64,000 nucleotides of DNA, from assembly GCF_025685685.1 (NCBI RefSeq), contig NZ_JAGSYH010000004.1, positions 434,001-498,000 of the forward strand, given 5' to 3'. The notes below the pieces were generated by a model, which was given only the letters and a program-made list of their open reading frames with translations, was not told the DNA's origin and made no database searches. A program made the translations under genes and the position numbers. This document shows positions 1-64,000 of the stretch, in pieces (positions within the stretch are counted from its first letter, which is position 1; each line of letters starts with the position of its first letter). The DNA is from Acidicapsa dinghuensis (GTDB lineage Bacteria; Acidobacteriota; Terriglobia; Terriglobales; Acidobacteriaceae).

Positions 1-819
1 GAACTTGCCCGCAAACTTGTCGCAGCACAATCGGCTGTTGCGCGGGCGCTGCGCAGGCGTAGGAAACGCCTCTGTCGGAATAGGCACTACTTCAGGCGCA
101 GCCTGACGCGATGCAAACTCCGCAAAGATCGCTTTCGCAAATCCGCACCAGCTTGTCTCTCCAGCACAGCTTAGGTGATACGTCCCGATGATCTCGTGGG
201 CATCGACATCCGCTTTCGCTATCGTCCGCAACGCTGCCGCAGTTGCATCCGTGAGGGCCTCGGCAGTCGTTGGTGCGCCAATCTGATCATCAACCACCTT
301 CAGCACGCTACGCTCCCTGCCCAATCGCAACATCGTATGCAGAAAGTTCTTGCCCTCGGCCGCGTACACCCAGCTCGTGCGCAGAATGATGTGCTGCCCT
401 CGTGCATCGGCAATCGCCTTCTCGCCATCCAGCTTCGATTGCCCATACACATTCAGCGGACCAGTCTCATCTGTCTCAACCCACGGCTTCGTTCCGGATC
501 CATCAAAGACATAATCCGTCGAATAATGAATGAGCCATCCGCCAAGCGCAGCCATCTCCTGAGCCATCACGCCAGGAGCGATCGCATTTACGCGATGCGC
601 AAGATCCTGCTCCTGCTCCGCGCGATCCACCGCCGTGTAAGCCGCGGCATTGATCAGAATCTCCGGCTGGCTCGTACGTACTGCTTCGCGCACAGCATCC
701 GCATCCGCCAGATCAAGTTGAGCATGTGTCAGAGCAATCAATTCTGACCCGGCCTGCAGCTTTCGCTCCAGCAGCTTACCTAACTGACCACCAGCCCCGA
801 GCAACAAAATTCGCGGCAT
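1..819 (-). CDS. rfbD: dTDP-4-dehydrorhamnose reductase RfbD (3' end outside window)
   Basis: Final step of dTDP-L-rhamnose synthesis: NAD(P)H-dependent reduction of dTDP-4-dehydrorhamnose in the cytoplasm. The frame is open from the ATG at 819 to base 1, giving 273 residues. The family is about 290-300 residues long, so only the last few tens of residues are missing. Visible are an N-terminal GxxGQLG dinucleotide-binding loop (about residues 8-14), an STDYVFDG motif at 100-107 and the SDR-type YGQSK catalytic pair at 125-129. The ATG overlaps the rfbC stop (TGATG), so the two are translationally coupled. Start and family are clear. The C-terminus cannot be judged. Confidence 0.95.
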   Translation of the reverse strand, partial: MPRILLLGAGGQLGKLLERKLQAGSELIALTHAQLDLADADAVREAVRTSQPEILINAAAYTAVDRAEQEQDLAHRVNAIAPGVMAQEMAALGGWLIHYSTDYVFDGSGTKPWVETDETGPLNVYGQSKLDGEKAIADARGQHIILRTSWVYAAEGKNFLHTMLRLGRERSVLKVVDDQIGAPTTAEALTDATAAALRTIAKADVDAHEIIGTYHLSCAGETSWCGFAKAIFAEFASRQAAPEVVPIPTEAFPTPAQRPRNSRLCCDKFAGKF

Positions 820-1364
820 CAGTCAAAAACCTCAGCATCGGCCAACCGCAACCCTGCCTGATCCTTCACCGAAAGAATCGCGTCTTCTGGCCCGACATGC
901 CAGTCAATCTCCAACGCCGGATCATTCCACAACACTGTGCGTTCTGCCTTCGGCGAGTAATAATCCGTCACCTTGTAACTCAAACCAACATTATCCGTAA
1001 GCGCGGCGAACCCATGCCCGAAACCAACCGGAATCCATACCATCCGCAGATTGTCAGCACTGAGTTCGACAGTTGTGTGTTTGCCAAATGTCGGCGAGCT
1101 TTTACGCAGATCCACAATCACATCCAGCACCGCGCCTGATGCCACACGCACCAGTTTCCCCTGCGGCTCGCCAATCTGATAATGAATGCCGCGAATCACA
1201 TTCTTCTTCGATACAGAAAAGTTGTCCTGCTTCCACTGGTTAGGAAGCCCAAACTCCACTATCTTCGCCAGGTTAAATGTCTCGAAAAAATATCCGCGAT
1301 CATCGCGAAATACGCGCGGTTCAATCACGATCACGCCAGGCAGCGATGTCTCGATTACATTCAC
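819..1364 (-). CDS. rfbC: dTDP-4-dehydrorhamnose 3,5-epimerase RfbC
   Basis: Epimerises dTDP-4-keto-6-deoxyglucose at C3 and C5, the third step of dTDP-L-rhamnose synthesis. At 181 residues it has normal length for this cupin family. The catalytic histidine lies in the IRGIHYQ motif (His61), followed by the conserved GKLVRV strand and, near residues 130-137, the tyrosine-containing KVTDYYSP segment. It sits in the middle of an rfbA-rfbC-rfbD run. Its ATG overlaps the rfbA stop (ATGA) and its stop overlaps the rfbD start, so the three are one transcript. rfbB, the glucose dehydratase, is not in the window. Confidence 0.96.
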
Positions 1365-2254
1365 AGCAATCCACCACCTTGCACAAACGGCTCATTCAGC
1401 AATGACAAGACATACTCTCCGTAACCGCTCTTTTGCGCACGGCTGCCAAGCTCTTTCAGCCGCTCGGCGTCGATCCATCCACGCCGGTACGCAATCTCTT
1501 CCGGGCAGGCAACCTTCAATCCCTGCCGTTGCTCAATGGTCTTGATAAATAGACCCGCCTCAAACAGCGAGTCGTGCGTGCCGGTGTCGAGCCATGCCAT
1601 GCCGCGCCCCATTACTTCGACGTGCAATGTGCCTGCATTCAGATAGTGCCGGTTTACATCAGTGATCTCGAGTTCCCCGCGCGGCGAAGGCTTCAACCCC
1701 GCAGCCACTTCCACAACCGAGGAGTCATAGAAATAAATACCTGTCACCGCATAACGCGACTTCGGTTTTGCCGGCTTCTCTTCAATGCTGATTGCGCGGC
1801 CATCCGAACCGAACTCCACCACACCATAACGCTCAGGATCGGTCACCGGATAAGCAAACACCGTCGCTCCCTCGCTGCGTTTCGCCGCAGCAGATAACAG
1901 ATTCCCCAGCGTCTGTCCGTGAAAGATGTTGTCCCCCAGCACCAGCGCGCAATTGTCATTGCCGATAAACTCACGGCCGATGACGAACGCCTGCGCCAGC
2001 CCCTCAGGCTTGGGCTGCACCGCATAGCTTAGCTTCATCCCCCACTGGTTGCCGTCTCCCAGCAACGCCTGAAAACTCGGCGTATCGCGCGGTGTCGAAA
2101 TGATCAGAACTTCCTGAATACCCGCCAGCATCAGAGCCGAAAGCGGATAGTAAATCATGGGCTTGTCGTACACCGGCAACAGCTGCTTCGAAATAACATG
2201 TGTTACCGGATACAGCCGCGTCGCCGAACCTCCGGCGAGAAGAATTCCCTTCAT
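1361..2254 (-). CDS. rfbA: glucose-1-phosphate thymidylyltransferase RfbA
   Basis: Makes dTDP-glucose from glucose-1-phosphate and dTTP, the first step of dTDP-L-rhamnose synthesis. The N-terminal signature [13 protein letters not shown] is followed by [17 protein letters not shown], the nucleotide and sugar-phosphate binding core. I place the start at the ATG at 2254 (297 residues). It has GAGG about six bases upstream and begins MKGILLAGG as the family does. An in-frame codon at 2281 would add nine unrelated residues. First gene of the rfbACD operon. A perfect 9-bp inverted repeat at 2310-2341 lies in its leader. Confidence 0.95.
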
Positions 2255-2309
2255 CGTTTCCTCATTCCTTTTAGGAATCACTTGAAGCCAAAGCGCCCAT
2301 ACACACCGA

Positions 2310-2341
2310 GAGCCCAGGACTTATCTCCAAAGCCTGGGCTC
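2310..2341. repeat. 9-bp inverted repeat upstream of rfbA
   Basis: GAGCCCAGG at 2310-2318 and CCTGGGCTC at 2333-2341 form a perfect stem with a 14-base loop. It sits between mogA and rfbA. No T-run follows on the minus strand, so it does not look like a simple terminator of mogA. It may be a leader structure, a processing site or one of the many dispersed palindromes of this genome. Confidence 0.4.
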
Positions 2342-2464
2342 CCCGGTTGCAACCCGAACCAGCCCTCCCCCGAAAACTGATCCGGTTACAAACCAAGAGT
2401 ATCCAGATCCCTCTGGAGCAACCATTCTTCTTTCGTGCCATCACCTCACCAGTCGAGTGATTGC

Positions 2465-2956
2465 CTATCCCCTCTTGGGATGTTCCGTGCCACCAGAGGT
2501 GATCTCCAGGGCATGACTCAGTAGCGGCAAAATCGCCTGCACGCTTTCTTTCGCACCATTTTCGCTTCCCGGCACATTCACAATTAAAGTCTTTCCCTTC
2601 AACCCTGCAATGGCACGGCTCAACCACGCAAATTTATAGGATGGTGCGCAAAAAGTCCGCATCGCTTCCGGCAATCCCGGAACCTCCCGCTCAATTACCC
2701 TGCGTGTCGCTTCGGGCGTAATGTCCCTCGGTCCCAATCCCGTGCCGCCTACCGTCACCACCAATTGGTATTCCTGATGGCATAGTTCACTCAGTAAAGT
2801 TACGATGGCTTCTTCGTCGTCAGGAACCAGCCCCCGCCCAATAGTCTCGTCCGGCCAAAGCTGCTGCAAGAGCGTCGCCACCGCAGGTCCGGATCTATCT
2901 TCCCGCATGCCCCCAGCGCATCGATCCGAAATGGTCACCACGGCAATCCCCGCCAT
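2465..2956 (-). CDS. mogA: molybdopterin adenylyltransferase / MogA-MoaB family
   Basis: Acts late in molybdenum cofactor synthesis, adenylylating molybdopterin before molybdate insertion. The MoCF-binding fold is evident: the VVTISDRC strand at the start, VTVGGTGLGPRDITPE (about residues 68-83) and VNVPGS (about 126-131). These bind the pterin and nucleotide. About 163 residues is normal for stand-alone MogA/MoaB. I choose the ATG at 2956, with AGGA nine bases upstream, over a GTG two codons earlier. MogA and MoaB cannot be separated confidently without alignment. A molybdenum enzyme, msrP, lies at 30741, but no other cofactor gene adjoins. Confidence 0.85.
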   Translation of the reverse strand: MAGIAVVTISDRCAGGMREDRSGPAVATLLQQLWPDETIGRGLVPDDEEAIVTLLSELCHQEYQLVVTVGGTGLGPRDITPEATRRVIEREVPGLPEAMRTFCAPSYKFAWLSRAIAGLKGKTLIVNVPGSENGAKESVQAILPLLSHALEITSGGTEHPKRG

Positions 2957-3044
2957 ACCCACTCATCCTAATTGATCCTCCTCTCTGGACGCTGCAATCG
3001 AATGTTTCGTCTGCTGTAACTTTTCTGATCAGTCTCCCATCTTC

Positions 3045-3072
3045 TTGAGGTCAACCAAAAATCCGTTATCAT
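3045..3072 (+). promoter_or_regulatory. candidate sigma-70 promoter of the glutathione peroxidase gene
   Basis: TTGAGG at 3045-3050 and TATCAT at 3067-3072 are separated by 16 bp and lie about 80 bp before the start codon at 3149. The match is good but not perfect, and no transcript data support it. Confidence 0.35.
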
Positions 3073-3148
3073 CGCCGGTACATAGCAATCTGAATTCTGC
3101 GCAAACCTCTTCCCCATCCATCAACACCCACCCACTCACGGAGACATC

Positions 3149-3724
3149 ATGCGAATCTCACTTCCCACTCGCCGCGTTTTTCAGTTTGCCGCGTCTCTCG
3201 CCCTATCCTGCGCTATAGCCGCCTCTGCTGCTCCCAAAAGCATCTACGACTTCACGCTCAAATCCATCGATGGGCAGCCTACTCCGCTTTCCGGTTATCA
3301 CGGCAAAGTTGTCCTGCTGGTCAACGTAGCCAGCCGCTGCGGATTCACTCCGCAGTACACGGCGCTCGAATCTGTCTATGAAAAGTACAAGAATCGCGGC
3401 TTGGTCATCGTCGGCGTTCCAGCCAACAATTTCGCCGGTCAGGAACCAGGAACCAACGAGGAAATCAAGACCTTCTGCACCCGCAAATACAACGTTTCTT
3501 TCCCAATGATGTCCAAGCTCTCTGTAAAAGGAGATGACAAGACCCCGCTCTACCAGTTCCTCACCAGCACAGAGGAAGACCCCAAATTCGGCGGCGAAAT
3601 CCAATGGAACTTCACCAAGTTCCTCTTCGACCGCAACGGGAACCCGGTCGCTCGTTTTGAGCCCAAGGTGACTCCAGATTCGCCAGAAGTGATCTCTGCG
3701 ATAGAATCAGCACTATCCCACTGA
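3149..3724 (+). CDS. secreted glutathione peroxidase (cysteine type)
   Basis: Reduces hydroperoxides using a thiol donor, probably thioredoxin as for most bacterial members. Residues 1-27 form a signal peptide, so it acts in the periplasm. The catalytic tetrad of the family is present: Cys64 in NVASRCGFT, Gln98 in NFAGQEPG, and Trp153-Asn154 in IQWNFTKF. The active residue is encoded as Cys, so no selenocysteine is needed. Length is normal (191). GGAG precedes the ATG by seven bases. It is monocistronic: a candidate promoter lies upstream and a perfect terminator at 3771 follows. Confidence 0.93.
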   Translation: MRISLPTRRVFQFAASLALSCAIAASAAPKSIYDFTLKSIDGQPTPLSGYHGKVVLLVNVASRCGFTPQYTALESVYEKYKNRGLVIVGVPANNFAGQEPGTNEEIKTFCTRKYNVSFPMMSKLSVKGDDKTPLYQFLTSTEEDPKFGGEIQWNFTKFLFDRNGNPVARFEPKVTPDSPEVISAIESALSH

Positions 3725-3770
3725 TTTTTCGATCCCCTCAACACAACGTCAATTTCTTTGATTGATCTCT

Positions 3771-3806
3771 AAAGCCTCTGTCTCAAAATGGACAGAGGCT
3801 TTTCGT
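3771..3806 (+). terminator. rho-independent terminator after the glutathione peroxidase gene
   Basis: A perfect 12-bp stem, AAAGCCTCTGTC (3771-3782) with GACAGAGGCTTT (3791-3802), closes an 8-base loop and ends in a T-containing stretch. It separates the peroxidase gene from the permease gene at 3911. Confidence 0.85.
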
Positions 3807-3910
3807 TTCTGAACAGAAATCCTCGCTTGCGCACCATAAGTCTCTGATTCTGCAAGCGCAAACGAGGGCTTCTACTTGCAGCAATCGTTTGTGCGTGCCG
3901 GGAGGAAAAT

Positions 3911-6379
3911 GTGCAAGCCGTCCTCTATGATCTGCGTTTTGCGTTGCGCCAGCTTCGCCGTTCGTCTGGTTTTGCCACAATCGTCATCGCAACCATCGCT
4001 CTGGGCATCGCTGCCACTACCACCATCTTCAGCCTTGTCGATGCAGTTTTACTGCGCCCACTGCCTTTTCCCGAAGCGGACAAGCTGATCTCGCTACAAA
4101 CACTCGAACGAGTCGACAGCCCGGACAACAGCCGTGGTGCAGGCGTCGTGCCCAACGACACCTCTTATCCCAATTTCTATGACTGGCGCAGCTTGAATAA
4201 GAGCTTCTCTTCTATGGCCGCCTACCAGACTGGAGGCTTGGTCTTCGCAGCACGATCCGGTGTTTCAGCGCAACGCATCAACGGTGCCGAAGCGTCTGCG
4301 GGTTTCTTTGCAACTCTCGGCGTCCTGCCGCAACTTGGCCGCGACTTTCAACCCGCCGATGAGCAGGCCGGCACACGAACCGTCGTCCTCAGCTACGATT
4401 TCTGGCGTACCAACTTTTCTGCCGATCCCTCCATCGTTGGTCGCACTATCCTGCTCAATGACGCACAGTGCACCGTCATCGGTGTCATGCCTGCTGGCTT
4501 CAGTTTCCCAGTATCGAATAATCCCGCAGCACTCTGGCTCAATACCGGACGCGACGCTGAAGGCTCGAATCCCTCGATGCAGCAACGCGGTTACAATCAA
4601 CTCTCCATCGTCGGCCGTCTGCGTCCCGGCATCACAGCCTCACAGGCAAAAGCCGACATGGATACCATTGCGCAGCAACTGGCAGCCCGCTATCCAGATA
4701 ACAACGCGAAAGAGACCTCCGTCAGCGTCGTGCCACAGTTGCAGGATCTCGTCGGCAACGTCCAAACTCCGCTCCGTATTCTGTTCTCCGCGGTAGCTTG
4801 CCTGCTTCTCATAGTCTGCGCCAATGTCGCTGGACTACTCTTGACCCGCACCAGCTTGCGTCGTAATGAATTTGCGATCCGCTCCGCCATCGGCGCATCC
4901 AGAGTAACGATCCTTCGTCAACTCATGATGGAATCGCTCACGCTGGCACTCGCCGGCGGCTTCATCGGTCTCGCCATCACCTCCGTTGTTCTTAGATTTC
5001 TACCGGCGTTTCTACCGGCCAATCTGCCACGCGCCTCCGAAATCTCCGCGAATTCCGAAGTCTTTCTCTTCGCGATTGGTGTGTCCTTACTCACCGGCAC
5101 ACTCTTCGGTGTTCTTCCTGCGTGGCAGGCCTCGCGTCAGGACCCAGCACAATCCCTCGGAGATGTGGCACGCGGTGGCTTTGCTGGACGCCGTCACTTC
5201 CGCCTGCAAAGCGTGCTCGTCGTAACCCAGACAGCCGTAGGGCTCGTCCTGCTGATTGCTGCCGGCCTGTTGATTCGCAGCTTCGATCGTACTCTTCGCA
5301 TCGATCCCGGCTTCGACCCGGACCAGATGCTTTCTTTCCGTATTTCTATCCCGACACGACACATGAGTCTTGAAAAACAAGGCCAGTTCATTCATGAACT
5401 CCTTGCTCGCCTGCAATCTCTTCAAGGTGTCAAGGCCGCCACCGCTGCTTTCCCGCTGCCTCTCACGCAAGGGGATATCAACATCTCCTTCACCATCGCA
5501 GGCCGTCCTACGCCTGCGGGAGAAGAACCAAGCGCACGTGTCTCATTAGTTGAGCTGAACTATTTCCAGGCGCTCCGCATTCCTCTCAAACAAGGCCGCT
5601 TCTTCCTTGAATCAGAAAATAACGCCAACGGACGACCCGTCGTCATTGTCAATGAAGCCTTCGCACGCCGCTTCTTTCCCGGTGCAAATCCCATCGGCCA
5701 GCACATGACTTCCGGCCTCGGCATCGGTGATACACCGCCCGCACGAGAAATCGTTGGCGTCGTCGGTAATGTCAAGCGCGCCAGCCCCACCGAAGCAGAC
5801 CGGCCCGAATACTACATTCCATTTGAGCAGGCTCCGGTTGCTACACCGAACATCGCACTTCGCATATCAGGAGATCCCAGCCGTTATTACAACTTAGTTC
5901 GTGCAGAAGTAGCGCGGATGGACCGAACCCTACCCGTCTATCGTTTTCAGAGCTATCGCGAAGATCTGGCTCGCACCACAGCCCAGCAGCGATTTCAGAC
6001 TACTCTGCTGACCGCCTTCGCCTTCATTGCACTCGCCCTCACAGGACTAGGCCTCTACGCGGCGCTCAGCTACATGGTCGCGTTGCGTACACCGGAGTTG
6101 GGACTGCGCATGGCCCTCGGCGCGCCGCGAGCCAGCATCCTTAGCCTTATGTTGTCTCGTGGACTCACGATGGTGTCGCTGGGCCTAGGTGCCGGACTCT
6201 TCACTGCCACGGCTCTTACGAAAACCATGGCTGGTTTGCTCTACGGCGTGAAGCCTCTGGACCCTCTGACTTTTCTTGGAATGAGCCTGCTTCTAATCGC
6301 AGTCTCGTCAATGGCAAGCCTTATCCCCGCCTTGCGCGCCGCTACAGTCGATCCAGCACGCACATTGCGCAACTCGTAA
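3911..6379 (+). CDS. ADOP-type ABC permease (MacB/FtsX fold)
   Basis: An integral membrane protein of 822 residues with the layout of the large permeases abundant in Acidobacteria. It has a short cytoplasmic start (DLRFALRQLRRSSGFA), one membrane helix near 20-45, a MacB-like periplasmic core, then two three-helix FtsX blocks around residues 285-420 and 690-815. The second block contains the typical LGLYAALSYMV and GLRMALGA motifs. Its substrate is unknown. Members are usually annotated as antimicrobial-peptide or macrolide exporters. The start is GTG, preceded by a strong GGAGGA. No ATPase gene is adjacent, so the motor must come from elsewhere. Confidence 0.9.
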   Translation: MQAVLYDLRFALRQLRRSSGFATIVIATIALGIAATTTIFSLVDAVLLRPLPFPEADKLISLQTLERVDSPDNSRGAGVVPNDTSYPNFYDWRSLNKSFSSMAAYQTGGLVFAARSGVSAQRINGAEASAGFFATLGVLPQLGRDFQPADEQAGTRTVVLSYDFWRTNFSADPSIVGRTILLNDAQCTVIGVMPAGFSFPVSNNPAALWLNTGRDAEGSNPSMQQRGYNQLSIVGRLRPGITASQAKADMDTIAQQLAARYPDNNAKETSVSVVPQLQDLVGNVQTPLRILFSAVACLLLIVCANVAGLLLTRTSLRRNEFAIRSAIGASRVTILRQLMMESLTLALAGGFIGLAITSVVLRFLPAFLPANLPRASEISANSEVFLFAIGVSLLTGTLFGVLPAWQASRQDPAQSLGDVARGGFAGRRHFRLQSVLVVTQTAVGLVLLIAAGLLIRSFDRTLRIDPGFDPDQMLSFRISIPTRHMSLEKQGQFIHELLARLQSLQGVKAATAAFPLPLTQGDINISFTIAGRPTPAGEEPSARVSLVELNYFQALRIPLKQGRFFLESENNANGRPVVIVNEAFARRFFPGANPIGQHMTSGLGIGDTPPAREIVGVVGNVKRASPTEADRPEYYIPFEQAPVATPNIALRISGDPSRYYNLVRAEVARMDRTLPVYRFQSYREDLARTTAQQRFQTTLLTAFAFIALALTGLGLYAALSYMVALRTPELGLRMALGAPRASILSLMLSRGLTMVSLGLGAGLFTATALTKTMAGLLYGVKPLDPLTFLGMSLLLIAVSSMASLIPALRAATVDPARTLRNS

Positions 6380-6389
6380 GCCGGGACCG

Positions 6390-7724
6390 CTAATCGCCCT
6401 GAGCTTCCTGCTTACGTCGCTTGCTGAACGAAACTGCAAGCGCGACGATTATCAGTGTCGCAGCAGCCGGCGCCCACACCGGCAGCCATCCGCGAACAGA
6501 GAACCAGGCCGTCCAAACCATTCCGATCCAGGAAAATGCCGTTCCAAGCACTGCCCAGAAAGCCGCCTTCCGGAAAAACTCCGAAGCGTCCAATCTGCGC
6601 TGCGCTGCCACGGCCGCGAATTGATAAGCAGTCATCAGCTCCTGCCGGGCCGATATGAGATCCGCAGTCGCCGACTCTTCCTTCGCATGCGCCTGGGTCA
6701 GTGCAAACGTCGCCTGGTCAAGCTGTTTCTTTGAGTCAAGGGTCGAGTTATCTCGCTGCTTCCAGAACAGCTCTGCCTCGTGCACCCGCTGCGCAGCCGA
6801 TTCCATCGCAGATTTTGAGGATGCCTCCGCAGCCAGAATCTTCGCTGTCGATTCCCTCCCAGACTCGAGAGCCTGGTGCAACTGCGCCGTTGACTCCTCC
6901 AGCAGCTTCCTGGCTTCTATCTCTGCGTGCTCCGATCGCCGCAAACTCTCCTCTGCGTGAGCTATGCGATCTTCCAGCGCTTCAATCGCCTGCCGCACAA
7001 CCTCTTGAAGAGCCTGCAACTCCTGGCGATCTGTTTGCTCCTGTCTCTCAAACTCCGCTACGCTCTGCTGGATGCTCTCCAGACGGCCCTGTACCGCTGA
7101 GGCGATTTGCTCAAACTCATCCCGCTGACTTTGCCACGAGTTCTCCGCCCCAGAGATACGCGCAGAAAGCTCCGCAAAACGCCCGTCCAACTCGGCAGGC
7201 GCCACAAAATGTACCGCACGCTCACCCGCGGCGGCATCGGAAACGGAATCTGCCCTGCTTGGAACCGTCTCGTCATCTCCCTTTTCGATATCGTCGGGCT
7301 TAGGCCACGGAAGCGCTATGCTCTCGACTGTCGCTCTAGCCATGGAGAGTGCGTCGATATCGCCGCGCTCTTCCCGTGGCGGAATACGCGGCGGCCCAAG
7401 TTCCAGCCCCTCTTCCAATCCCGCCAGAAACCCCAACTGTGCTCCACTCATAACCTTCCCAAACTGGGCAAGCTTCTTACTAAGCGCTTCGGTTCGCACA
7501 GCATCTTCCAGCAGCACGGACTTTGCCTGCTTGACCGCCTCCATTCGACGAATTCTCTCCTGAATCTCAACCTTCAGGTTGTCCATATCGCCCAGCAATT
7601 CCATCAATTGCTCGGGATTGCCTTCAGGTTCCTGCGAAGCGTCTCCAGAGCGCACAGGTGATCTCTTGGAAAACTCAACGTTCTCCGGGCTTACGATCTT
7701 CAACCCTTCGCTCAATGGCTTCAT
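6390..7724 (-). CDS. coiled-coil protein with two C-terminal membrane helices, function unknown
   Basis: I do not recognise the family. Starting at the ATG at 7724, it has about 444 residues. The N-terminal 130 residues are charged and predicted helical. Residues from about 185 to 380 are a long, Gln/Glu/Ala-rich coiled coil. Near the C-terminus two hydrophobic stretches separated by a short loop should anchor it in the inner membrane, followed by a basic tail. The organisation suggests a scaffold or a protein spanning the cell envelope. An in-frame TTG at 7751 is an alternative start. It is convergent with the permease gene, with only ten bases between the stops. Confidence 0.75.
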   Translation of the reverse strand: MKPLSEGLKIVSPENVEFSKRSPVRSGDASQEPEGNPEQLMELLGDMDNLKVEIQERIRRMEAVKQAKSVLLEDAVRTEALSKKLAQFGKVMSGAQLGFLAGLEEGLELGPPRIPPREERGDIDALSMARATVESIALPWPKPDDIEKGDDETVPSRADSVSDAAAGERAVHFVAPAELDGRFAELSARISGAENSWQSQRDEFEQIASAVQGRLESIQQSVAEFERQEQTDRQELQALQEVVRQAIEALEDRIAHAEESLRRSEHAEIEARKLLEESTAQLHQALESGRESTAKILAAEASSKSAMESAAQRVHEAELFWKQRDNSTLDSKKQLDQATFALTQAHAKEESATADLISARQELMTAYQFAAVAAQRRLDASEFFRKAAFWAVLGTAFSWIGMVWTAWFSVRGWLPVWAPAAATLIIVALAVSFSKRRKQEAQGD

Positions 7725-7960
7725 ACCAGCTTCGCCATCACGCCCAGGCAACCGGCCAGGTGCCCTTAGCGCCTTTCTATATTTCTAAGCCCGAAGACAC
7801 TACAACCGGCTCTTTAACGACGCATCGCCGTCAATTGCCGGTTGCCAGTGCGAGCTGCATTCTTTCTTGGCTTATTCAGAATACCTCTCAGTAATACAAT
7901 CCTCAACGCCTAAGTGATATTAACTCTGGTACTTTCGTGTGATGGGCAGTCCGGCTTTCG

Positions 7961-9676
7961 CTAGAAATGCCAGATCAGGTCGGCAGCGAGCGTAAGCGAC
8001 TGAGTCTTGGCGCCGATAGCCCGCATCGCTTGCTGCGCCGTTTCGCCAACAGTCAAATTCGAGAGAGCCGCCACGCTCGCCCCCGGATTGATATCCAGAG
8101 CCCTCAATCCATATGGACTGTAGCTGTGCGTATAGCTCAGCTCAGGCCGGAACGTCACTGTCGATCCCGTCCAGAAATCGAAGCCCACCATGTGCTCCTC
8201 AAACACTCCTGGAGTTCCAGTGCGCTGTCCCTTCATATCATCCACAACTTCATTCCGGATGTTGAGCGACGCCCGGTGATTCCAGAAATCATGCTCGACA
8301 TAGTTGGTGACCGCCCACTCATTCGCAAGGCAGCGTGCCGACTGCTGCGATGCCGGCAACCGTGGATCTTCGCAAACAGCGCCGAAGTTCAAAGTAGATC
8401 CGGCTCCGTTGTGTTCAGGCCATGGAGTCGGCGATTGAAACATCGACAGCGGACCATTCGGAACACCCGTGTTGTACCAGTACATATTGGGCGTATCCCG
8501 CATGTACTGATACCAGGCCTCAGTGTCCGTGTGCCAGTGCTCGTTGATCTTGTGATACCAGGTCTCGTAGTACGCCGAAAGATTGTTATAGGCGTATTTC
8601 GCATCATTGATGCTATTGGCGCATGTATTCAGTGCGTCTCCACCGTTGTGCCATGTGTATACAAGGCATCCGTTCCCCGTGACTTTGGCGTCCGTGGTCC
8701 ACGGAGCAGTATCGCACCCCGGGGAAATACCCGCCTGGATCGTCCAGTGATCGTCTATCTTCGTCGTCAGGTTTGCGCCCAACTGCGTATAGCAGTCATA
8801 CGTATACAAAATCGAGTGCGAATAGGTGTAGTTGTTAGGAGCAAGCTGTGCTTCGATATCCGGTAGCGAGATGTAGCGCCCGATGCGCAGATCCGACCCC
8901 TGCCCAAGTTTCGGGAAATACAGATCCACGTAAAACATCACTGGATCATATCCATACTGCGCATTCTTCACCAGCAACTGCTGGCTGAAAATGCCATGAC
9001 TGGTGGTGAACCGGTAATCCTGTCCGTAAAGGTTCGTGATCCGGAATCCCCAGTCGAAATGATCCCGCTGCACTGTATTAGCAAGCTTCTCTGTGTAAAG
9101 GGCCAACTGATCCAGAACGACCATATTAGGAAACTCGTCGTATGCCGATGGCAGATTCGCGGGAATCCCCTTGCCTGCATTGCCACGGTTGTTCGTCGAG
9201 CCATTCGCCCCAACCGAAATCCATCCATACCACTTGACCTTGCTCAAATGCACAGGGTCTTTATCGATCGCCTGCTGCAGCATGTAAGTTTGCGTGTCAG
9301 GAGCGCCAATTACCTGCGTTCCACCAATCGGATAATCCGACGCGGGAAACGGTGGAGAGCTGATTGGGGCCGGCGTCCCGCGTCGTTGCGGTGCATTCGG
9401 ATCGCTCGGCGCTGTTCCCGTCCAGTCCGCTAAATAAGCCTTCCCCCATCGCGTAAAAAAGCCATCCGTTGGCTTGAAAAAAGGAGCGGTTGGAACCGAC
9501 CTATCACTCCCATCCGTTAACGCCGGCAACTCACTCGATGCCGAGACATCTGCGGCGGCCTCATCTGCCTTCCCACTCCCATCAGCTTTGGTTTGCCCCC
9601 TTAATGAAATCGCACCTGCGGCAAAAATCACGATCAAACCAGATAAAAAAAGACCTCTCAATAATCCCGGCTTCAA
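7961..9676 (-). CDS. outer-membrane beta-barrel porin-like protein (OmpL / BBP2 type)
   Basis: A signal peptide with a hydrophobic core (LSGLIVIFAAGAISLRGQ) is followed by a Ser/Pro-rich spacer. About 430 residues of alternating aromatic and polar strands follow, ending in WHF, the C-terminal phenylalanine expected for barrel insertion. Tyr, Trp and Asn are very frequent. This matches putative porins of the OmpL-like (BBP2) class. The start is uncertain. I prefer the TTG at 9676, with GGAGAGAGAG upstream, because it gives a compact signal peptide. An ATG at 9757 gives a 35-residue preamble. It is divergent from the PQQ dehydrogenase gene, so it may let that enzyme's substrate across the outer membrane. 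Confidence 0.75.
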   Translation of the reverse strand: MKPGLLRGLFLSGLIVIFAAGAISLRGQTKADGSGKADEAAADVSASSELPALTDGSDRSVPTAPFFKPTDGFFTRWGKAYLADWTGTAPSDPNAPQRRGTPAPISSPPFPASDYPIGGTQVIGAPDTQTYMLQQAIDKDPVHLSKVKWYGWISVGANGSTNNRGNAGKGIPANLPSAYDEFPNMVVLDQLALYTEKLANTVQRDHFDWGFRITNLYGQDYRFTTSHGIFSQQLLVKNAQYGYDPVMFYVDLYFPKLGQGSDLRIGRYISLPDIEAQLAPNNYTYSHSILYTYDCYTQLGANLTTKIDDHWTIQAGISPGCDTAPWTTDAKVTGNGCLVYTWHNGGDALNTCANSINDAKYAYNNLSAYYETWYHKINEHWHTDTEAWYQYMRDTPNMYWYNTGVPNGPLSMFQSPTPWPEHNGAGSTLNFGAVCEDPRLPASQQSARCLANEWAVTNYVEHDFWNHRASLNIRNEVVDDMKGQRTGTPGVFEEHMVGFDFWTGSTVTFRPELSYTHSYSPYGLRALDINPGASVAALSNLTVGETAQQAMRAIGAKTQSLTLAADLIWHF

Positions 9677-10022
9677 GGAACAACACTCTCTCTCCGGCTC
9701 ACCCCGGAAAACTCTCTTCCGCTGAGCACCTGATCTTGCACCGCGGTAAAGCTGCATGACGTGCGTTTCGATTCGCGAGACAATCGCACTACGCCTGCTT
9801 CCTCCGCAACGAGACGGTACAAAATCAGCTCCCGCAAAGTTTTTACCGGACATCTTCCAGCAGCTGAAGCAGGAGCTTGCACCGCCACCGAATTGCACTC
9901 TTCCGATCTCACCATTGGGGCCATAAGAGACGCGTAAGGGCCACCCAAGGAGCGTATAAGGGATGCATGCAATTTCCAGCTTTCGCATTGCATTCAAATC
10001 CAGAAGAGGTCGCGCCTGTCAG
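9677..10022. other. divergent intergenic region between porin and PQQ dehydrogenase genes
   Basis: These 346 bases separate two outward-facing genes and must hold both promoters. Open frames extend into it from both sides but look unlike coding sequence and overlap each other. I see no clear -35/-10 pair, hairpin or repeat. Confidence 0.4.
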
Positions 10023-12440
10023 ATGAATCTCAACTGCGTGCGTCCTTTGCTTGTTCTTCTTCCAGCCTTGCTGTTCACAGCCGATGGCTTTGCACCATTA
10101 CCTGCAGTCCACGCCGTTCAATCACATTCCCCTTCCGACTGGCCCGTCTACGGCGGACAACTCGAAGGCGACCACTACTCTCCGCTCACACAAATCAATC
10201 AGCGCAACGTCACCAAACTCAAAGTTGCATGGACCTTTGACACACACGAGACCGGCGGTTTGCAGACCACCCCGCTCATCATCGGCCGCGTCCTCTATGG
10301 CATCACTCCGTCGCAAAAGATCTTTGCCCTCGACGCAGTCACTGGTAAACAGCTTTGGCAATTTGACTCAGGTGTCAAAGGCACGCAGCCCGGCCGCGGC
10401 CTCACCTGGTGGTCACAGGGCACAGAAAGCCGTCTCTTCGTCGGCGTCATGAACTTCCTCTACTGCCTCGATCCAGCCACCGGCAATCCAATCGCATCCT
10501 TCGGCGAAAACGGCCGCATCGACCTCCGCAAAAACCTCCGCGGCGACTACACAAAGCAATCCATCGTCCTCACCTCGCCCGGCATCATCTACAAAGACCT
10601 CATCATCGTCGGCGGACGCAACCCCGAAACCCATCCTGCGCCGCCGGGTGATGTCCGCGCCTTCGACGTCCATACCGGAGCACTACGCTGGGCCTTCCAC
10701 ACTATTCCGCATCCCGGCGAATACGGCTATGAAACCTGGCCCAAAGATGCCTGGCTTACCGCAGGCGCGGCCAACAACTGGGCCGGCATGTCGCTCGATC
10801 CCGAGCGCGGCATCCTCTATGTCCCCACCGGCTCTGCCGTCGACGACTTTTACGGCGCAGACCGCGTCGGCAACGATCTCTTCGCCAACACCCTCCTCGC
10901 ACTCGACGCCTCCACCGGCAAACGCCTCTGGCACTTCCAGGACGTGCACCATGACATGTGGGATCGCGACTTCCCATCTCGCCCTGCTCTCGTCACCATC
11001 AACCACGACGGCAAGCAAGTAGACACCATCGCTCAAACCACAAAACAGGGCTACCTCTACCTCTTCAACCGCGTCACAGGCCAGCCGCTCTTCCCGATCG
11101 AAGAACTTCCCTATCCCCCCAGCACCGTCCCTGGCGAAGTCGCCTCACCCACCCAGCCCAAACCTACTCTGCCTGCGCCATACGCCCGCCAGCGCCTCAC
11201 TGAAGACATGCTCACCAACCGCACGCCGGAAGCGCACAAATACGCCCTCGATCAGTTCCGTACCTTCCGCAGCAATGGCCAGTTCATTCCTCTCGCCGTC
11301 GGTCAGCAGACCGTCGTTTTTCCCGGCTTCGATGGAGGTGCCGAATGGGGTGGACCAGCCGTCGATGTGAAACGTGGCATCCTCTACGTCAACGCCAATG
11401 AAATGGCATGGACAGGTGGCCTCATTGAAAACACAGACGAAGGCGGTCCCGGCAAACACACATACGACACTCTCTGCAGCGTCTGCCATGGCGACCGACG
11501 TCAAGGCTCGCCACCTGCATTCCCATCGCTCATCGACGTAAACAAGCGCCTCTCCGACAACGACATCATCAACACCATCCATCAGGGCAAAGGCCGCATG
11601 CCATCCTTCCCCATGATCGATGACGCTCACATCGTCACACTTCTCGACTACCTGAAATCTGGAGACGCAAACCAGAGCAGTAAGCAGGAAATGAGCGCCT
11701 CAACGAATCAATCCCCGCAAACCAATGCTGTCGGTGCAAAAAGCTACGCTGCACACTGCGCCGTATGCCACGGCAGCGATATGCAAGGGATCGCTCCATC
11801 CTTCCCATCTCTCAGAGGCGTTGGCGCACGCAAAACCAGTGCCGAGGTCGCAGCTCTCATTCATCATGGCAAGCCGCCCATGCCGGCATTCCCAACCCTC
11901 GACGGAGAAGAGCTCAAAGCTCTCCTCCAATATCTCGGCATTTCATCCGAACCGGCTACAGCAACCAACGCAGAAGAGAATCCCCTTCGCTACCGCTTCA
12001 CCGGTTATCGCAAATTTCTCGATCAGGACGGCTACCCAGCCATTGCCCCGCCCTGGGGCACACTCAGCGCCATCGATCTCAATACCGGCAAATACCTTTG
12101 GCAGATTCCTCTCGGCGAATACCCAGGTCTAGCCTATCCCGATCTGGCCGCCAAGGGCATGACCAGCACCGGTTCAGAAAATTACGGTGGCCCCATCATC
12201 ACCGCGAGCAACCTTCTCTTCATCGGAGCCACTTGCTACGATCGCAAATTCCGCGCATTCGACAGCCGTACCGGCCATCTCCTATGGGAAACCACACTCC
12301 CCTACTCCGCCACTGCAACCCCAGCCACTTATGAAATCGACGGCAAGCAATACGTAGTCATCGCAGCGGGTGGTGGCCGGGATCCTAAAGTCCCCTCAGG
12401 CGGCGAATACATAGCCTTCGCCCTTCCAGACACCAAATAA
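10023..12440 (+). CDS. PQQ-dependent dehydrogenase with two c-type haem domains
   Basis: A periplasmic quinoprotein that would oxidise a sugar or alcohol and pass electrons through its own haems. A signal peptide covers about residues 1-30. A beta-propeller follows with typical PQQ-domain phrases (WPVYGGQLEGDHYSPL, then repeated LDASTGKRLWHF-like blades). Two CxxCH motifs, CSVCHG near 485 and CAVCHG near 579, lie inside the propeller rather than at an end. The final blades (GTLSAIDLNTGKYLW and onward) close it afterwards. The ATG at 10023 is chosen because it directly precedes the signal peptide. Substrate cannot be read from the sequence. The divergent porin is a likely partner. Confidence 0.88.
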   Translation: MNLNCVRPLLVLLPALLFTADGFAPLPAVHAVQSHSPSDWPVYGGQLEGDHYSPLTQINQRNVTKLKVAWTFDTHETGGLQTTPLIIGRVLYGITPSQKIFALDAVTGKQLWQFDSGVKGTQPGRGLTWWSQGTESRLFVGVMNFLYCLDPATGNPIASFGENGRIDLRKNLRGDYTKQSIVLTSPGIIYKDLIIVGGRNPETHPAPPGDVRAFDVHTGALRWAFHTIPHPGEYGYETWPKDAWLTAGAANNWAGMSLDPERGILYVPTGSAVDDFYGADRVGNDLFANTLLALDASTGKRLWHFQDVHHDMWDRDFPSRPALVTINHDGKQVDTIAQTTKQGYLYLFNRVTGQPLFPIEELPYPPSTVPGEVASPTQPKPTLPAPYARQRLTEDMLTNRTPEAHKYALDQFRTFRSNGQFIPLAVGQQTVVFPGFDGGAEWGGPAVDVKRGILYVNANEMAWTGGLIENTDEGGPGKHTYDTLCSVCHGDRRQGSPPAFPSLIDVNKRLSDNDIINTIHQGKGRMPSFPMIDDAHIVTLLDYLKSGDANQSSKQEMSASTNQSPQTNAVGAKSYAAHCAVCHGSDMQGIAPSFPSLRGVGARKTSAEVAALIHHGKPPMPAFPTLDGEELKALLQYLGISSEPATATNAEENPLRYRFTGYRKFLDQDGYPAIAPPWGTLSAIDLNTGKYLWQIPLGEYPGLAYPDLAAKGMTSTGSENYGGPIITASNLLFIGATCYDRKFRAFDSRTGHLLWETTLPYSATATPATYEIDGKQYVVIAAGGGRDPKVPSGGEYIAFALPDTK

Positions 12441-12455
12441 AAAACCCTCAAAAAC

Positions 12456-12488
12456 ACGACGGCCATCCCTGCAAAGGGTGGCCGTCGT
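12456..12488. terminator. bidirectional terminator between convergent genes
   Basis: ACGACGGCCA (12456-12465) pairs perfectly with TGGCCGTCGT (12479-12488), and an inner CCCT/AGGG extends the stem. On the minus strand it is followed by a T-rich stretch, on the plus strand by a weaker one. It lies between the stops of the PQQ dehydrogenase and glutaminase-like genes. Confidence 0.8.
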
Positions 12489-12589
12489 TACTTCTCAAAG
12501 GTTTGGTTGAACTGGTAGGCCGGGATTCATCCCCGGCACTTCCGCTCACTTCAAGGAATCGGCCTTCAGGCCCTGAGGCGAGCTTGCCG

Positions 12590-14668
12590 TTAGTGCCCAG
12601 CCTTCTCCCTCCACTTCGCCGTCAGCTCCTTATCCGCCAGCGCCTTGATGAACACACCGCCAACAACACTGCGCGCCTGGAACCCGATCTGCTTCCCGTT
12701 CTTCGTGTCATACCAATCCGTCAACGGCACACGTGTCGTCGTCTCATTCGTCCACTTGTACACAGGATCGATGATCTGCTTGAACTGATCCGGCGAAGAC
12801 GCCATCGTAGCCGTCCAGATCGTCCAGTCCAGCTTCGTGTAATCCTTGCGGCTATCCAGCGGCAATCCATATTGGTTCAGCTTCGTCAGGTAATAGGCAA
12901 TCTCTGTATCGCGCACCTTATTCGGGAACAGGTGATAATCCAGCACCTCATCCCAAACCAGGTTGTATTTCTGGCTCCACGTTCCCGGACTGTTGAACGC
13001 CAGCTTGTAGTGATCGCCCTCCTGCGCCATGCCAACCCACTTCTGCGCCATGCTCTCCGCCGTCGCGCGATACTCCTTCGCAACATCTTCATGCTTCAGC
13101 ATCTTGGCCAGATCCGCATACGCAGCCAGCGCATCAATCGCCTTTACCGACAGATTCGCGTTATGCGCCACATGCCCTGCAAAGTCATCTGTCGTCAACT
13201 GATTCTCCGGATCAAGCCCTTTCGCCTTAAGAAAGTCAGCCCACTTCGTTAGCTGCGGCCAGTACTTCTCAGCCAGGTGCGCATTGCCCTGCGCCCGCGC
13301 CAGCGCATCCACCAGGATGATCATGTTGCCGCTCTCTTCCACCGGCATCTGATCGTCTTCCGTCCTCTCGCCGCCGCCATACACCTGTCCATTGGCGAGC
13401 GGATATTGCCCCAGATCATGCGGCGCAAACGGAAACTTCCATCGCGCCAGAGATGAATATTCGAGCACCGGTAACAGCAGCGCTTCTACCAGCTTCGGCT
13501 GGAAGAACAAAAAGATCGGCGCTGATGGATAGATCACATCCACTGTAGAGATACATCCATTCGAGAAGTTCTCCTTCGGAAACAACATCGGCTCGCCCGA
13601 CACATCCGCCGCCAGCTTATGCGCTGCAATCGCCTGCCGGTACGCCAGCGTCGCAATCCACGCATAGTGCTCGCCACCGGCCTTCGTCATGTCCGCTTCA
13701 AACTCGCTGTCGAACTTCGCGCCCTTCTGCTCCAGTTCTCCATACTGCGCAGCAGCCTCGTCCAGCATCGCCGCGACAGTCTTGTGATTGCGCTGCCAGT
13801 AAGGCCGCAGATTCCGCTCCAGATACTGAATCGAGAACCCATCCGCATACGAAACCAATACATGGCGCTCTACCGGAGTCGCATTCACCGAACCCAGATC
13901 CGTCGCAACAGCCAGATGCGCCACATCATCCCGCGCTGCCTCCGGCAATCCAATCGAATCGTTCGCCGGCAGCGTACGATCCTTCACAAAGTCATCGACG
14001 GTATGCGCCGCAACAGCCGTCATGGCCTGCTCATCCTTCGGCACAGCCAGATGAAAATAGCCCCAGTCAATGCGCAGATTATCGCCAGACCGGTTCAGAA
14101 TCTCCTGATCTCTCGATCCAACCGACAACACATTCAGCGATGAAGTCTGGTTACGCGTTGTAACCACCTTCTCTCCGCGATCATTCACCGCAATCACCGG
14201 ATCGACATCGATCAGCACTGACACCTGGTGCCCCGCCCCGTCGATCGACTTAGCGCTCCACGTCACATATGTCACCGGCCGCGACAGTACATCCAAATCA
14301 TCCATCATCGCGGGCGTAAAGAACGTCAGATCCAGCTCCACTCCACTCTGCTTGAATACATAGCGCGTGTGCGTAGCCGTAATCTTGCTTTCCACCTGCT
14401 GCATCGCCGGAACATTATCCGGATCGCGCCCCATGAACCGATACGCCTTGCCATCGATCTGCGCAATTCCGGCAATCGGCTGCTCGTGCCCTGTCCAATG
14501 CACCGTGTTCGATCCAGTCAGATCATTCGAGAACGACCACACGCTGAAATACGGATCATGCGCAATCAGCGGCGTTGCCGGTGCACGCTCCTGCCCCATT
14601 GCTGTGCTCACGCACAGCCCAGCCGCCATACAACCGGTTAGAAAAGCTACGGCTACTTTCACTTGCAA
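12590..14668 (-). CDS. secreted glutaminase-A-like protein (DUF4965/DUF5127 type)
   Basis: A 692-residue exported protein with an N-terminal signal peptide (residues 1-25, ending AMGQ). The mature part begins PLIAHDPYFSVWSF and contains the KYWPQLTKWADFLKAKGLDPENQL helical segment and the IWTA region typical of glutaminase GtaA relatives, here with an (alpha/alpha)6-like C-terminal half. In fungi and Acidobacteria such proteins are annotated as glutaminases releasing ammonia from glutamine. Activity of bacterial members is poorly established. The gene is monocistronic, with about 115 bases before the acetamidase gene upstream on the same strand. Confidence 0.82.
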   Translation of the reverse strand: MQVKVAVAFLTGCMAAGLCVSTAMGQERAPATPLIAHDPYFSVWSFSNDLTGSNTVHWTGHEQPIAGIAQIDGKAYRFMGRDPDNVPAMQQVESKITATHTRYVFKQSGVELDLTFFTPAMMDDLDVLSRPVTYVTWSAKSIDGAGHQVSVLIDVDPVIAVNDRGEKVVTTRNQTSSLNVLSVGSRDQEILNRSGDNLRIDWGYFHLAVPKDEQAMTAVAAHTVDDFVKDRTLPANDSIGLPEAARDDVAHLAVATDLGSVNATPVERHVLVSYADGFSIQYLERNLRPYWQRNHKTVAAMLDEAAAQYGELEQKGAKFDSEFEADMTKAGGEHYAWIATLAYRQAIAAHKLAADVSGEPMLFPKENFSNGCISTVDVIYPSAPIFLFFQPKLVEALLLPVLEYSSLARWKFPFAPHDLGQYPLANGQVYGGGERTEDDQMPVEESGNMIILVDALARAQGNAHLAEKYWPQLTKWADFLKAKGLDPENQLTTDDFAGHVAHNANLSVKAIDALAAYADLAKMLKHEDVAKEYRATAESMAQKWVGMAQEGDHYKLAFNSPGTWSQKYNLVWDEVLDYHLFPNKVRDTEIAYYLTKLNQYGLPLDSRKDYTKLDWTIWTATMASSPDQFKQIIDPVYKWTNETTTRVPLTDWYDTKNGKQIGFQARSVVGGVFIKALADKELTAKWREKAGH

Positions 14669-14784
14669 CCTCCAGAAATCCCTGAATGGAAACGTTACCT
14701 TTTCGAGCGCGGTTTGTCCCCGACTCTAAGCACTATCCACTTTACACACTCAATTTGAGCCCCGCTGCGAGAACCTGCCACTTC

Positions 14785-15798
14785 TTATTGCTTCACAAAA
14801 ATATTCTTCGGACACATCGCATGCACTCCCACGTTCCCATCCACGAGCTGCGTAATATCCACGTCCACAGCCACGCTCGTGAGCATGTAAGCCTCATCCC
14901 GGCTCAAATGCTTCTCTTCCACCAGAAAATTAATCATGTCCCGTACCGCCAGCGTTGTCGCCTCTTTCAGGTCCGGCGAAAATCCCATGCTGATGTAATA
15001 CTTCGGAGTCTCCGCGCGCGGCCACAGCAGATGCTGGTCCTTGTGCACCACAAAGCGAAACGTTCCCGTCAGAAACGTCTCCATCGCCGTGATATCGACC
15101 TCGCCATTCCCTTGCCCCGCATGCCCATCCCCTACCTCAAACAAAGCACCCGGCGCATGCACCGGGATATAAAGCGTCGTCCCCGCCACAAGCTCCTTGT
15201 TGTCCATATTCCCCGCATGCATCCACGGCGGCGCACTGTCGATCCGTCCCGCACCTTCCGGCGGAGCAACCCCCATACTGCCAAAGAACGGATGCAGCGG
15301 TATCTCAATCCCCGGCGCAAACTTCGCCATCATCCGTTCGCGATCCAGCGGAATAATCTTCGTCTTTCCATACGGATAATCATTCGGCAGAAATCCTCGT
15401 CCCGGCCCAAACCCATTACACGCAAACGGCGCATCGATATCGATCTTCAATATCTGCACCTCCAGCACGTCGCCCGGCTCCGCCTCCGCAATCGCAACCG
15501 GTCCCGTCAAAATATGCCCGCCCGGCCCTTTATCCTTCACCTCTTGAAAAATGGGCTCGTTATACGTCGGAATATCCGCAGCCGCCACGCCTTCTTTCTC
15601 CAGCCGATCATTCGACCCGCACGTCGAAAGCGTCTGTATGCGCACCGTATCTCCTGAATGCACCGTAAGCGCAGGCTTGGCCTTTGATCAGTAATAGCCC
15701 CAAGCCACCGTCGAAGGAGTCGCATTCAGCGTAGCCGTAGGCGTTTGCGCACCGACCATTAGCGGCAACGTAAGCAATACAGCAGACAAAGATCTCAT
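14785..15798 (-). pseudogene. acetamidase/formamidase family gene interrupted by an in-frame TGA
   Basis: Hydrolyses short amides to acid and ammonia. From the ATG at 15798 the frame encodes a signal peptide (MRSLSAVLLTLPLMVGAQ) and the start of the mature protein up to WGYY at residue 36. It then meets TGA at 15690-15688 and continues without any shift as SKAKPALTVHSGDTVR through an intact acetamidase domain to 14785. A single base change would restore a 337-residue secreted enzyme. If translation restarts at the GTG at 15663, a 292-residue enzyme without a signal peptide results. It may be a true nonsense mutation or a sequencing error. The domain itself shows no decay. Confidence 0.8.
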
Positions 15799-15904
15799 AC
15801 ACGCCTCCACAACAGGAGTAAAGATCAACTACAGAATCAATCCATCACAAATGCAGAAGCGCGCTGCAACGTCTGAACACCGAAGGCCAGACGCAGGCTC
15901 TCCA

Positions 15905-17134
15905 TCAGAAATAGGTCTCCACAACATCCACAACGCAATACTGCTCATTCACCACCGGCAGCGCGCGCCACTTATCAAACGTAAGGCATGGATGCGAGAT
16001 ATCGAAGCCAATCATATCGCCTGCGCGCACATCATCCTCGGCGCTCACCCACAGAAACGCATGCTGATCCATCATCCGTGTCAGCACCCATCCCTCAGGC
16101 ACAGCAGTCGGAGCCTCCATTCCCGGCCTGTACCGCAGCACCGGAGTCGGCAGTCCCGAATCAAACGAAGCATCCCTCTTTCCCATTCCGATGATCGCCG
16201 TCTCCGGTTCCGGCCTCGACAGCACATGGGCCCACAATTGCAGCGCCGGCACCAACCCCCCATGCATCTCCTGCGCTACTGGGTTATTCGCCAGTATCCT
16301 CGTTTGCGCCTCGCGATACGCCCCGACGTCATACGTTACATAACATCCCGGCCGCAATACGATCTCGACCGCATTCCCCAGTTCTGCCGCGGTAAAGATC
16401 TCCGCCACCACGTCGTACCAGGCCGAACCAGCAGCGGTCAGCAGCACCGGTGATCCCGTAAACCTCCGCTCCTCCAGCAGCCGTCGCAAAATAGCAACAG
16501 CTCGCTCGAGCAGCGCCCAGACATCAATTTCAACCTTCAGTACTCCCTCGAACAGCTCCACCCCGCAGAGCATCACCGTGCCCTGCGATCGCTGCAAAGC
16601 TTCCAACACGCTTGCAATCTGCGCGTCGTCACGCACACCGCAGCGTCCACCGTCGACACCAATCTCGAGCAGAACGTTGATCCGCAGCCCACGCTCGCCA
16701 AAGAACGCCCCAAGCAACTCCACCTGCTCCGCCGAATCCACAAGGCAGTAATACGTAAAATCGCCGCGCTCGAGCAGACGCGCCACGATCTCCATATTCA
16801 CCCGGCCCACAAGCTGATTGGCCATCAGCACGCGCCGCACGCCAAGCTCGTAAGCCGCCAGAGTCTGCTGCGCCGTCGCCAGCGTAATACCCCATGCTCC
16901 ATGCTCTAGTTGCATTTGGAAAAGCTTCGGAGCCATCGTAGTCTTCCCATGCGGAGCCAGCTTCACACCATACGCGTCGATGAATCGCTGCATCCACCGC
17001 AAGTTATGCTCCATCTTCTCCGCATAGAGCACCGCCGTCGGCAGGCTCAATTCCTCATCCAGCAAACTCCACGCAGGCCACTTCCCATCTGCCCCGCGCT
17101 CGCCAATACCCAGGCCCTTTTCAAATCCATCCAT
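15905..17134 (-). CDS. D-serine dehydratase-like / D-amino-acid deaminase, PLP fold III
   Basis: A 409-residue PLP enzyme of the alanine-racemase-N plus D-serine-dehydratase-like class. The PLP lysine is Lys64 in LAPHGKTTMAP. The C-terminal domain carries the DQHAF and SHPCLTFDKW motifs, whose His and Cys bind the catalytic metal in D-serine dehydratase and D-threonine aldolase relatives. Substrate choice between D-serine, D-threonine and other D-amino acids is not visible. AGAGG precedes the ATG. It is divergent from the deacylase-RidA-GntP operon with only 51 bases between the start codons, implying shared control of D-amino-acid breakdown. Confidence 0.88.
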   Translation of the reverse strand: MDGFEKGLGIGERGADGKWPAWSLLDEELSLPTAVLYAEKMEHNLRWMQRFIDAYGVKLAPHGKTTMAPKLFQMQLEHGAWGITLATAQQTLAAYELGVRRVLMANQLVGRVNMEIVARLLERGDFTYYCLVDSAEQVELLGAFFGERGLRINVLLEIGVDGGRCGVRDDAQIASVLEALQRSQGTVMLCGVELFEGVLKVEIDVWALLERAVAILRRLLEERRFTGSPVLLTAAGSAWYDVVAEIFTAAELGNAVEIVLRPGCYVTYDVGAYREAQTRILANNPVAQEMHGGLVPALQLWAHVLSRPEPETAIIGMGKRDASFDSGLPTPVLRYRPGMEAPTAVPEGWVLTRMMDQHAFLWVSAEDDVRAGDMIGFDISHPCLTFDKWRALPVVNEQYCVVDVVETYF

Positions 17135-17185
17135 AGTGCCTCTAGCCTATATCCTGCCCCCGGCCTTTATCCTGTGGGAGTATCT
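17135..17185. promoter_or_regulatory. 51-bp divergent control region with an 11-bp direct repeat
   Basis: The gap between two divergent start codons contains CCTATATCCTG (17146-17156) and CCTTTATCCTG (17164-17174), ten of eleven bases identical and 18 bp apart. Both copies are TA-rich in a GC-rich setting. They could be tandem half-sites for a regulator or overlapping -10 elements for the two directions. Confidence 0.4.
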
Positions 17186-18640
17186 ATGCTGACTTGCGAC
17201 ACACTCATTCGCAACGCACACATCCTCGACGGCAGCGGCTCACCCGTAGAGCTGGCTGACGTGGCAATCAAAGACGGCCTGATCCTCGCCATCCATCCAC
17301 GCCTCGATTACCAATCCAGCTCCACCGTCGATGCCGACGGCCTAACCCTCGCCCCCGGCTTCATCGACACCCATACCCACGACGACATCGCCATCCTGCG
17401 AGACCCCGCCATGCTGCCCAAGCTTTCCCAGGGCGTCACCACTGTCATCGTCGGCAACTGCGGCATAAGCGCTTCGCCCGTCCATCTCCACGGCTCCTTG
17501 CCCGATCCAATGAATCTTCTCGGCGAATCCGGCGACTTCCGCTACGCTACCTTCTCTGCATACATCGATACCGTGAACACCTCGCATCCATCCATCAACG
17601 TCGCCGCGCTCGTCGGCCACACCGCCCTGCGCAACAACCACATGGACCGCCTCGACCGCCCCGCCACATCCGGCGAAGTCGCCGCAATGCGCACTCAATT
17701 GCAGGACGCTCTCAATCACGGAGCACTCGGCCTAAGCACCGGCCTCGCCTATCTCTCTGCCAACTCCGCAACCACCGAAGAAGTCCTCGCTCTCGCCGAA
17801 CCGCTCGCCGCAGCCAACGCCGTCTATACCACTCATCTGCGCTCGGAAACAGAGCCCATCCTGGAAGCGATGAGTGAAGCCTTCACGATCGGCCACGCCA
17901 ACCATGCACCCGTCATCGTCTCGCATCTCAAGTGCGCCGGCATCGCCAACTGGGGCCGCAGCTCCGAAGTTCTTTCCGCGCTTGAAGCCGCGCAGTCATC
18001 ACAACCGGCAGGCTGCGACTGCTACCCCTACGCCGCCGGCTCCAGCACGCTCGACCTCCGCCAGGTCGACGAGCGCGTCCGCATCACCATCACCTGGAGC
18101 GATCCTCACCCGGAAATGTCTGGTAAAACTCTCGCTGAAATCGCCACTATCTGGAATCTCAGCCAAATCGAAGCCGCGCGTCAGCTTCGCCCCGCCGGAG
18201 CCATCTATCACAGCATCTCCGAAGAAGACATGCGTCGCATCCTAAGCCATCCCGCCACCATGATCGGCTCCGATGGCCTGCCAAACGACCCGCGTCCGCA
18301 TCCGCGCCTCTGGGGTACCTTCCCCAGGGTTCTAGGCCGTTACAGCCGCGAAGAAAAGCTCTTCACCCTGCCCGAAGCCATCCGCAAGATGACCAGTCTT
18401 CCCGCGCAGCGCTTCGGCATCACCAATCGCGGCCTCATTCGCGAAGGCTCACACGCCGACCTCGTCCTCTTCGACCCAAACACCATCCTCGACAAAGCAA
18501 CCTTCGAAGACCCCATTCAACCCTCATCCGGCATCTCCGCCGTCTGGGTCAATGGCTCGCTCGCATATACTGCGCAAGGCATCACCAGCAATCGCGGCGG
18601 ACGCTTCGTCCCCCGCGGCAAGATCACCTGGGTCCAATAA
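17186..18640 (+). CDS. N-acyl-D-amino-acid deacylase (D-aminoacylase, amidohydrolase superfamily)
   Basis: Releases free D-amino acids from N-acyl-D-amino acids. The 484-residue protein shows the amidohydrolase metal site: His63-x-His65 in GFIDTHTHDD, the Cys92 ligand in IVGNCGIS that marks D-aminoacylases, histidines in TTHLRSE and IVSHLKCAG, and the catalytic Asp in MIGSDGLPND. It closes with the GxxADLVLFDP strand of the small beta domain. The ATG at 17186 is supported by GGGAG at 17176-17180. No signal peptide is seen, so it acts in the cytoplasm. First gene of an operon with ridA-like and gntP-like genes. Confidence 0.93.
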   Translation: MLTCDTLIRNAHILDGSGSPVELADVAIKDGLILAIHPRLDYQSSSTVDADGLTLAPGFIDTHTHDDIAILRDPAMLPKLSQGVTTVIVGNCGISASPVHLHGSLPDPMNLLGESGDFRYATFSAYIDTVNTSHPSINVAALVGHTALRNNHMDRLDRPATSGEVAAMRTQLQDALNHGALGLSTGLAYLSANSATTEEVLALAEPLAAANAVYTTHLRSETEPILEAMSEAFTIGHANHAPVIVSHLKCAGIANWGRSSEVLSALEAAQSSQPAGCDCYPYAAGSSTLDLRQVDERVRITITWSDPHPEMSGKTLAEIATIWNLSQIEAARQLRPAGAIYHSISEEDMRRILSHPATMIGSDGLPNDPRPHPRLWGTFPRVLGRYSREEKLFTLPEAIRKMTSLPAQRFGITNRGLIREGSHADLVLFDPNTILDKATFEDPIQPSSGISAVWVNGSLAYTAQGITSNRGGRFVPRGKITWVQ

Positions 18641-18668
18641 ATTTCATCCCTCATATCAAGGAGCAATC

Positions 18669-19061
18669 ATGAGCATCAAGCGTTACGGCGTCGAAGGCGG
18701 CAAAGGCACCGGCGGCCAGCATCTTCCCTTCGCCCGCGCCGTCGAAGCCGACGGCTGGCTCTACGTCTCCGGCCAGGTTCCCATGCTCAACGGAGAAGTT
18801 ATCCCCGGCAACATCACCACCCAGTCGCACCAGGCCATTCGCAACTTGCTCGCGATTCTCAAAGAAGCAGGCTACGGCACAGAGCACGTCATCCGCTGCG
18901 GCGTCTGGCTTGACGACCCGCGCGACTTCTCTGCCTTCAACGCCGTCTTCCGCGAATATTTCGGCGAACATCCACCAGCCCGCGCCTGCGTCGTCTCCAG
19001 CATGGTCGTCGACTGCAAAGTAGAGATCGAGTGCGTAGCCTATAAATCTCCCAAGGACTAG
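18669..19061 (+). CDS. RidA family protein (imine/enamine deaminase)
   Basis: A 130-residue RidA/YjgF fold protein. These hydrolyse reactive 2-aminoacrylate and other imines formed by PLP deaminases. Conserved features include the LYVSGQVPM strand, the QAIRNLLAILKEAGYG helix and CVVSSMVVDCKVEIEC near the C-terminus. The usual arginine of active members is not obvious at the RAC position: here it reads PPARACVVSS, which does contain Arg. The ATG follows an ideal AAGGAG. It lies 28 bases behind the deacylase gene and fits detoxifying the imine product of the divergent D-amino-acid deaminase. Confidence 0.9.
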   Translation: MSIKRYGVEGGKGTGGQHLPFARAVEADGWLYVSGQVPMLNGEVIPGNITTQSHQAIRNLLAILKEAGYGTEHVIRCGVWLDDPRDFSAFNAVFREYFGEHPPARACVVSSMVVDCKVEIECVAYKSPKD

Positions 19062-19070
19062 TCCAACTTC

Positions 19071-20420
19071 ATGCTGGATCCACACAGCCTCTTTCTGCTC
19101 ATCGCCGCCCTGGTCTCAGTCATAGGCCTGATCCTGCTCGTCGCCGTCTTCAAGCTCAACCCTGTTTTGTCGCTGTTCATCGCCGCCCTCGCACTCGCAG
19201 CCGCTGCCGGTATGCCGGCGGACAAGATCATCCACTCCTTTGAAGCCGGAGTAGGTGGCACCCTTGGCCACATCGCTATCGTCGTCGCCCTCGGCACCAT
19301 GCTCGGCAAAATGATGGCCGAGTCCGGAGGCGCCGATCAGATCGCCTTTACCCTCATCCGCATCTTCGGCGAAAAGAATATCCCCTGGGCCATGATGCTC
19401 ATCGGACTCATCGTCGGCCTACCCGCTTTTTTTGAAGTCGGTTTCGTCCTCCTCATACCCATCGCCTTCACCGTAGCTCGCCGCACTAACACCAACTTCA
19501 TCCTCGTCGGCCTGCCCATGGTCGCCGGACTCTCCGTAGTCCACGGCCTCGTCCCGCCGCACCCCGCCGCACTGCTGGCCGTCACCACCTACAAAGCCGA
19601 CGTAGGCCGCACCATCCTCTACGCCCTGCTCGTCGGCATCCCCACCGCAATCGTCGCCGGCCCGCTGTGGGCGAAACTCATCGCCCCTCACATCAAGCTC
19701 GCCGACGAAAACCCCATGGCCGAGCAGTTCGCCAGCCACCAGAAAGAGCGCGTCCTCCCGAGTTTTGGCCTCACCGTCACCACCATCCTGCTCCCCGTCT
19801 TGCTCATGCTCGTCGGCAGTTGGGCAGATTCCATCTCTGCCCCCGGCTCCGGCCTCAACTCCGCCATCCGCCTGCTCGGCAACGACGACATGGCCCTGCT
19901 CATCGGAGCCCTATTCAGCTTCGTCACCCTCGGCTCCATGCGCGGCTTTAATCGCGATACCATCCTCAAATTCAGCAACGAAAGCCTCGCTCCGACAGCT
20001 ACCATCACCCTCCTCGTCGGCGCAGGTGGCGGCTTCGGCCGCATCCTTCAGGACAGCGGTGTCTCCGGTGTCATCATCGCTCTCGCCCTGCACAGCCACA
20101 TCTCGCTTCTGTTACTGGCCTGGCTCCTAGCCGCCCTCATGCGTCTCGCCACCGGATCGGCAACAGTCGCCATGACCACCGCCGCCGCCATCGTCGCGCC
20201 CATCGCATTTCATACCGCAGGCGTCCACCCGGAACTGCTCGCCATCGCCACCGGCGCAGGCTCGCTCGTCTTCTCGCACGTCAATGACGGCGGCTTCTGG
20301 CTCGTCAAAGAGTACTTCCACATGAGCGTCACCGACACCATCAAAACCTGGTCCATCTGCGAAACCATCATCTCCGTCGTCGCCCTCCTGCTGACCATGG
20401 CCCTGTCTTTCGCCATCTGA
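19071..20420 (+). CDS. GntP-family permease (gluconate / D-serine type)
   Basis: A 449-residue inner-membrane carrier with about twelve hydrophobic segments. GntP-family hallmarks are present: GGTLGHIAIVVALGTMLGKMMAESGGA, LPAFFEVGFVLLIP and HGLVPPHPA. The family includes gluconate transporters and DsdX, the D-serine carrier. The neighbours (deacylase, RidA, D-amino-acid deaminase) make a D-amino acid or its N-acyl form the more likely substrate here, which is an inference from context. The gene starts nine bases after the RidA gene stop, so it is the third member of the operon. Confidence 0.92.
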   Translation: MLDPHSLFLLIAALVSVIGLILLVAVFKLNPVLSLFIAALALAAAAGMPADKIIHSFEAGVGGTLGHIAIVVALGTMLGKMMAESGGADQIAFTLIRIFGEKNIPWAMMLIGLIVGLPAFFEVGFVLLIPIAFTVARRTNTNFILVGLPMVAGLSVVHGLVPPHPAALLAVTTYKADVGRTILYALLVGIPTAIVAGPLWAKLIAPHIKLADENPMAEQFASHQKERVLPSFGLTVTTILLPVLLMLVGSWADSISAPGSGLNSAIRLLGNDDMALLIGALFSFVTLGSMRGFNRDTILKFSNESLAPTATITLLVGAGGGFGRILQDSGVSGVIIALALHSHISLLLLAWLLAALMRLATGSATVAMTTAAAIVAPIAFHTAGVHPELLAIATGAGSLVFSHVNDGGFWLVKEYFHMSVTDTIKTWSICETIISVVALLLTMALSFAI

Positions 20421-20498
20421 TTACAAAGCCTTTTTATCTTCTTCTGCTACATTGGAAACCACCCTCGCGGCAAGACAAGACAGAGAGGAATGCGTTCC

Positions 20499-21188
20499 AT
20501 GCCCGATCCCCACAGGATCAAGCGCGAGCTTGAAGAGATACTCTCCCGCCCTCACTATTCCAATCTCTTCTATCGCCGCAATCAGTTTCGTAAGCCCGGA
20601 TCATCGCCTGAGTCGCCTGCCACTGTCGCAACCGGCATTTCCGCCTATCTGGCGGCAAGTCACGCCCTTCTTGATCCCGTTTTTGTCGAGGAATGGCGCG
20701 GTCCCGTCCAGCTCTACCGAGTCCATGACGGCAGATCGGGAAAATACCAGGACCCTATCAATCCCAGCAAAAGCCGCTACACCGCTGGAACTCTCGGTGC
20801 CTGCTGGGTAGAACGATCAGTTGTCGATTCCATGTGGACCGCCGCGGCCAGCACCGCCGACCCGCGCAAAATGTTTCTCGAATTCATGCGTTCCGGGAAC
20901 TTCGTACTTCCGGAGTGGAACCATATGACAGCGATCTGCCGCTTGGCCATACCTGCCGGCGGGTTTGTCGTGGTGGTCCGCGGCAAAGGTAACTGGCAAG
21001 CCATGCTAACCCCTGCAGGCGGCAACAGGCCCGACGGTAAAACCGCGATAAGCAACTCTGGAGATGTAATGACCCATCTGCGCATGATGCCGATCCCCGG
21101 AACACCACAGTGCGTCGTTCCACTGGTTGACGACATGCTCGTCGAGAACATTCCCACAAATTCAGGCAGCTATCCGTTTGCGCCTTAG
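20499..21188 (+). CDS. hypothetical protein, unknown fold
   Basis: Not recognised. It has 229 residues, with no signal peptide or membrane helix. The ATG at 20499 is preferred over 20490 because AGAGAGGA ends nine bases before it. A charged N-terminal helix is followed by a mixed alpha/beta region with VQLYRVHDGR, GTLGACWVERS and FVVVVRGKGNW. The YRxHDG start followed later by strands is loosely reminiscent of ADP-ribosyltransferase-like or RES folds, but I cannot place catalytic residues, so no function is claimed. It lies between the D-amino-acid operon and tRNA-Lys, on the opposite strand to the tRNA. Confidence 0.7.
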   Translation: MPDPHRIKRELEEILSRPHYSNLFYRRNQFRKPGSSPESPATVATGISAYLAASHALLDPVFVEEWRGPVQLYRVHDGRSGKYQDPINPSKSRYTAGTLGACWVERSVVDSMWTAAASTADPRKMFLEFMRSGNFVLPEWNHMTAICRLAIPAGGFVVVVRGKGNWQAMLTPAGGNRPDGKTAISNSGDVMTHLRMMPIPGTPQCVVPLVDDMLVENIPTNSGSYPFAP

Positions 21189-21208
21189 TTGAGAATTCAG
21201 ATTTTCAA

Positions 21209-21233
21209 TTAGAAAATTACGGCAGAAATGCCG
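21209..21233 (-). terminator. terminator downstream of tRNA-Lys
   Basis: On the minus strand CGGCA-TTTC-TGCCG (21233-21220) is followed directly by a T-rich run. It lies eleven bases past the tRNA 3' end and before the convergent gene's stop. Confidence 0.7.
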
Positions 21234-21243
21234 AAGGAAGAGA

Positions 21244-21319
21244 TGGTGGACCCGGTGGGAATCGAACCCACAACCTGTCGATTAAGAGTCGAATGCTCTG
21301 CCAGTTGAGCTACAGGTCC
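21244..21319 (-). tRNA. tRNA-Lys (anticodon CTT)
   Basis: A complete 76-base cloverleaf. Acceptor GGACCTG pairs with CGGGTCC, followed by A and an encoded CCA. The D arm is GCTC...GAGC, the anticodon loop CTCTTAA reads CTT (lysine codon AAG), and the T arm is TGGG-TTCGATT-CCCA. Only the outermost anticodon-stem pair (T27-C43) looks mismatched. Confidence 0.95.
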
Positions 21320-21516
21320 CCGTAGAAGAGTATAGCAGTGTGTTGGTTTTGGAACAACGCTTTAGCCCTCGGGATCGAAATTCCCTCTGTGCATTTCTTG
21401 AATACCGAATCCGCCATTCGAAGACCGCAAAAACACGGCGCACCCAAGTAAGGAACCTTCGATGTGCACCGCACGTACTTTCCTCTGCCTCATTAGAATC
21501 CAAGCCGGAGCCCCTC

Positions 21517-23040
21517 ATGCCGCCTCCTGCCCAAGTCGCCGCTGCCCCAAATAACTCGGACGTCCTCGGCAGCCGCATCACTCTGGCCATCGCAGTCGCC
21601 ATCGCGCTCCTGCACATCATTACCAACACTCGCTATGGTCTGCATCGCGACGAATTCCAGTTCCTCGCCGACGCTCGTCACCTCGACTGGGGCTTCGTTG
21701 CCTATCCACCCTTCACCTCTGCCATCGAACGCCTCTCCATGGCCATCTTCGGCCTCTGGCTGCCCGGCCTACGCCTCTTTTCCGTCCTGGCGCAAGCCAC
21801 AGCCATCGTCATCGCTGGAGCCATGGCCCGCGATCTTGGCGGACGAACCACCGCGCAAGCCCTCACCGCTTTTGCAGTCGCGCTTTCACCGCTCCCGCTC
21901 TTCGAAGGCACCGAATTCCAATACTCATCCTTCGACTATCTCTGGTGGGTACTCGCATCCTGGGCTCTTATCCGCCTTCTCCGCGACGAAAACCCGCGCT
22001 GGTGGCTGCTGATCGGCGCATCGCTCGGCTTCGGCCTCGAAACCAAATATTCCATCCTCTTCTATATCGCCGGTCTCATCGGAGCCATGCTGCTCACCTC
22101 AGCCCGCCGCTGGTTCTTCAATCGCTGGTTCTGGGCCGGCGTCGCCCTTACCCTCCTCATCGTGCTTCCCAACGCCATCTGGCAACTCCAGCACAACTTC
22201 ATCTCCTATCGCTTCCTCCAGCACATCCATGCCCGCGACGTCCGCATCGGCCGCACGGGTGGCTTCTTTCACGATCAACTCATCATCTGCTTCAACCTCG
22301 CCGCGGTTCCCATAGCGCTCGTCGGCCTCTTCAGTACCTTCCGCAGCCGTACATACCGGCCCATCGCGTGGCTCTTCGTCCTGACGCTTGCCCTCTTCGC
22401 CATCGCCAAAGGCCGCGGATACTACACCGCCCCGCTCTACCCCATGCTTCTCGCTGCCGGAGCAGCCGCCTGGGAGCGCTGGCTTGCACCCCGCCACGCG
22501 ATCCTTCGACGCTCTCTAGCCACACTGGCGTTCGCCAGCATCGCCGCCATCGGAGCCTACGCCTGCGCCATCCTCGTTCCGCTTGCCGATTCCGGTCCGC
22601 TGCGCAGCTTCGCCCTGGCTCGCAACGGTGACCTCCGCGAAGAAACCGGCTGGGACATCATGCTCCACTCCATCGCGCAGGTCCGCGACTCTCTGTCCCC
22701 TGACCAGCAGGCCCACTTGGGGCTCGTCCTCGGTAACTACGGCGAAGCAGGAGCCGTAGAAATTCTCGGCCCTCAATACCACCTTCCGCCACCGATCGCC
22801 GGCACCAACTCCTTCTGGCTCCGCTCTTACCCCTCCAGTCAACCCACCACCAACATCGTTCTCGGCGTAGGCGACGACGACCGGGAAGCGCAATTCACCG
22901 GCTGCCGTCTCGCGGCGCATGTCCCTTATCCACCCGGTCAGAACAACGAAGAGTCCAACGACCACGCAGAAATCTACCTCTGCGGACCACCCCGCCTGCC
23001 CTGGCCTGAATTGTGGAAGATTGCTCTCGGCTTCGGATGA
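21517..23040 (+). CDS. GT39-type membrane glycosyltransferase (ArnT/PMT-like)
   Basis: A 507-residue polytopic protein with about ten membrane helices. It has the glycosyltransferase-39 layout: an early periplasmic loop with the acidic motif HRDEFQFLADARHLDWGF, including the DE pair, and YPPF soon after, then helices and a soluble C-terminal domain. Such enzymes move sugars from polyprenyl phosphates to lipids or proteins in the periplasm. Donor and acceptor are unknown. I start it at the ATG at 21517, which has GGAG upstream and begins just before the first helix. An upstream extension in the same frame runs back to the tRNA gene and lacks protein-like character. Confidence 0.85.
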   Translation: MPPPAQVAAAPNNSDVLGSRITLAIAVAIALLHIITNTRYGLHRDEFQFLADARHLDWGFVAYPPFTSAIERLSMAIFGLWLPGLRLFSVLAQATAIVIAGAMARDLGGRTTAQALTAFAVALSPLPLFEGTEFQYSSFDYLWWVLASWALIRLLRDENPRWWLLIGASLGFGLETKYSILFYIAGLIGAMLLTSARRWFFNRWFWAGVALTLLIVLPNAIWQLQHNFISYRFLQHIHARDVRIGRTGGFFHDQLIICFNLAAVPIALVGLFSTFRSRTYRPIAWLFVLTLALFAIAKGRGYYTAPLYPMLLAAGAAAWERWLAPRHAILRRSLATLAFASIAAIGAYACAILVPLADSGPLRSFALARNGDLREETGWDIMLHSIAQVRDSLSPDQQAHLGLVLGNYGEAGAVEILGPQYHLPPPIAGTNSFWLRSYPSSQPTTNIVLGVGDDDREAQFTGCRLAAHVPYPPGQNNEESNDHAEIYLCGPPRLPWPELWKIALGFG

Positions 23041-23053
23041 GCCGGGGAAAGAA

Positions 23054-24799
23054 TCAGAAGTTAAAAGCCAGGCCGCCGCTGATGCTGCGCTGCGCCTGTG
23101 CAAAATAGAGATGCGACCCGTCGCTCGTCAGAAAAGGCTGATAGCCCTCCGCCAGCAGATTTCGCAGGTCGATCAGCGCCTCAACACCGCCAGGCCCTTC
23201 GTGGCGAATCCGGATCGGCTGCCGGATATAGACATTCAAATAAGGCTCCGCGGCATCCACCGCATAAGGCGCTACCTCAGTCACCGTCGACTCGGGCTGC
23301 CACCGATAGCTGGCTCGCCAGTGCGTTCCTGTGCCTTCTGTCGTACCAGAAAGCACCAGGGAATACATCTGCGCACGCCGGGAATGCACTCCCTGCAGAA
23401 TCGTCGCAACATCCGCCGGGTGCCCGCTCGCCTGCATCACAAGAGCATCGCCACTGGCGTAGCTCAATTTGATGCGATTGTGTCCCGGCAGCTGCCCTTC
23501 CACCGAAGCCAGCATTCCCGCCGACGAATAGTTGGGTCCTGCAGTCCGAATCAAGCCACTGGCTCCATCCACCAGCAGCCAGGGTCCCGCAACCGCCTCC
23601 GCGCTTAACCTTCCCGAGCCCTCAATCATTGGATTGTCGATATGGTCTCCGTAGATCACCACCTGCATCTCCGCCGGTCCCGTTGTCGTCGACCATCCCA
23701 ACTCCTGGTGCATGCCGTGTTCCAGCACCAGTTGCCCGTTCCGCTCAGAAAGGATCGGCAACCACGCCTGCGGCATCTCCTCGCCGGCTGTCGGATCGGC
23801 ACTTCTCGCCGTCGCCACACGATAAGCCAGAGCGCCCTGCCCATGCTGCATCGTGATCGTGGCGAATGGCAGCGCAGCCAATATCTCCGATCCGTCTCCA
23901 GCGCGCGCAATTACTTGGCTCGATCCAGCTTCCGCCTGCAACCCGCCAAGATCCAGCGACTCCCAGGTTCGCAGCGAAGCCGCCTGCAGCCCATCCTGGC
24001 CGCCGGCAATCACCTCCGGATCGGCCATCACAGCCACCAGGCTCTGCATCGAGCGCGATCCGATACCGGAACTCGACATCTCCTGCCGGAATCCCATCAT
24101 GGCGTCAATCACACCGGAAGCATCCGGAGCCATCTCTGCGCTCATCGCTGTCCGCCGCTGAGCCGAGCCATCCCGCAGTGCAGCAACCGATACCGCCTCG
24201 CCGCCCATGCCAAATTGCCGGTTACCAGCCGCCCCACTTATTTTCAGCTTTTGCTTCCGGTTCGCCCCCGGACGGGTCTCAACGGAACCGTCCCATACCA
24301 GAATTGGCGATCCGTCCTCCTGCCAGCGAAGCAGCGGCCGATTCTGCGCCGACCGCAGCGTCCACGCCCAGTCGTCCTGTCCATTCGCGCGGGCTCGCTG
24401 CAATCGCGGAGCCACCTGCATCAGATCGTAGATATTGCTGAGCGTGAGGTCCACAACCGTCTTCGCCCGCAAACGCAGATTTTCCTTCAGCGTCGGAATG
24501 AAATCTCCGCCTGCCGCCTTCAGTGCATAGTGTCCGGGGAAAATAGAGGAAATGCTGTACGCGCCGCGCGCATTGGTGAAGACTCTCGCTACCACCGTCG
24601 CATCTGCCCTTAGCAGATCGACCTCAATACCCACCTGCGGAACACCGCTCACATCCCGCACGACTCCTGAGACCGTCGCATTGCTTGGTGCGCCGGCCGC
24701 AAATGCCGCCTCATTCAGGCTGAATACCCCCGCCGTGGCCAACACGGCCAAAGCTGCAACGAGTTGCGAGACTGCGGTTTGTTTTGAGCTACGCTTCAC
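23054..24799 (-). CDS. secreted protein with N-terminal carboxypeptidase-regulatory-like domain, barrel-like C-terminus
   Basis: A 581-residue exported protein. A signal peptide (residues 1-35) precedes a CarboxypepD_reg-like beta-sandwich (about 42-115, with SGVVRDVSGVPQVGIEVDLL and GAYSISSIFPGHYAL). The remaining 450 residues are rich in alternating strands and end GGLAFNF, a terminal aromatic as in outer-membrane barrels. This architecture recalls the short, TonB-like or Oar-like proteins of Acidobacteria, without a visible plug. Role unknown. The start is a GTG. It is convergent with the glycosyltransferase gene (13 bases between stops). Confidence 0.75.
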   Translation of the reverse strand: MKRSSKQTAVSQLVAALAVLATAGVFSLNEAAFAAGAPSNATVSGVVRDVSGVPQVGIEVDLLRADATVVARVFTNARGAYSISSIFPGHYALKAAGGDFIPTLKENLRLRAKTVVDLTLSNIYDLMQVAPRLQRARANGQDDWAWTLRSAQNRPLLRWQEDGSPILVWDGSVETRPGANRKQKLKISGAAGNRQFGMGGEAVSVAALRDGSAQRRTAMSAEMAPDASGVIDAMMGFRQEMSSSGIGSRSMQSLVAVMADPEVIAGGQDGLQAASLRTWESLDLGGLQAEAGSSQVIARAGDGSEILAALPFATITMQHGQGALAYRVATARSADPTAGEEMPQAWLPILSERNGQLVLEHGMHQELGWSTTTGPAEMQVVIYGDHIDNPMIEGSGRLSAEAVAGPWLLVDGASGLIRTAGPNYSSAGMLASVEGQLPGHNRIKLSYASGDALVMQASGHPADVATILQGVHSRRAQMYSLVLSGTTEGTGTHWRASYRWQPESTVTEVAPYAVDAAEPYLNVYIRQPIRIRHEGPGGVEALIDLRNLLAEGYQPFLTSDGSHLYFAQAQRSISGGLAFNF

Positions 24800-24915
24800 A
24801 GTTGTCGGCTGAATTGCGCCTCGGCATCTTCCGATACGGAAATTCTCCTGAAACGAAAAACCAATCCAGCCAGCCGGATCCTTTGCCCGGCTGTGCCGTT
24901 ACATGGGGGATATCT

Positions 24916-26727
24916 CTATTCCACGACAAACGGGGCCGACTGCGCAATCTCTTGTTTCGAAATCGAGTCGTTTACCCGAATAACCACCTTATATTTCCCT
25001 GGCTGCAGCCCCGCGAGCGGTACAGTTCGATCCATTGTCAACTGATCGCTGTGCGCGCTTACGTCCTTGGAGTCCTCATGCGTCTCCAGCAGCACCTTAT
25101 CTGACGCTGCATCTTGGATTTCGTAAGTCACCGTCGCCGCATTGCTCTTCGTTTTGTCGTCGATGCCCAGGTTATACACCTGCATCCAGAAATTCAGCTT
25201 TTGATCGCGATGAAACGTCACAGGAGTTGCCGCATTCGGGCTTACCCGTGGACGCACATACATATTGCCCAAAATAAAGTTCCCCGCGCCGATTGTCTGG
25301 CTCGGCACTTTATACATGGAATCCGCCAGAATCAGTGACGAAGTCGACAATTTCTCGTCGTCAAACTTGGGAACACTGATGCTCTGCGAATAAATACCCA
25401 CATGGTCCGGGTTATTCACATCCTTGATGCCGATATCAAGCCGGTACACCCCCGGACGCAATGGCAGTGCCTTCCAATACACCTTCTGCTGATTCATAGC
25501 CTGCTGCAGCAATTCCGCTGGCTCGTCTACTTCCACCGTATCTTCAAATGTCTGGACAACCTTGTGCGTAATCGTCGAAACCTTGCCCAGAATGTTCACC
25601 ACTCCGTGTGCAACACCATCCTTGGTGTTAAACGTTATGTCCTTGTTCTTGATCTGTAATGTAATCGGCACCAGAACCGCATCTTCTGTCACGCGAACAA
25701 AATCTGTGCGCACATCAAACGGAAAGATCGGCCCGGTAATCAGCTTGTGGTCGGAGATAAAGCTCTCCAGATCCTTGAACTTAACCGGAGGAGGCGCAAA
25801 CAGCTTGGCCGCCAGTTCGATGCGGTCAAACTCCTTGCCTTCGGTTCCCGCGCTCATCGGCCCATTGCCCAGGTTCTCGATGCCTCCTTTGAACCGGTCC
25901 GCCTTCTTTGCCTGTCCCATCTGTTCGTAGAGCGTCTCACCGGCTCCCGGCACGTGCAGCAGCGCGTCCTTCTCCGAACGGTCGATCGTAAAGTGGTAGT
26001 CCCCGCACATGCAGGTGTCTACAAACTCGATATCGATGTTGTCGCCAATGCCTTCCAGGTACCGGTAGTGCCATGTTTCGAACGGAAAAGTCGAAGTCTC
26101 GCCGCCCCCCTCGTCCATCGGCCGGTCATAGCTGCCGCCTGCCGGATGAGACTCGATCGAATCTGGCTTGCCAAACGCAATATAAATATGCCCGCGATCG
26201 GTCTTCCATCCTGGTTTGCCAGCCGCAAAATGCTCGTTGGCATACTCAATACGCCGGTAGTGTTCGTCGCGGTACTCGTTTTCCGGTGAATCCGGGTTCG
26301 GATTCCGGCGCTGCCAGAAGTTCTCGATGAAAGCATCGCGCTCTTCATCATTGCTCAGGTTCTTGAACGCTTTCCTCTCCTCATCGGAGATGATGTACGC
26401 CACATCCTGGTTCAACCAGGTTTTGTAGGTATCCGAAAGCTCCTGATGTAGCTCCTTTTGACGGGTTATCTTCTGCTTATCCGACAAGGGCCGTTTGAGC
26501 GGATCAACCCCCTCCGGCTTTGGCAGTTCCTGCCGTGTACCGTCCGACGAGCCCGCTTGTCCACTTGTCACAGTGGCAGTCCCGCCTGTTGTCTGCTGGG
26601 CCGCTTGCTCCTGCCCTGCCCAAGCCAAGGCGCTCATTGGGGCGACACCGAGCAATCCGAGTCCCAACGCCAACATCACCGGCCCGCGCCATGCGCTTCC
26701 GGAAACCGTGCGTACAGTCTGCTGCAT
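24916..26727 (-). CDS. GWxTD-domain secreted protein
   Basis: A 603-residue exported protein. After the signal peptide and a Thr/Gln-rich spacer comes the GWxTD-type segment: TYKTWLNQDVAYIISDEERKAF, then FWQRRNPNPDSPENEYRDEHYRRIEYANEHF and GHIYIAFGKPD, the most conserved block of the family. The C-terminal half is beta-rich and ends with a module resembling an Ig-like fold (LQPGKYKVVIRVND). These proteins are common in Acidobacteria and Bacteroidetes. Their function is not established. An AGGAG about 15 bases upstream and an AGGA about 10 bases upstream precede the ATG. Divergent from the macA-like gene. Confidence 0.85.
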   Translation of the reverse strand: MQQTVRTVSGSAWRGPVMLALGLGLLGVAPMSALAWAGQEQAAQQTTGGTATVTSGQAGSSDGTRQELPKPEGVDPLKRPLSDKQKITRQKELHQELSDTYKTWLNQDVAYIISDEERKAFKNLSNDEERDAFIENFWQRRNPNPDSPENEYRDEHYRRIEYANEHFAAGKPGWKTDRGHIYIAFGKPDSIESHPAGGSYDRPMDEGGGETSTFPFETWHYRYLEGIGDNIDIEFVDTCMCGDYHFTIDRSEKDALLHVPGAGETLYEQMGQAKKADRFKGGIENLGNGPMSAGTEGKEFDRIELAAKLFAPPPVKFKDLESFISDHKLITGPIFPFDVRTDFVRVTEDAVLVPITLQIKNKDITFNTKDGVAHGVVNILGKVSTITHKVVQTFEDTVEVDEPAELLQQAMNQQKVYWKALPLRPGVYRLDIGIKDVNNPDHVGIYSQSISVPKFDDEKLSTSSLILADSMYKVPSQTIGAGNFILGNMYVRPRVSPNAATPVTFHRDQKLNFWMQVYNLGIDDKTKSNAATVTYEIQDAASDKVLLETHEDSKDVSAHSDQLTMDRTVPLAGLQPGKYKVVIRVNDSISKQEIAQSAPFVVE

Positions 26728-26972
26728 AACCGTTTGTCCTGCTCCTGCAATTCCCCTATTCTAAGGTCGGATAAGGGACGCGGCAAGGATGGGGGTGTCT
26801 GTTCGACTTTGATTCCCCTAAAAAGTCATCCTTTTTCTCCTTCACAAATCCTCCACCAGCCTCGTGCCAATCTCTAAACCTCGCGTCTGACGCCAATTCC
26901 GGCTCTTTCTGGGAACTCCCGGCGCGATCGTTGCGTACACTGTCTGCGGAGACTTCCGCAAGCAAACCAGCT

Positions 26973-28346
26973 ATGAAAAAAGTTCTCATCGGCATTCTTG
27001 TGCTCGTCGTCGTCGCCTCCCTCGTCGGATTTATGGTCTGGAAGGCGCAATCCGGGTACACAAAGGTCCTCACCGGCAAGGTCGTCAAGGGAGACCTGTC
27101 TACTGTCGTTAGCGGCACTGGCCAGATCAAGCCCAAAAACTACGTCAACCTCGGCGCCATGATGCTGGGGCGCGTTACCCACTTCTACGTAAAAGAAGGC
27201 GACCATGTGAAGAAGGGTGAAGTTGTCGCCACCATCGAGAATGTCCAGCAGCAGGCAACCGTCGACGCCCAGAAGGCTACCATCGACGCAGCCAAAACTG
27301 ACATCAACTCCTACCTCGCCGCCGAAAAGACCGCTCAAGCCAACGTCGAGCACGCCCAGGCTGACCTCGAGCAGAAGAAGCTTGATTGGGACCGGGCCCA
27401 GGGCCTCTACAAGGACGGCGTAATGTCGAAACAGGACTATGACGCCAAGAAAGCAGCCTACGACACCGATGTCGCCACAGTGAACCAATCGGTCGCGGGC
27501 CTCAACCAGGCCAAGGCGCAAACCGAATCAGCCCGCGGACACATGCAAACCCAGGTCGCCACGCAGCGGGTCAATGAGGACATGCTCAACCGGACTTATG
27601 CCGTTGCTCCCTTTGACGGCATCGTAACCAACATGCCCGTCCGGCAAGGCGAGACGGTCGTCGAAGGCATCCAGAACGCGGAAGGCTCTACGCTGATGAC
27701 TCTGGCCGACATGAGCGTCATCACGGCCGAAGTTAAAGTCGACGAAACTGACATTGTCAACGTCCAGCTCGGCCAGCCAGCCGACATCACAGTCGATGCC
27801 CTTCCGGGTCGCGTTTTCAAAGGCCATGTCACTCTCGTCGGAGACCAGGCCATCCTCCGCTCCACCGGCGTCGCCACATCCCAGAGCACCACTGGCACCG
27901 AAGAAGCTAAGGATTTTAAGGTCGTCGTCACGCTCGATCAGCCCGATTCGGAGCTCCGTCCCGGTCTCTCCACCACCGCCAAGATCACCACCGCGCATAA
28001 AGCCAACGTGCTGGCGCTACCCATCCAATCCCTGACCAACGCCGTGCCTGAAAAGCTTGACTCCAACGGCAAGCCGATCCTCTCCACAGCCGCTTCAGCC
28101 GAAACTCCCAAACAGGCTCCCGTTCAGGGTGTCTATGTAGTTCGCAATATGGGTGGTAAGCTGCGCGCCGTCTTCGTCCCCGTGAAAACCGGCATCACCG
28201 GCGCCACCGATATCGAAGTCGTCTCCGGTCTTGAGCAGGGCGACGAAGTCGTCACCGGCCCCTACAAAACCCTGCGCGCGCTCAAAGGCGGTGCTCTCTT
28301 GAAACGCGACACAGACAAGCCAGCCGCCGCCAACCCGGCATCTTAA
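26973..28346 (+). CDS. macA: MacA-like periplasmic adaptor of an ABC exporter
   Basis: A 457-residue membrane-fusion protein. One N-terminal helix (about residues 5-22) anchors it. The lipoyl half (GRVTHFYVKEGDHVKKGEVVATIE) is followed by a coiled-coil hairpin (about 100-200), the second lipoyl half (APFDGIVTNMPVRQGETV) and beta-barrel and membrane-proximal domains with LRPGLSTTAKI. It would link an inner-membrane ABC transporter to an outer-membrane channel. The start at 26973 is chosen because it begins MKKVLIG at the anchor. The ATPase gene follows after 100 bases, but no permease gene is present. The substrate is unknown. Confidence 0.9.
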   Translation: MKKVLIGILVLVVVASLVGFMVWKAQSGYTKVLTGKVVKGDLSTVVSGTGQIKPKNYVNLGAMMLGRVTHFYVKEGDHVKKGEVVATIENVQQQATVDAQKATIDAAKTDINSYLAAEKTAQANVEHAQADLEQKKLDWDRAQGLYKDGVMSKQDYDAKKAAYDTDVATVNQSVAGLNQAKAQTESARGHMQTQVATQRVNEDMLNRTYAVAPFDGIVTNMPVRQGETVVEGIQNAEGSTLMTLADMSVITAEVKVDETDIVNVQLGQPADITVDALPGRVFKGHVTLVGDQAILRSTGVATSQSTTGTEEAKDFKVVVTLDQPDSELRPGLSTTAKITTAHKANVLALPIQSLTNAVPEKLDSNGKPILSTAASAETPKQAPVQGVYVVRNMGGKLRAVFVPVKTGITGATDIEVVSGLEQGDEVVTGPYKTLRALKGGALLKRDTDKPAAANPAS

Positions 28347-28446
28347 TGGCTGAGTACGCTAGACAGGCCGCAAAACCAGCGCAGTGCTGGATTGGAGCAC
28401 TCGATACACTGAAGAAAGCACGACGGATCCAAAAGGAAGTTCAAGG

Positions 28447-29205
28447 ATGGCAACTAACACCATGACCAGCACCGAGATCGCCCCGGCACAAGCCCAGGAA
28501 ACCCCACAGCGCGACATGATCGTCGTCGAAGACCTGTGGAAGACCTATGACATGGGCTCGGAGCAACAGGTCAGCGCTCTGCGTGGCATCTCGCTTCGCA
28601 TCAAGGAAAACGAGTACGTCGCCATCATGGGTCCCTCCGGCTCGGGTAAGTCCACCTTTATGAACCTGATCGGCTGCCTCGATTCCCCCAGCAAGGGCAA
28701 GTATTGGCTCAACAACCAGCTCGTCAGCGAACTCGACGACGACGAACTGGCCCGTATCCGCAACAAGGAAATCGGCTTCGTCTTCCAGACCTTCAACCTG
28801 CTGGCTCGCGCCACTGCCCTCCACAACGTCGAATTGCCGCTCATCTATAACGGCACCCCGGCCGCAGAACGCATCGAACGCGCCAAGGAAGCTCTACGCA
28901 ACGTCAACCTCGAAACCCGCATGCACCATAAGCCTAACGAGCTTTCCGGCGGTCAGCGCCAGCGTGTCGCCATCGCCCGCGCACTGGTCAACAGTCCCTC
29001 CATCATCCTCGCCGACGAGCCAACCGGCAATCTCGACTCCAAAACCGGCGTCGAAATCATGGCCCTCTTCGACGAGCTTCAGGCCAAGGGCAACACCATC
29101 GTCCTCGTCACCCACGAGCCCGACATCGCCGAGTACGCCCACCGCGTCGTCCACATCCGCGACGGTGAAATCGCCTCCGACGAGCCCTCTAAGCGCTTCC
29201 GCTAA
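28447..29205 (+). CDS. MacB/LolD-type ABC transporter ATPase
   Basis: A 252-residue stand-alone nucleotide-binding domain. It has Walker A GPSGSGKS (63-70), a Q-loop in FVFQTFNLL, signature LSGGQRQR, Walker B IILADEPT and switch His in LVTHEP. The [21 protein letters not shown] stretch is typical of the MacB/LolD group that drives FtsX-fold permeases. It follows the macA-like gene and is probably co-transcribed with it. The usual third gene, a permease, is missing: the next 430 bases hold only palindromic repeats. It may serve one of the genome's orphan ADOP-type permeases. Confidence 0.92.
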
Positions 29206-29634
29206 CACAAACTTGGGTATGGCGTAACGGAGACAACCAATCCGAACGCCGTCTTTTTTTCTGGAAGGATGTCTTGTCTCGTCAGCCATCCTCAGATGAG
29301 ACACCAGCCGTCTGCAGAGCTAGGTCAAGGGCCAAAGGCCCGACAACATCCCAGCCCAGCCCGAAGGGCTGGGTAGCAGATACCGCCGCGCAACAAAGGG
29401 CTGAAAGCCCGCCCTATACTCATCGTGCAAAACGTTTCCTGATCGACCAGAACAATTTCAAAAAGACGGAGTCGGAAGATTAATCTTCCATCCCGCTCCA
29501 GCAAAGCATTCCTGCTTCGTATCGCCCATCACTCCACGCCTCAAGTCTTTACAGACATTGGCCGATAAAGCCCAAGTATCGCAATTTCACCAGATCTTCG
29601 CCGGAGCGGAATGTAATCCGGCAATGCGGTTCTT
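29206..29634. repeat. intergenic region with GC-rich palindromic repeats
   Basis: These 429 bases hold no convincing gene. Three short hairpins stand in a row between about 29325 and 29410: GGGCC-AAA-GGCCC, CCAGCCC-GAA-GGGCTGG and GGGCT-GAA-AGCCC. They are followed by CCTATACTCA, which recurs in the repeat cluster near 32625. I looked for remains of an ABC permease after the ATPase gene and found none. Confidence 0.6.
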
Positions 29635-30564
29635 ATGCTCAACGGCTCTCCCAACTCTCAGCACGCCATCGTTCCCGCAATTCGGCCCACATCGGAACCG
29701 TACAGTTCCAATCCGGAGTCCTTTATCTGCGCAAGCCCAGCGCTTCGGCGTCTGCTCCTTCAGGCTGAGATGGTAGCTCCGCGCCTCCATCTGGCATCCC
29801 TCGAAGGTGAGCCAGGAACCGGAAAACATCTCTTCGCCCAAACACTCCGTCAGAAAAGCCCGTTTGCCACCGCTCCTTTTTTGCGCCGCGATGCCCGGGA
29901 ATGGCTCGCAACCGAGGCCGTCATCTCCGACATCGGCGGAACTCTGTATCTCGACCGCATCGACCTGCTCTCCACCACCGGACAGCATCTTCTGCTCGGC
30001 TTCCTCAAGAGCCTTCAGAGTGAAGCGAAGCCCAATCCGCGCTTACTCGTTCTCACCTCATCCCACGCCCGGCTGCTCTACCTGGCAAGCCACGGTCATT
30101 TCCTTCCCGATCTTGCCTTCCGCCTCGCTGCAGTCCGTTTCGTGTTGCCGCCCCTGCGCGAACATCGCGAAGCCATCGGCCCGCTCGCCCAGGCCATCCT
30201 CGAGCGCATCTGTCACCGTTACCAGCAGCCCATCGCAACCCTCGGCCCTGGCGCGCTGCAACATCTCATCCAACACTCTTGGCCCGGCAACATCCGCGAA
30301 TTGGCCTCTGTTCTCGAATCCTGCATCCTCGATTGCCCTTCTGCAGTCATCCCTCCGGAGGCACTCAGCCTTGTCCCTGCCTCACCGCCGCCTTCCGTGA
30401 TTGCAGAACCCCTTGTTCCTATCACCCTGGACGCAGCCATTCATCGGCACATCCAGTTCGTCCTCGACCTCAACCACGGCAATAAATTACGCGCGGCCAG
30501 GCAGCTTGGCATAAGCCGTTCCACTCTCTACCGCATCCTTGCCGGTGATGCACTGCAACCTTAA
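29635..30564 (+). CDS. AAA/Fis regulator resembling sigma-54 activators but lacking GAFTGA
   Basis: A 309-residue protein with a reduced enhancer-binding-protein layout. It has Walker A GEPGTGKH (58-65), Walker B GGTLYLDRID (101-110), a FRLAAVRFVLPPLREH segment with the arginine-containing motif, a SWPGNIRELASVLE block and a C-terminal Fis-type helix-turn-helix (KLRAARQLGISRSTLYR, about 283-300). The stretch between Walker A and B is shortened and the GAFTGA loop that contacts sigma-54 is absent, so it probably acts without sigma-54. There is no N-terminal receiver or GAF domain. It stands alone, so its targets cannot be inferred. Confidence 0.85.
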   Translation: MLNGSPNSQHAIVPAIRPTSEPYSSNPESFICASPALRRLLLQAEMVAPRLHLASLEGEPGTGKHLFAQTLRQKSPFATAPFLRRDAREWLATEAVISDIGGTLYLDRIDLLSTTGQHLLLGFLKSLQSEAKPNPRLLVLTSSHARLLYLASHGHFLPDLAFRLAAVRFVLPPLREHREAIGPLAQAILERICHRYQQPIATLGPGALQHLIQHSWPGNIRELASVLESCILDCPSAVIPPEALSLVPASPPPSVIAEPLVPITLDAAIHRHIQFVLDLNHGNKLRAARQLGISRSTLYRILAGDALQP

Positions 30565-30740
30565 TGCGCAGACCAGCCTTGCACTCAAGTCATCTCTTCC
30601 TGTCATACGCAATCTAATCCCCTTTGTTGCCTGCCTTTCTGTAACTCATCTTGGCGGCCTGCTGTCTAATACGTAGAGACAGTTCGGGCACGGGTTGTTG
30701 TCTTTCTGATCCCTGTTCACTGCTTTTTGAGGTTGCTTCT

Positions 30741-31727
30741 ATGCTGATTCGTAAACCCAGCCCGCTCACCGGCTCCGACATCCCAAGCTCCGAGATCACT
30801 CCTAAAGAGAAGTGGCTCAACCGCCGCAGCTTCCTCGCCGGAGCAGTCGCCACCAGCGCCACCGCACTAGTCGCCGGAGAAATCGGCAACCTCATCGCGC
30901 CGCCCACAAAGGTTCACGCTGCAGGTAAACTCCAGACCGTCAAAAGCCCTCTCACCACTACCGGCGAAGAGCTCACCAGCTTTCAGGACATCACCCACTA
31001 CAACAACTTTTACGAGTTCGGCGTAAACAAATCCGACCCGGCCCAAAACGCCGGAGCCCTCCCAACGCGCCCCTGGGCCATCAAAATCTCCGGCCTCGTC
31101 AAAACCCCCAAGACCTTCGACATCGACGACCTGCTCAAGCTCCGCCCTCTCGAAGACCGCACCTATCGCTTCCGCTGCGTCGAGGCCTGGAGCATGGTCA
31201 TTCCCTGGGTCGGCTACTCGTTCTCAGAGCTCATCAAACAGGTCGAGCCGCTCTCATCTGCCAAGTACGTTGAGTTCACCAGCTACTTCAACGCCAAAAT
31301 CGAAAAATGGTGGCCCGAGAGCACCATCCAGTGGCCCTACAAAGAGGGTCTGCGCATGGATGAAGCCATGAACCCGCTTACCCTGCTTACCCTCGGCCTT
31401 TATGACGATGTGCTCCCCAACCAGGACGGCGCACCCGTCCGCATCATCGTTCCTTGGAAATACGGCTTCAAGTCCGCCAAGTCCATCGTCGGCATCAAGT
31501 TCGTGGACAAGCAGCCCGCCACCACATGGAACGACATGGCCGCCAACGAATACGGCTTCTACTCCAACGTCAACCCCAACGTCGACCACCCACGCTGGAG
31601 CCAGAAAACCGAACGCGTCATCGGCAAACCCTTCTACGCCCAGCGCAGGAACACACTCCTGTTCAATGGCTACGGCGACTTCGTAGCCTCCATGTACAAC
31701 GGCATGGACCTGCGCAAATACTATTGA
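30741..31727 (+). CDS. msrP: protein-methionine-sulfoxide reductase catalytic subunit MsrP
   Basis: A periplasmic molybdenum enzyme that reduces methionine sulfoxide in envelope proteins. The 328-residue protein has a Tat signal (NRRSFLAGA, about 27-35). The sulfite-oxidase fold shows the molybdenum-binding Cys146 in [17 protein letters not shown]. The middle and end match MsrP, including [18 protein letters not shown] and the C-terminal [13 protein letters not shown]. The ATG at 30741 is chosen because it directly precedes the Tat region. The haem partner msrQ follows after 87 bases, which contain a dispersed repeat. Confidence 0.96.
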
Positions 31728-31750
31728 GACAGCGTTGCAATTTCACGTCC

Positions 31751-31805
31751 TTTTTGCAGTCGCCTTTGTCTTTCTTTCTGTCATTCCCGAAGGGAATTTG
31801 TTTCT
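31751..31805 (+). repeat. dispersed hairpin repeat, type A (between msrP and msrQ)
   Basis: A pyrimidine-rich lead is followed by TCTGTCATTCCCGAAGGGAA, whose ATTCCC/GGGAAT arms form a hairpin. Further copies lie at 32497, 40821, 58286 and 59937. This copy separates the two genes of the msrPQ pair and ends ten bases before the msrQ start codon. Confidence 0.7.
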
Positions 31806-31814
31806 TACTGACCC

Positions 31815-32435
31815 ATGTCCAAGATCGCTCTTATCCTCCTCAAAACTCTCACCTGGATCTGCTGCCTCATCCCCCTCGCCATCCTCGTCCAGGGCTCCAT
31901 CACCAACAACCTCGGCCCCGACCCCACAGCACAAATTGAATTCGCCACCGGCCACACCGCTCTCAACCTGCTCGTCATCTCGCTCGCCATCACCCCGCTG
32001 CGTCAACTCTGGTCGCGTTTGAGTTGGCTCATCAAATTCCGGCGTCTCTTTGGCCTTTTCGCCATCTTCTACGCATCTATCCACTTGCTCGCCTACGTCG
32101 GCCTCTATGCCTACTTCGATCCTCATACCATCCTCGATGACATCGCCAAGCGCCGCTTCATCACTGTCGGTGTAGCAGCCTGGCTCCTGCTCGTTCCCCT
32201 TGCCATCACTTCGACAACAGGATGGATCCGCCGCCTCGGCGGAAAGCGGTGGAATCAGCTTCACAAACTTGTCTACATCGCAGTATGCCTGGGCCTCTTA
32301 CACTACTGGTGGCAAGTGAAATCCGGCGTGCTCACCCCTCTTTGGATCACCCTCATCATGGCCGCACTCTTCCTCGCCCGCCCCATCCTCACCTGGTGGA
32401 AAAAGCAAAAAGGCCGCACCGCACAAGCCGCCTGA
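31815..32435 (+). CDS. msrQ: haem-binding membrane subunit MsrQ
   Basis: Carries electrons from the quinone pool or a flavin reductase to MsrP. A 206-residue inner-membrane protein of the ferric-reductase-like fold with about six helices. Likely haem-ligating histidines lie in ATGHTALNLL, FYASIHLLAYV and WNQLHKLVYI, with a further conserved His in LGLLHYWWQVK. It follows msrP on the same strand, as in most genomes with this system. Confidence 0.95.
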   Translation: MSKIALILLKTLTWICCLIPLAILVQGSITNNLGPDPTAQIEFATGHTALNLLVISLAITPLRQLWSRLSWLIKFRRLFGLFAIFYASIHLLAYVGLYAYFDPHTILDDIAKRRFITVGVAAWLLLVPLAITSTTGWIRRLGGKRWNQLHKLVYIAVCLGLLHYWWQVKSGVLTPLWITLIMAALFLARPILTWWKKQKGRTAQAA

Positions 32436-32807
32436 AGCGCAAAGCTTGAACCCGCCTTTGCATCTGCTTTTTTGTCTGTTGCACTTGCTTCTCTCGTCTG
32501 TCATTCCCGAAGGGAATCCGCTTCACCTTCGCGCGAAAGCGCGAACCGGAGAGAGCAGGGGCATTCATGCCCCTGAAATCTCGGCACAAAGAAAAACGGC
32601 TTCAGCCGTGGGCCCTTCGCAGTGCCTATACTCACTCACACACAAAAATTATTTCTAAACTTCCCGCAAATTCCCCACAGATCCCCGCTGTTCTGAGTGA
32701 CGGACATAAGGCCTGCAGCCTTGAAACGACATCGTCAAAAGCTGCTGCCACCGCACAAATCTCAGCAACAAACCGAAACCAATTTCGGAACAAGGAGGGG
32801 GACTCAA
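32436..32807. repeat. intergenic repeat cluster after msrQ
   Basis: These 372 bases hold a type-A repeat (TCTGTCATTCCCGAAGGGAA at 32497-32516, continued by a CGCGC-rich hairpin to about 32550). They also hold a CAGGGGC-ATTCAT-GCCCCTG hairpin (32556-32575) and a GGCT-TC-AGCC hairpin followed by CCTATACTCA (about 32598-32634). The last 100 bases are less GC-rich and end in the strong Shine-Dalgarno site of the gene at 32808. Confidence 0.65.
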
Positions 32808-33155
32808 ATGACATTTCTTCGCAAACTAATGCTTCTGGCAATCGCCGTATTCACCTTCAGCGCGATCGCTGCCCAGGCTCAATCCGGTGAAAACCGCGTA
32901 GTACGCGTGATCAATGAGGCCTCCAGCCCCATCTATCACCTCTACGTCTCCAACGTCGATCAGGGAAACTGGGGACCCGACCAGCTCGGTCTCTTCGAAA
33001 GCATCGACACCAACCAGTACATGAACTTCAACATGGATGATGGTTCCGGCCACTGCCTCTTCGACATCAAGGCAGTTTTGCGCGATGGACGCACAGCAGT
33101 AACCCGCCGCCTCAACGTCTGCACCATGGACACCTGGACCGTCTATAACAACTAA
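32808..33155 (+). CDS. small secreted protein, unknown function
   Basis: A 115-residue exported protein. The signal peptide (residues 1-25, ending AQAQ) is followed by about 90 residues with VRVINEASSPIYHLYVSNVD, NWGPDQLG and two cysteines (in GHCLFD and NVCTMD) that could form a disulfide. The S-N-x(5)-W-G-x-D motif resembles small periplasmic proteins seen in proteobacteria whose function is unknown to me. The start is certain: AAGGAGGGG lies seven bases before the ATG. It has its own terminator at 33186. Confidence 0.8.
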   Translation: MTFLRKLMLLAIAVFTFSAIAAQAQSGENRVVRVINEASSPIYHLYVSNVDQGNWGPDQLGLFESIDTNQYMNFNMDDGSGHCLFDIKAVLRDGRTAVTRRLNVCTMDTWTVYNN

Positions 33156-33185
33156 ATTTCAATCTATTATCTTCATTCGCAGATC

Positions 33186-33216
33186 ACCCGATAGCCGCAA
33201 GGCATCGGGTGTTTTG
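33186..33216 (+). terminator. terminator after the small secreted protein gene
   Basis: ACCCGAT...ATCGGGT with an inner GCC-GCAA-GGC stem-loop (one bulged A), followed by GTTTTGCTT. It also separates this gene from the convergent gene ending at 33233. Confidence 0.8.
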
Positions 33217-33232
33217 CTTATCGACTCCAACA

Positions 33233-34447
33233 TTACTGCTGCGCCATCCCAGCAGCCGCCACGTCCGGCAAAGCCACATCAATCCCGCTCATATCCCCCT
33301 GTACCACCACCGGCAACTCAGCAGAACCATACCGTCCCACCACCTTCTCATCGGTGTAGTTGCTGTTGAACTGATGCATCTGCACCTGCTCCACATCCTG
33401 CCCCGCCGTCACCTGCAAAATGTACCGGTCCTCCGGCACATATCCAAACTCAAAACTGCCATCCTGCCCCACCTGTACCGCACGCATCTGCGTCCGATCA
33501 TCGGCATACAGCAGCGCCACATGCGCCTTGTTCAACGCATGCCCATCCCGCTTCGCTGTCACCACCCCACGCAACACATGCAGTCCGCCCAGCGGAATAC
33601 CAATATCCGTGCCCGTTGCAACATCGCCGTTCCCAAGCTTCACAAACTTCGCATCGCGCCTGCGAAACACATTTCCCGAATACACCGCCATCGCATTCCC
33701 ATCATGGCTCACAATCGACAGCGTCGTCCCCGTTCCATCTAGTTTCGCGTCTGCCGAAATCCCCGTAGTCGGCAGCATAGCCACCACCGCATACTCACCC
33801 GCAGGCAATCCAATCAGCGCATAGTGCCCATGATCGTCCGTAGTCGTATGCGCGCCTTCAAACGGATTGACATTGTTCACCAGGTCCCCTTCGATCTGCT
33901 CCAGCGTCCCATCCGCCCGTTTGCGAATCAGACCCACATCCAGCCCCACAGCCGGACTCCCATCGTCATACAGCACCGTCCCCGCGACCATCGCAGCATG
34001 TTCCAGCCGCACATCAATCGACACCGGCTGATCCGCCTGCACCGTCACCACCGGAATCGCAGCCAACAGTTCCTTGCGCGTATCCTCCGACATCTTTTGC
34101 AATTGATCCGTACCAAACGCCGCCAGCGGATTCAGATACCCGGCCAACCGCCCCACTACAAAATACTTTCCCGCCGGCACCCGCGCCATCGCAAAGCGCC
34201 CATCCAGATCCGTCGTTGCAATCGCACTCGAAGTCTGTTGCGGTTGTTTCGCCGCACCCTCCCCCGGAACAGGCAGCAGTGTCACCACCGCAAACCGCGC
34301 CGGAGCATTCGTGTCCGAGCAGCTCACACTGCCACTTACCGATCCCAAACCAGCGCCAGCGGTCTTAGCAGGCTGCGCCAGCGAACCGAAACCCGCAAGC
34401 ACCAGCACCACTACCAGCAAGATCACCCGGCGCAAAGGAGCCGCCAT
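33233..34447 (-). CDS. secreted carboxypeptidase-regulatory-like repeat protein
   Basis: A 404-residue exported protein made of beta-sandwich repeats. After the signal peptide (about 1-30) at least three CarboxypepD_reg/SdrD_B-like modules follow, recognisable by V.G.V...G.PA...V and G.Y.L.GLPAGEY.V.A phrases (for example HYALIGLPAGEYAVVA). Such proteins are numerous in Acidobacteria and may bind polysaccharides or other surface ligands. No enzyme motif is seen. Its ATG lies four bases after the rnhB stop, so it is probably the last gene of an rnhB transcript. Confidence 0.8.
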   Translation of the reverse strand: MAAPLRRVILLVVVLVLAGFGSLAQPAKTAGAGLGSVSGSVSCSDTNAPARFAVVTLLPVPGEGAAKQPQQTSSAIATTDLDGRFAMARVPAGKYFVVGRLAGYLNPLAAFGTDQLQKMSEDTRKELLAAIPVVTVQADQPVSIDVRLEHAAMVAGTVLYDDGSPAVGLDVGLIRKRADGTLEQIEGDLVNNVNPFEGAHTTTDDHGHYALIGLPAGEYAVVAMLPTTGISADAKLDGTGTTLSIVSHDGNAMAVYSGNVFRRRDAKFVKLGNGDVATGTDIGIPLGGLHVLRGVVTAKRDGHALNKAHVALLYADDRTQMRAVQVGQDGSFEFGYVPEDRYILQVTAGQDVEQVQMHQFNSNYTDEKVVGRYGSAELPVVVQGDMSGIDVALPDVAAAGMAQQ

Positions 34448-34450
34448 CCC

Positions 34451-35245
34451 TCACTCCTTAAACAACCCCATCTCGATATCAATCGTCTCGACTTCCAGCT
34501 CAAACAGCTCCGCTACCGGCGCAAAGCTCCGCCGATGCATCTCCGTCGCCCCCAGCCTCATCAGCGCCTCTTTATGCTCCGGCGTCGAATACCCTTTATT
34601 CCGCGCCAGCCCATACCCCGGATACTGCACATCCAACTCACACAGCAGCCTGTCCCGATGTACCTTTGCAATCACGCTCGCCGCAGCAATCGACAAACTC
34701 CGCGCATCCCCCGAAACAATCGTCGTCTGCCGGCACACCGCATCTATCTTCTGGTTCCCATCAATCAGCAAATGATCCGGACCCCATCCCTGCCGTCCCA
34801 ACGAATCCACCGCCAGACACATCGCCAGCTTCGAAGCCTGCAATATATTGATCCGGTCAATCGTCGCCACATCCACCTCAGCCACAGACCACGCCAGTGC
34901 CACCTTCCGCACCCGCTCGCTGAAGTGCTCCCGCTCCTCTTCCGTCAGCTTCTTCGAGTCATTCAGCCCGTCAAGCTGGTCATCCAGCTCCGCATCATGA
35001 GGCAAAATCACCGCCGCCGCCACCACCGGCCCAAACAACGGCCCACGCCCCACCTCATCCACACCTGCTACCCGCAGCGAACCCTCAGCCCGAGCCGTCC
35101 TCTCAAACTCCCATCCGCACACCCATTCGCAAACAGTCTCTTCCACCAGAATGGGCTTCAGTTTCAGCCTGCCTGCAGCCTTACCGTTGCCGACAGCAGC
35201 GCTTTTCTTTCCAACCTTCGGCTTAACTTTGTCCCGTGGACTCAT
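34451..35245 (-). CDS. rnhB: ribonuclease HII
   Basis: Cleaves RNA in RNA-DNA hybrids at misincorporated ribonucleotides. The acidic active site is complete: the DE pair in VAGVDEVGRGPLFGPV, Asp in DHLLIDGN and Asp in KVHRDRLL, with DSKKL and the SIAAASVIAK helix. From the ATG at 35245 (GGAG upstream) it has 264 residues. About 50 basic N-terminal residues precede the domain. It follows rplS as in many genomes, here with a 176-base gap containing a dispersed repeat. Confidence 0.95.
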   Translation of the reverse strand: MSPRDKVKPKVGKKSAAVGNGKAAGRLKLKPILVEETVCEWVCGWEFERTARAEGSLRVAGVDEVGRGPLFGPVVAAAVILPHDAELDDQLDGLNDSKKLTEEEREHFSERVRKVALAWSVAEVDVATIDRINILQASKLAMCLAVDSLGRQGWGPDHLLIDGNQKIDAVCRQTTIVSGDARSLSIAAASVIAKVHRDRLLCELDVQYPGYGLARNKGYSTPEHKEALMRLGATEMHRRSFAPVAELFELEVETIDIEMGLFKE

Positions 35246-35363
35246 GCACTCCAGTATAGAAACCCACTCAGAGGAAAACTCACCCGCTACATTCCTCCAA
35301 ACGCAGAAAAGCCCCGGCAAAACCGGGGCTCTCTGAACTTTCCTCTTCACATATCTCTCAAGA

Positions 35364-35397
35364 TTGTCATCCTGAGCAAAGCGAAGGATCTGCTTTT
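35364..35397 (+). repeat. dispersed repeat, type B, between rnhB and rplS
   Basis: TTGTCATCCTGAGCAAAGCG continuing to GAAGGATCTGCTTTT. ATCCT and AGGAT are the arms of a short hairpin. A second copy lies at 59873-59905, directly beside a type-A repeat. Confidence 0.65.
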
Positions 35398-35421
35398 AGG
35401 GATGCCTAAGCCAACACCCTC

Positions 35422-35778
35422 TTACGCGTCGCGGCCCACTTCGCGCATACGCGCCGCCTTGCCACGCAGTCCGCGAATGTAGAACAGCTTCGCCCGGCGA
35501 ACCCGGTAGCTGCGAATCTTTTCCACCTTGTCCACAACCTTCGAGTTAAAGGGGAAGATACGCTCGACACCCTGGCCAAAGCTCATCTTGCGCACCGTAA
35601 AGCTGCCCTGCGGCCCATTCTTCACGGCAATTACCAGGCCCTCAAAGGCCTGCAGGCGCTCTTTATCGCCTTCCTTGATCTTCACTTGCACGCGAACCTG
35701 GTCGCCAGCCTTGAACTCCGGCAAATCCGTACGCTTCAGTTTGTCCGCCAGGCGCTGCATTACGGGATGAATCGACAT
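35422..35778 (-). CDS. rplS: 50S ribosomal protein L19
   Basis: Sits at the interface of the 30S and 50S subunits. The 118-residue protein carries the L19 core, with [30 protein letters not shown], the RVERIFPF-like segment ([31 protein letters not shown]) and a basic tail. Normally it directly follows trmD. Here trmD lies 4.1 kb away at 39884, with unrelated genes between them. Confidence 0.97.
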
Positions 35779-35955
35779 AGTACGTTCCTGCTTTTCCTAC
35801 TGATTCGGTCAGTCACTAGACCCAGAATTCTCAGTTTAACAGAGAATTCGTCCTCGCGCCCGTTTTCTAGTCGCTGTCCTACAACTGCCCTGCTAAACAG
35901 AAAGAGGGATGAACTACAAACCACCCCTCAATTAATAAATTTGCATTTAGCTAGC

Positions 35956-36008
35956 TTGACAAAGCCTTAAGGTATTCCTATGATTTTAAGGGTATACCTT
36001 AAGGCTTT
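35956..36008 (+). promoter_or_regulatory. consensus-like promoter with a perfect 15-bp inverted-repeat operator
   Basis: TTGACA (35956-35961) and TATGAT (35979-35984) are 17 bp apart, near-ideal sigma-70 elements. AAAGCCTTAAGGTAT (35961-35975) fills the spacer, and its exact reverse complement ATACCTTAAGGCTTT (35994-36008) covers the predicted start of transcription and ends three bases before the ATG at 36012. Each arm contains the palindrome CCTTAAGG, and the two centres are 32 bp apart, about three helical turns. This is the form of a tightly repressed, probably autoregulated promoter. The AAGG of the second arm also serves as ribosome-binding site. Confidence 0.75.
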
Positions 36009-36011
36009 ACC

Positions 36012-36509
36012 ATGGCGATCCGATTCAAATTTAATGGCGAAGAGTGGGAAGCAGATACTCCAGAAGAGGCTATTGCGCTCCGCGCCAAGCTTGAATACTC
36101 GGTTCGATTCCCCCCAGATCCTCATCAGGAGATGGACAAAGAATTTCGGTTCTGGACTCCTGATCGAGTAATGGACGTAATGAACGGGATCGGAAAGCTT
36201 CAACATCGGCTTCTCATGTTTATTTGGGACAACAAGCGAATTTCAAGCACAGAATTACTCGAGAAAATGTGCCTGAAGTCGGAGGTTGCGTTGGCCGGAG
36301 TAATTAGCGGTCTTTCAAAACAACTAAAAGCTTTGAATATCGAGCCCAATCAAGTCTTCCTGATTGATGTGAAGTGGGAAGGAAAGAAGAAAAACAGAAC
36401 CTTTATGCTGAACGACTTTTTTGCAGGTGCTGCAAGTGAGCACAACTGGCCCGAAGCTTGGGCAGCGGAGGTTTTGTGCAGTAACGAGAGTGAAGATAAG
36501 TCGGATTGA
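36012..36509 (+). CDS. probable winged-helix protein, possible autoregulator
   Basis: Family not identified. The 165-residue protein starts with a small beta-rich part (IRFKFNGEEWEADTPEEA). A helical region follows that looks like a winged helix (about 70-140): LLMFIWDNKRISSTELLEKM, ALAGVISGLSKQLKALNI as recognition helix, then strands FLIDVKWEG and RTFMLNDFF. Its base composition is clearly more AT-rich than its neighbours, suggesting recent arrival. It sits inside the insertion that splits trmD from rplS and is driven by the palindromic promoter just upstream, so it may bind those sites. DNA binding is an inference. Confidence 0.65.
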   Translation: MAIRFKFNGEEWEADTPEEAIALRAKLEYSVRFPPDPHQEMDKEFRFWTPDRVMDVMNGIGKLQHRLLMFIWDNKRISSTELLEKMCLKSEVALAGVISGLSKQLKALNIEPNQVFLIDVKWEGKKKNRTFMLNDFFAGAASEHNWPEAWAAEVLCSNESEDKSD

Positions 36510-36916
36510 GTCAAATACACGGACGGCCTAGACGCTGCAACGCCCAGGCCGTAAGGGAAAGAGGGATCACTTGATGAAGCTGAAGATCACAATCAAGGTG
36601 ACGGGGCAGACGGTAGAGATTTCCGTTGAGCCTCCGCGTTAATCTAAACCTCAGAATCAGCGCCCGCTATCTGTGCTAACAGGTAGCGGGACAAACCTAA
36701 AGTGCGGAGTACCCAGGCCCTAACCCACAGATAGTTTGGCGCTTTTCACCGCTCAATGCAAGGAGATAAGGGTGTGACTTGCAGCTCGTGCCAGAGTGCG
36801 TGACATCATCACCGCAATTTCTTAGACAAGCGACATACTAACGGGACATTACTTTGCTCTCTCTCGCTGATTCTCCGTAATGCTCCAAACTCATATCCCT
36901 GCTATTATTCGCTACC
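36510..36916. other. AT-richer intergenic region with two hairpins and a 22-codon open frame
   Basis: ACGGCCT (36523-36529) pairs with AGGCCGT (36546-36552). CCCGCTATCTG (36663-36673) pairs with CAGGTAGCGGG (36680-36690) around a TGCTAA loop, one pair being G-T. Neither is followed by a T-run. A small open frame lies between them. The last 200 bases before 36917 show nothing I can name. Confidence 0.5.
36574..36642 (+). CDS. possible 22-residue peptide
   Basis: ATG to TAA encodes a basic, strand-forming peptide with alternating hydrophobic residues (KITIKVTGQTVEISVEPPR at its end). GAGG lies about nine bases upstream. It is flanked by two hairpins and follows the regulator-like gene by 64 bases. 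The alternation is better than chance would suggest, but 22 codons is too short to be sure. Confidence 0.25.
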   Translation: MKLKITIKVTGQTVEISVEPPR

Positions 36917-37315
36917 ATGTCAGCCCGCATCGACTCCATCTCACCCTGCTTCATCGTCAGCGACGTCACCCAATCCATCGCCTTCTACCGCGACCGCCTC
37001 GGTTTCGAAGTCATGTATCAGGACCCCGAAACCAACCCCTTCTTCGCGATCGTCCAACGTGGCAACATCATGCTCTTCCTTAAGAGCGACCGCGAAGCGC
37101 ATCCCCAGCCAAACCACCTCAACCACCACTACATGAAGTGGGACGCCTACCTCTCGGTCCCCGATCCCGAAGCCTTAGCCGCCGAATTCACCACCAACGG
37201 CGCCATCTTCCTCAAACCCCTCGGCATCACCACCGAAAACCTCTTAGGCTTCGAAATCAGCGACCCTGATCAGTACATCCTCTTCTTCGGCCGCCCTGAC
37301 ACGCCCGCAGCCTGA
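36917..37315 (+). CDS. VOC-family protein (glyoxalase/bleomycin-resistance fold)
   Basis: A 132-residue single vicinal-oxygen-chelate domain pair: SPCFIVSDVTQSIAFYRDRLGFEV at the start, then NIMLFLKSD, the second beta-alpha-beta half with PEALAAEFTTNGA, and GFEISDPDQYILFFGRP at the end. The final EISDPD glutamate is the usual metal ligand, and the DYLS-like strand WDAYLSV supplies the other half. Members are dioxygenases, isomerases or binding proteins for drugs. The substrate cannot be told. It lies in the insertion between trmD and rplS. Confidence 0.85.
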   Translation: MSARIDSISPCFIVSDVTQSIAFYRDRLGFEVMYQDPETNPFFAIVQRGNIMLFLKSDREAHPQPNHLNHHYMKWDAYLSVPDPEALAAEFTTNGAIFLKPLGITTENLLGFEISDPDQYILFFGRPDTPAA

Positions 37316-37402
37316 GCCGATACAACATTCCTCACGCCGAGTCCCGCGATTCCCATGGACGGTTCCGTCGCCTCTCAGCCTGCATCCTCGAAACCAGCTG
37401 AC

Positions 37403-37930
37403 TCAATCGACGGCGGCGAACGCAGGCGCGTGTTTCAGCTCACCTGTCGTAACCGTGAGCGACAGCGAGAGTCTGAGCATCATGAAATGGGGTCCGGCGT
37501 ATGGAGACGTGAAGCCTGCGGCGGCTGGCCGCTCAAAACCGAACCTTTTGTAGTAATTTGGATCACCCAGAACGAAGACTGCACTCCAGCCTTCGCTGCG
37601 GGCGCGTTCAATCGCACTCTGAATCAGAGCTGTTCCAATACCGCTGCGCTGCCTTGCGGGAATTACCGATACCGGTGCAAGAGCCAATGCCGGGAATGGA
37701 GCATCCATTTTCGATAACAGAACATGGGCAACAACTTCTTCGTCATCTTCGGCGACGAGCGAAATCACGCTGTCACCGGCTGCTCGTAATCTTTCAACGA
37801 GTTCCGCCTCAGCCGATTGACCAAAGGCCAATGAAATGACCCGGAAAACGGCCTGCCAGTCGCGGGAGCTTTCATCGCGAATGTCAATCACCACTCGATT
37901 TGAACATGGCGTTATACCGCAAACAAGCAT
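37403..37930 (-). CDS. GNAT N-acetyltransferase (YhbS-like)
   Basis: An acetyl-CoA-dependent acyltransferase of about 165-175 residues. The acetyl-CoA loop is PARQRSGIGTALIQ (Q/RxxGxG/A), preceded by the LAPVSV strand and followed by AVFVLGDPNYYKRFGFE, which marks the YhbS group. The true start is uncertain. ATG at 37930 gives an unconserved leader, and a GTG twelve or thirteen codons later gives VIDIRDES, the usual beginning. The substrate is unknown. It is convergent with the VOC gene. Confidence 0.85.
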   Translation of the reverse strand: MLVCGITPCSNRVVIDIRDESSRDWQAVFRVISLAFGQSAEAELVERLRAAGDSVISLVAEDDEEVVAHVLLSKMDAPFPALALAPVSVIPARQRSGIGTALIQSAIERARSEGWSAVFVLGDPNYYKRFGFERPAAAGFTSPYAGPHFMMLRLSLSLTVTTGELKHAPAFAAVD

Positions 37931-38031
37931 GAGACTGTTGGGAATTCAAGCGAGAACCTCCCGTCCATCCGATCCAGCTCAACCTCATGCGTTAGGATGG
38001 AGTCGCCCGTCCGTTCCTCGTCCCAACACCC

Positions 38032-39618
38032 ATGAATCCCTGGCCGCAGCCCATCGCCCCTCTCGGCTCGCTCCCGCTCTCTGCGCTCGCCGCTGCCCTT
38101 CCGCTCGCCGTCATCCTCATCCTCATGGGCATCCTCCGCCGCAGCGGACTCTTCTCCGCCCTCTGCGCCCTCGCCACCGCCGCTGCACTCGTCCTATTCC
38201 TCTGGCACATGCCAGCGCCGCTCATCGCCTGGAGCGCCCTCTATGGCGTCCTCTACGCCATCTGGCCCATCCTCTGGATCGTCTTCACCGCGCTCTGGCT
38301 CTACAACCTCACCCAGGCCACCGGCAAATTCGACCTGCTCCGCCGCTGGATCGAGCAGCATGCCTCCGGCGACCCCGCCGTCCAGGTCCTGCTCGTCGCC
38401 TTTTGCTTCGGAGCGCTCCTCGAAGGCACCGCCGGCTTCGGCGCGCCCGTCGCCATGACCGCATTCCTGCTCGTCAGCCTCGGCCACCCCGCGCGCCGCG
38501 CCGTCCTCACCGCGCTCATCGCCAACACCGCCCCAGTCGCCTTCGGATCGCTCGGCATCCCCATCCTCGCCCTCGCCGGCGTCACCGGACTCCCGCTCAA
38601 CCAACTCTCCGCCATGGCTGGCCGCCAGGTCCCCGTCCTCTCGCTGCTGCTCCCCGCCTATCTCATCCTCGTCACAGACGGCCGCACCGGTCTGCGCAAA
38701 CGCTGGCCCATCGCCCTCGTCACCGGCCTCAGCTTCTCACTCACCCAATTTTTAGTCTCCAACTTCGCCGGTCCTTACCTTGCCGATGTCCTCGCCGCCT
38801 GCATCTCCATCGTTGCAACTGTCGCTTTCCTCAAGCTCCGCCCGCAAAGCACCGTCGCCGAATCCGCCCCAAAAGCCCAACCACTCACCGCGCGCGAATC
38901 CTTTCTCGCCTGGCTTCCCTGGGCACTCCTCTCCGGTATCGTCATCCTCTGGACCTGGCTCAAGCTCATCCCTACCGCGCAGTTCCTCTGGCCCATCCCC
39001 AACCTGCACAACGGAGTGCTCATCACCCTCTACCACCGGCCCTACGCCGCGCTCTATACCTTTCAACCATTCGCCGCCGGAACCGCAGCGCTCGTCGCTA
39101 CCATCCTCACCGCCATCTGCCTGCGCGCCTCCGCCCGCAGCTTCTTCTCAAGCGGCCTCGTAACCTTCCGCCAACTTCTCAAGCCCGGCCTGACGGTGCT
39201 CATCATCGTCGCGCTCGCCTACCTCTACAACTACTCCGGCATGGCCTACACGCTAGGAGCAGCCATCGCACAGGTCGGCCCCGCGTTCCCATTTTTAAGT
39301 GGATTTTTAGGCTGGATCGCCTGCTTCCTATCCGGCTCCGACACCGCCAGTAACCTGCTCTTCGGCAACCTGCAGGTCGCCGCGGCACACCAGCTTCACC
39401 TCAGCCCCATCCTGCTAGCCGCCACCAACACCTGCGGAGCAGTAGCCGGCAAGATGGTCTCACCCCAGAACATAGCCGTCGGAGTCACTACCGTCGGCCT
39501 CATCGGCCAGGAAGGCAAAGTCCTCCGTTCAGCCTTCTTCCACAGCCTTCTGCTGGCAACCATCATCAGCTGCATAGCCTTCGCTCAGGCCTACTGGCTC
39601 CAATGGATGATCCCATAG
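38032..39618 (+). CDS. lldP: L-lactate permease (LctP/LldP family)
   Basis: A 528-residue polytopic carrier with about thirteen helices that imports lactate or glycolate with protons. LctP signatures are present: FCFGALLEGTAGFGAPVAMTA, ANTAPVAFGSLGIP, GWIACFLSGSDTASNLLFG and the final NTCGAVAGKMVSPQNIAVG. No lactate dehydrogenase gene adjoins. It has very high third-position GC, unlike the regulator-like gene 2 kb upstream. No clear ribosome-binding site precedes the ATG. Confidence 0.95.
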   Translation: MNPWPQPIAPLGSLPLSALAAALPLAVILILMGILRRSGLFSALCALATAAALVLFLWHMPAPLIAWSALYGVLYAIWPILWIVFTALWLYNLTQATGKFDLLRRWIEQHASGDPAVQVLLVAFCFGALLEGTAGFGAPVAMTAFLLVSLGHPARRAVLTALIANTAPVAFGSLGIPILALAGVTGLPLNQLSAMAGRQVPVLSLLLPAYLILVTDGRTGLRKRWPIALVTGLSFSLTQFLVSNFAGPYLADVLAACISIVATVAFLKLRPQSTVAESAPKAQPLTARESFLAWLPWALLSGIVILWTWLKLIPTAQFLWPIPNLHNGVLITLYHRPYAALYTFQPFAAGTAALVATILTAICLRASARSFFSSGLVTFRQLLKPGLTVLIIVALAYLYNYSGMAYTLGAAIAQVGPAFPFLSGFLGWIACFLSGSDTASNLLFGNLQVAAAHQLHLSPILLAATNTCGAVAGKMVSPQNIAVGVTTVGLIGQEGKVLRSAFFHSLLLATIISCIAFAQAYWLQWMIP

Positions 39619-39653
39619 ACCTATAGATCACCTAGCCGCGCTTCGGAGCAACC

Positions 39654-39836
39654 TTAATTCCGCTTGCCCGCCCTGTAATCAGAAATGAATTGCTCGGGGT
39701 CAGCCATCTCATGCTCTACTCTGAGCGTTCCGTTCAGCAGGTACAAGATGGCCAAAGGAATACCCACTCCAGTAATGCAAAGGAACCAGAAAATAAACCA
39801 ATTCCCCATGAACTGATAGCGGATGATCTTCGGCAT
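39654..39836 (-). CDS. small single-helix membrane protein
   Basis: A 60-residue protein of unknown function. A short amphipathic start is followed by one long hydrophobic segment (WFIFWFLCITGVGIPLAILYLL) and a charged tail (EHEMADPEQFISDYRAGKRN). I use the ATG at 39836 because AGGA lies nine bases before it. An ATG six codons earlier lacks one. It sits just downstream of trmD on the same strand and may be read with it. Confidence 0.6.
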   Translation of the reverse strand: MPKIIRYQFMGNWFIFWFLCITGVGIPLAILYLLNGTLRVEHEMADPEQFISDYRAGKRN

Positions 39837-39883
39837 GGAGAAAGATCCTATCATGATGTGACTTCAGCTTGAAAAAACAACAG

Positions 39884-40696
39884 CTACACGTTTCCCCCCA
39901 ATCGCGTCAGAATCTCCTCATCTTCCCGCGTCAACTCCGCGTTCTCCAGCAAATCCGGCCGATTCCTCAGCGTCTTCTTAAGCTGTTGCTCCCGCCGCCA
40001 CTTCCGCACTGCCGCATGATCACCGCTCATCAGCACCTCCGGCACCGCCATCCCCCGCCATTCCGCGGGCCGTGTGTAATGCGGATAATCCAGCAATCCG
40101 CCCGCCCCATACTGCGACCGTGGCACCCCCCCCCCATCCGCATCAATCTCCGTATCCGACGCCCCAAAGCTCTCAAATTCGCTCGAAGCCTCATTTCCCA
40201 GCACCCCCGGTACCAGCCGCGCCACTGCATCCACCACCACCGCAGCCGCCAGTTCCCCGCCGCTCAGCACATAATCTCCAATCGAAATCTCGCGGTCGCA
40301 ATACATCTCATTGATCCGCTCATCCACGCCCTCATACCGCCCGCAGATCAGGAGCACTCGCTCCAGCCCCGCCAGTTCCCGGGCAACAGGTTGCGCAAAC
40401 CGCTGCCCCTGCGGCGAAGTCAGAATCACACTCTCGTTCGAGCCTTCGCCACGATCGGAAACCGGTAGCACGCCAATCGAAGCCAGCGCCGCCGCAAGCG
40501 GCTCCGGCTTCAACACCATTCCCTCGCCGCCGCCAAATGGACGATCATCCACAGTCCGGTGCCGGTCATGCGTAAACTCCCGCAGATCGACGATGGAAAT
40601 CTCCACCAATCCCGCAGCCTGCGCCCGGCGCACAATTCCATGCTCGAAAATTCCCCGGAAGAACTCCGGGAAAATGGTCAGAATCTCAAATCGCAT
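39884..40696 (-). CDS. trmD: tRNA (guanine-N1)-methyltransferase TrmD
   Basis: Methylates G37 of tRNAs reading CNN and related codons, preventing +1 frameshifting. The SPOUT trefoil knot is visible: LLICGRYEGVDERI, ISIGDYVLSGGELAA, then GLLDYPHYTRP and PEVLMSGDHAAV. At 270 residues it is slightly longer than usual because of a variable loop at about 170-200. This loop contains a run of ten G (40126-40135) encoding three glycines. A slip in that run would frameshift this essential gene. It belongs to the rpsP-khpA-rimM-trmD run. Confidence 0.96.
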   Translation of the reverse strand: MRFEILTIFPEFFRGIFEHGIVRRAQAAGLVEISIVDLREFTHDRHRTVDDRPFGGGEGMVLKPEPLAAALASIGVLPVSDRGEGSNESVILTSPQGQRFAQPVARELAGLERVLLICGRYEGVDERINEMYCDREISIGDYVLSGGELAAAVVVDAVARLVPGVLGNEASSEFESFGASDTEIDADGGGVPRSQYGAGGLLDYPHYTRPAEWRGMAVPEVLMSGDHAAVRKWRREQQLKKTLRNRPDLLENAELTREDEEILTRLGGNV

Positions 40697-40729
40697 CGGA
40701 ATTTCGCCACCATTCCAGCCCGCATTTCC

Positions 40730-40850
40730 GGGTGCCCCATTCTTTCGGCGTTCTGTGCCGAAAGGGTGGGTACCACCTCAGCTTGCACTACCATACGACC
40801 GTCTTTGCTCTTGTTTTTTGTCTGTCATCCCCGCAGGGGGATCTGCTTCT
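40730..40850 (+). repeat. two dispersed repeats between trmD and rimM
   Basis: 40730-40774 reads GGGTGCCCCATT, then CTTTCGGC (40742-40749) and GCCGAAAG (40757-40764) as an 8-bp stem, then GGTGGGTACCA. It is a hairpin of a kind I associate with Acidobacteria. 40821-40850 is a type-A repeat (TCTGTCATCCCCGCAGGGGG and onward) whose edge reaches the rimM stop codon. Confidence 0.65.
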
Positions 40851-40853
40851 CTC

Positions 40854-41462
40854 TCAACTCGCGTTCAACTCCACCAGCCCCTCAGGCAAAGCCATCTCCA
40901 CCCGCTTCGCATCCAGATCGATGCGCCTCAAATAAGCCTTCGCAAACGGAACCAGGATCTCCCCGTAGCCAGCCCCCTTCACCACCAGCAGCGCCACCGG
41001 CCCAGATTCGCGGTCCACATCCTCAATCTCACCGATAACCCGCTCCATCCCACCAAAAACATCCACCAGCCGGCAGCCGATCAGATCTCCAACATAAACC
41101 TCATCCTCACCCAGTGCTGCTCGTTCGCCTCGCGGAATAGCCACAATTAGCCCCCGCAACTCGTCCGCCTCCGAAATCGAATTCACCCCGGCAAAGTGCA
41201 GCACCACATCGCCCGTCTGTCCAGCTTTGTGCATCCAGTACGAAACCAGCTCCACCTCACGCGGCCGTCCCACGCCGGTTAAGCCTTTCGCGCCAGACAC
41301 ACGACCGCCCTCGCCCGGCAATAACCAGACCCGTTTTCTCTCAGCAAATTTTTCGGGAAAATCAGTAAGAACTTCGGCGAGCACCTCGCCCTTGCGCCCT
41401 TGCGCCCTGCGAATCCGCGCCAGCCACACCCACGCGTCCATCTGCTGCGGCTCACTCGTCAT
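40854..41462 (-). CDS. rimM: ribosome maturation factor RimM
   Basis: Assists assembly of the 30S head by binding S19. The N-terminal domain (WVWLARIRRAQGRKGEVLAEVLTD) and the PRC-barrel (EVYVGDLIGCRLVD... and EILVPFAKAYLRRIDLDAKRVEM) are both present. I use the ATG at 41462 (202 residues). An upstream in-frame start would add a Cys-rich leader. The last residues after LPEGL, including the stop, read into a type-A repeat, so the C-terminus has been reshaped by the repeat. Confidence 0.93.
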   Translation of the reverse strand: MTSEPQQMDAWVWLARIRRAQGRKGEVLAEVLTDFPEKFAERKRVWLLPGEGGRVSGAKGLTGVGRPREVELVSYWMHKAGQTGDVVLHFAGVNSISEADELRGLIVAIPRGERAALGEDEVYVGDLIGCRLVDVFGGMERVIGEIEDVDRESGPVALLVVKGAGYGEILVPFAKAYLRRIDLDAKRVEMALPEGLVELNAS

Positions 41463-41576
41463 CGCGCCGTCACACCCCGGGACACAACAGACCGCGCCGC
41501 CCATCCCAGACTCGCCGAATCCAGATCCGTCGAATCACGCGGCTACCGCAGTCAAAGAAGCCAACCCGGCGGCAGC

Positions 41577-41840
41577 TTAGTCTTCTTCTTCAAGAATATC
41601 GAGCGTATACCGGTGATGCATCTTCATGCTCACCGCGCCAAGAATAGTCCGCACCGATCGCGCGGTCCGGCCCTGTTTCCCGATCACCTTGCCCACATCC
41701 TGCGGAGCTACGCGCAACCGAAGAACTGTGTTCTCTTCCCGGCTGACCGTTTCAACTTCCACCGCTTCCGGCGCGTCCACCAAGGCCTTGGCGATCTCCC
41801 GCACCAGATCATCCACAGAAAGCATATCCATTTGGGTCAT
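41577..41840 (-). CDS. khpA: KH-domain RNA-binding protein KhpA
   Basis: An 87-residue single-KH protein of the YlqC/KhpA type. The GxxG loop is GKQG in VGKVIGKQGRTARSVRTIL. It lies between rpsP and rimM, the standard place for khpA. In other bacteria it binds RNA together with KhpB and affects envelope and cell-size control. Its role in this phylum is not established. A 311-base gap separates it from rpsP. Confidence 0.93.
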   Translation of the reverse strand: MTQMDMLSVDDLVREIAKALVDAPEAVEVETVSREENTVLRLRVAPQDVGKVIGKQGRTARSVRTILGAVSMKMHHRYTLDILEEED

Positions 41841-42151
41841 GCACGTGCTCCATCCCCAAAGCCAACCAGCACTTCAAGTGATATATACACCCAACGAAAC
41901 CGCATACCGTTCCATTCCCGTTCGCACGCCATCAAAGCACACCACTCTCTGATGACCACACAACAAAGCTCCCGGATCTGAGCTTCGATTGACTGCGCGA
42001 AATACTAACAGCATCTCCGTTCCGCCGTCAGCATTCGGAAGCTGCCATGACATTTCTGTCTGGAACTTAAGTGCCTCAAAAAGAACGGATTTTTCGGAAT
42101 CATACACGATTACATCTTTGCAAAAGCAAATCTTGCAAAAAATCCGTTGTC
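41841..42151. other. 311-base gap between rpsP and khpA
   Basis: Unusually long for this operon. The minus strand has a 77-codon open frame (42107 to 41874) whose product shows no features, and its composition is less GC-rich than the neighbours. I do not regard it as a gene. No repeat or terminator is evident. Confidence 0.4.
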
Positions 42152-42406
42152 TTAAGCAGCAGCGGGCGCCGCAGCCGGGAACTTCTTCACCAGTTTCCCG
42201 ACCGTCTCTGACATCTGCGCGCCAACGCCCACCCAGTACTGGATGCGGTCGTGCTTCAAGTCAACGGTTGCCGGGTTAGTGCGGGGGTTGTACGTGCCAA
42301 CCACTTCGATCGAACGCCCATTGCGAGCACGATCCTTCTCAATCACAACCACACGATAATAGGGCTTCTTGGTGGCGCCTACGCGCGCCAGGCGAATCAT
42401 GACCAC
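42152..42406 (-). CDS. rpsP: 30S ribosomal protein S16
   Basis: Early assembly protein of the 30S body. The 84-residue protein starts with the family signature MIRLARVGATKKPYYRVVV and continues with the RNGRSIEVVGTYNP segment. First gene of the rpsP-khpA-rimM-trmD run on the minus strand. GTC ATG is the start at 42406. Confidence 0.97.
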   Translation of the reverse strand: MVMIRLARVGATKKPYYRVVVIEKDRARNGRSIEVVGTYNPRTNPATVDLKHDRIQYWVGVGAQMSETVGKLVKKFPAAAPAAA

Positions 42407-42989
42407 AGTGATGCTTGTCCTTTCGAATCTTGCAAATACGTTTGTGCCTGGAAATCCTTACCAAGGAAGCGGGGATAGGCGCGAAAGCCCTCCGCCGGTC
42501 GCGCAGCCCAACCGATCACACGTAAGCCGCACAAGACACAACAACTAAGTATCGCTGAAATCGGTCGTTCTAGCAACCATTCACAGCGCAGGGTAGTAGG
42601 TCCGTATGAATTGCCTTTCAGGGCCGGTAAATGGGTTCTCTGGCCGCCAGACTCCATCGCAGATTCCAAGGCGCGAACCACTCCCCTGATCCAAAGGGGC
42701 TGTGCGCGGCGAAGTCTGGGCTTTGCGCTGTTATATTTTCGACCTCGTATGGCTCTTGAATCCACGGCGCGCTGTATCGGAGGTTGTTTCTAATACCGGA
42801 CCACCGGCATTCGAGACGGCCTGTTTCCGTCTGCCATGAGACGCTCATTGGATTCCCCCATCCTTGGCTCTGCATGATAGTCCACTGACCGGTCTACCGT
42901 CACAAGAAGCGTCGCCTTCCTTCTTCGACGCAGTCCACCCAAACCCATCGCCGAGACTGCCTCATTGCACTGATTTTCCGTGAAATTGT
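42407..42989. other. 583-base region upstream of rpsP, no gene seen
   Basis: Several short open frames cross this region on both strands but overlap one another and show no protein-like pattern. It must contain the rpsP promoter. A TATAAC on the minus strand near 42734 is the best -10-like site, but I see no matching -35. No repeat of the types found elsewhere is present. Confidence 0.4.
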
Positions 42990-43892
42990 CTATTTCGCCG
43001 GAAACAAAAACCTCAGCATCGGCCGCACACGTGTAGACCAGCTGGCCTCGTCATGCGTCCCGCCACGAATCCGCTCAAAGTGCAGCGTCTCATCATCCAC
43101 CCAGCCGTTATCCCGCAACCGTTCCGCCAGCGCCTGCGCATCTTTCAGCGTCATCCTGCCTTCATGATCCCCGGCGTCCAGCCAAACCCTCGGCCTATGC
43201 TCCAGCAGTGGCCCCAGCTCGCTCACCACACCCAGAATGCTCCGGTGATTCCACCAAACGCTCGGCGACAGCACCGCCAGCTTCCCAAAGCTTTCCGCAT
43301 TCTTCAATCCCAGGTACATCGTCACCAGTCCACCTAGCGACGACCCACCCAGCCCGGTAAACTCCCTCTCCACGCGCACTCTATATTGCTCGGCAATCCA
43401 CGGAATCAGCTCCAGCGTCAGCAGCGCCCCATACGAGTCCGCCTCGCCTCCGCCCATTTGCCAGTCGCGCTCGTGCGTATATTCCGCCAGCCGCCGGTCG
43501 CCCGTGTTGTAGATGCCCACAATCACCAGCGGCTCAACCTCGCCAGCCTCAATCGCGGCGTCCGCGTGCTCCCGCACCATCCACGTCTTACCCTTCACAT
43601 ACGAGGTCGCCGGATCGAACAGATTCTGCCCATCATGCAGATACAGCACCGGATACATCCGCCGCACATCGTCCTCATACCCCGGCGGCAAATACACAAT
43701 CACATCCCGCGCATCCGGCAAAAACCGGCTCCGAAATCCCCGGTGCACCTTTAGCCGCTCATGCGGAGTCTCAGCCTCCATCCGCTCCGTCGGAGCATGC
43801 CACCCCGGCAACGGAATCGATGAAACTTGAGCTTCAAACTCCCCGCGTTGCTCCAACCCTGTCTTCCTCCGTCCCGGCTTCTTTTTAGGCAT
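42990..43892 (-). CDS. putative esterase (Fes/EstD-like alpha/beta hydrolase)
   Basis: A cytoplasmic 300-residue alpha/beta hydrolase of the putative-esterase family. The nucleophile elbow is GLGGSSLGG. An acid is likely in VWLDAGDHEG, and the catalytic His in GGTHDEASW. YLPPGYEDDVRRMYPVLYLHDGQNLF is the conserved first strand and oxyanion region. A basic, lysine-rich N-terminus (MPKKKPGRRK) precedes the domain. I use the ATG at 43892. A TTG seven codons earlier is an alternative. The substrate is unknown. It is divergent from a second esterase-fold gene at 44206. Confidence 0.85.
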   Translation of the reverse strand: MPKKKPGRRKTGLEQRGEFEAQVSSIPLPGWHAPTERMEAETPHERLKVHRGFRSRFLPDARDVIVYLPPGYEDDVRRMYPVLYLHDGQNLFDPATSYVKGKTWMVREHADAAIEAGEVEPLVIVGIYNTGDRRLAEYTHERDWQMGGGEADSYGALLTLELIPWIAEQYRVRVEREFTGLGGSSLGGLVTMYLGLKNAESFGKLAVLSPSVWWNHRSILGVVSELGPLLEHRPRVWLDAGDHEGRMTLKDAQALAERLRDNGWVDDETLHFERIRGGTHDEASWSTRVRPMLRFLFPAK

Positions 43893-44089
43893 CGGCTCAA
43901 ACCCCACACTCAACCGGCAACACCAGCCGGCAAATGTGAATTTTCGTAGCCTGTGGCTGTTACAGTATCAAAAACAGCCGTCCTGCAGAAATGCCCCAAA
44001 CCGTGCAAAACACGCCCATCCCGGCAGCCTCCTCCATCGGTCTTCATGAGAAACGTCAATCGACGAACCTCCTCGGAATGGAAGTGAAG

Positions 44090-44160
44090 GGAGCCGGAGG
44101 TTTCAACCCCCGGAATCAGCTCTCGCAACGACCGAGGGCTTTAGCCCCGGGCTTTCTCAA
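44090..44160. repeat. palindromic repeat pair in the divergent esterase spacer
   Basis: GGGGG-TT-GAAACC-like and GAGGGCTTTAGCCCC hairpins lie close together, the second with GGGCT-TT-AGCCC arms. They belong to the same broad class as the hairpins near 29325-29410. The rest of the 313-base spacer holds nothing I can name. Confidence 0.5.
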
Positions 44161-44205
44161 CGATCCAATCTATCTCCACAAAACCGCCGGCAACGAGGTA
44201 ACTCA

Positions 44206-44916
44206 ATGAACCGTGAATATCACAAGTGGTACTCATCCCGCCTCGGCCGCGACATGGAGCTGCAAGTCTTCGGCCATACCGGCGTGCCCGTCCTCGTCTT
44301 CCCCACCTCCGGCGGACGTTTCTTTGAGTTCGAAGACCGCGGCATGGTTTCATCCATCGGTGGAAAAATCGACCGCGGCGAAATCCAGCTCTACTGCGTC
44401 GACTCCGTCGATATGGAAAGCTGGTACAACCGTAACGTCTCGCCACGCTGGCGCATCGCCCGCCACGTCCAGTACGAGGACTACCTCATCCACGAAGTCG
44501 TCCCCCTCATCCGCAACAAAAACTGGAACCCGAACCTTGTCGCCCTCGGCTGCAGCTTCGGAGGCTTCCACGCCACCAACATCGCCTTCCGCCATCCCGA
44601 CGTCTTCACCGGCCTGCTCTCCATGTCAGGCGCATTCGACATGTCGCGATTCATGCATGGCTACCACGACGACGACGTCTACTTCAACACACCGCCTCAG
44701 TACCTCAAAAACCTCTCCGACCCGTGGTTCTTCGAGCGCTACCGCCGCAACACCTACATCCTCGGCACCGGTTGGGACGACCAATGCCTCGGCGACAACC
44801 AATACCTCGACGGCATCCTGAGCTGGAAAGAAATCCCCCACAAGCTCTACATCTGGGACACATGGAACAGCCACGACTGGCCTACTTGGAAGATGATGAT
44901 GAACGAGTATCTCTGA
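44206..44916 (+). CDS. esterase-family protein, alpha/beta hydrolase
   Basis: A 236-residue cytoplasmic hydrolase. It shows GHTGVPVLVFPTSGGRFFEFEDRGMV at the start, the nucleophile elbow ALGCSFGGFHA (GxSxGG), TYILGTGWDDQC near the acid position and the catalytic His in NSHDWPTWKMM at the C-terminus. It belongs to the short form of the putative-esterase family, often annotated simply as esterase. GAGG precedes the ATG. It is divergent from the longer esterase at 42990, and the two may act on related substrates. Confidence 0.85.
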   Translation: MNREYHKWYSSRLGRDMELQVFGHTGVPVLVFPTSGGRFFEFEDRGMVSSIGGKIDRGEIQLYCVDSVDMESWYNRNVSPRWRIARHVQYEDYLIHEVVPLIRNKNWNPNLVALGCSFGGFHATNIAFRHPDVFTGLLSMSGAFDMSRFMHGYHDDDVYFNTPPQYLKNLSDPWFFERYRRNTYILGTGWDDQCLGDNQYLDGILSWKEIPHKLYIWDTWNSHDWPTWKMMMNEYL

Positions 44917-44934
44917 CAATCCTCGTTTCCCAAT

Positions 44935-46173
44935 CTAGGGAACATTCGGATAGACGGTGATGCTCAAGTTATCAATGTTGTGATCGGCCTCAAAAGGCTC
45001 TGGTCCGTACCGCGGCGTGTTTTCATGGTAGCCGCGCACAGACGCACCGACAGCGTATTTCCCAGCCGGAACGTTCTTGAACTCGAAGTGCCCATCTGCG
45101 CCAATCAGGACGGTCTGCGAATCCCACACCGTTTCCGATGTCAGCGTCACCCGCATCCCCTCCTCAATGGCCTTTTTATCGCTGGCAATGACTGTGCCAC
45201 GAATATACAAGCCGGGCTCAATAACCATGTCCGCAGTCTGCACATGCTCTTCGTCTTTGCTGATGCGAACCCCAATCGGGCTGACCGCGCCACGGCTCGA
45301 AACGGAATCCATCGTGGGATAAACATACCAATCCACGGGCGCAGGAACATTAGGAATAGAGAAGTTTCCCTTCTCGTCCGTGCCGATGCGCACCACTTCA
45401 TATGGATTGCCGATTAGTTTGAGATCCATGCCGAAACCACCACCGTCCTTGGCAATGAGACCGATCTGCGCGCCCGACACTGGTTTACCATCTTGCATTA
45501 GACGGCCCGTGATGGTTCCCCCAACACTAAGAGCTACAGCATGGCGCTCCGGCCCTGTCTCTAGAACGGCAAACTTCGGGGCGAAAGCACGCGCTTCCAC
45601 TTCCAGCAGCATCTTTGGCGTGGGCTTCGCGTAGCTAATTTCGAATTCGCCCTGTTTGTTAGAAACGGAGATGGGTTCAAGCCCGGGCACCGTGCCGTAG
45701 GTGCTTCCTTTCCCGATAATTAGACCTGTGGGATTGATAACTGCGTACGAAATGGGCGAACCGTCCTCATCAACAACTCGCCCGCGCACGGTCCCGCTGA
45801 AATCGGTGACGGCGGGCTTGGTGGCCAATTTCAAGGTCACCGTCGGAGCTTTGAACGGATCGATATGCTGGGTAATCTCTGGAATGTATCCGTCGCGCGC
45901 GGCCAGCAGTGTAAACCATAGGTCCGGTGAAAGATCTTTGAATTTGAATGCACCTTTGGCATCGGTGATGGCATGCTTGCCACAGTCAATGTAACAACTC
46001 GGACAGAATGTGCTGTAACCGAACTTGACACCTGCGTGATAAACCATGACGGTCACACCCGCAAGAGGATCGCCATTCGCATCGACAACTGTACCGGAAA
46101 GACCAGGATGTGTATCAGCAGCTGCGAGCGATGCAGTAACACAGAAGATCGCGACAAGTAGAAGTGCCTTCAC
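44935..46173 (-). CDS. secreted carboxypeptidase-regulatory-like repeat protein with a Cys motif
   Basis: A 412-residue exported protein. The signal peptide ends near residue 19 (SLAAADTH). Four or so CarboxypepD_reg-like sandwiches follow, each with G.V.D.DG.P...V and GKFS/GEFE phrases, ending with FEFKNVPAGKYAVGASVRGY. The first module carries an unusual insertion with FCPSCYIDCGKH, which could bind metal or form disulfides. No enzyme motif. Its stop is 19 bases past the convergent esterase gene. Confidence 0.78.
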   Translation of the reverse strand: MKALLLVAIFCVTASLAAADTHPGLSGTVVDANGDPLAGVTVMVYHAGVKFGYSTFCPSCYIDCGKHAITDAKGAFKFKDLSPDLWFTLLAARDGYIPEITQHIDPFKAPTVTLKLATKPAVTDFSGTVRGRVVDEDGSPISYAVINPTGLIIGKGSTYGTVPGLEPISVSNKQGEFEISYAKPTPKMLLEVEARAFAPKFAVLETGPERHAVALSVGGTITGRLMQDGKPVSGAQIGLIAKDGGGFGMDLKLIGNPYEVVRIGTDEKGNFSIPNVPAPVDWYVYPTMDSVSSRGAVSPIGVRISKDEEHVQTADMVIEPGLYIRGTVIASDKKAIEEGMRVTLTSETVWDSQTVLIGADGHFEFKNVPAGKYAVGASVRGYHENTPRYGPEPFEADHNIDNLSITVYPNVP

Positions 46174-46258
46174 TTGAACCTCTTCAAACAGTCTCGTTTA
46201 GCAGAAGAAGTTTATACCTTTGCAATTCAGCTGGACGACATCTCTTTCGCACTCAATC

Positions 46259-46324
46259 TCACCGCTTCGTCCTCACCTCAGCCCCGTACTGCATCAGCAG
46301 CCGACCCGCTTCAACCGTGTCACC
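46259..46324 (-). pseudogene. remnant of an alpha-L-fucosidase gene 3' end
   Basis: On the minus strand the last 21 codons before a TGA read GDTVEAGRLLMQYGAEVRTK R, preceded in frame by a stop. The end of the intact fucosidase at 51104 reads PLLTLYGAEVRTKR, eleven of the last thirteen residues identical. At the DNA level 46258-46289 matches 51103-51134 with two differences, in the same orientation. No start or upstream domain survives. Confidence 0.65.
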
Positions 46325-46339
46325 TCAACCAGACCGGTT

Positions 46340-47953
46340 CTAGTGAATAGCAACCTTATTTTTCGCGCTCTCCTTCGGATTATTCCGCCGAAGCAGCAAA
46401 GTCAGTGGAATCATCAACAGCGAGAGTACGCACAAAATAAAGTAGACATCCACGTATGCAAGAAGGCTTGCCTGGGCTTGCAGCCGATTGTAGATTTGCG
46501 CCTGGGCAAGATAGTTTGCATTTGCCGTGCCGAAAAAGCCCGAGAGGGAATTTTGTAATGACCTGAGCTGAGTCTGAAATACAGGACTGCTGGGCGTTAC
46601 ATACTTCAGCAGTTCATGAGCGTGGAACTGTCCCCTCTCCGTTATTGCAGCCCCGGTTAAGGAAATCAGGATGCTTCCGCCAATATTCCGGACAAAGTTA
46701 ATGAGACCGGAGATCTGGTTACTCTTCTCCGAGGGCATCCCGAAATAACCAGCAGTCGTCACGGAAATAAATACAAACGGAATAGCCACGACCTGTATCA
46801 CCCTCAGCCACGAATTGGTCTCAAAGCTCAATCCCAGGTTGAGATGTGTTGCGGTATAGAAATACCCCGCGGCATAGACTGCAAAACCAAAGAGAATAAG
46901 ATTGCGCGCCGGGATTCTCGCAAGAGCCTGCCCAGCCATCGGCATCAAAACCAGCAGAATAACGCCTCCCGCAGAGAGAGACAGGCCGGCGACCGTTGCC
47001 GTGTATCCGAGGCTTGCCTGCTCAAATTGCGGTTGCAGCACCGTGGATGCGTTAAGCAAACCTCCGGTGATCAGCATCAGAAAACAACACACCGCGAAGT
47101 TCTTGGATTTCAGAAGCTTCAAGTCCATAAGTGGCTGTTTAGGGCGCCATTCCCAGATAATCAGCGCCAGAAACGTAATTGCAAAAGTAATACCGAAGAC
47201 TTGAATGAAGGATGACTGGAACCAGTCTTTTTCCTCGCCCTTGTCCAGCATGATCTGCAAAGACGCCATCGACAGGACAAGCAAAATCAGCCCCGGCGAA
47301 TCGATCCTGGATAGATTCTTCTTATCGGCCTTCATCCACGGCGGGTCCTCGACCAGACGCTGCGTCAGAAGGATCGACAATATTCCCACTGGAATGTTGA
47401 TATAGAAAATCCAGTTCCAGTTGTAGTTATCGGTAATCCATCCGCCGAGCGTTGGTCCAATTGACGGAGCAAGCACGGCAACGAGCCCATAGAGAGAAAA
47501 GGCCAGTCCCCTCTGATGAGGCTCAAAGGAATCAGCCATGATGGCCTGAGCCATCGGCTGGAGACCGCCGCCACCAGCCCCCTGAATGACGCGGCATAGC
47601 AAAAGTATGGGCAGCGTGGGCGCAATCCCGCACAAGAAAGAACTGATGGTAAAGACGATCAGGCATAGCTGAAAAAAACGCTTGCGTCCGATAATGCTTG
47701 CCGCCCAACCACCCATTGGCAGCACGACAGCATTGGAAACAAGATAGGCCGTAAGCACCCAGGTGCTCTCGTCCTCGCTCGCGCCAAGACTTCCCGCAAT
47801 ATGAGGAAGCGCTACATTGGCAATCGAGGTGTCCAGCACCTCCATAAATGCGCCAAGAGCTACGGTAGCCGCGATCAGCCACGGATTGATTGCTGGCTTC
47901 CATTGCTGTGTGACCGTAACCGATTGTTCCAATACCAGAGTCTCTGTTGCCAT
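46340..47953 (-). CDS. DHA2-family multidrug efflux MFS transporter (EmrB/QacA type)
   Basis: A 537-residue proton-driven exporter with fourteen predicted helices. Motifs are LGAFMEVLDTSIANVALPHIAGSL in helix 1, GRKRFFQLC after helix 2, RVIQGAGGGGLQPMAQAI in helix 4-5 and the GPTLGGWITDNYNWNWIFYINIPVG antiporter motif. The ATG at 47953 is chosen. An upstream in-frame start at 48103 would overlap the divergent tetR gene and its operators. Divergent from a TetR regulator, its likely repressor. No EmrA-type adaptor is adjacent. Confidence 0.93.
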   Translation of the reverse strand: MATETLVLEQSVTVTQQWKPAINPWLIAATVALGAFMEVLDTSIANVALPHIAGSLGASEDESTWVLTAYLVSNAVVLPMGGWAASIIGRKRFFQLCLIVFTISSFLCGIAPTLPILLLCRVIQGAGGGGLQPMAQAIMADSFEPHQRGLAFSLYGLVAVLAPSIGPTLGGWITDNYNWNWIFYINIPVGILSILLTQRLVEDPPWMKADKKNLSRIDSPGLILLVLSMASLQIMLDKGEEKDWFQSSFIQVFGITFAITFLALIIWEWRPKQPLMDLKLLKSKNFAVCCFLMLITGGLLNASTVLQPQFEQASLGYTATVAGLSLSAGGVILLVLMPMAGQALARIPARNLILFGFAVYAAGYFYTATHLNLGLSFETNSWLRVIQVVAIPFVFISVTTAGYFGMPSEKSNQISGLINFVRNIGGSILISLTGAAITERGQFHAHELLKYVTPSSPVFQTQLRSLQNSLSGFFGTANANYLAQAQIYNRLQAQASLLAYVDVYFILCVLSLLMIPLTLLLRRNNPKESAKNKVAIH

Positions 47954-48013
47954 CGATGAAAAGCCCTCAGAATCGGCATCGGCTGCATGCAAGAGGATCC
48001 ATTTCCACGCAAC

Positions 48014-48034
48014 GATACCGTATGGTACTGTATC
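48014..48034. promoter_or_regulatory. candidate TetR operator in the efflux/tetR spacer
   Basis: GATACCGTATGGTACTGTATC is a 21-bp near-palindrome: eight of ten pairs match around a central G. Its size and position, between the divergent efflux and tetR genes, fit a TetR dimer site. Confidence 0.55.
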
Positions 48035-48067
48035 TGATGTATTCCTCAATGACCGGATGCAGAAAAA

Positions 48068-48090
48068 CATCGGTAAGATAAATACCGATG
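48068..48090. promoter_or_regulatory. second palindrome overlapping the tetR start codon
   Basis: CATCGGTA (48068-48075) and TACCGATG (48083-48090) are perfect complements separated by seven bases. The ATG of the right arm is the tetR start codon. It could be a second operator giving tight autorepression, or an mRNA hairpin that hides the start. Confidence 0.5.
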
Positions 48091-48792
48091 AAAACAACCT
48101 CACCAGCGAAAAGAGAAACCGAAAGTAAAAAAGGCGCGAGTGCGTCCATTCAAACGCGGCTTGATGATGACCGTGTTTCCGAGCTTCTGGATGTGGCTGC
48201 GGAAGTATTTATCGAGCATGGCTTCGAGGGAGCCAGCACCAACGAGATCGCACGCCGTGGCAATTGCTCAAAAACGACTCTTTATGCCCGCTACCCCACC
48301 AAAGAAAAGCTGTTTCTCGCCGTAGTGGAACGACGCATGGAGTCGATTCTGAGTGAGTTTGCAACAACGTTGCAGCCTGATCCACCCATTGAACAGACGC
48401 TCAACGAATATGGCTTCGATCTTCTTCAACTGGTTCTTTCCGAAAACCAACGCGGAATGGTCAGGGTGATAAGCATGGAATCATCGAAGTTTCCGCATCT
48501 GGCAAAGCGCTTCTATGAGCTCGGCCCTGGCCGCGGCGTTGCTTTCCTCGCCAGCTACATGGAAGAACAAATCAGGCGCCACCGCCTGGTCAAGGAAAGC
48601 CCTCAGATGATGGCAGAACATCTGATGAGCCTCATTACCGGTGGATACGTTCGCTGGACAATGCTCGGGCTTCCCGACAATGTCAGTCTGAAAGAAAAAA
48701 AACGTCGCGTCAGTGCCGCCGTTGAAATGTTCCTGCGTGCCTACTCCACCCGCATTGGTGGCCCCACGAAGTATTCGCACGCAGGACAATGA
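48088..48792 (+). CDS. TetR/AcrR-family transcriptional regulator
   Basis: A 234-residue repressor. The helix-turn-helix is at about 35-75 (LLDVAAEVFIEHGFEGASTNEIARRGNCSKTTLYARYPTKEKLF). The C-terminal ligand-binding part resembles the AefR-like group (GMVRVISMESSKFPHLAKRFYELGPG). It is divergent from the DHA2 efflux gene and probably controls it and itself through the palindromes at 48014 and 48068. An N-terminal basic tail of about 25 residues precedes the domain. Confidence 0.92.
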   Translation: MKTTSPAKRETESKKGASASIQTRLDDDRVSELLDVAAEVFIEHGFEGASTNEIARRGNCSKTTLYARYPTKEKLFLAVVERRMESILSEFATTLQPDPPIEQTLNEYGFDLLQLVLSENQRGMVRVISMESSKFPHLAKRFYELGPGRGVAFLASYMEEQIRRHRLVKESPQMMAEHLMSLITGGYVRWTMLGLPDNVSLKEKKRRVSAAVEMFLRAYSTRIGGPTKYSHAGQ

Positions 48793-49000
48793 TTGAAAGG
48801 TGCTCCACGCGGGGGTTGGATATTCCTCAGCAGGGATGCTCAATACTGCTCGCCCCCCACGCTCTCTCGAGATCGAAGCCGCGTTTGACTCTGCATGTAA
48901 CCCAATCGGAACAATCATCACCCATCTCTAAAGCCCTCAGGTTCATTCGCGGCATCCAACAGGCCGAGTTCTTTCTGCGCCAAATGGGAGGTGCAGCGTA

Positions 49001-50305
49001 ATGACAGCCTTGTTGCTGAGCATCGTAATTTCCACCGGTTGGGCTATTGTTGGTGGCCTTTGCCTGCTTTTTGTTCTCCTTTTTTTGCTCGCTGGAGTCA
49101 TCGGGCCCGTACCTCAGTACTCGATCTCCTGTCCGGATGATCTGCCTGCAAACGGCTCCGATGGCTTTCTGAATGTGTTGGAGTCATTGGTGGACGCCAG
49201 GATCAACAGGACAGGCACTCTGGACGTGTTGACCAACGGGCCATCTTTCTACACCGCTGCACTGGATGCCATGCGCTCGGCGCAACAGAGCATCTGTCTT
49301 GAAGCCTATGTCTTTCAGCCCAGTGAGATCGCCCGTCTCTATATTGAGACCATGGCAGAGCGCGCGAGGGCCGGCGTTCAGGTCAATCTGGTTCTTGATG
49401 CCTTTGGTAGCTGGAAAACAAACACAGCATTTCTCAAGCAGTTGATAGATGCCGGAGGAAGGATCGAGCGGTACAACAAGATTCGCTGGTACAACGTGTC
49501 CCGAGTAGATAACCGCACGCACCGCGAGTTGCTGATCGTGGACGGACGCATCGGCTTCATCGGTGGCGCGGGCGTAGCAGATCAATGGTGGAAAGGAGTA
49601 GGAAAGAGCCCCCGATGGCGTGATACGCTCGTTCGCGTGGAAGGAGAGGCTGTCACGAATCTTCTGGCAACCTTTGCTGAAAATTGGCTCACCAGCCATG
49701 GCGAACTGCTCTGCGGCCCGCGATACTTTCCGGAAATTCGCTGCGACAACAAAATCGTTGCGATGATTATCAACAGCACACCGACACCTGGGGGCTCAAC
49801 CCGCGCCAGGGTTCTTTTTCAGATGTTGCTCGCATCGGCGCAACGAACTATTTCCATCACCACGCCATACTTCCTGCCTGACAAAGGATTGGTGCAGGAG
49901 CTCTGTCGCGCCATCGAGCGAGGCGTGCGCCTCAGGATCCTCGTGCCGGGTCGCAAGTCAGACCATGCGCTCACGCGAAGCACAAGCCGAGGTGGCTATG
50001 GGCCGTTCTTGCGCGCAGGGGCTGAAGTTTTTGAATATCGGCCGTCGATGATTCACGCCAAGATTTTGGTCGTCGACGGGTCCTGGGCAGTCGTCGGCTC
50101 AACTAATTTCGACAACCGCTCCTTCGGCATCAACGACGAAGTCAACATGGCCGTGCGTGATGTGGATTTTGCAGCGCGTCTGGATCGTGACATGGATCAT
50201 GATCTGACGGAAAGCAGGCGCGTATCATTGGCAGACTGGGAACATCGGCCCTTGACGGAACGCGCCACGGAGTTGCTGGGATGGATCATCGAGCGGCAAC
50301 AGTAA
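49001..50305 (+). CDS. clsB: cardiolipin synthase B-like phospholipase-D-family protein
   Basis: A 434-residue membrane-anchored PLD-superfamily enzyme. An N-terminal hydrophobic segment (about 5-36) anchors it. The second active-site motif is canonical: HAKILVVDGSWAVVGSTNFDNRS. The first reads HRELLIVDG (His174-Asp181), with Glu where the standard HxKxxxxD has Lys. The rest, including GGAGVADQWW, fits ClsB/ClsC relatives that make cardiolipin from phosphatidylglycerol and another phospholipid. Its stop overlaps the start of a YbhP-like gene, reproducing the clsB-ybhP pairing of enterobacteria. Confidence 0.85.
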   Translation: MTALLLSIVISTGWAIVGGLCLLFVLLFLLAGVIGPVPQYSISCPDDLPANGSDGFLNVLESLVDARINRTGTLDVLTNGPSFYTAALDAMRSAQQSICLEAYVFQPSEIARLYIETMAERARAGVQVNLVLDAFGSWKTNTAFLKQLIDAGGRIERYNKIRWYNVSRVDNRTHRELLIVDGRIGFIGGAGVADQWWKGVGKSPRWRDTLVRVEGEAVTNLLATFAENWLTSHGELLCGPRYFPEIRCDNKIVAMIINSTPTPGGSTRARVLFQMLLASAQRTISITTPYFLPDKGLVQELCRAIERGVRLRILVPGRKSDHALTRSTSRGGYGPFLRAGAEVFEYRPSMIHAKILVVDGSWAVVGSTNFDNRSFGINDEVNMAVRDVDFAARLDRDMDHDLTESRRVSLADWEHRPLTERATELLGWIIERQQ

Positions 50306-51063
50306 TGAAACAAGGCGCACAATCGAGCCGGTTGCGAGTAGTCACCTACAACATCCACAAGTGCCGCGGCTTCGATCGCCGGGTTCTGCCGAAACGCATC
50401 ATTTCAGTCCTTCAAGAGTTGAATGCGGACGTGATGTGCCTACAGGAAGTAGTGAACGCTCCGGACCACGGTCTCCGCTATGATCAGGCCGGCGACATTG
50501 CACGCGCTTTTCCTGACTTCACGCCTTGCTTCGGAGCCAATCGCAAAATTTATAACGGCACCTATGGCAATCTCACGCTCAGTCGTCTTCCAGTACTTGC
50601 ATGGAAAAACACCGACATCACGCAAAAGCGTGAACCCCGCGGCGTCCTGCGAACGGATTTGTCCCTCGGCGGAGACCGGCTCCTGCACACCTTCAACGTC
50701 CATCTCGGCACCGGTTACATGGAGCGCAGGTATCAGGCAAAACGTCTGATGAGCCAGGACATCCTTGGCGATCCGCAACTGCACCAATCCCGCCTCGTAC
50801 TCGGAGATTTCAACGAGTGGACAAACGGCCTGACAACAAGACTCATGCGCGAGAGCTTCAGCACTTTCCAGCCTCGGCATGCCTTGAAGTTCCCAAATAC
50901 CTTCCCAGGCATGCTGCCCTTCACCACGCTGGATCACTGCTATTACGAGCCCCCGCTCGAACTGCAGGAAACGATGCTGTGGCGAAGCAGGACCGCACTC
51001 GTGGCCTCCGATCACCTGCCGCTGCTGGCAGATTTCCAGCTTCCTGCATTTTCCGTTTCCTGA
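50305..51063 (+). CDS. YbhP-like endonuclease/exonuclease/phosphatase-family protein
   Basis: A 252-residue metal-dependent phosphodiesterase fold. Active-site residues are Asn16 (TYNIHKCRG), Glu48 (CLQEVV), Asp and Asn in LGDFNEW, and the SDHLPL Asp-His pair near the end. The ATG overlaps the cardiolipin synthase stop (TAATG). Homologues next to clsB are of unknown substrate. A role in phospholipid handling is inferred from this pairing only. No signal peptide is visible. Confidence 0.87.
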   Translation: MKQGAQSSRLRVVTYNIHKCRGFDRRVLPKRIISVLQELNADVMCLQEVVNAPDHGLRYDQAGDIARAFPDFTPCFGANRKIYNGTYGNLTLSRLPVLAWKNTDITQKREPRGVLRTDLSLGGDRLLHTFNVHLGTGYMERRYQAKRLMSQDILGDPQLHQSRLVLGDFNEWTNGLTTRLMRESFSTFQPRHALKFPNTFPGMLPFTTLDHCYYEPPLELQETMLWRSRTALVASDHLPLLADFQLPAFSVS

Positions 51064-51103
51064 TCAACCATGGCATCGAAGTCCGCTCCGAAGAACACCT
51101 ACC

Positions 51104-52789
51104 TCACCGCTTCGTCCGCACCTCAGCCCCATACAACGTCAACAGCGGATGCTGAATCACAGCTCGAAACTCATACGTCCCCTTGGTATCCAGCCCGCTC
51201 ACCGTTGTCGTAAACTGCCCAATCTTCGTCACCGTCTGTATCGGAGTCGCCACCCACACCGCATTCCGCGAATTCGCATCTTCCCCCGCAATCGACCGGT
51301 ACTCAAACCCTACCTGCAGCGCAGACTGATCCCCCATATCCAGCACATCACCCGTAAACACTTCGCCCTGCCCCGAAGCCGCCGCACTCACCGTCTGCAC
51401 CCGCGGAGGCGCAAGCGCCGGCTCCGCATTCGTAATCTTCAACACCACCGGATTCGGCCAGCGAAAGTTATCCTGCAGCCTCTGCGCCGCAAGCGCACGA
51501 ATATGCAGCCCATCCTTCTCCTGGTGCCACGTCGTCTTCGGCACAATCTCTGGGTGATACTCAACCACCTCGTCGCTCTGCCCCAGCACGCTCACCTGCG
51601 TCTTATCCGTAGCCTTCACCGAGTGCAGCACAAACTCCTTCCACGTAGCCCGCGGCCACGGCGCGTCGCTCTCCACCGTCGCATACAGTGCGCTCGAATC
51701 CTTCTTCTTCGTAAACCAGATATTCCCCTCGTTCGTGATCACCCACGGCCTCACCGCATAAATCGCATCTGAGTTCACAAACATCCACTCCGCAATCTCG
51801 CGCAGCCGCTCTTCTTCCTCAATCGGCAATTCACCATTCGGCTTCGGCCCCACATTCAGCAGCAGGTTGCCGCCCTTCGCGCGCGTCTCCACCAGCAGCC
51901 GAATCAGCTCTCCACCACTCTTGTAGTGCTCGTTCTGCGGCTGGTACTGCCACGCCGTACCCATCGTCATGCACGTCTCCCACGCCCCCGGCATCGGCAT
52001 CCCCGGTACCGTCAACTCAGGCGTCTTGATCGCTCCGCGCGTCACGATAATGTTCGGGTCGATCTTCCACGCCAGATCCCGCAACCCTGTCGCATCCCCA
52101 TCCAGAAACAGCGCATCGATCTTTCCATACTTCGTCAGCAGCTCCCGTATCTGCTCCTGGTCATACTTCATAAACTCCGGATTGCTCTTCGGCTGTACCG
52201 CCGGCACAGCCCTCTCGATCCGAATCCCATGCTGATGCAGCCACCAGAAATCATCCGGCGAGTAGTACACCCCCGTCGCAATCCCCTGCGAACGAAACGC
52301 ATCAAACACTTCCTTCGTAATATCGCGATGAAACGGCGTATGCATCACGCCAAACGGAGTCGTCGCCGTATCCCACATCGCAAAGCCCGAGTGGTGCTTC
52401 GTCGTGAACATCACATATCGCACCCCCGCCAGCTTCGCCAGCCGCGCCCAGTCCAGCGGACGAAACTGATCCGGATCGAACGTCTGCGGCAACTCGCTGA
52501 AATACCGATCCGTATACTCCTTTGAAGCTCCCACCAGCGAGTGGCTGATCACCACCCCAAGCTGCCCATCCACGCCCCAGTGAATAAACAACCCAAATCC
52601 CTGATCGCGAAACCACTCCAGCCGCTCCGCCTTATTCAGCGATCCCTTCTCCGGATCGCTCTCCAAAGCAATCGACCCCGGTGCGACCGTCCCCGAAGAA
52701 ACCTGCTGCGCCAACAACGGCCTCGCCCAGACACCCCCGATCACCAGCCCCAACGACAAAGCAACAACACCATCCCTCAATCGTTCCAT
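51104..52789 (-). CDS. secreted alpha-L-fucosidase, GH29
   Basis: A glycoside hydrolase removing terminal L-fucose. The signal peptide (about 1-27 from the ATG at 52789) is followed by the GH29 barrel: WFRDQGFGLFIHWG, RYVMFTTKHHSGFAMWDTA, GVYYSPDDFWW and the nucleophile region IDALFLDGDA, then NLLLNVGPKPNGELP. A C-terminal beta domain completes about 561 residues. The acid/base Glu is not conserved enough to point to. A fragment of a second copy lies at 46259, on the other side of the efflux and cardiolipin synthase genes. Confidence 0.9.
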   Translation of the reverse strand: MERLRDGVVALSLGLVIGGVWARPLLAQQVSSGTVAPGSIALESDPEKGSLNKAERLEWFRDQGFGLFIHWGVDGQLGVVISHSLVGASKEYTDRYFSELPQTFDPDQFRPLDWARLAKLAGVRYVMFTTKHHSGFAMWDTATTPFGVMHTPFHRDITKEVFDAFRSQGIATGVYYSPDDFWWLHQHGIRIERAVPAVQPKSNPEFMKYDQEQIRELLTKYGKIDALFLDGDATGLRDLAWKIDPNIIVTRGAIKTPELTVPGMPMPGAWETCMTMGTAWQYQPQNEHYKSGGELIRLLVETRAKGGNLLLNVGPKPNGELPIEEEERLREIAEWMFVNSDAIYAVRPWVITNEGNIWFTKKKDSSALYATVESDAPWPRATWKEFVLHSVKATDKTQVSVLGQSDEVVEYHPEIVPKTTWHQEKDGLHIRALAAQRLQDNFRWPNPVVLKITNAEPALAPPRVQTVSAAASGQGEVFTGDVLDMGDQSALQVGFEYRSIAGEDANSRNAVWVATPIQTVTKIGQFTTTVSGLDTKGTYEFRAVIQHPLLTLYGAEVRTKR

Positions 52790-52962
52790 CGCAATCACTC
52801 CAGGCAACACCACAAAGTCACGTCCATCTAACATCGATCACCATACAGGATTTCCTTCGCATCCCCGCCCTGGCGAGTTAACCTTACCTAACGCAGCAGG
52901 TCCAAACCCACCGCCTGCGGACCGCAGTTCCGCGTGCAATTCCCGTCATCCTGGGCCAGACG

Positions 52963-54942
52963 ATGAAACCATCCGCATCTCGATCGCTGCGTCTCTTCAT
53001 CGCCGTCCTGCTATGCCTCGCGTTCGCACCTCATCCATCACGCGCGCAGACCTTCGATCTCGACTCCGGCCGTCTTCCCATTACCCAGATCGACTCCGCG
53101 TGGCGCTTCCATCTCGGAGATAATCCCCAGTGGTCGCAGCCGGCCTTCGACGATTCAACCTGGCAAACACTCAAGCCCACCGAAGACTGGACAACCCAGG
53201 GCATTCCTACCGGGACCGAGTTTGTCTGGTTCCGTTTCCATCTCCGCGTCGCGGCACACACAGGCTCTCTCGTAATCGAGCTCCCCACCATCCCCAAAAG
53301 CTATCAACTCTTCGCCGATAGCCAGCTCATTGCTCAGGTCGGCACGCTGCCTCCAGGACCAGCCCACAACGTCATCGGCGCGTACCGGGTCTTCACCATA
53401 CCCGTCAACTCCGGCCCACACCCCAAAGACGTCGCCATCACTCTGCGCCTCTGGCAGGACCCCCACTTCGCCGGCACGCGCCCCAGCATCGTCGAAGGCT
53501 CAGTATTCATCGGCAGTTCCGACACCATTCTCGATCACTTCACCGCCACCAAATCCGCCGACCTGCTCTCCGATGGCTCCATCTACACCATCGATGTCGT
53601 CAAGCTCATCGTCGGTCTCTCCGCTGCCATACTTTTCTGGCTCACCCGCGAACGCTTTTATCTCTGGTACGCCATTACCCTCCTTGTTGACGCATGCTTT
53701 TTCCTGAGCGACCTCATTTCCGCGCATCAGGCGTGGGACTTCTCCCTCTACACCTACTCCAACATCCTCCTCGACATCGTCACCGCCGTCTTCTTCATCC
53801 TCTTCATCGTCGACGCGCTCTATCCCGGCAGTTGGAAGCCGGCCATCCTTCCAGCGCTCCTCATGCTCATCGCCGACGGTGCAATCGTGCTCGTACTGGC
53901 ATTCAACTTCTCAAAGACCGCTGCCGATATCACCTACTGCGTCTGCGAAGGATCTTCCAGCCTCGTCCTCGTTTGGTACCTCATCCGCAGCCTCCGATCC
54001 GGTAACTTCTACGCGAAGCTCCTCATCTTCCCGCTCGCAATTCACACCCTCGGCGATCTCGGAAACAACATCGGTTACTTCCTCCTAGACTTGAACATCC
54101 GCTTCGGGCTCAAGCTGATCCCGACTCGCTACTTCGTGTTCCATCATCCTTTCGCCTTCAATTTCGCGCAGCTCGAGACCCTCATCGCTCTTTTTGGATT
54201 TCTGGCCGCCCTCGTCTATCGTTTCGCCATCACCAGCCGCGAAAAGCAGCGTCTGGCTTCCGCGCTCCAGGCCGCGCACGACATCCAGAACAAGCTCGTT
54301 CCCGTCGACATTCCAACCATCGGCGGCCTCCGCGCCGAGATAGTCTATCGAGCCGCCGAAGAAGTCGGCGGAGACTTCTGCCAGGTCTTGCCCCGTCCCG
54401 ATGGCTCCATCCTCGTCGCCATCGGCGATGTCAGCGGCAAGGGCCTGCAGGCAGCCATGCTCGGCGCATTAGCCGTTGGCGCCTTGCGCTCCGTAGCTGA
54501 TGAGCTCCTGCCACCCGCCGCTGCCCTCGAGCGTCTCAACCAGGTTCTGTTGCGCACACAGAGCGAGGGCTTCATCACCTGTCTCTGCATGGTTCTCACG
54601 GAACTGGGCGAAGTCACCATCGCCAATGCCGGCCATCTCTCCCCCTACCTCGACGGGGCAGAAATCTTCGTCGAAAGCGGCCTTCCGCTCGGCATCATCT
54701 CCGGAGTCTCCTATGAACAGCGCGAATTCGAACTGCCCGCTGTCGCACGCCTCACCCTGCTCTCCGATGGAGTCGTAGAAGCCCGCTCACGCACTGGCGA
54801 GCTCTTTGGCTTCGAGCGCACCTCCGAGCTTAGCCGCCGTCCCGCCTCTGAAATCGCCGACACAGCCCACCACTTCGGCCAGGAAGACGACATCACCGTC
54901 ATCACCCTCGACTGGAATGCCGTCTACCTCATCCCCGCATGA
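52963..54942 (+). CDS. membrane receptor-like SpoIIE (PP2C) serine phosphatase
   Basis: A 659-residue signal protein. It has a signal peptide (1-29), a periplasmic jelly-roll domain (about 35-195, with WRFHLGDNPQW and SYQLFADSQLIAQVG, like glycosidase sugar-binding folds), seven or so membrane helices (about 210-425), a short coiled linker (REKQRLASALQAAHDIQNKLVP) and the phosphatase. The last has VGGDFCQV, IGDVSGKGLQAA, ANAGHLSPYL, LLSDGVVEAR and GQEDDITVI, so all metal-binding aspartates are present. It probably dephosphorylates an anti-sigma-factor antagonist in response to an external ligand. No such partner gene is adjacent. Confidence 0.88.
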   Translation: MKPSASRSLRLFIAVLLCLAFAPHPSRAQTFDLDSGRLPITQIDSAWRFHLGDNPQWSQPAFDDSTWQTLKPTEDWTTQGIPTGTEFVWFRFHLRVAAHTGSLVIELPTIPKSYQLFADSQLIAQVGTLPPGPAHNVIGAYRVFTIPVNSGPHPKDVAITLRLWQDPHFAGTRPSIVEGSVFIGSSDTILDHFTATKSADLLSDGSIYTIDVVKLIVGLSAAILFWLTRERFYLWYAITLLVDACFFLSDLISAHQAWDFSLYTYSNILLDIVTAVFFILFIVDALYPGSWKPAILPALLMLIADGAIVLVLAFNFSKTAADITYCVCEGSSSLVLVWYLIRSLRSGNFYAKLLIFPLAIHTLGDLGNNIGYFLLDLNIRFGLKLIPTRYFVFHHPFAFNFAQLETLIALFGFLAALVYRFAITSREKQRLASALQAAHDIQNKLVPVDIPTIGGLRAEIVYRAAEEVGGDFCQVLPRPDGSILVAIGDVSGKGLQAAMLGALAVGALRSVADELLPPAAALERLNQVLLRTQSEGFITCLCMVLTELGEVTIANAGHLSPYLDGAEIFVESGLPLGIISGVSYEQREFELPAVARLTLLSDGVVEARSRTGELFGFERTSELSRRPASEIADTAHHFGQEDDITVITLDWNAVYLIPA

Positions 54943-55054
54943 CACAATCCTTTCCGCAAGGCTCTCTTCTCGCTACAACAGAAGCTGAAATCTTCGTTTA
55001 GCCGTTCATTCACTCGGAATATGCCGCCCATGCGACCTTGCTATTATCGAAGTC

Positions 55055-55462
55055 GTGAGAATCCGCGTGGATCCAATTTACGGGTGGGGCTGGTCCTACC
55101 GTAATGGAGTGACCGCAAGGGTGCCGCCGCCGTTTATCCTGGACGTAGTGATCGCTGAGAATTACGGGCTCAAAAGAGTATTAGGCCGAGTCGAGGAACC
55201 TTCGCATCCGCTCGCATCGATGTGGGTATTTTTGTCTCCGATCATTGCGGGAAACGATTGGAGTCACTCCCATGTCTGCGCATTTAAAGGTCAGCCATCT
55301 TTACCCGACGAAGTAGATAAAGGTCTCGACAATGAAGACAAGGGAAATGTCTTAGGCAAAGTGATCGCTGCTGCAGACATCACAGGATTTGCTCATGTCG
55401 ATATTGATCCAATCCCGAATAACCGGCCAGCTAGAAACTATCCTCGAGCCGACGAAAGTTGA
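55055..55462 (+). CDS. hypothetical protein
   Basis: Not recognised. A 135-residue open frame beginning with GTG, without a good ribosome-binding site. It reads like a folded protein at first (VDPIYGWGWSYRNG, PFILDVVIAENYGLKRVLGRVEE) and becomes acidic later. Its composition is less GC-rich than both neighbours, as if acquired. Its stop is two bases from the convergent stop of the CHAT-TIR gene. It may be part of that locus or a chance frame. Confidence 0.4.
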   Translation: MRIRVDPIYGWGWSYRNGVTARVPPPFILDVVIAENYGLKRVLGRVEEPSHPLASMWVFLSPIIAGNDWSHSHVCAFKGQPSLPDEVDKGLDNEDKGNVLGKVIAAADITGFAHVDIDPIPNNRPARNYPRADES

Positions 55463-55464
55463 CC

Positions 55465-56592
55465 TCACGCATCCGGTCGTTTCCCCGTAATCCCCCAAAC
55501 CAGCCGCTCCATCGGATCCAGATCCACCCTCCGGAAATCCACCCACGTCATCGAAGACAAAAACACCGGCAGCTCCGGCGTCATCATCGCATCCGCCAGC
55601 ACCACTGGAATCACCGGCACTCCCCGCTTCACAAACGCCCGTAGAAACCCCATGATCTCCTGCTCCTGCCACGGCCCAATCCCCGCCGATCCCACGCAAA
55701 CCGCAGCCGCACGAATCTGGTGAATCTGCTGCTCCAGCAGCGGCATCCACGGAACTCCAGGCGGCAGCTCCTCCACATCCAGCCACGGCAATATACCACG
55801 TTGCTTCAGCTCTTCCCCGATTCGCCGCACCGCTGGCTTATCCGCCGAATTATGGCACAGGAACACATCAAACGCATTCGCATCACGCTTGCGCCGCAAC
55901 ACTTCGCGCCACTCCGCCAACACCCGCGACGTAGCCGTCTGCCCCACACCCGGCGCCTGCGTTTTCTCGTCCGTCGCCCTTGATGGCAAAATCGCACTCT
56001 GCGGCTCCGCGCTTTTCACAGCAACCAGCCCAAGCCCCGGCGCACCGCTATTCGACGCAGCCGCCGTCAAGTCCATTGCCAGTTGAATCGGCGTCAATCC
56101 CCCAGCAATCGCACCATACACCTTCGCCAGCAAAATTCCCTGCGCATGCTCGTTCAATCGCGGAGCCACCACCACATGCTTCACTCCATGCGCCAGCATC
56201 TCTCGCGCCGCAATCTCCAGATTCGTTGGCCCGCTCGCCGCTGCCTGCAATACCACCAGCGCCGGAGCCTTCTTCGCCGTCATCACTGCAGCCAGAGCTT
56301 GCACCGACATCTTACCCGCGCGCCCGTCCGAAGCCTCAAGCGCCACCGTCGCATAGTGTGCCGCGGCCATCTCCTGTCCGTGCACCACAATATGCACCAC
56401 ATCGCGCTCCACCGCCTCCAGCCGCTCGCGCAGCTTTGCCGCCGTAGCTGGTTGCAGCCGCTCATACGCAGCCGCGCCGCGCTTGCGCAACCCCTCCAGC
56501 ACATCGGCCATTTGCTGCCATAGAAAATCCGCATCGTACCGGTAAAGATCCGTCGGATTCGCCAGCACCGCTAATGCTCGCAGCAACGCCAT
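55465..56592 (-). CDS. CHAT-like (inactive) plus TIR domain protein
   Basis: A 375-residue two-domain protein. Residues 1-190 match a CHAT caspase-like fold: LRALAVLANPTDLYRYDAD start, VVHIVVHG with His71, and the LQAAASG motif, where the catalytic Cys of CHAT proteases is replaced by Ala118. After a linker, residues 240-375 are a TIR domain: FDVFLCHNSADK, GILPWLDVEELPPG and GIGPWQEQEI, in which Glu312 occupies the position of the NAD-cleaving glutamate. The combination suggests a sensor or scaffold joined to an NADase effector, as in bacterial defence proteins. It follows an M48 peptidase gene after 27 bases. Confidence 0.8.
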   Translation of the reverse strand: MALLRALAVLANPTDLYRYDADFLWQQMADVLEGLRKRGAAAYERLQPATAAKLRERLEAVERDVVHIVVHGQEMAAAHYATVALEASDGRAGKMSVQALAAVMTAKKAPALVVLQAAASGPTNLEIAAREMLAHGVKHVVVAPRLNEHAQGILLAKVYGAIAGGLTPIQLAMDLTAAASNSGAPGLGLVAVKSAEPQSAILPSRATDEKTQAPGVGQTATSRVLAEWREVLRRKRDANAFDVFLCHNSADKPAVRRIGEELKQRGILPWLDVEELPPGVPWMPLLEQQIHQIRAAAVCVGSAGIGPWQEQEIMGFLRAFVKRGVPVIPVVLADAMMTPELPVFLSSMTWVDFRRVDLDPMERLVWGITGKRPDA

Positions 56593-56619
56593 TCCCTCAT
56601 ATTGCTTTGAAAGATAAAT

Positions 56620-57615
56620 CTACCGCACAAACGGCGGTGGCATCCCCGGTGGCAACGGCGGAGCTGGCGGTGGCCCATACCCCGTCACCGCATTCCGGCA
56701 TCGCGGACAATACGCTTCCGTGCCCTTCAACTGATTCCCGCACACATTACAAAACTTCATCGCCTGCGCAGCTCCATACGCCGGCCCCTGCGGATGCTTC
56801 AGCACTTCCTCATACTGCCCGCTCTCGATCCACTGCAGCAATTGCTGCGCCCGCGCCACCGTCCACGGATGCATCGCGCCCACCGAGTTAAGCCACTTCG
56901 CAATCTTCGAAATCGTATCCGCATCCAGTGCCTGAAAATCCCGCGCCTGCTTCAGAAAATCCTCAGTGTTCACGCTGGCAAAATACTTCGGCGGCAATCC
57001 CGCCAGCTTCATCATCGTGCGCCACGCCACCTCGGCATCCTGGCATCCCAGCAGCCCCGCCCGATCCGCTGTAAACTCCGACATACGCTTCCAGTTCAGC
57101 AGCGCCATCTGCATTCCTGCGCTCAACAATTCGCCAATGCCAAACGTCATGCTGCCCACCACACCAGCTATCAGCGGCAGAAACTCGGCAATCTGGTAGT
57201 ACAGCACATGCCGGCTCTTGATGTGCCCCAGCTCATGCGCAATCACAAAGGCCATCTCATACGGAGCAAGCTGTTCCACAGCCGTTGTGGTGAGCACAAT
57301 CAACGGTCGCTCCACGCCCACCGTGAACGCATTGATCTCACCGCCAGAAGCGATATACAGATCCACCTCGATCGGCACATCCAGCCGCTCTTTCATCACC
57401 AGGTAGATCTGGTACAGATCCGGAAAACTATCTTGCGTCACCTTCAGATAGCTTCCCGTCAACTGCACGCGCAGAAACCGCTCGATCCCCCACGCATTCA
57501 GCTTCGTGATCAGCGTGTCAAATCCAGCCGTATGCGTCAGCGCATTCAACGCCGCCGCATCGCTCGGATGCTCGTAAGCCTGTAGCCGCAATCCTTCCAG
57601 CTTGATCCCCGCCAT
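56620..57615 (-). CDS. M48-family metallopeptidase with C-terminal zinc ribbon
   Basis: A 331-residue protease. The active site is HELGH at 127-131, with the third zinc ligand Glu180 in RMSEFTADRAG, the usual M48 spacing. Two hydrophobic stretches after HELGH (about 140-175) could be membrane-associated. Near the C-terminus FCNVCGNQLKGTEAYCPRCR is a four-cysteine zinc ribbon, followed by a Pro-rich tail. No signal peptide, so the catalytic domain probably faces the cytoplasm. First gene of a two-gene unit with the CHAT-TIR gene. A peptidase that might process or be controlled by its neighbour is an inference. Confidence 0.88.
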   Translation of the reverse strand: MAGIKLEGLRLQAYEHPSDAAALNALTHTAGFDTLITKLNAWGIERFLRVQLTGSYLKVTQDSFPDLYQIYLVMKERLDVPIEVDLYIASGGEINAFTVGVERPLIVLTTTAVEQLAPYEMAFVIAHELGHIKSRHVLYYQIAEFLPLIAGVVGSMTFGIGELLSAGMQMALLNWKRMSEFTADRAGLLGCQDAEVAWRTMMKLAGLPPKYFASVNTEDFLKQARDFQALDADTISKIAKWLNSVGAMHPWTVARAQQLLQWIESGQYEEVLKHPQGPAYGAAQAMKFCNVCGNQLKGTEAYCPRCRNAVTGYGPPPAPPLPPGMPPPFVR

Positions 57616-57752
57616 CGCGCCATTCTCCGGTGTCCAACAGCATAACTCCCCACATCATCCGCGAGAAGCGGTCTTACAAACTCGAAGCAAACTCCGTAAC
57701 CGGAAGCATTTTGCCTGTGCGATCATGGCTCGTAGCCCAAAGGAGAACGCAC

Positions 57753-58265
57753 GTGTCCGCTTACATCGCTCTTCTCCGCGCCGTCAATGTCGGTGGCACC
57801 GGCAAGCTCCCCATGACCGACCTCAAAGCCATGTGTGAAGAACTCGGCTTCAAATCCGTCAAGACCTACATCGCCAGCGGCAACGTAGTCTTCCTCTCCG
57901 CAAAATCCGAACCGCAGGTAAAGAAAGCTCTCGAAAAAGCCCTCGAAGCCTACGCCGGCAAGCCCGTCGGCGTCCTCGTCCGCACCGCCGCAGAAATGAC
58001 CGCCGTCGGCTCCAACAATCCTTTTTCTGAAATGCCCGGCAACAAAACCGTCGCCATCTTCCTCGACGGCCCACCAGCCGCCAATGCGCTCTCCACCGCT
58101 AAAAATCAGGTCAGCGAAGAGCTTCGCCTGGGCACCCGCGAAATCTACGCCTACTACCCCGACGGTCAAGGTACATCGAAACTCCAGATCCCCGCAGCCA
58201 AAACCGGCACAGCCCGCAACATGAACACCGTAGCCAAACTAGCCGAAATGGCCGCCGCCCTGTAG
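57753..58265 (+). CDS. DUF1697 protein
   Basis: A 170-residue protein of the DUF1697 family: YIALLRAVNVGGTGKLPMTDLKAM, SVKTYIASGNVVF and the C-terminal ARNMNTVAKLAEMA, which is the best conserved block. The function is unknown. The start is the GTG at 57753, supported by AAAGGAG eight bases upstream. Longer readings add unlike sequence. It is convergent with the MoaD-like gene, with a type-A repeat in between. Confidence 0.87.
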   Translation: MSAYIALLRAVNVGGTGKLPMTDLKAMCEELGFKSVKTYIASGNVVFLSAKSEPQVKKALEKALEAYAGKPVGVLVRTAAEMTAVGSNNPFSEMPGNKTVAIFLDGPPAANALSTAKNQVSEELRLGTREIYAYYPDGQGTSKLQIPAAKTGTARNMNTVAKLAEMAAAL

Positions 58266-58285
58266 ACCAGGCTTTTGCTTTTCTG

Positions 58286-58314
58286 TCTGTCATCCCCGTA
58301 GGGGATCTGCTTCT
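58286..58314 (+). repeat. dispersed hairpin repeat, type A, overlapping a gene end
   Basis: TCTGTCATCCCCGTAGGGGA and TCTGCTTCT. ATCCCC and GGGGAT are the arms. The minus-strand stop codon of the MoaD-like gene (58292-58290) lies within the repeat. Confidence 0.75.
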
Positions 58315-58637
58315 CCCTCAAAACGCGAACCCATCAATCCGCCCGCAATCGCCCCAATCACCAGCAAAGGCTCTTCCCCGCAAACCACCGCCTCCGGCAG
58401 CAACTCATCCGCTCCCGCATGCGACAAATCCTCCTCGCACGCAAAGAACCGCAGGAAAGCCCGACGCTGCTTCGTCCCATGATCCCGTATCGTCCCCTCC
58501 AGCATCGGATACCGCATCTCAATCGCATCCAGCACCGAACGAATCGTCACCGGTCCTTCCACCTCAACAGCAATCTCGCGCTCCACACCCGCCAGCACCC
58601 TCAACCCATACGGCAGCTCTACGCGCACCATAGCCAT
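58290..58637 (-). CDS. MoaD/ThiS-family ubiquitin-like protein with an extra tail
   Basis: A 115-residue beta-grasp protein. The domain has VRVELPYGLRVLAG, VTIRSVLDAIEMRYP, RRAFLRFFACEEDLS and ends with GEEPLLVIGAIAGG (Gly99-Gly100), where sulfur-carrier members stop with a free Gly-Gly. Here fifteen more residues follow (LMGSRFEGEADPLRG), encoded by a dispersed repeat. Unless the tail is removed, thiocarboxylation at the C-terminus is impossible. Its start overlaps the stop of the BNR-repeat gene (TGATG). No MoaE, ThiG or activating enzyme is adjacent. Confidence 0.85.
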   Translation of the reverse strand: MAMVRVELPYGLRVLAGVEREIAVEVEGPVTIRSVLDAIEMRYPMLEGTIRDHGTKQRRAFLRFFACEEDLSHAGADELLPEAVVCGEEPLLVIGAIAGGLMGSRFEGEADPLRG

Positions 58638-59752
58638 CAGGGAATCACCTGCGCCTCCACCGACAGCACCGCTGGCAGATCATGCACCACCGCCTCCCAG
58701 CTATCGCCTGCATCGGTCGACGCATACACCTGCCCGCCCGTCGTCCCAAAGTACACGCCGCACTCATCCATCGTGTCTACGCTCATCGCATCACGCAGCA
58801 CATTCACATAACAATTGCTCTGCGGCAGCCCCTTCGTCAGCGGCTCCCAATCATTTCCACCTGTTCTGCTTCGAAACACTTTCAACTGCCCATCCAGCGG
58901 GAAATGCTCCTGATCGCTCTTGATTGGCACCACATAAACCGTCTCCGGCTCGTGCGCATGCACATCAATCACAAATCCAAAATCTGTCGGCAAATCCCCG
59001 CTCACCTCGCGCCAGTTCTCACCCGCATCATCCGACCGCATCACATCCCAATGCTTCTGCATAAACAGCACCTCCGGCTTCCCCGGATGCCGCGCAATGT
59101 GATGCACGCAATGCCCCACCTCCGCCGTCGGATTCGGAATGTACTTCGAATACAACCCCTTATTGATCGGCTTCCAGTTCGCCCCGCCATCATCCGTGCG
59201 AAACGCCCCCGCCGCCGAAATCGCAATCACCATCCGCTCCGCATCCGTCGGATCCAGCAGAATCGTATGCAGACACATCCCACCCGCACCCGGCTGCCAG
59301 GCGGGCCCGGTACCATGCTTCCGCAGCCCGCTCAGTTCCACCCAGTTCTGTCCGCCATCGGTCGACTTGAACATCGCCGCATCTTCCGCACCAGCAAACA
59401 CCGTATCTGCCTCCGTCAGCGAAGGCTCCAGGTGCCATACACGCTTAAACTCCCAAGGATGCGGCGTCCCGTCATACCACTGGTGCGTCCCCGCATCGCC
59501 CTCATACGCAAATTTGTTTCCCGCCGCCGCCCAAGTCTCACCACCATCATCCGACCGCTGCATCACCTGCCCAAACCACCCCGAACTCTGCGACGCATAC
59601 ACCCGCTCCGGATTCACCGGCGAGCCCTTCATGTGATAAATCTCCCACCCCGCAAAGTGCGGCCCCGAAACCTTCCACTCCTTCCGCCGCTCATCCGAAG
59701 TCAGCACAAACCCGCCCTTCTTAGTCCCCACCAGCAACCGCACCTTGCTCAT
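58637..59752 (-). CDS. BNR/sialidase-like beta-propeller protein
   Basis: A 371-residue cytoplasmic propeller without signal peptide. Several Asp-box repeats of the form SxDxGxxW are visible: [36 protein letters not shown] and ASTDAGDSW. It starts [18 protein letters not shown]. Although relatives are sometimes called exo-alpha-sialidases, no sialidase arginine triad can be recognised and the repeat is structural. It is translationally coupled to a MoaD/ThiS-like gene, a pairing that suggests they act together. Confidence 0.85.
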
Positions 59753-60070
59753 ACGCTCTCCTTCAACCCAACTTTCTCACGAAAGAGTTGATATCAACCA
59801 ATCCCAGCCCCAGTCAACCCCAAACCACACAGTCCAGCATTCCTTTCCTTCACGAATCGTGCCATCTAAAGGTTGTCATCCTCGCGAAGCGAAGGATCTG
59901 CTTTTGCAGTTGTCTTTGCTTTTCTTTCTGTCATTCCCGAAGGGAATCCGCTTCACCTTCGCGCGTCAGCGCGAACCCGTCGCAAATGCAACGGCCCTCA
60001 TCCCAAAGGGACAAAGGCCGCTAACTCGCCAACCTGCTAACCACGCGAAGCTCAGCTAACTCCGCCGCTC
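59753..60070. repeat. intergenic repeat cluster upstream of the BNR gene
   Basis: A type-B repeat (59873-59905, TTGTCATCCTCGCGAAGCGA and onward) runs into a type-A repeat (59937-59954) and a CGCGCGTCAGCGCG hairpin to about 59975. The remaining bases up to the fabH stop hold a short CAACGGCC/GGCCGC-like pairing and no gene. Confidence 0.6.
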
Positions 60071-61099
60071 CTAAATCTCCCACCGAAGCAGCGCCGCCCC
60101 CACAGTAAACCCAGCACCGGCAGCAGCCAGCAGCACCAGATCACCCTTCTTCAGCTTCCCCTGCTCCAGCGCCGTTCCCATCGCCAGCGGAATCGTCCCC
60201 GCCGAAGTATTGCCATACTTTTCGATGTTGATAATCACGCGGTCTTCTTCCATGCCCAGCCGATCCGCCGTCGCCGTAATGATCCGCTTGTTCGCCTGGT
60301 GAGGAATGAAACATCCAAGCTCCTTGCCCTCAACGCCGTTCCGCTCCAGCACCTTAACTGTGGCCTCAGCCATCTTGCGCACGGCAAACTTGTACACCGT
60401 CTGCCCATCCTGGTGGATGAAGTGCATTCCCGCCGCCACCGTCTCCGCACTCGCAGGATTCAGGCTTCCGCCCGCCGCCAGATTCAGCGCCGGACCGCCC
60501 GATCCATCGATCTCATGCACAAAGTCGATCAGCCCGATCTCGCCCTCACCGGCAGGTTCCAGCAACACCGCACCGGCACCGTCTCCGAAGAGCACGCAAG
60601 TCGTGCGATCCTTGTAATTCACAATCGTCGAGTTCGCGTCGCCGCCGATAACCAGCACTTTTTTGTGAGCACCGCTCTCCACCAGCTTCGCCCCAGCCTG
60701 CAGCGCAAACACAAACCCGCAGCATCCAGCCGAAACGTCAAAACCCCAGGCACCATGCGCTCCAATTTTCGTCTGCACCAGGCACGCCGTCGAGGGGAAC
60801 AACATATCCGGCGTCACCGTTCCAACGACGATCGCCTCTACATCTGAAGCTTCAATCCCGCGAGCAGCCAGGCAGCGCCGCGCAGCCTCCGCGGCCATAT
60901 CGCTCGTGCCCTGCCCTTTTTCCAGAATGTGCCGTTCCTTGATCCCTGTCCGGGAGACGATCCACTCATCGTTCGTCTCGACCATCTTCTCGAGATCCGC
61001 ATTAGTCAAAACTTTGGGGGGAACGTAAGTGCCGAGTGCGCTGATCTTGGCGCGAGTGCAAACCGGCGAGCGAAAATCTTTGCTCGAGCTGGAGCTCAA
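60071..61099 (-). CDS. fabH: beta-ketoacyl-ACP synthase III
   Basis: Starts fatty acid synthesis by condensing acetyl-CoA with malonyl-ACP. The catalytic triad is present: Cys126 in DVSAGCCGF, His in IPHQANKRI and Asn in [10 protein letters not shown]. The N-terminal [12 protein letters not shown] and [15 protein letters not shown] are typical. The start is TTG, supported by AGGAGAG about eight bases upstream. No ATG exists before the domain. At 342 residues it has a dozen more N-terminal residues than usual. The SRP RNA gene lies 80 bases upstream on the same strand. Confidence 0.95.
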
Positions 61100-61178
61100 T
61101 CGAAACTCTCCTCATGACAAACGCCCCGGCAGCTACAGCGGAGAAGTTTCAGCCGCAACCGCTTCGGTCACGCGTGCC

Positions 61179-61281
61179 AAAAAAGTACCGGGTGACCTAC
61201 TGCGCCCGCACTAGCCCGTTACCGTTGCTTCCTTCCGGACCTGGCGGGGTTGGCGGGATTGCGTCGCGTAGGGCCCGGCAC
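61179..61281 (-). ncRNA. ffs: signal recognition particle RNA (4.5S-like)
   Basis: The minus strand carries the diagnostic apical loop, CCAGGTCCGGAAGGAAGCAA, that binds Ffh. The flanks pair: GTGCCGGG at the 5' end with CCCGGTAC at the 3' end, closing a roughly 100-base single hairpin. It ends in a run of six T (61184-61179). Confidence 0.92.
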
Positions 61282-61373
61282 TATCTGATGATACCATCCG
61301 CCAAGGGTGCACTACCCGCTGGTTTCTCCTCGAAGCCGGCACTCCACGTCTTGAAAGCAGCGCCTCCGGTTCG

Positions 61374-62105
61374 TCATGAATTCGCTTTCCGAATTAGCTC
61401 TGCCAGCCTCCGAATCGCATCCTCCTCCGCATCGCCCACCACGTAAAACCGCAGCTCCCCCTCGCGCCAACTTTCCGTGTGAAACCCTGTATGTCCCCCG
61501 CCAAACATCGCCGGATCGGCCCCCACACCCGCACGCACGATCAGAACCGAAATTCTGTGCTGCCCCATCCCCACAATCAACTGTGCCGCAGGCTCCTGCT
61601 TCAGATACACCATCCGCCCACCCAGCAACGCGTAGCCAGTCCCACCCAGCTCCGGAATGTTGAACGAAAACGGAATCTTCCCCTGGAACCAGGGTTTCAC
61701 CGTATGCCGGTCCGACGAAACCACGTCGTACGGATTAGTACTCGCCAGTGCCGACGCATGCAGGTCCGCAACTTCGTTCCACACCCCCTGTCGAGGCTCA
61801 AAGCCCACCGTCAACACCGCAGCCAACACCACCAAGCACGCCGTCGCCAGCACTGGCCACAGCCATCGCGCGGGCTTACCCGTGTCCGCCGCAATCTGCC
61901 GCCTGATCGTACTGCGTAGTGCCGCCGGCGCCGCATATCTTCCGCGCGCCGCGCGCATCTCACGCTTCATGCGCAGTAGCAGGGCTACCTGAGCCGCACA
62001 CACTGGGCAGGTCGCTAGATGCAACTCAAATGCCGCTGCATCTGGTCCGCTGCTCTCGCCATCCACGTAAGCAGCGCGTGCTGTTTCCGTCATCTCACAC
62101 TGCAT
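61374..62105 (-). CDS. anti-sigma factor with zinc-finger domain
   Basis: A 243-residue membrane protein. The ZAS motif is H29xxxC33xxC36 (HLATCPVCAAQ). One membrane helix lies at about 80-105. The periplasmic part (about 105-243) is beta-rich with no known fold. It should hold the ECF sigma factor encoded just upstream at the membrane until a signal arrives. The ATG at 62105 overlaps the sigma gene stop by eleven bases. An in-frame start at 62129 is possible. Confidence 0.87.
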   Translation of the reverse strand: MQCEMTETARAAYVDGESSGPDAAAFELHLATCPVCAAQVALLLRMKREMRAARGRYAAPAALRSTIRRQIAADTGKPARWLWPVLATACLVVLAAVLTVGFEPRQGVWNEVADLHASALASTNPYDVVSSDRHTVKPWFQGKIPFSFNIPELGGTGYALLGGRMVYLKQEPAAQLIVGMGQHRISVLIVRAGVGADPAMFGGGHTGFHTESWREGELRFYVVGDAEEDAIRRLAELIRKANS

Positions 62106-62643
62106 CGTGCCGCGCCTCCGTCGCCCCACTCGAAACTCGCGCTGTCAATGCCTCCCGCAGCATCCGCCTCCCTCGCGCCAAGCGCGACATCACCGTGCCC
62201 ACAGGGATCGCCACCACCTGCGCAATCTCGCGATAGCTCATCTCCTCTGCTTCGCACAGCAGCACCACCTCGCGATAGATCACCGGCAGCCCCGCAAGCG
62301 CCTCCAGCATCGCATCGTGACTCTCCTGCTGCAGCAGTAGCAACTCGGGCGTACTGCCATGCGTCAGCACGCCCGTCGCCCCCACCTCCTCTTCATCCAG
62401 CTGCATCGTGGCCAAAGCCTTCAGCCCGCTTTTTGAAGTCAAAAAGGTGTTCCGCAGGATTCGATACATCCACGCCCGTAGATTCGTGCCCTCCTCGAAG
62501 CTCTTCCAGCCCTTCAGCGCCTTGGCATAGGTCTCCTGCACCAGGTCCTCCGCGTCCGCCCGGTTTTGGCTCAGCCAGTGCGCAAAGTTGTAAAGCTGAT
62601 CGAAGAGAGGCATCGTCAACTGTTCGAACTGCTCGCGTTCCAT
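62095..62643 (-). CDS. ECF-type RNA polymerase sigma factor
   Basis: A 182-residue sigma factor with region 2 (YNFAHWLSQNRADAEDLVQETYAKALKGWKSF... LRAWMYRILRN) and region 4 (LPVIYREVVLLCEAEEMSYREIAQVVAIPVGTVMSRLARGRRMLR). The linker is longer than in classic ECF factors. Third gene of a four-gene operon with metallophosphoesterase, cytochrome c and its anti-sigma factor. Its regulon is unknown, but oxidative or energy stress is a guess from the cytochrome neighbour. Confidence 0.93.
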   Translation of the reverse strand: MEREQFEQLTMPLFDQLYNFAHWLSQNRADAEDLVQETYAKALKGWKSFEEGTNLRAWMYRILRNTFLTSKSGLKALATMQLDEEEVGATGVLTHGSTPELLLLQQESHDAMLEALAGLPVIYREVVLLCEAEEMSYREIAQVVAIPVGTVMSRLARGRRMLREALTARVSSGATEARHDAV

Positions 62644-62665
62644 ACCTACGCTTTCCGTTCAGCCA

Positions 62666-63082
62666 TCATCGCACCGACTCGCTTCCCGAAACCATCGTGT
62701 GCGACGCCGCATCGAGATAACGCGCAATCTCTTTTCGTTCCGACTCATTCGCAACGTGAAAATCCATGTCCGTCCCCGGTGCCATCGCATCGGGATCGCT
62801 CAGCCATTTCTCCAGCTTTGCTGTGTCCCAGGTAATCTTCAACGCCTTCAACGCATCTGAATACGGAAAATCTCCGACGCTGGCCGACGGCCTTCCAATC
62901 ACACCCCTCAATCTTGGCCCCTCGCGGTTCCGATCCAACGCATGGCAGCCCGTACACCGCCGCTCAAATGCAGCCTTTCCACGCATCACACTCGCATCCG
63001 TATCAGACTGCCCACTCCAACCAGGTGTCGATGCGGCCAACGCCAGCACCGCAAGAAAAACCAACCCGACCCTAAGCATCAC
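62666..63082 (-). CDS. small c-type cytochrome
   Basis: A 138-residue exported class I cytochrome c. The signal peptide (1-23) is followed by CTGCH at 43-47, which binds haem, the GPRLRGVIGRPSASVGDFPYSDAL segment typical of mitochondrial-like cytochromes c, and Met100 or Met106 as sixth ligand. Its start overlaps the metallophosphoesterase stop (ATGA), and the sigma factor gene follows after 22 bases. The redox partner is unknown. Confidence 0.92.
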   Translation of the reverse strand: MMLRVGLVFLAVLALAASTPGWSGQSDTDASVMRGKAAFERRCTGCHALDRNREGPRLRGVIGRPSASVGDFPYSDALKALKITWDTAKLEKWLSDPDAMAPGTDMDFHVANESERKEIARYLDAASHTMVSGSESVR

Positions 63083-64000
63083 GCCCCCAGCGGCGCATCC
63101 ACCACCGCCAGCTCTCCACGCTGCGCCGCAAAACTCACATTCGTAATCCCAAGCATGCTCTGCAACTTCTCTTCCGGCACCTTCATCGGGCCCGGCGACG
63201 GAGCGCTACCAGGAGCGGGCTGCGGAAACGCAGTAGACATCGCTGTGTGAAACGTGACATTTCCCTCCACTTTCTGCATCACCTGGTGAATATGCCCATT
63301 CAGCACCGTAACCGATCCAAACTTCTTCAGCATCGCAAGCGCCTGCTCGCCATCCGCAGTACCCCATCCCCACTCCGGATACACCGCCCACAGCGGAATG
63401 TGCGCAAACACCGCCACAGGCTGGCTGCTCTTCACCGCCGCCAGATCCTGCCTCAGCCACGCCAGCTGCTCCTCGCCCAGTTTTCCCATCCCTTCAAGCT
63501 GCAGCACATTGTTCAGCCCAATGAAATGCACACCCTTATGGTCGAAGCTGTACCAACCCGAGCCCTTCGTCCCCTTGCCATACCTCTCCAGATACGCCTT
63601 GCCATCGTCAATCGACGTATCATGTTCGCCCGGCACATAAAACACCTGCCGCTTGCCCAGCATCTGCGCCACCTGGTCAAACTCCGCAGGCTTCGACCCA
63701 TGCGTCAAATCGCCCGTATGAATCAGAAAATCCGGCGCCATTTTCATCGCCCCCTTCAGTCCGTCGATGCGATCCAGCGCCACCTGCAAGGTTCCCGCCA
63801 CATCCGTGTTAGCCGGCTTGTTAAAACCCAGATGGCTGTCACTGATCTGCACAAACGTAAAGTCCGCAGCCTTCTCATGCCCTCTACCCTGCGCAAACAA
63901 CCGCGATGTCGGCACTCCGCCAGCAAAACTCCACACCAACCCAGTCCCAGCCCATGCCATGCACTTCAAAAACCCACGCCGGTCAATCCCATCGTTGGAG
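63079..64000 (-). CDS. Tat-exported metallophosphoesterase (5' end outside window)
   Basis: A calcineurin-like phosphoesterase. The frame remains open to the window edge and reads DRRGFLKCMAWAGTG, a Tat signal, so the true start lies beyond 64000. Metal-site motifs are ISDSHLGF (DxH), IHTGDLTHG (GDxxH), VPGEHDTS (GEHD in place of the usual GNHD), VFAHIPLW and VLNGHIHQV. At least 307 residues. It heads an operon with cytochrome c, ECF sigma and anti-sigma genes. The substrate is unknown. Confidence 0.9.
   Translation of the reverse strand, partial: SNDGIDRRGFLKCMAWAGTGLVWSFAGGVPTSRLFAQGRGHEKAADFTFVQISDSHLGFNKPANTDVAGTLQVALDRIDGLKGAMKMAPDFLIHTGDLTHGSKPAEFDQVAQMLGKRQVFYVPGEHDTSIDDGKAYLERYGKGTKGSGWYSFDHKGVHFIGLNNVLQLEGMGKLGEEQLAWLRQDLAAVKSSQPVAVFAHIPLWAVYPEWGWGTADGEQALAMLKKFGSVTVLNGHIHQVMQKVEGNVTFHTAMSTAFPQPAPGSAPSPGPMKVPEEKLQSMLGITNVSFAAQRGELAVVDAPLGA

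Follow-up and report, generated by a model that had tools for sequence, protein, structure and literature searches.

A 64,000-nucleotide stretch of Acidicapsa dinghuensis DNA, referred to here as the window, contains a short duplication of the 3' end of an alpha-L-fucosidase-family gene. The duplication is real, local and unique, and it sits at a junction in an ordinary patchwork insertion spot between two conserved genes. The repeat and its uniqueness are established, together with an insert-free site in relatives, a foreign-like composition and the separate occurrence of TetR-efflux and ClsB-YbhP relatives. On balance it is probable, though far from assured, that this variable spot was filled stepwise and that the repeat is a scar, left when a short piece of the 3' end of the fucosidase gene was duplicated where DNA was joined.

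The locus serves as an example of how, in an Acidobacteriaceae-type chromosome, genes for glycosidase, efflux and membrane-lipid functions come together in the space between two conserved neighbours. This gathering has taken place without a recognised mobile element, and the edge of one module is legible at the level of single bases. The repeat itself would be important only if it were a usable recombination site.

A variable site between EstB and DUF1697

The left anchor of the site is EstB, an esterase-like gene on the plus strand (44206..44916; Pfam PF00756), which has a counterpart in each of the 14 congeners (71-85% DNA identity) and shows 82-85% amino acid identity in three of them. The right anchor is a DUF1697 gene (PF08002), listed as a plus-strand open reading frame at 57630..58265, with DNA homology in congeners from about 57754. 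A DNA search of the window between 40.5 and 60 kb against 15 genus genomes, its own included, together with the fetched junctions, delimits a genus-variable region of about 12.8 kb (44917..57753). EstB and DUF1697 are adjacent, or at most about 80 bases apart, in five of the 14 congeners (G001, G002, G003, G005 and G011), and thus the 12.8 kb, including the fucosidase gene, is extra here. Other DNA of about 1-3.1 kb lies between the two genes in six of the 14, amounting to about 1-1.5 kb in G004, G006, G007, G008 and G012 and to 3.1 kb in G010. DUF1697 was absent from the 2.5-3.4 kb read beyond EstB in G009, G013 and G014. The bare EstB-DUF1697 junction would represent the ancestral state. Among the fetched gaps (L155-L161), that of G010 holds a 659-aa multicopper-oxidase-like gene, and those of other congeners hold small ArsR-like and SRPBCC-like genes, all named by eye.

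Integration hotspots are variable insertion spots between conserved neighbours. The present site resembles them in that two conserved genes, which adjoin in 5/14 congeners, enclose different cargo in 6/14. It differs in its content, where genes for glycosidase, efflux, lipid and signalling functions form a patchwork, and in that no integrase or transposase family, or other mobility gene, was recognised among the nine genes scanned in the inserted region, small open reading frames aside. The insert-free site has no fucosidase gene, and the repeat is part of a larger variable spot. The earlier note, which had centred on the repeat, had looked to related genomes for an empty site with one fucosidase end or for tandem fucosidase genes; neither arrangement was found.

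Modules of the inserted region and their composition

Next to EstB lies CpD412 (44935..46173, minus strand; PF13620), encoding a 412-aa carboxypeptidase-regulatory-like protein. It was found in none of 60 relatives at E<=1e-40 and in four of 397 other genomes of the family at E<=1e-50, with at most four candidates scored per genome; the best matches, at 68-69%, are in genus g51. Among the genomes searched, relatives of CpD412 thus occur only outside the genus. The family searches drew 398 genomes from a larger group and scored the best candidates of each (up to four or up to seven), so that absences in them are incomplete. In one genome (G383), two CpD412 homologues (L190 and L191) are each followed by a very similar 430-aa open reading frame, and L190 also contains frames which, judged by eye, resemble an IS110-type transposase and a relaxase.

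The next module consists of an EmrB/DHA2-type efflux permease and a divergent TetR-family (AefR-like) regulator (48088..48792, plus strand; PF00440, PF14246). The pump is listed as a minus-strand frame of 587 aa, which scores 415.9 bits against TIGR00711 (cut-off 230.2) and, from its family, would be a multidrug-type efflux permease. As listed, the frame reaches 48103 and so begins inside the TetR gene; a start at about 47953 (MATETLV..., equivalent to residue 51) is likelier, given a homologue of 537 aa in the genome G295, and would place the gene at 46340..47953. Judging from its divergent position, the adjoining TetR protein may control the pump. Sequence identity places the closest relative of the module outside the genus, in G295, which belongs to another genus of the family (g51): a blastn match of 2423 bp (46338..48758) is continuous at 82% DNA identity, and the same two genes stand side by side there, with amino acid identities of 88.8% for the pump and 79% for TetR. 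The nearest congener pumps are 61-62% identical and one pump of another genus (G031) is 70% identical. The G295 match ends two bases past the pump stop codon, so that the left copy of the repeat lies just outside the module. A pump homologue is found within short flanks in 9 of 19 TetR homologue loci, the window's own excluded. The G295 locus (L225) also contains a distant GH29-family gene (13553-15232; 29% identity), on the same strand as the related pump and about 1.4 kb downstream from it, whose C-terminus is unlike the left copy.

Two overlapping plus-strand genes follow. The first (49001..50305) encodes a ClsB-like protein of the phospholipase-D fold, cardiolipin synthase type, with two stretches matching PF13091, and the second (50281..51063) a YbhP-like member of the exo/endonuclease/phosphatase family (PF03372). 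The ClsB-like protein scores 252.1 bits against TIGR04265 (cut-off 290); NCBIfam scores likewise fall under their cut-offs, at 181.1 for ClsB (cut-off 281) and at 42.8 for the nearest YbhP-type model (cut-off 144). The pair is best described at family level only, as a putative phospholipase-D-fold lipid enzyme with a phosphatase-family partner. The gene types given for the block in the earlier note are accordingly right at family level, while the names ClsB and YbhP stay under these cut-offs. A YbhP-like gene adjoins the ClsB homologue in all ten fetched loci (L195-L204), where ClsB is 58-67% identical, and in three of six more distant ClsB loci. No match to the pump or the TetR regulator of the window was found in any of those ten loci, at 20 kb each. 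The 4.8-kb block had been treated as a single unit; it comprises at least two modules, as relatives of the TetR-efflux pair and of the ClsB-YbhP pair occur apart. A plasmid origin was considered and rejected: ClsB gave 395 plasmid records, all below 60% identity, and CpD412 gave five, at 24-25%.

The remaining stretch begins with the intact GH29 fucosidase gene (51104..52834, minus strand; PF01120, 232.7 bits), which was found in two of 60 relatives at E<=1e-60. In G003, the GH29 orthologue is on contig 3, and contig 5 carries the EstB-DUF1697 site, which is free of insert there. The genome G000 has nine GH29 matches above the Pfam cut-off. A conserved fucosidase neighbourhood was also sought and dismissed, since, of the loci taken from genome_contigs, only two, L017 (SpoIIE, at most 42%) and L020 (pump, 35%), also match another of the eleven window proteins used. 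Beyond the fucosidase gene are a SpoIIE-phosphatase gene (52963..54942, plus strand; PF07228), a TIR-domain gene (55465..56592, minus strand; PF13676) and an M48 metallopeptidase gene (56620..57615, minus strand; PF01435). The adjoining TIR and M48 genes (55465-57615), with weak PADLOC matches only, may form a defence-related pair.

The composition of the DNA changes within the region. GC skew is mostly about -0.2 to -0.37 in the flanking DNA, and most of the block has values from +0.04 to -0.08. At third codon positions CpD412 has a skew of +0.07 and the four block genes range from -0.09 to -0.22, whereas EstA, EstB, GH29, SpoIIE and TIR range from -0.58 to -0.79. By third-position skew and GC, all five genes between 44935 and 51063 are foreign-like, and this composition reaches leftwards past the left repeat copy. 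Because it also covers CpD412, the foreign DNA does not have its edge at the left copy. Change-point analysis places the left boundary best at 44.85 kb (44.71-45.61 within 3 log units), not at the left repeat copy, and the right boundary best at 50.77 kb (50.34-51.10), a range that allows for an edge at the end of the fucosidase gene. A weak skew does not in itself prove foreign origin: bS16, a small conserved gene at 42152-42406, is an exception among its neighbours at -0.10, and, among the 49 long open reading frames of the window, those at 7961, 24916, 36012 and 37403 also lie at or above -0.23. A second patch of low GC3 and reversed third-position skew, at 36012-37930, is possibly another acquired stretch.

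The direct repeat

Both copies of the repeat lie on the minus strand and point the same way, at a distance of 4,845 bp. The left copy occupies 46258..46304, with a 32-bp core at 46258-46289, and the right copy, which is the 3' end of the GH29 gene itself, occupies 51103..51149, with its core at 51103-51134. The cores are identical at 30/32 bases, and the similarity claimed in the earlier note, of 32 bp with two differences in the same orientation, is borne out by the alignment. The best ungapped alignment extends over 47 nt with 40 matches (85%). A search of the whole 6.2-Mb genome with 46240-46340 returned the query itself and the right copy only. Allowing up to three mismatches, a 25-bp core occurs at exactly two places in the genome and at none in 14 congeners; a reversed-pattern control gave no places in all 15 genus genomes. 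The similarity is therefore not a widespread or dispersed repeat, which was the finding that the earlier note had named as fatal to its proposal.

Uniqueness extends to other fucosidase genes. Their 3' ends were compared in 74 of 75 GH29 sequences, the window included (one was dropped, its stop codon not being reached within set limits), and 61 of the 74 loci had at least 2 kb of downstream sequence. A close second copy of the gene's own 3' end turned up in the window alone; the next best locus (L067) reaches 24/32. The core was also absent from 29 further loci scanned, those of G295 and the CpD412 homologues included, where the best match was 22/32.

Several other explanations of the left copy were tried and set aside. 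It was not imported with CpD412, as it was not found beside the CpD412 homologues, nor with the TetR-efflux pair, as it was not found downstream of the G295 pump. There is no RNA gene at the repeat, those of the window being a tRNA-Lys (21 kb) and a small SRP RNA (61 kb). A terminator scan gave no terminator-like site at either copy.

Readings of the left copy

Among integrative elements there are some whose attachment site is a gene's 3' end. It has to be considered, therefore, whether a circle carrying the 32-bp core joined the fucosidase 3' end by site-specific, Campbell-type integration, leaving attL- and attR-like copies, with the recombinase acting in trans or since lost. The geometry fits this reading and is the likeness to such elements: four genes of cargo lie between two direct copies of the 3' end of a gene, and the fucosidase gene has stayed intact, although the copies may not mark both ends of the cargo. 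The similarity also peaks in the 32-bp core and drops outside it. Other observations speak against it. The four genes that separate the copies include no recognised recombinase family, the two modules have relatives that occur independently of each other, and the core was found neither near those relatives nor in the 14 congeners. None of the 73 other GH29 3' ends has a comparable second copy, and the foreign-like composition continues past the left copy to CpD412. Integration of this kind is thus considered unlikely. The viral contigs searched contained no exact match to the core, which counts against integration and against a phage origin.

The second branch of the earlier note, in which two tandem fucosidase genes recombined, would make the left copy the remnant of a paralogue, the downstream gene having been replaced by the block with only its last codons left. 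Both copies are on the same strand, stop codon aligns with stop codon, and the nine final residues are identical, the matching residues being LL and YGAEVRTKR; three of the seven differences between the copies are synonymous (counted by hand). That 21 codons of a GH29-like gene survive, as the earlier note put it, goes too far: the frame of the left copy is open for 21 codons to its stop (GDTVEAGRLLMQYGAEVRTKR), but the similarity covers only about 15 of these codons and ends abruptly, and neither gapped nor ungapped alignment continues upstream into the fucosidase. A His-Pro pair near the GH29 C-terminus is invariant in all 69 relatives covered (of the 74 loci, five gave alignments that ended short of the C-terminus), while the last residues vary. 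The left copy reads Gly-Arg in place of His-Pro, keeps an invariant Gly, and yet shares the variable C-terminal residues with the neighbouring GH29 protein. A paralogue should keep family-invariant residues, and the missing His-Pro thus disfavours a tandem remnant. By hand count, the seven differences fall 3/3/1 at codon positions 1/2/3, which is not coding-like when set against 126/59/322 for the comparison of GH29 with the G003 orthologue (P = 0.011 for such a low number at position 3, a figure based on just seven differences). With no tandem GH29 tail at the 73 other loci, this branch is disfavoured and a tandem remnant appears quite improbable. The comparison points instead to a short copied stretch rather than a worn-down second gene.

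Two further readings fare worse. It is very unlikely that the 32-bp core serves integrase-less cassettes as a functional attachment site, with the recombinase encoded elsewhere in the genome and the efflux and cardiolipin modules forming a cassette array. That the region upstream of the 412-aa gene resembles the fucosidase 3' end by chance, which the shortness of the stretch might allow, can practically be discounted, given a genome-wide E of 2.4e-8 for the second copy, no match at up to three mismatches in 100 shuffles of the window and none in the 14 congeners.

Stepwise filling of the variable spot, with the repeat as a scar, accommodates what the first branch of the earlier note had foreseen, namely that the block entered beside a duplicated gene end. 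That branch gains from the foreign composition and from the 82% DNA match of the TetR-efflux pair in another genus; it falls short in that the block is made up of more than one unit, that foreign-like DNA continues beyond the left repeat copy as far as about 44.9 kb, and that EstB-DUF1697, the vacant site, lacks a fucosidase gene. As CpD412, which lies beyond the left copy, shares the foreign-like composition, one insertion between the copies is insufficient and at least two events are needed. In the proposed sequence, separate cargoes would have entered the EstB-DUF1697 spot step by step: the 412-aa gene, the TetR-regulated EmrB-type pair related to that of another genus, the ClsB-YbhP-like pair and the fucosidase-SpoIIE-TIR-M48 stretch. 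DNA would have been joined beside the fucosidase stop codon, some 32-47 bp from the 3' end of that gene being copied at the junction, and the left copy may have been non-coding from the outset or have decayed neutrally later. The order of events, and the making of the copy at the moment of joining, are what we infer; neither was observed directly, because no genome has the fucosidase and one tail at this locus.

Joining of foreign DNA through short homology, or illegitimately, is of a known kind, and here too the joining may have relied on short homology or on repair-type copying and not on a dedicated recombinase. The likeness consists of a short homologous stretch at one junction with no recombinase recognised; the difference is that copying to the other side is not seen in any intermediate. 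Upstream of the 32-bp core, 10/15 bases still match, which hints at a homology longer than a minimal junction.
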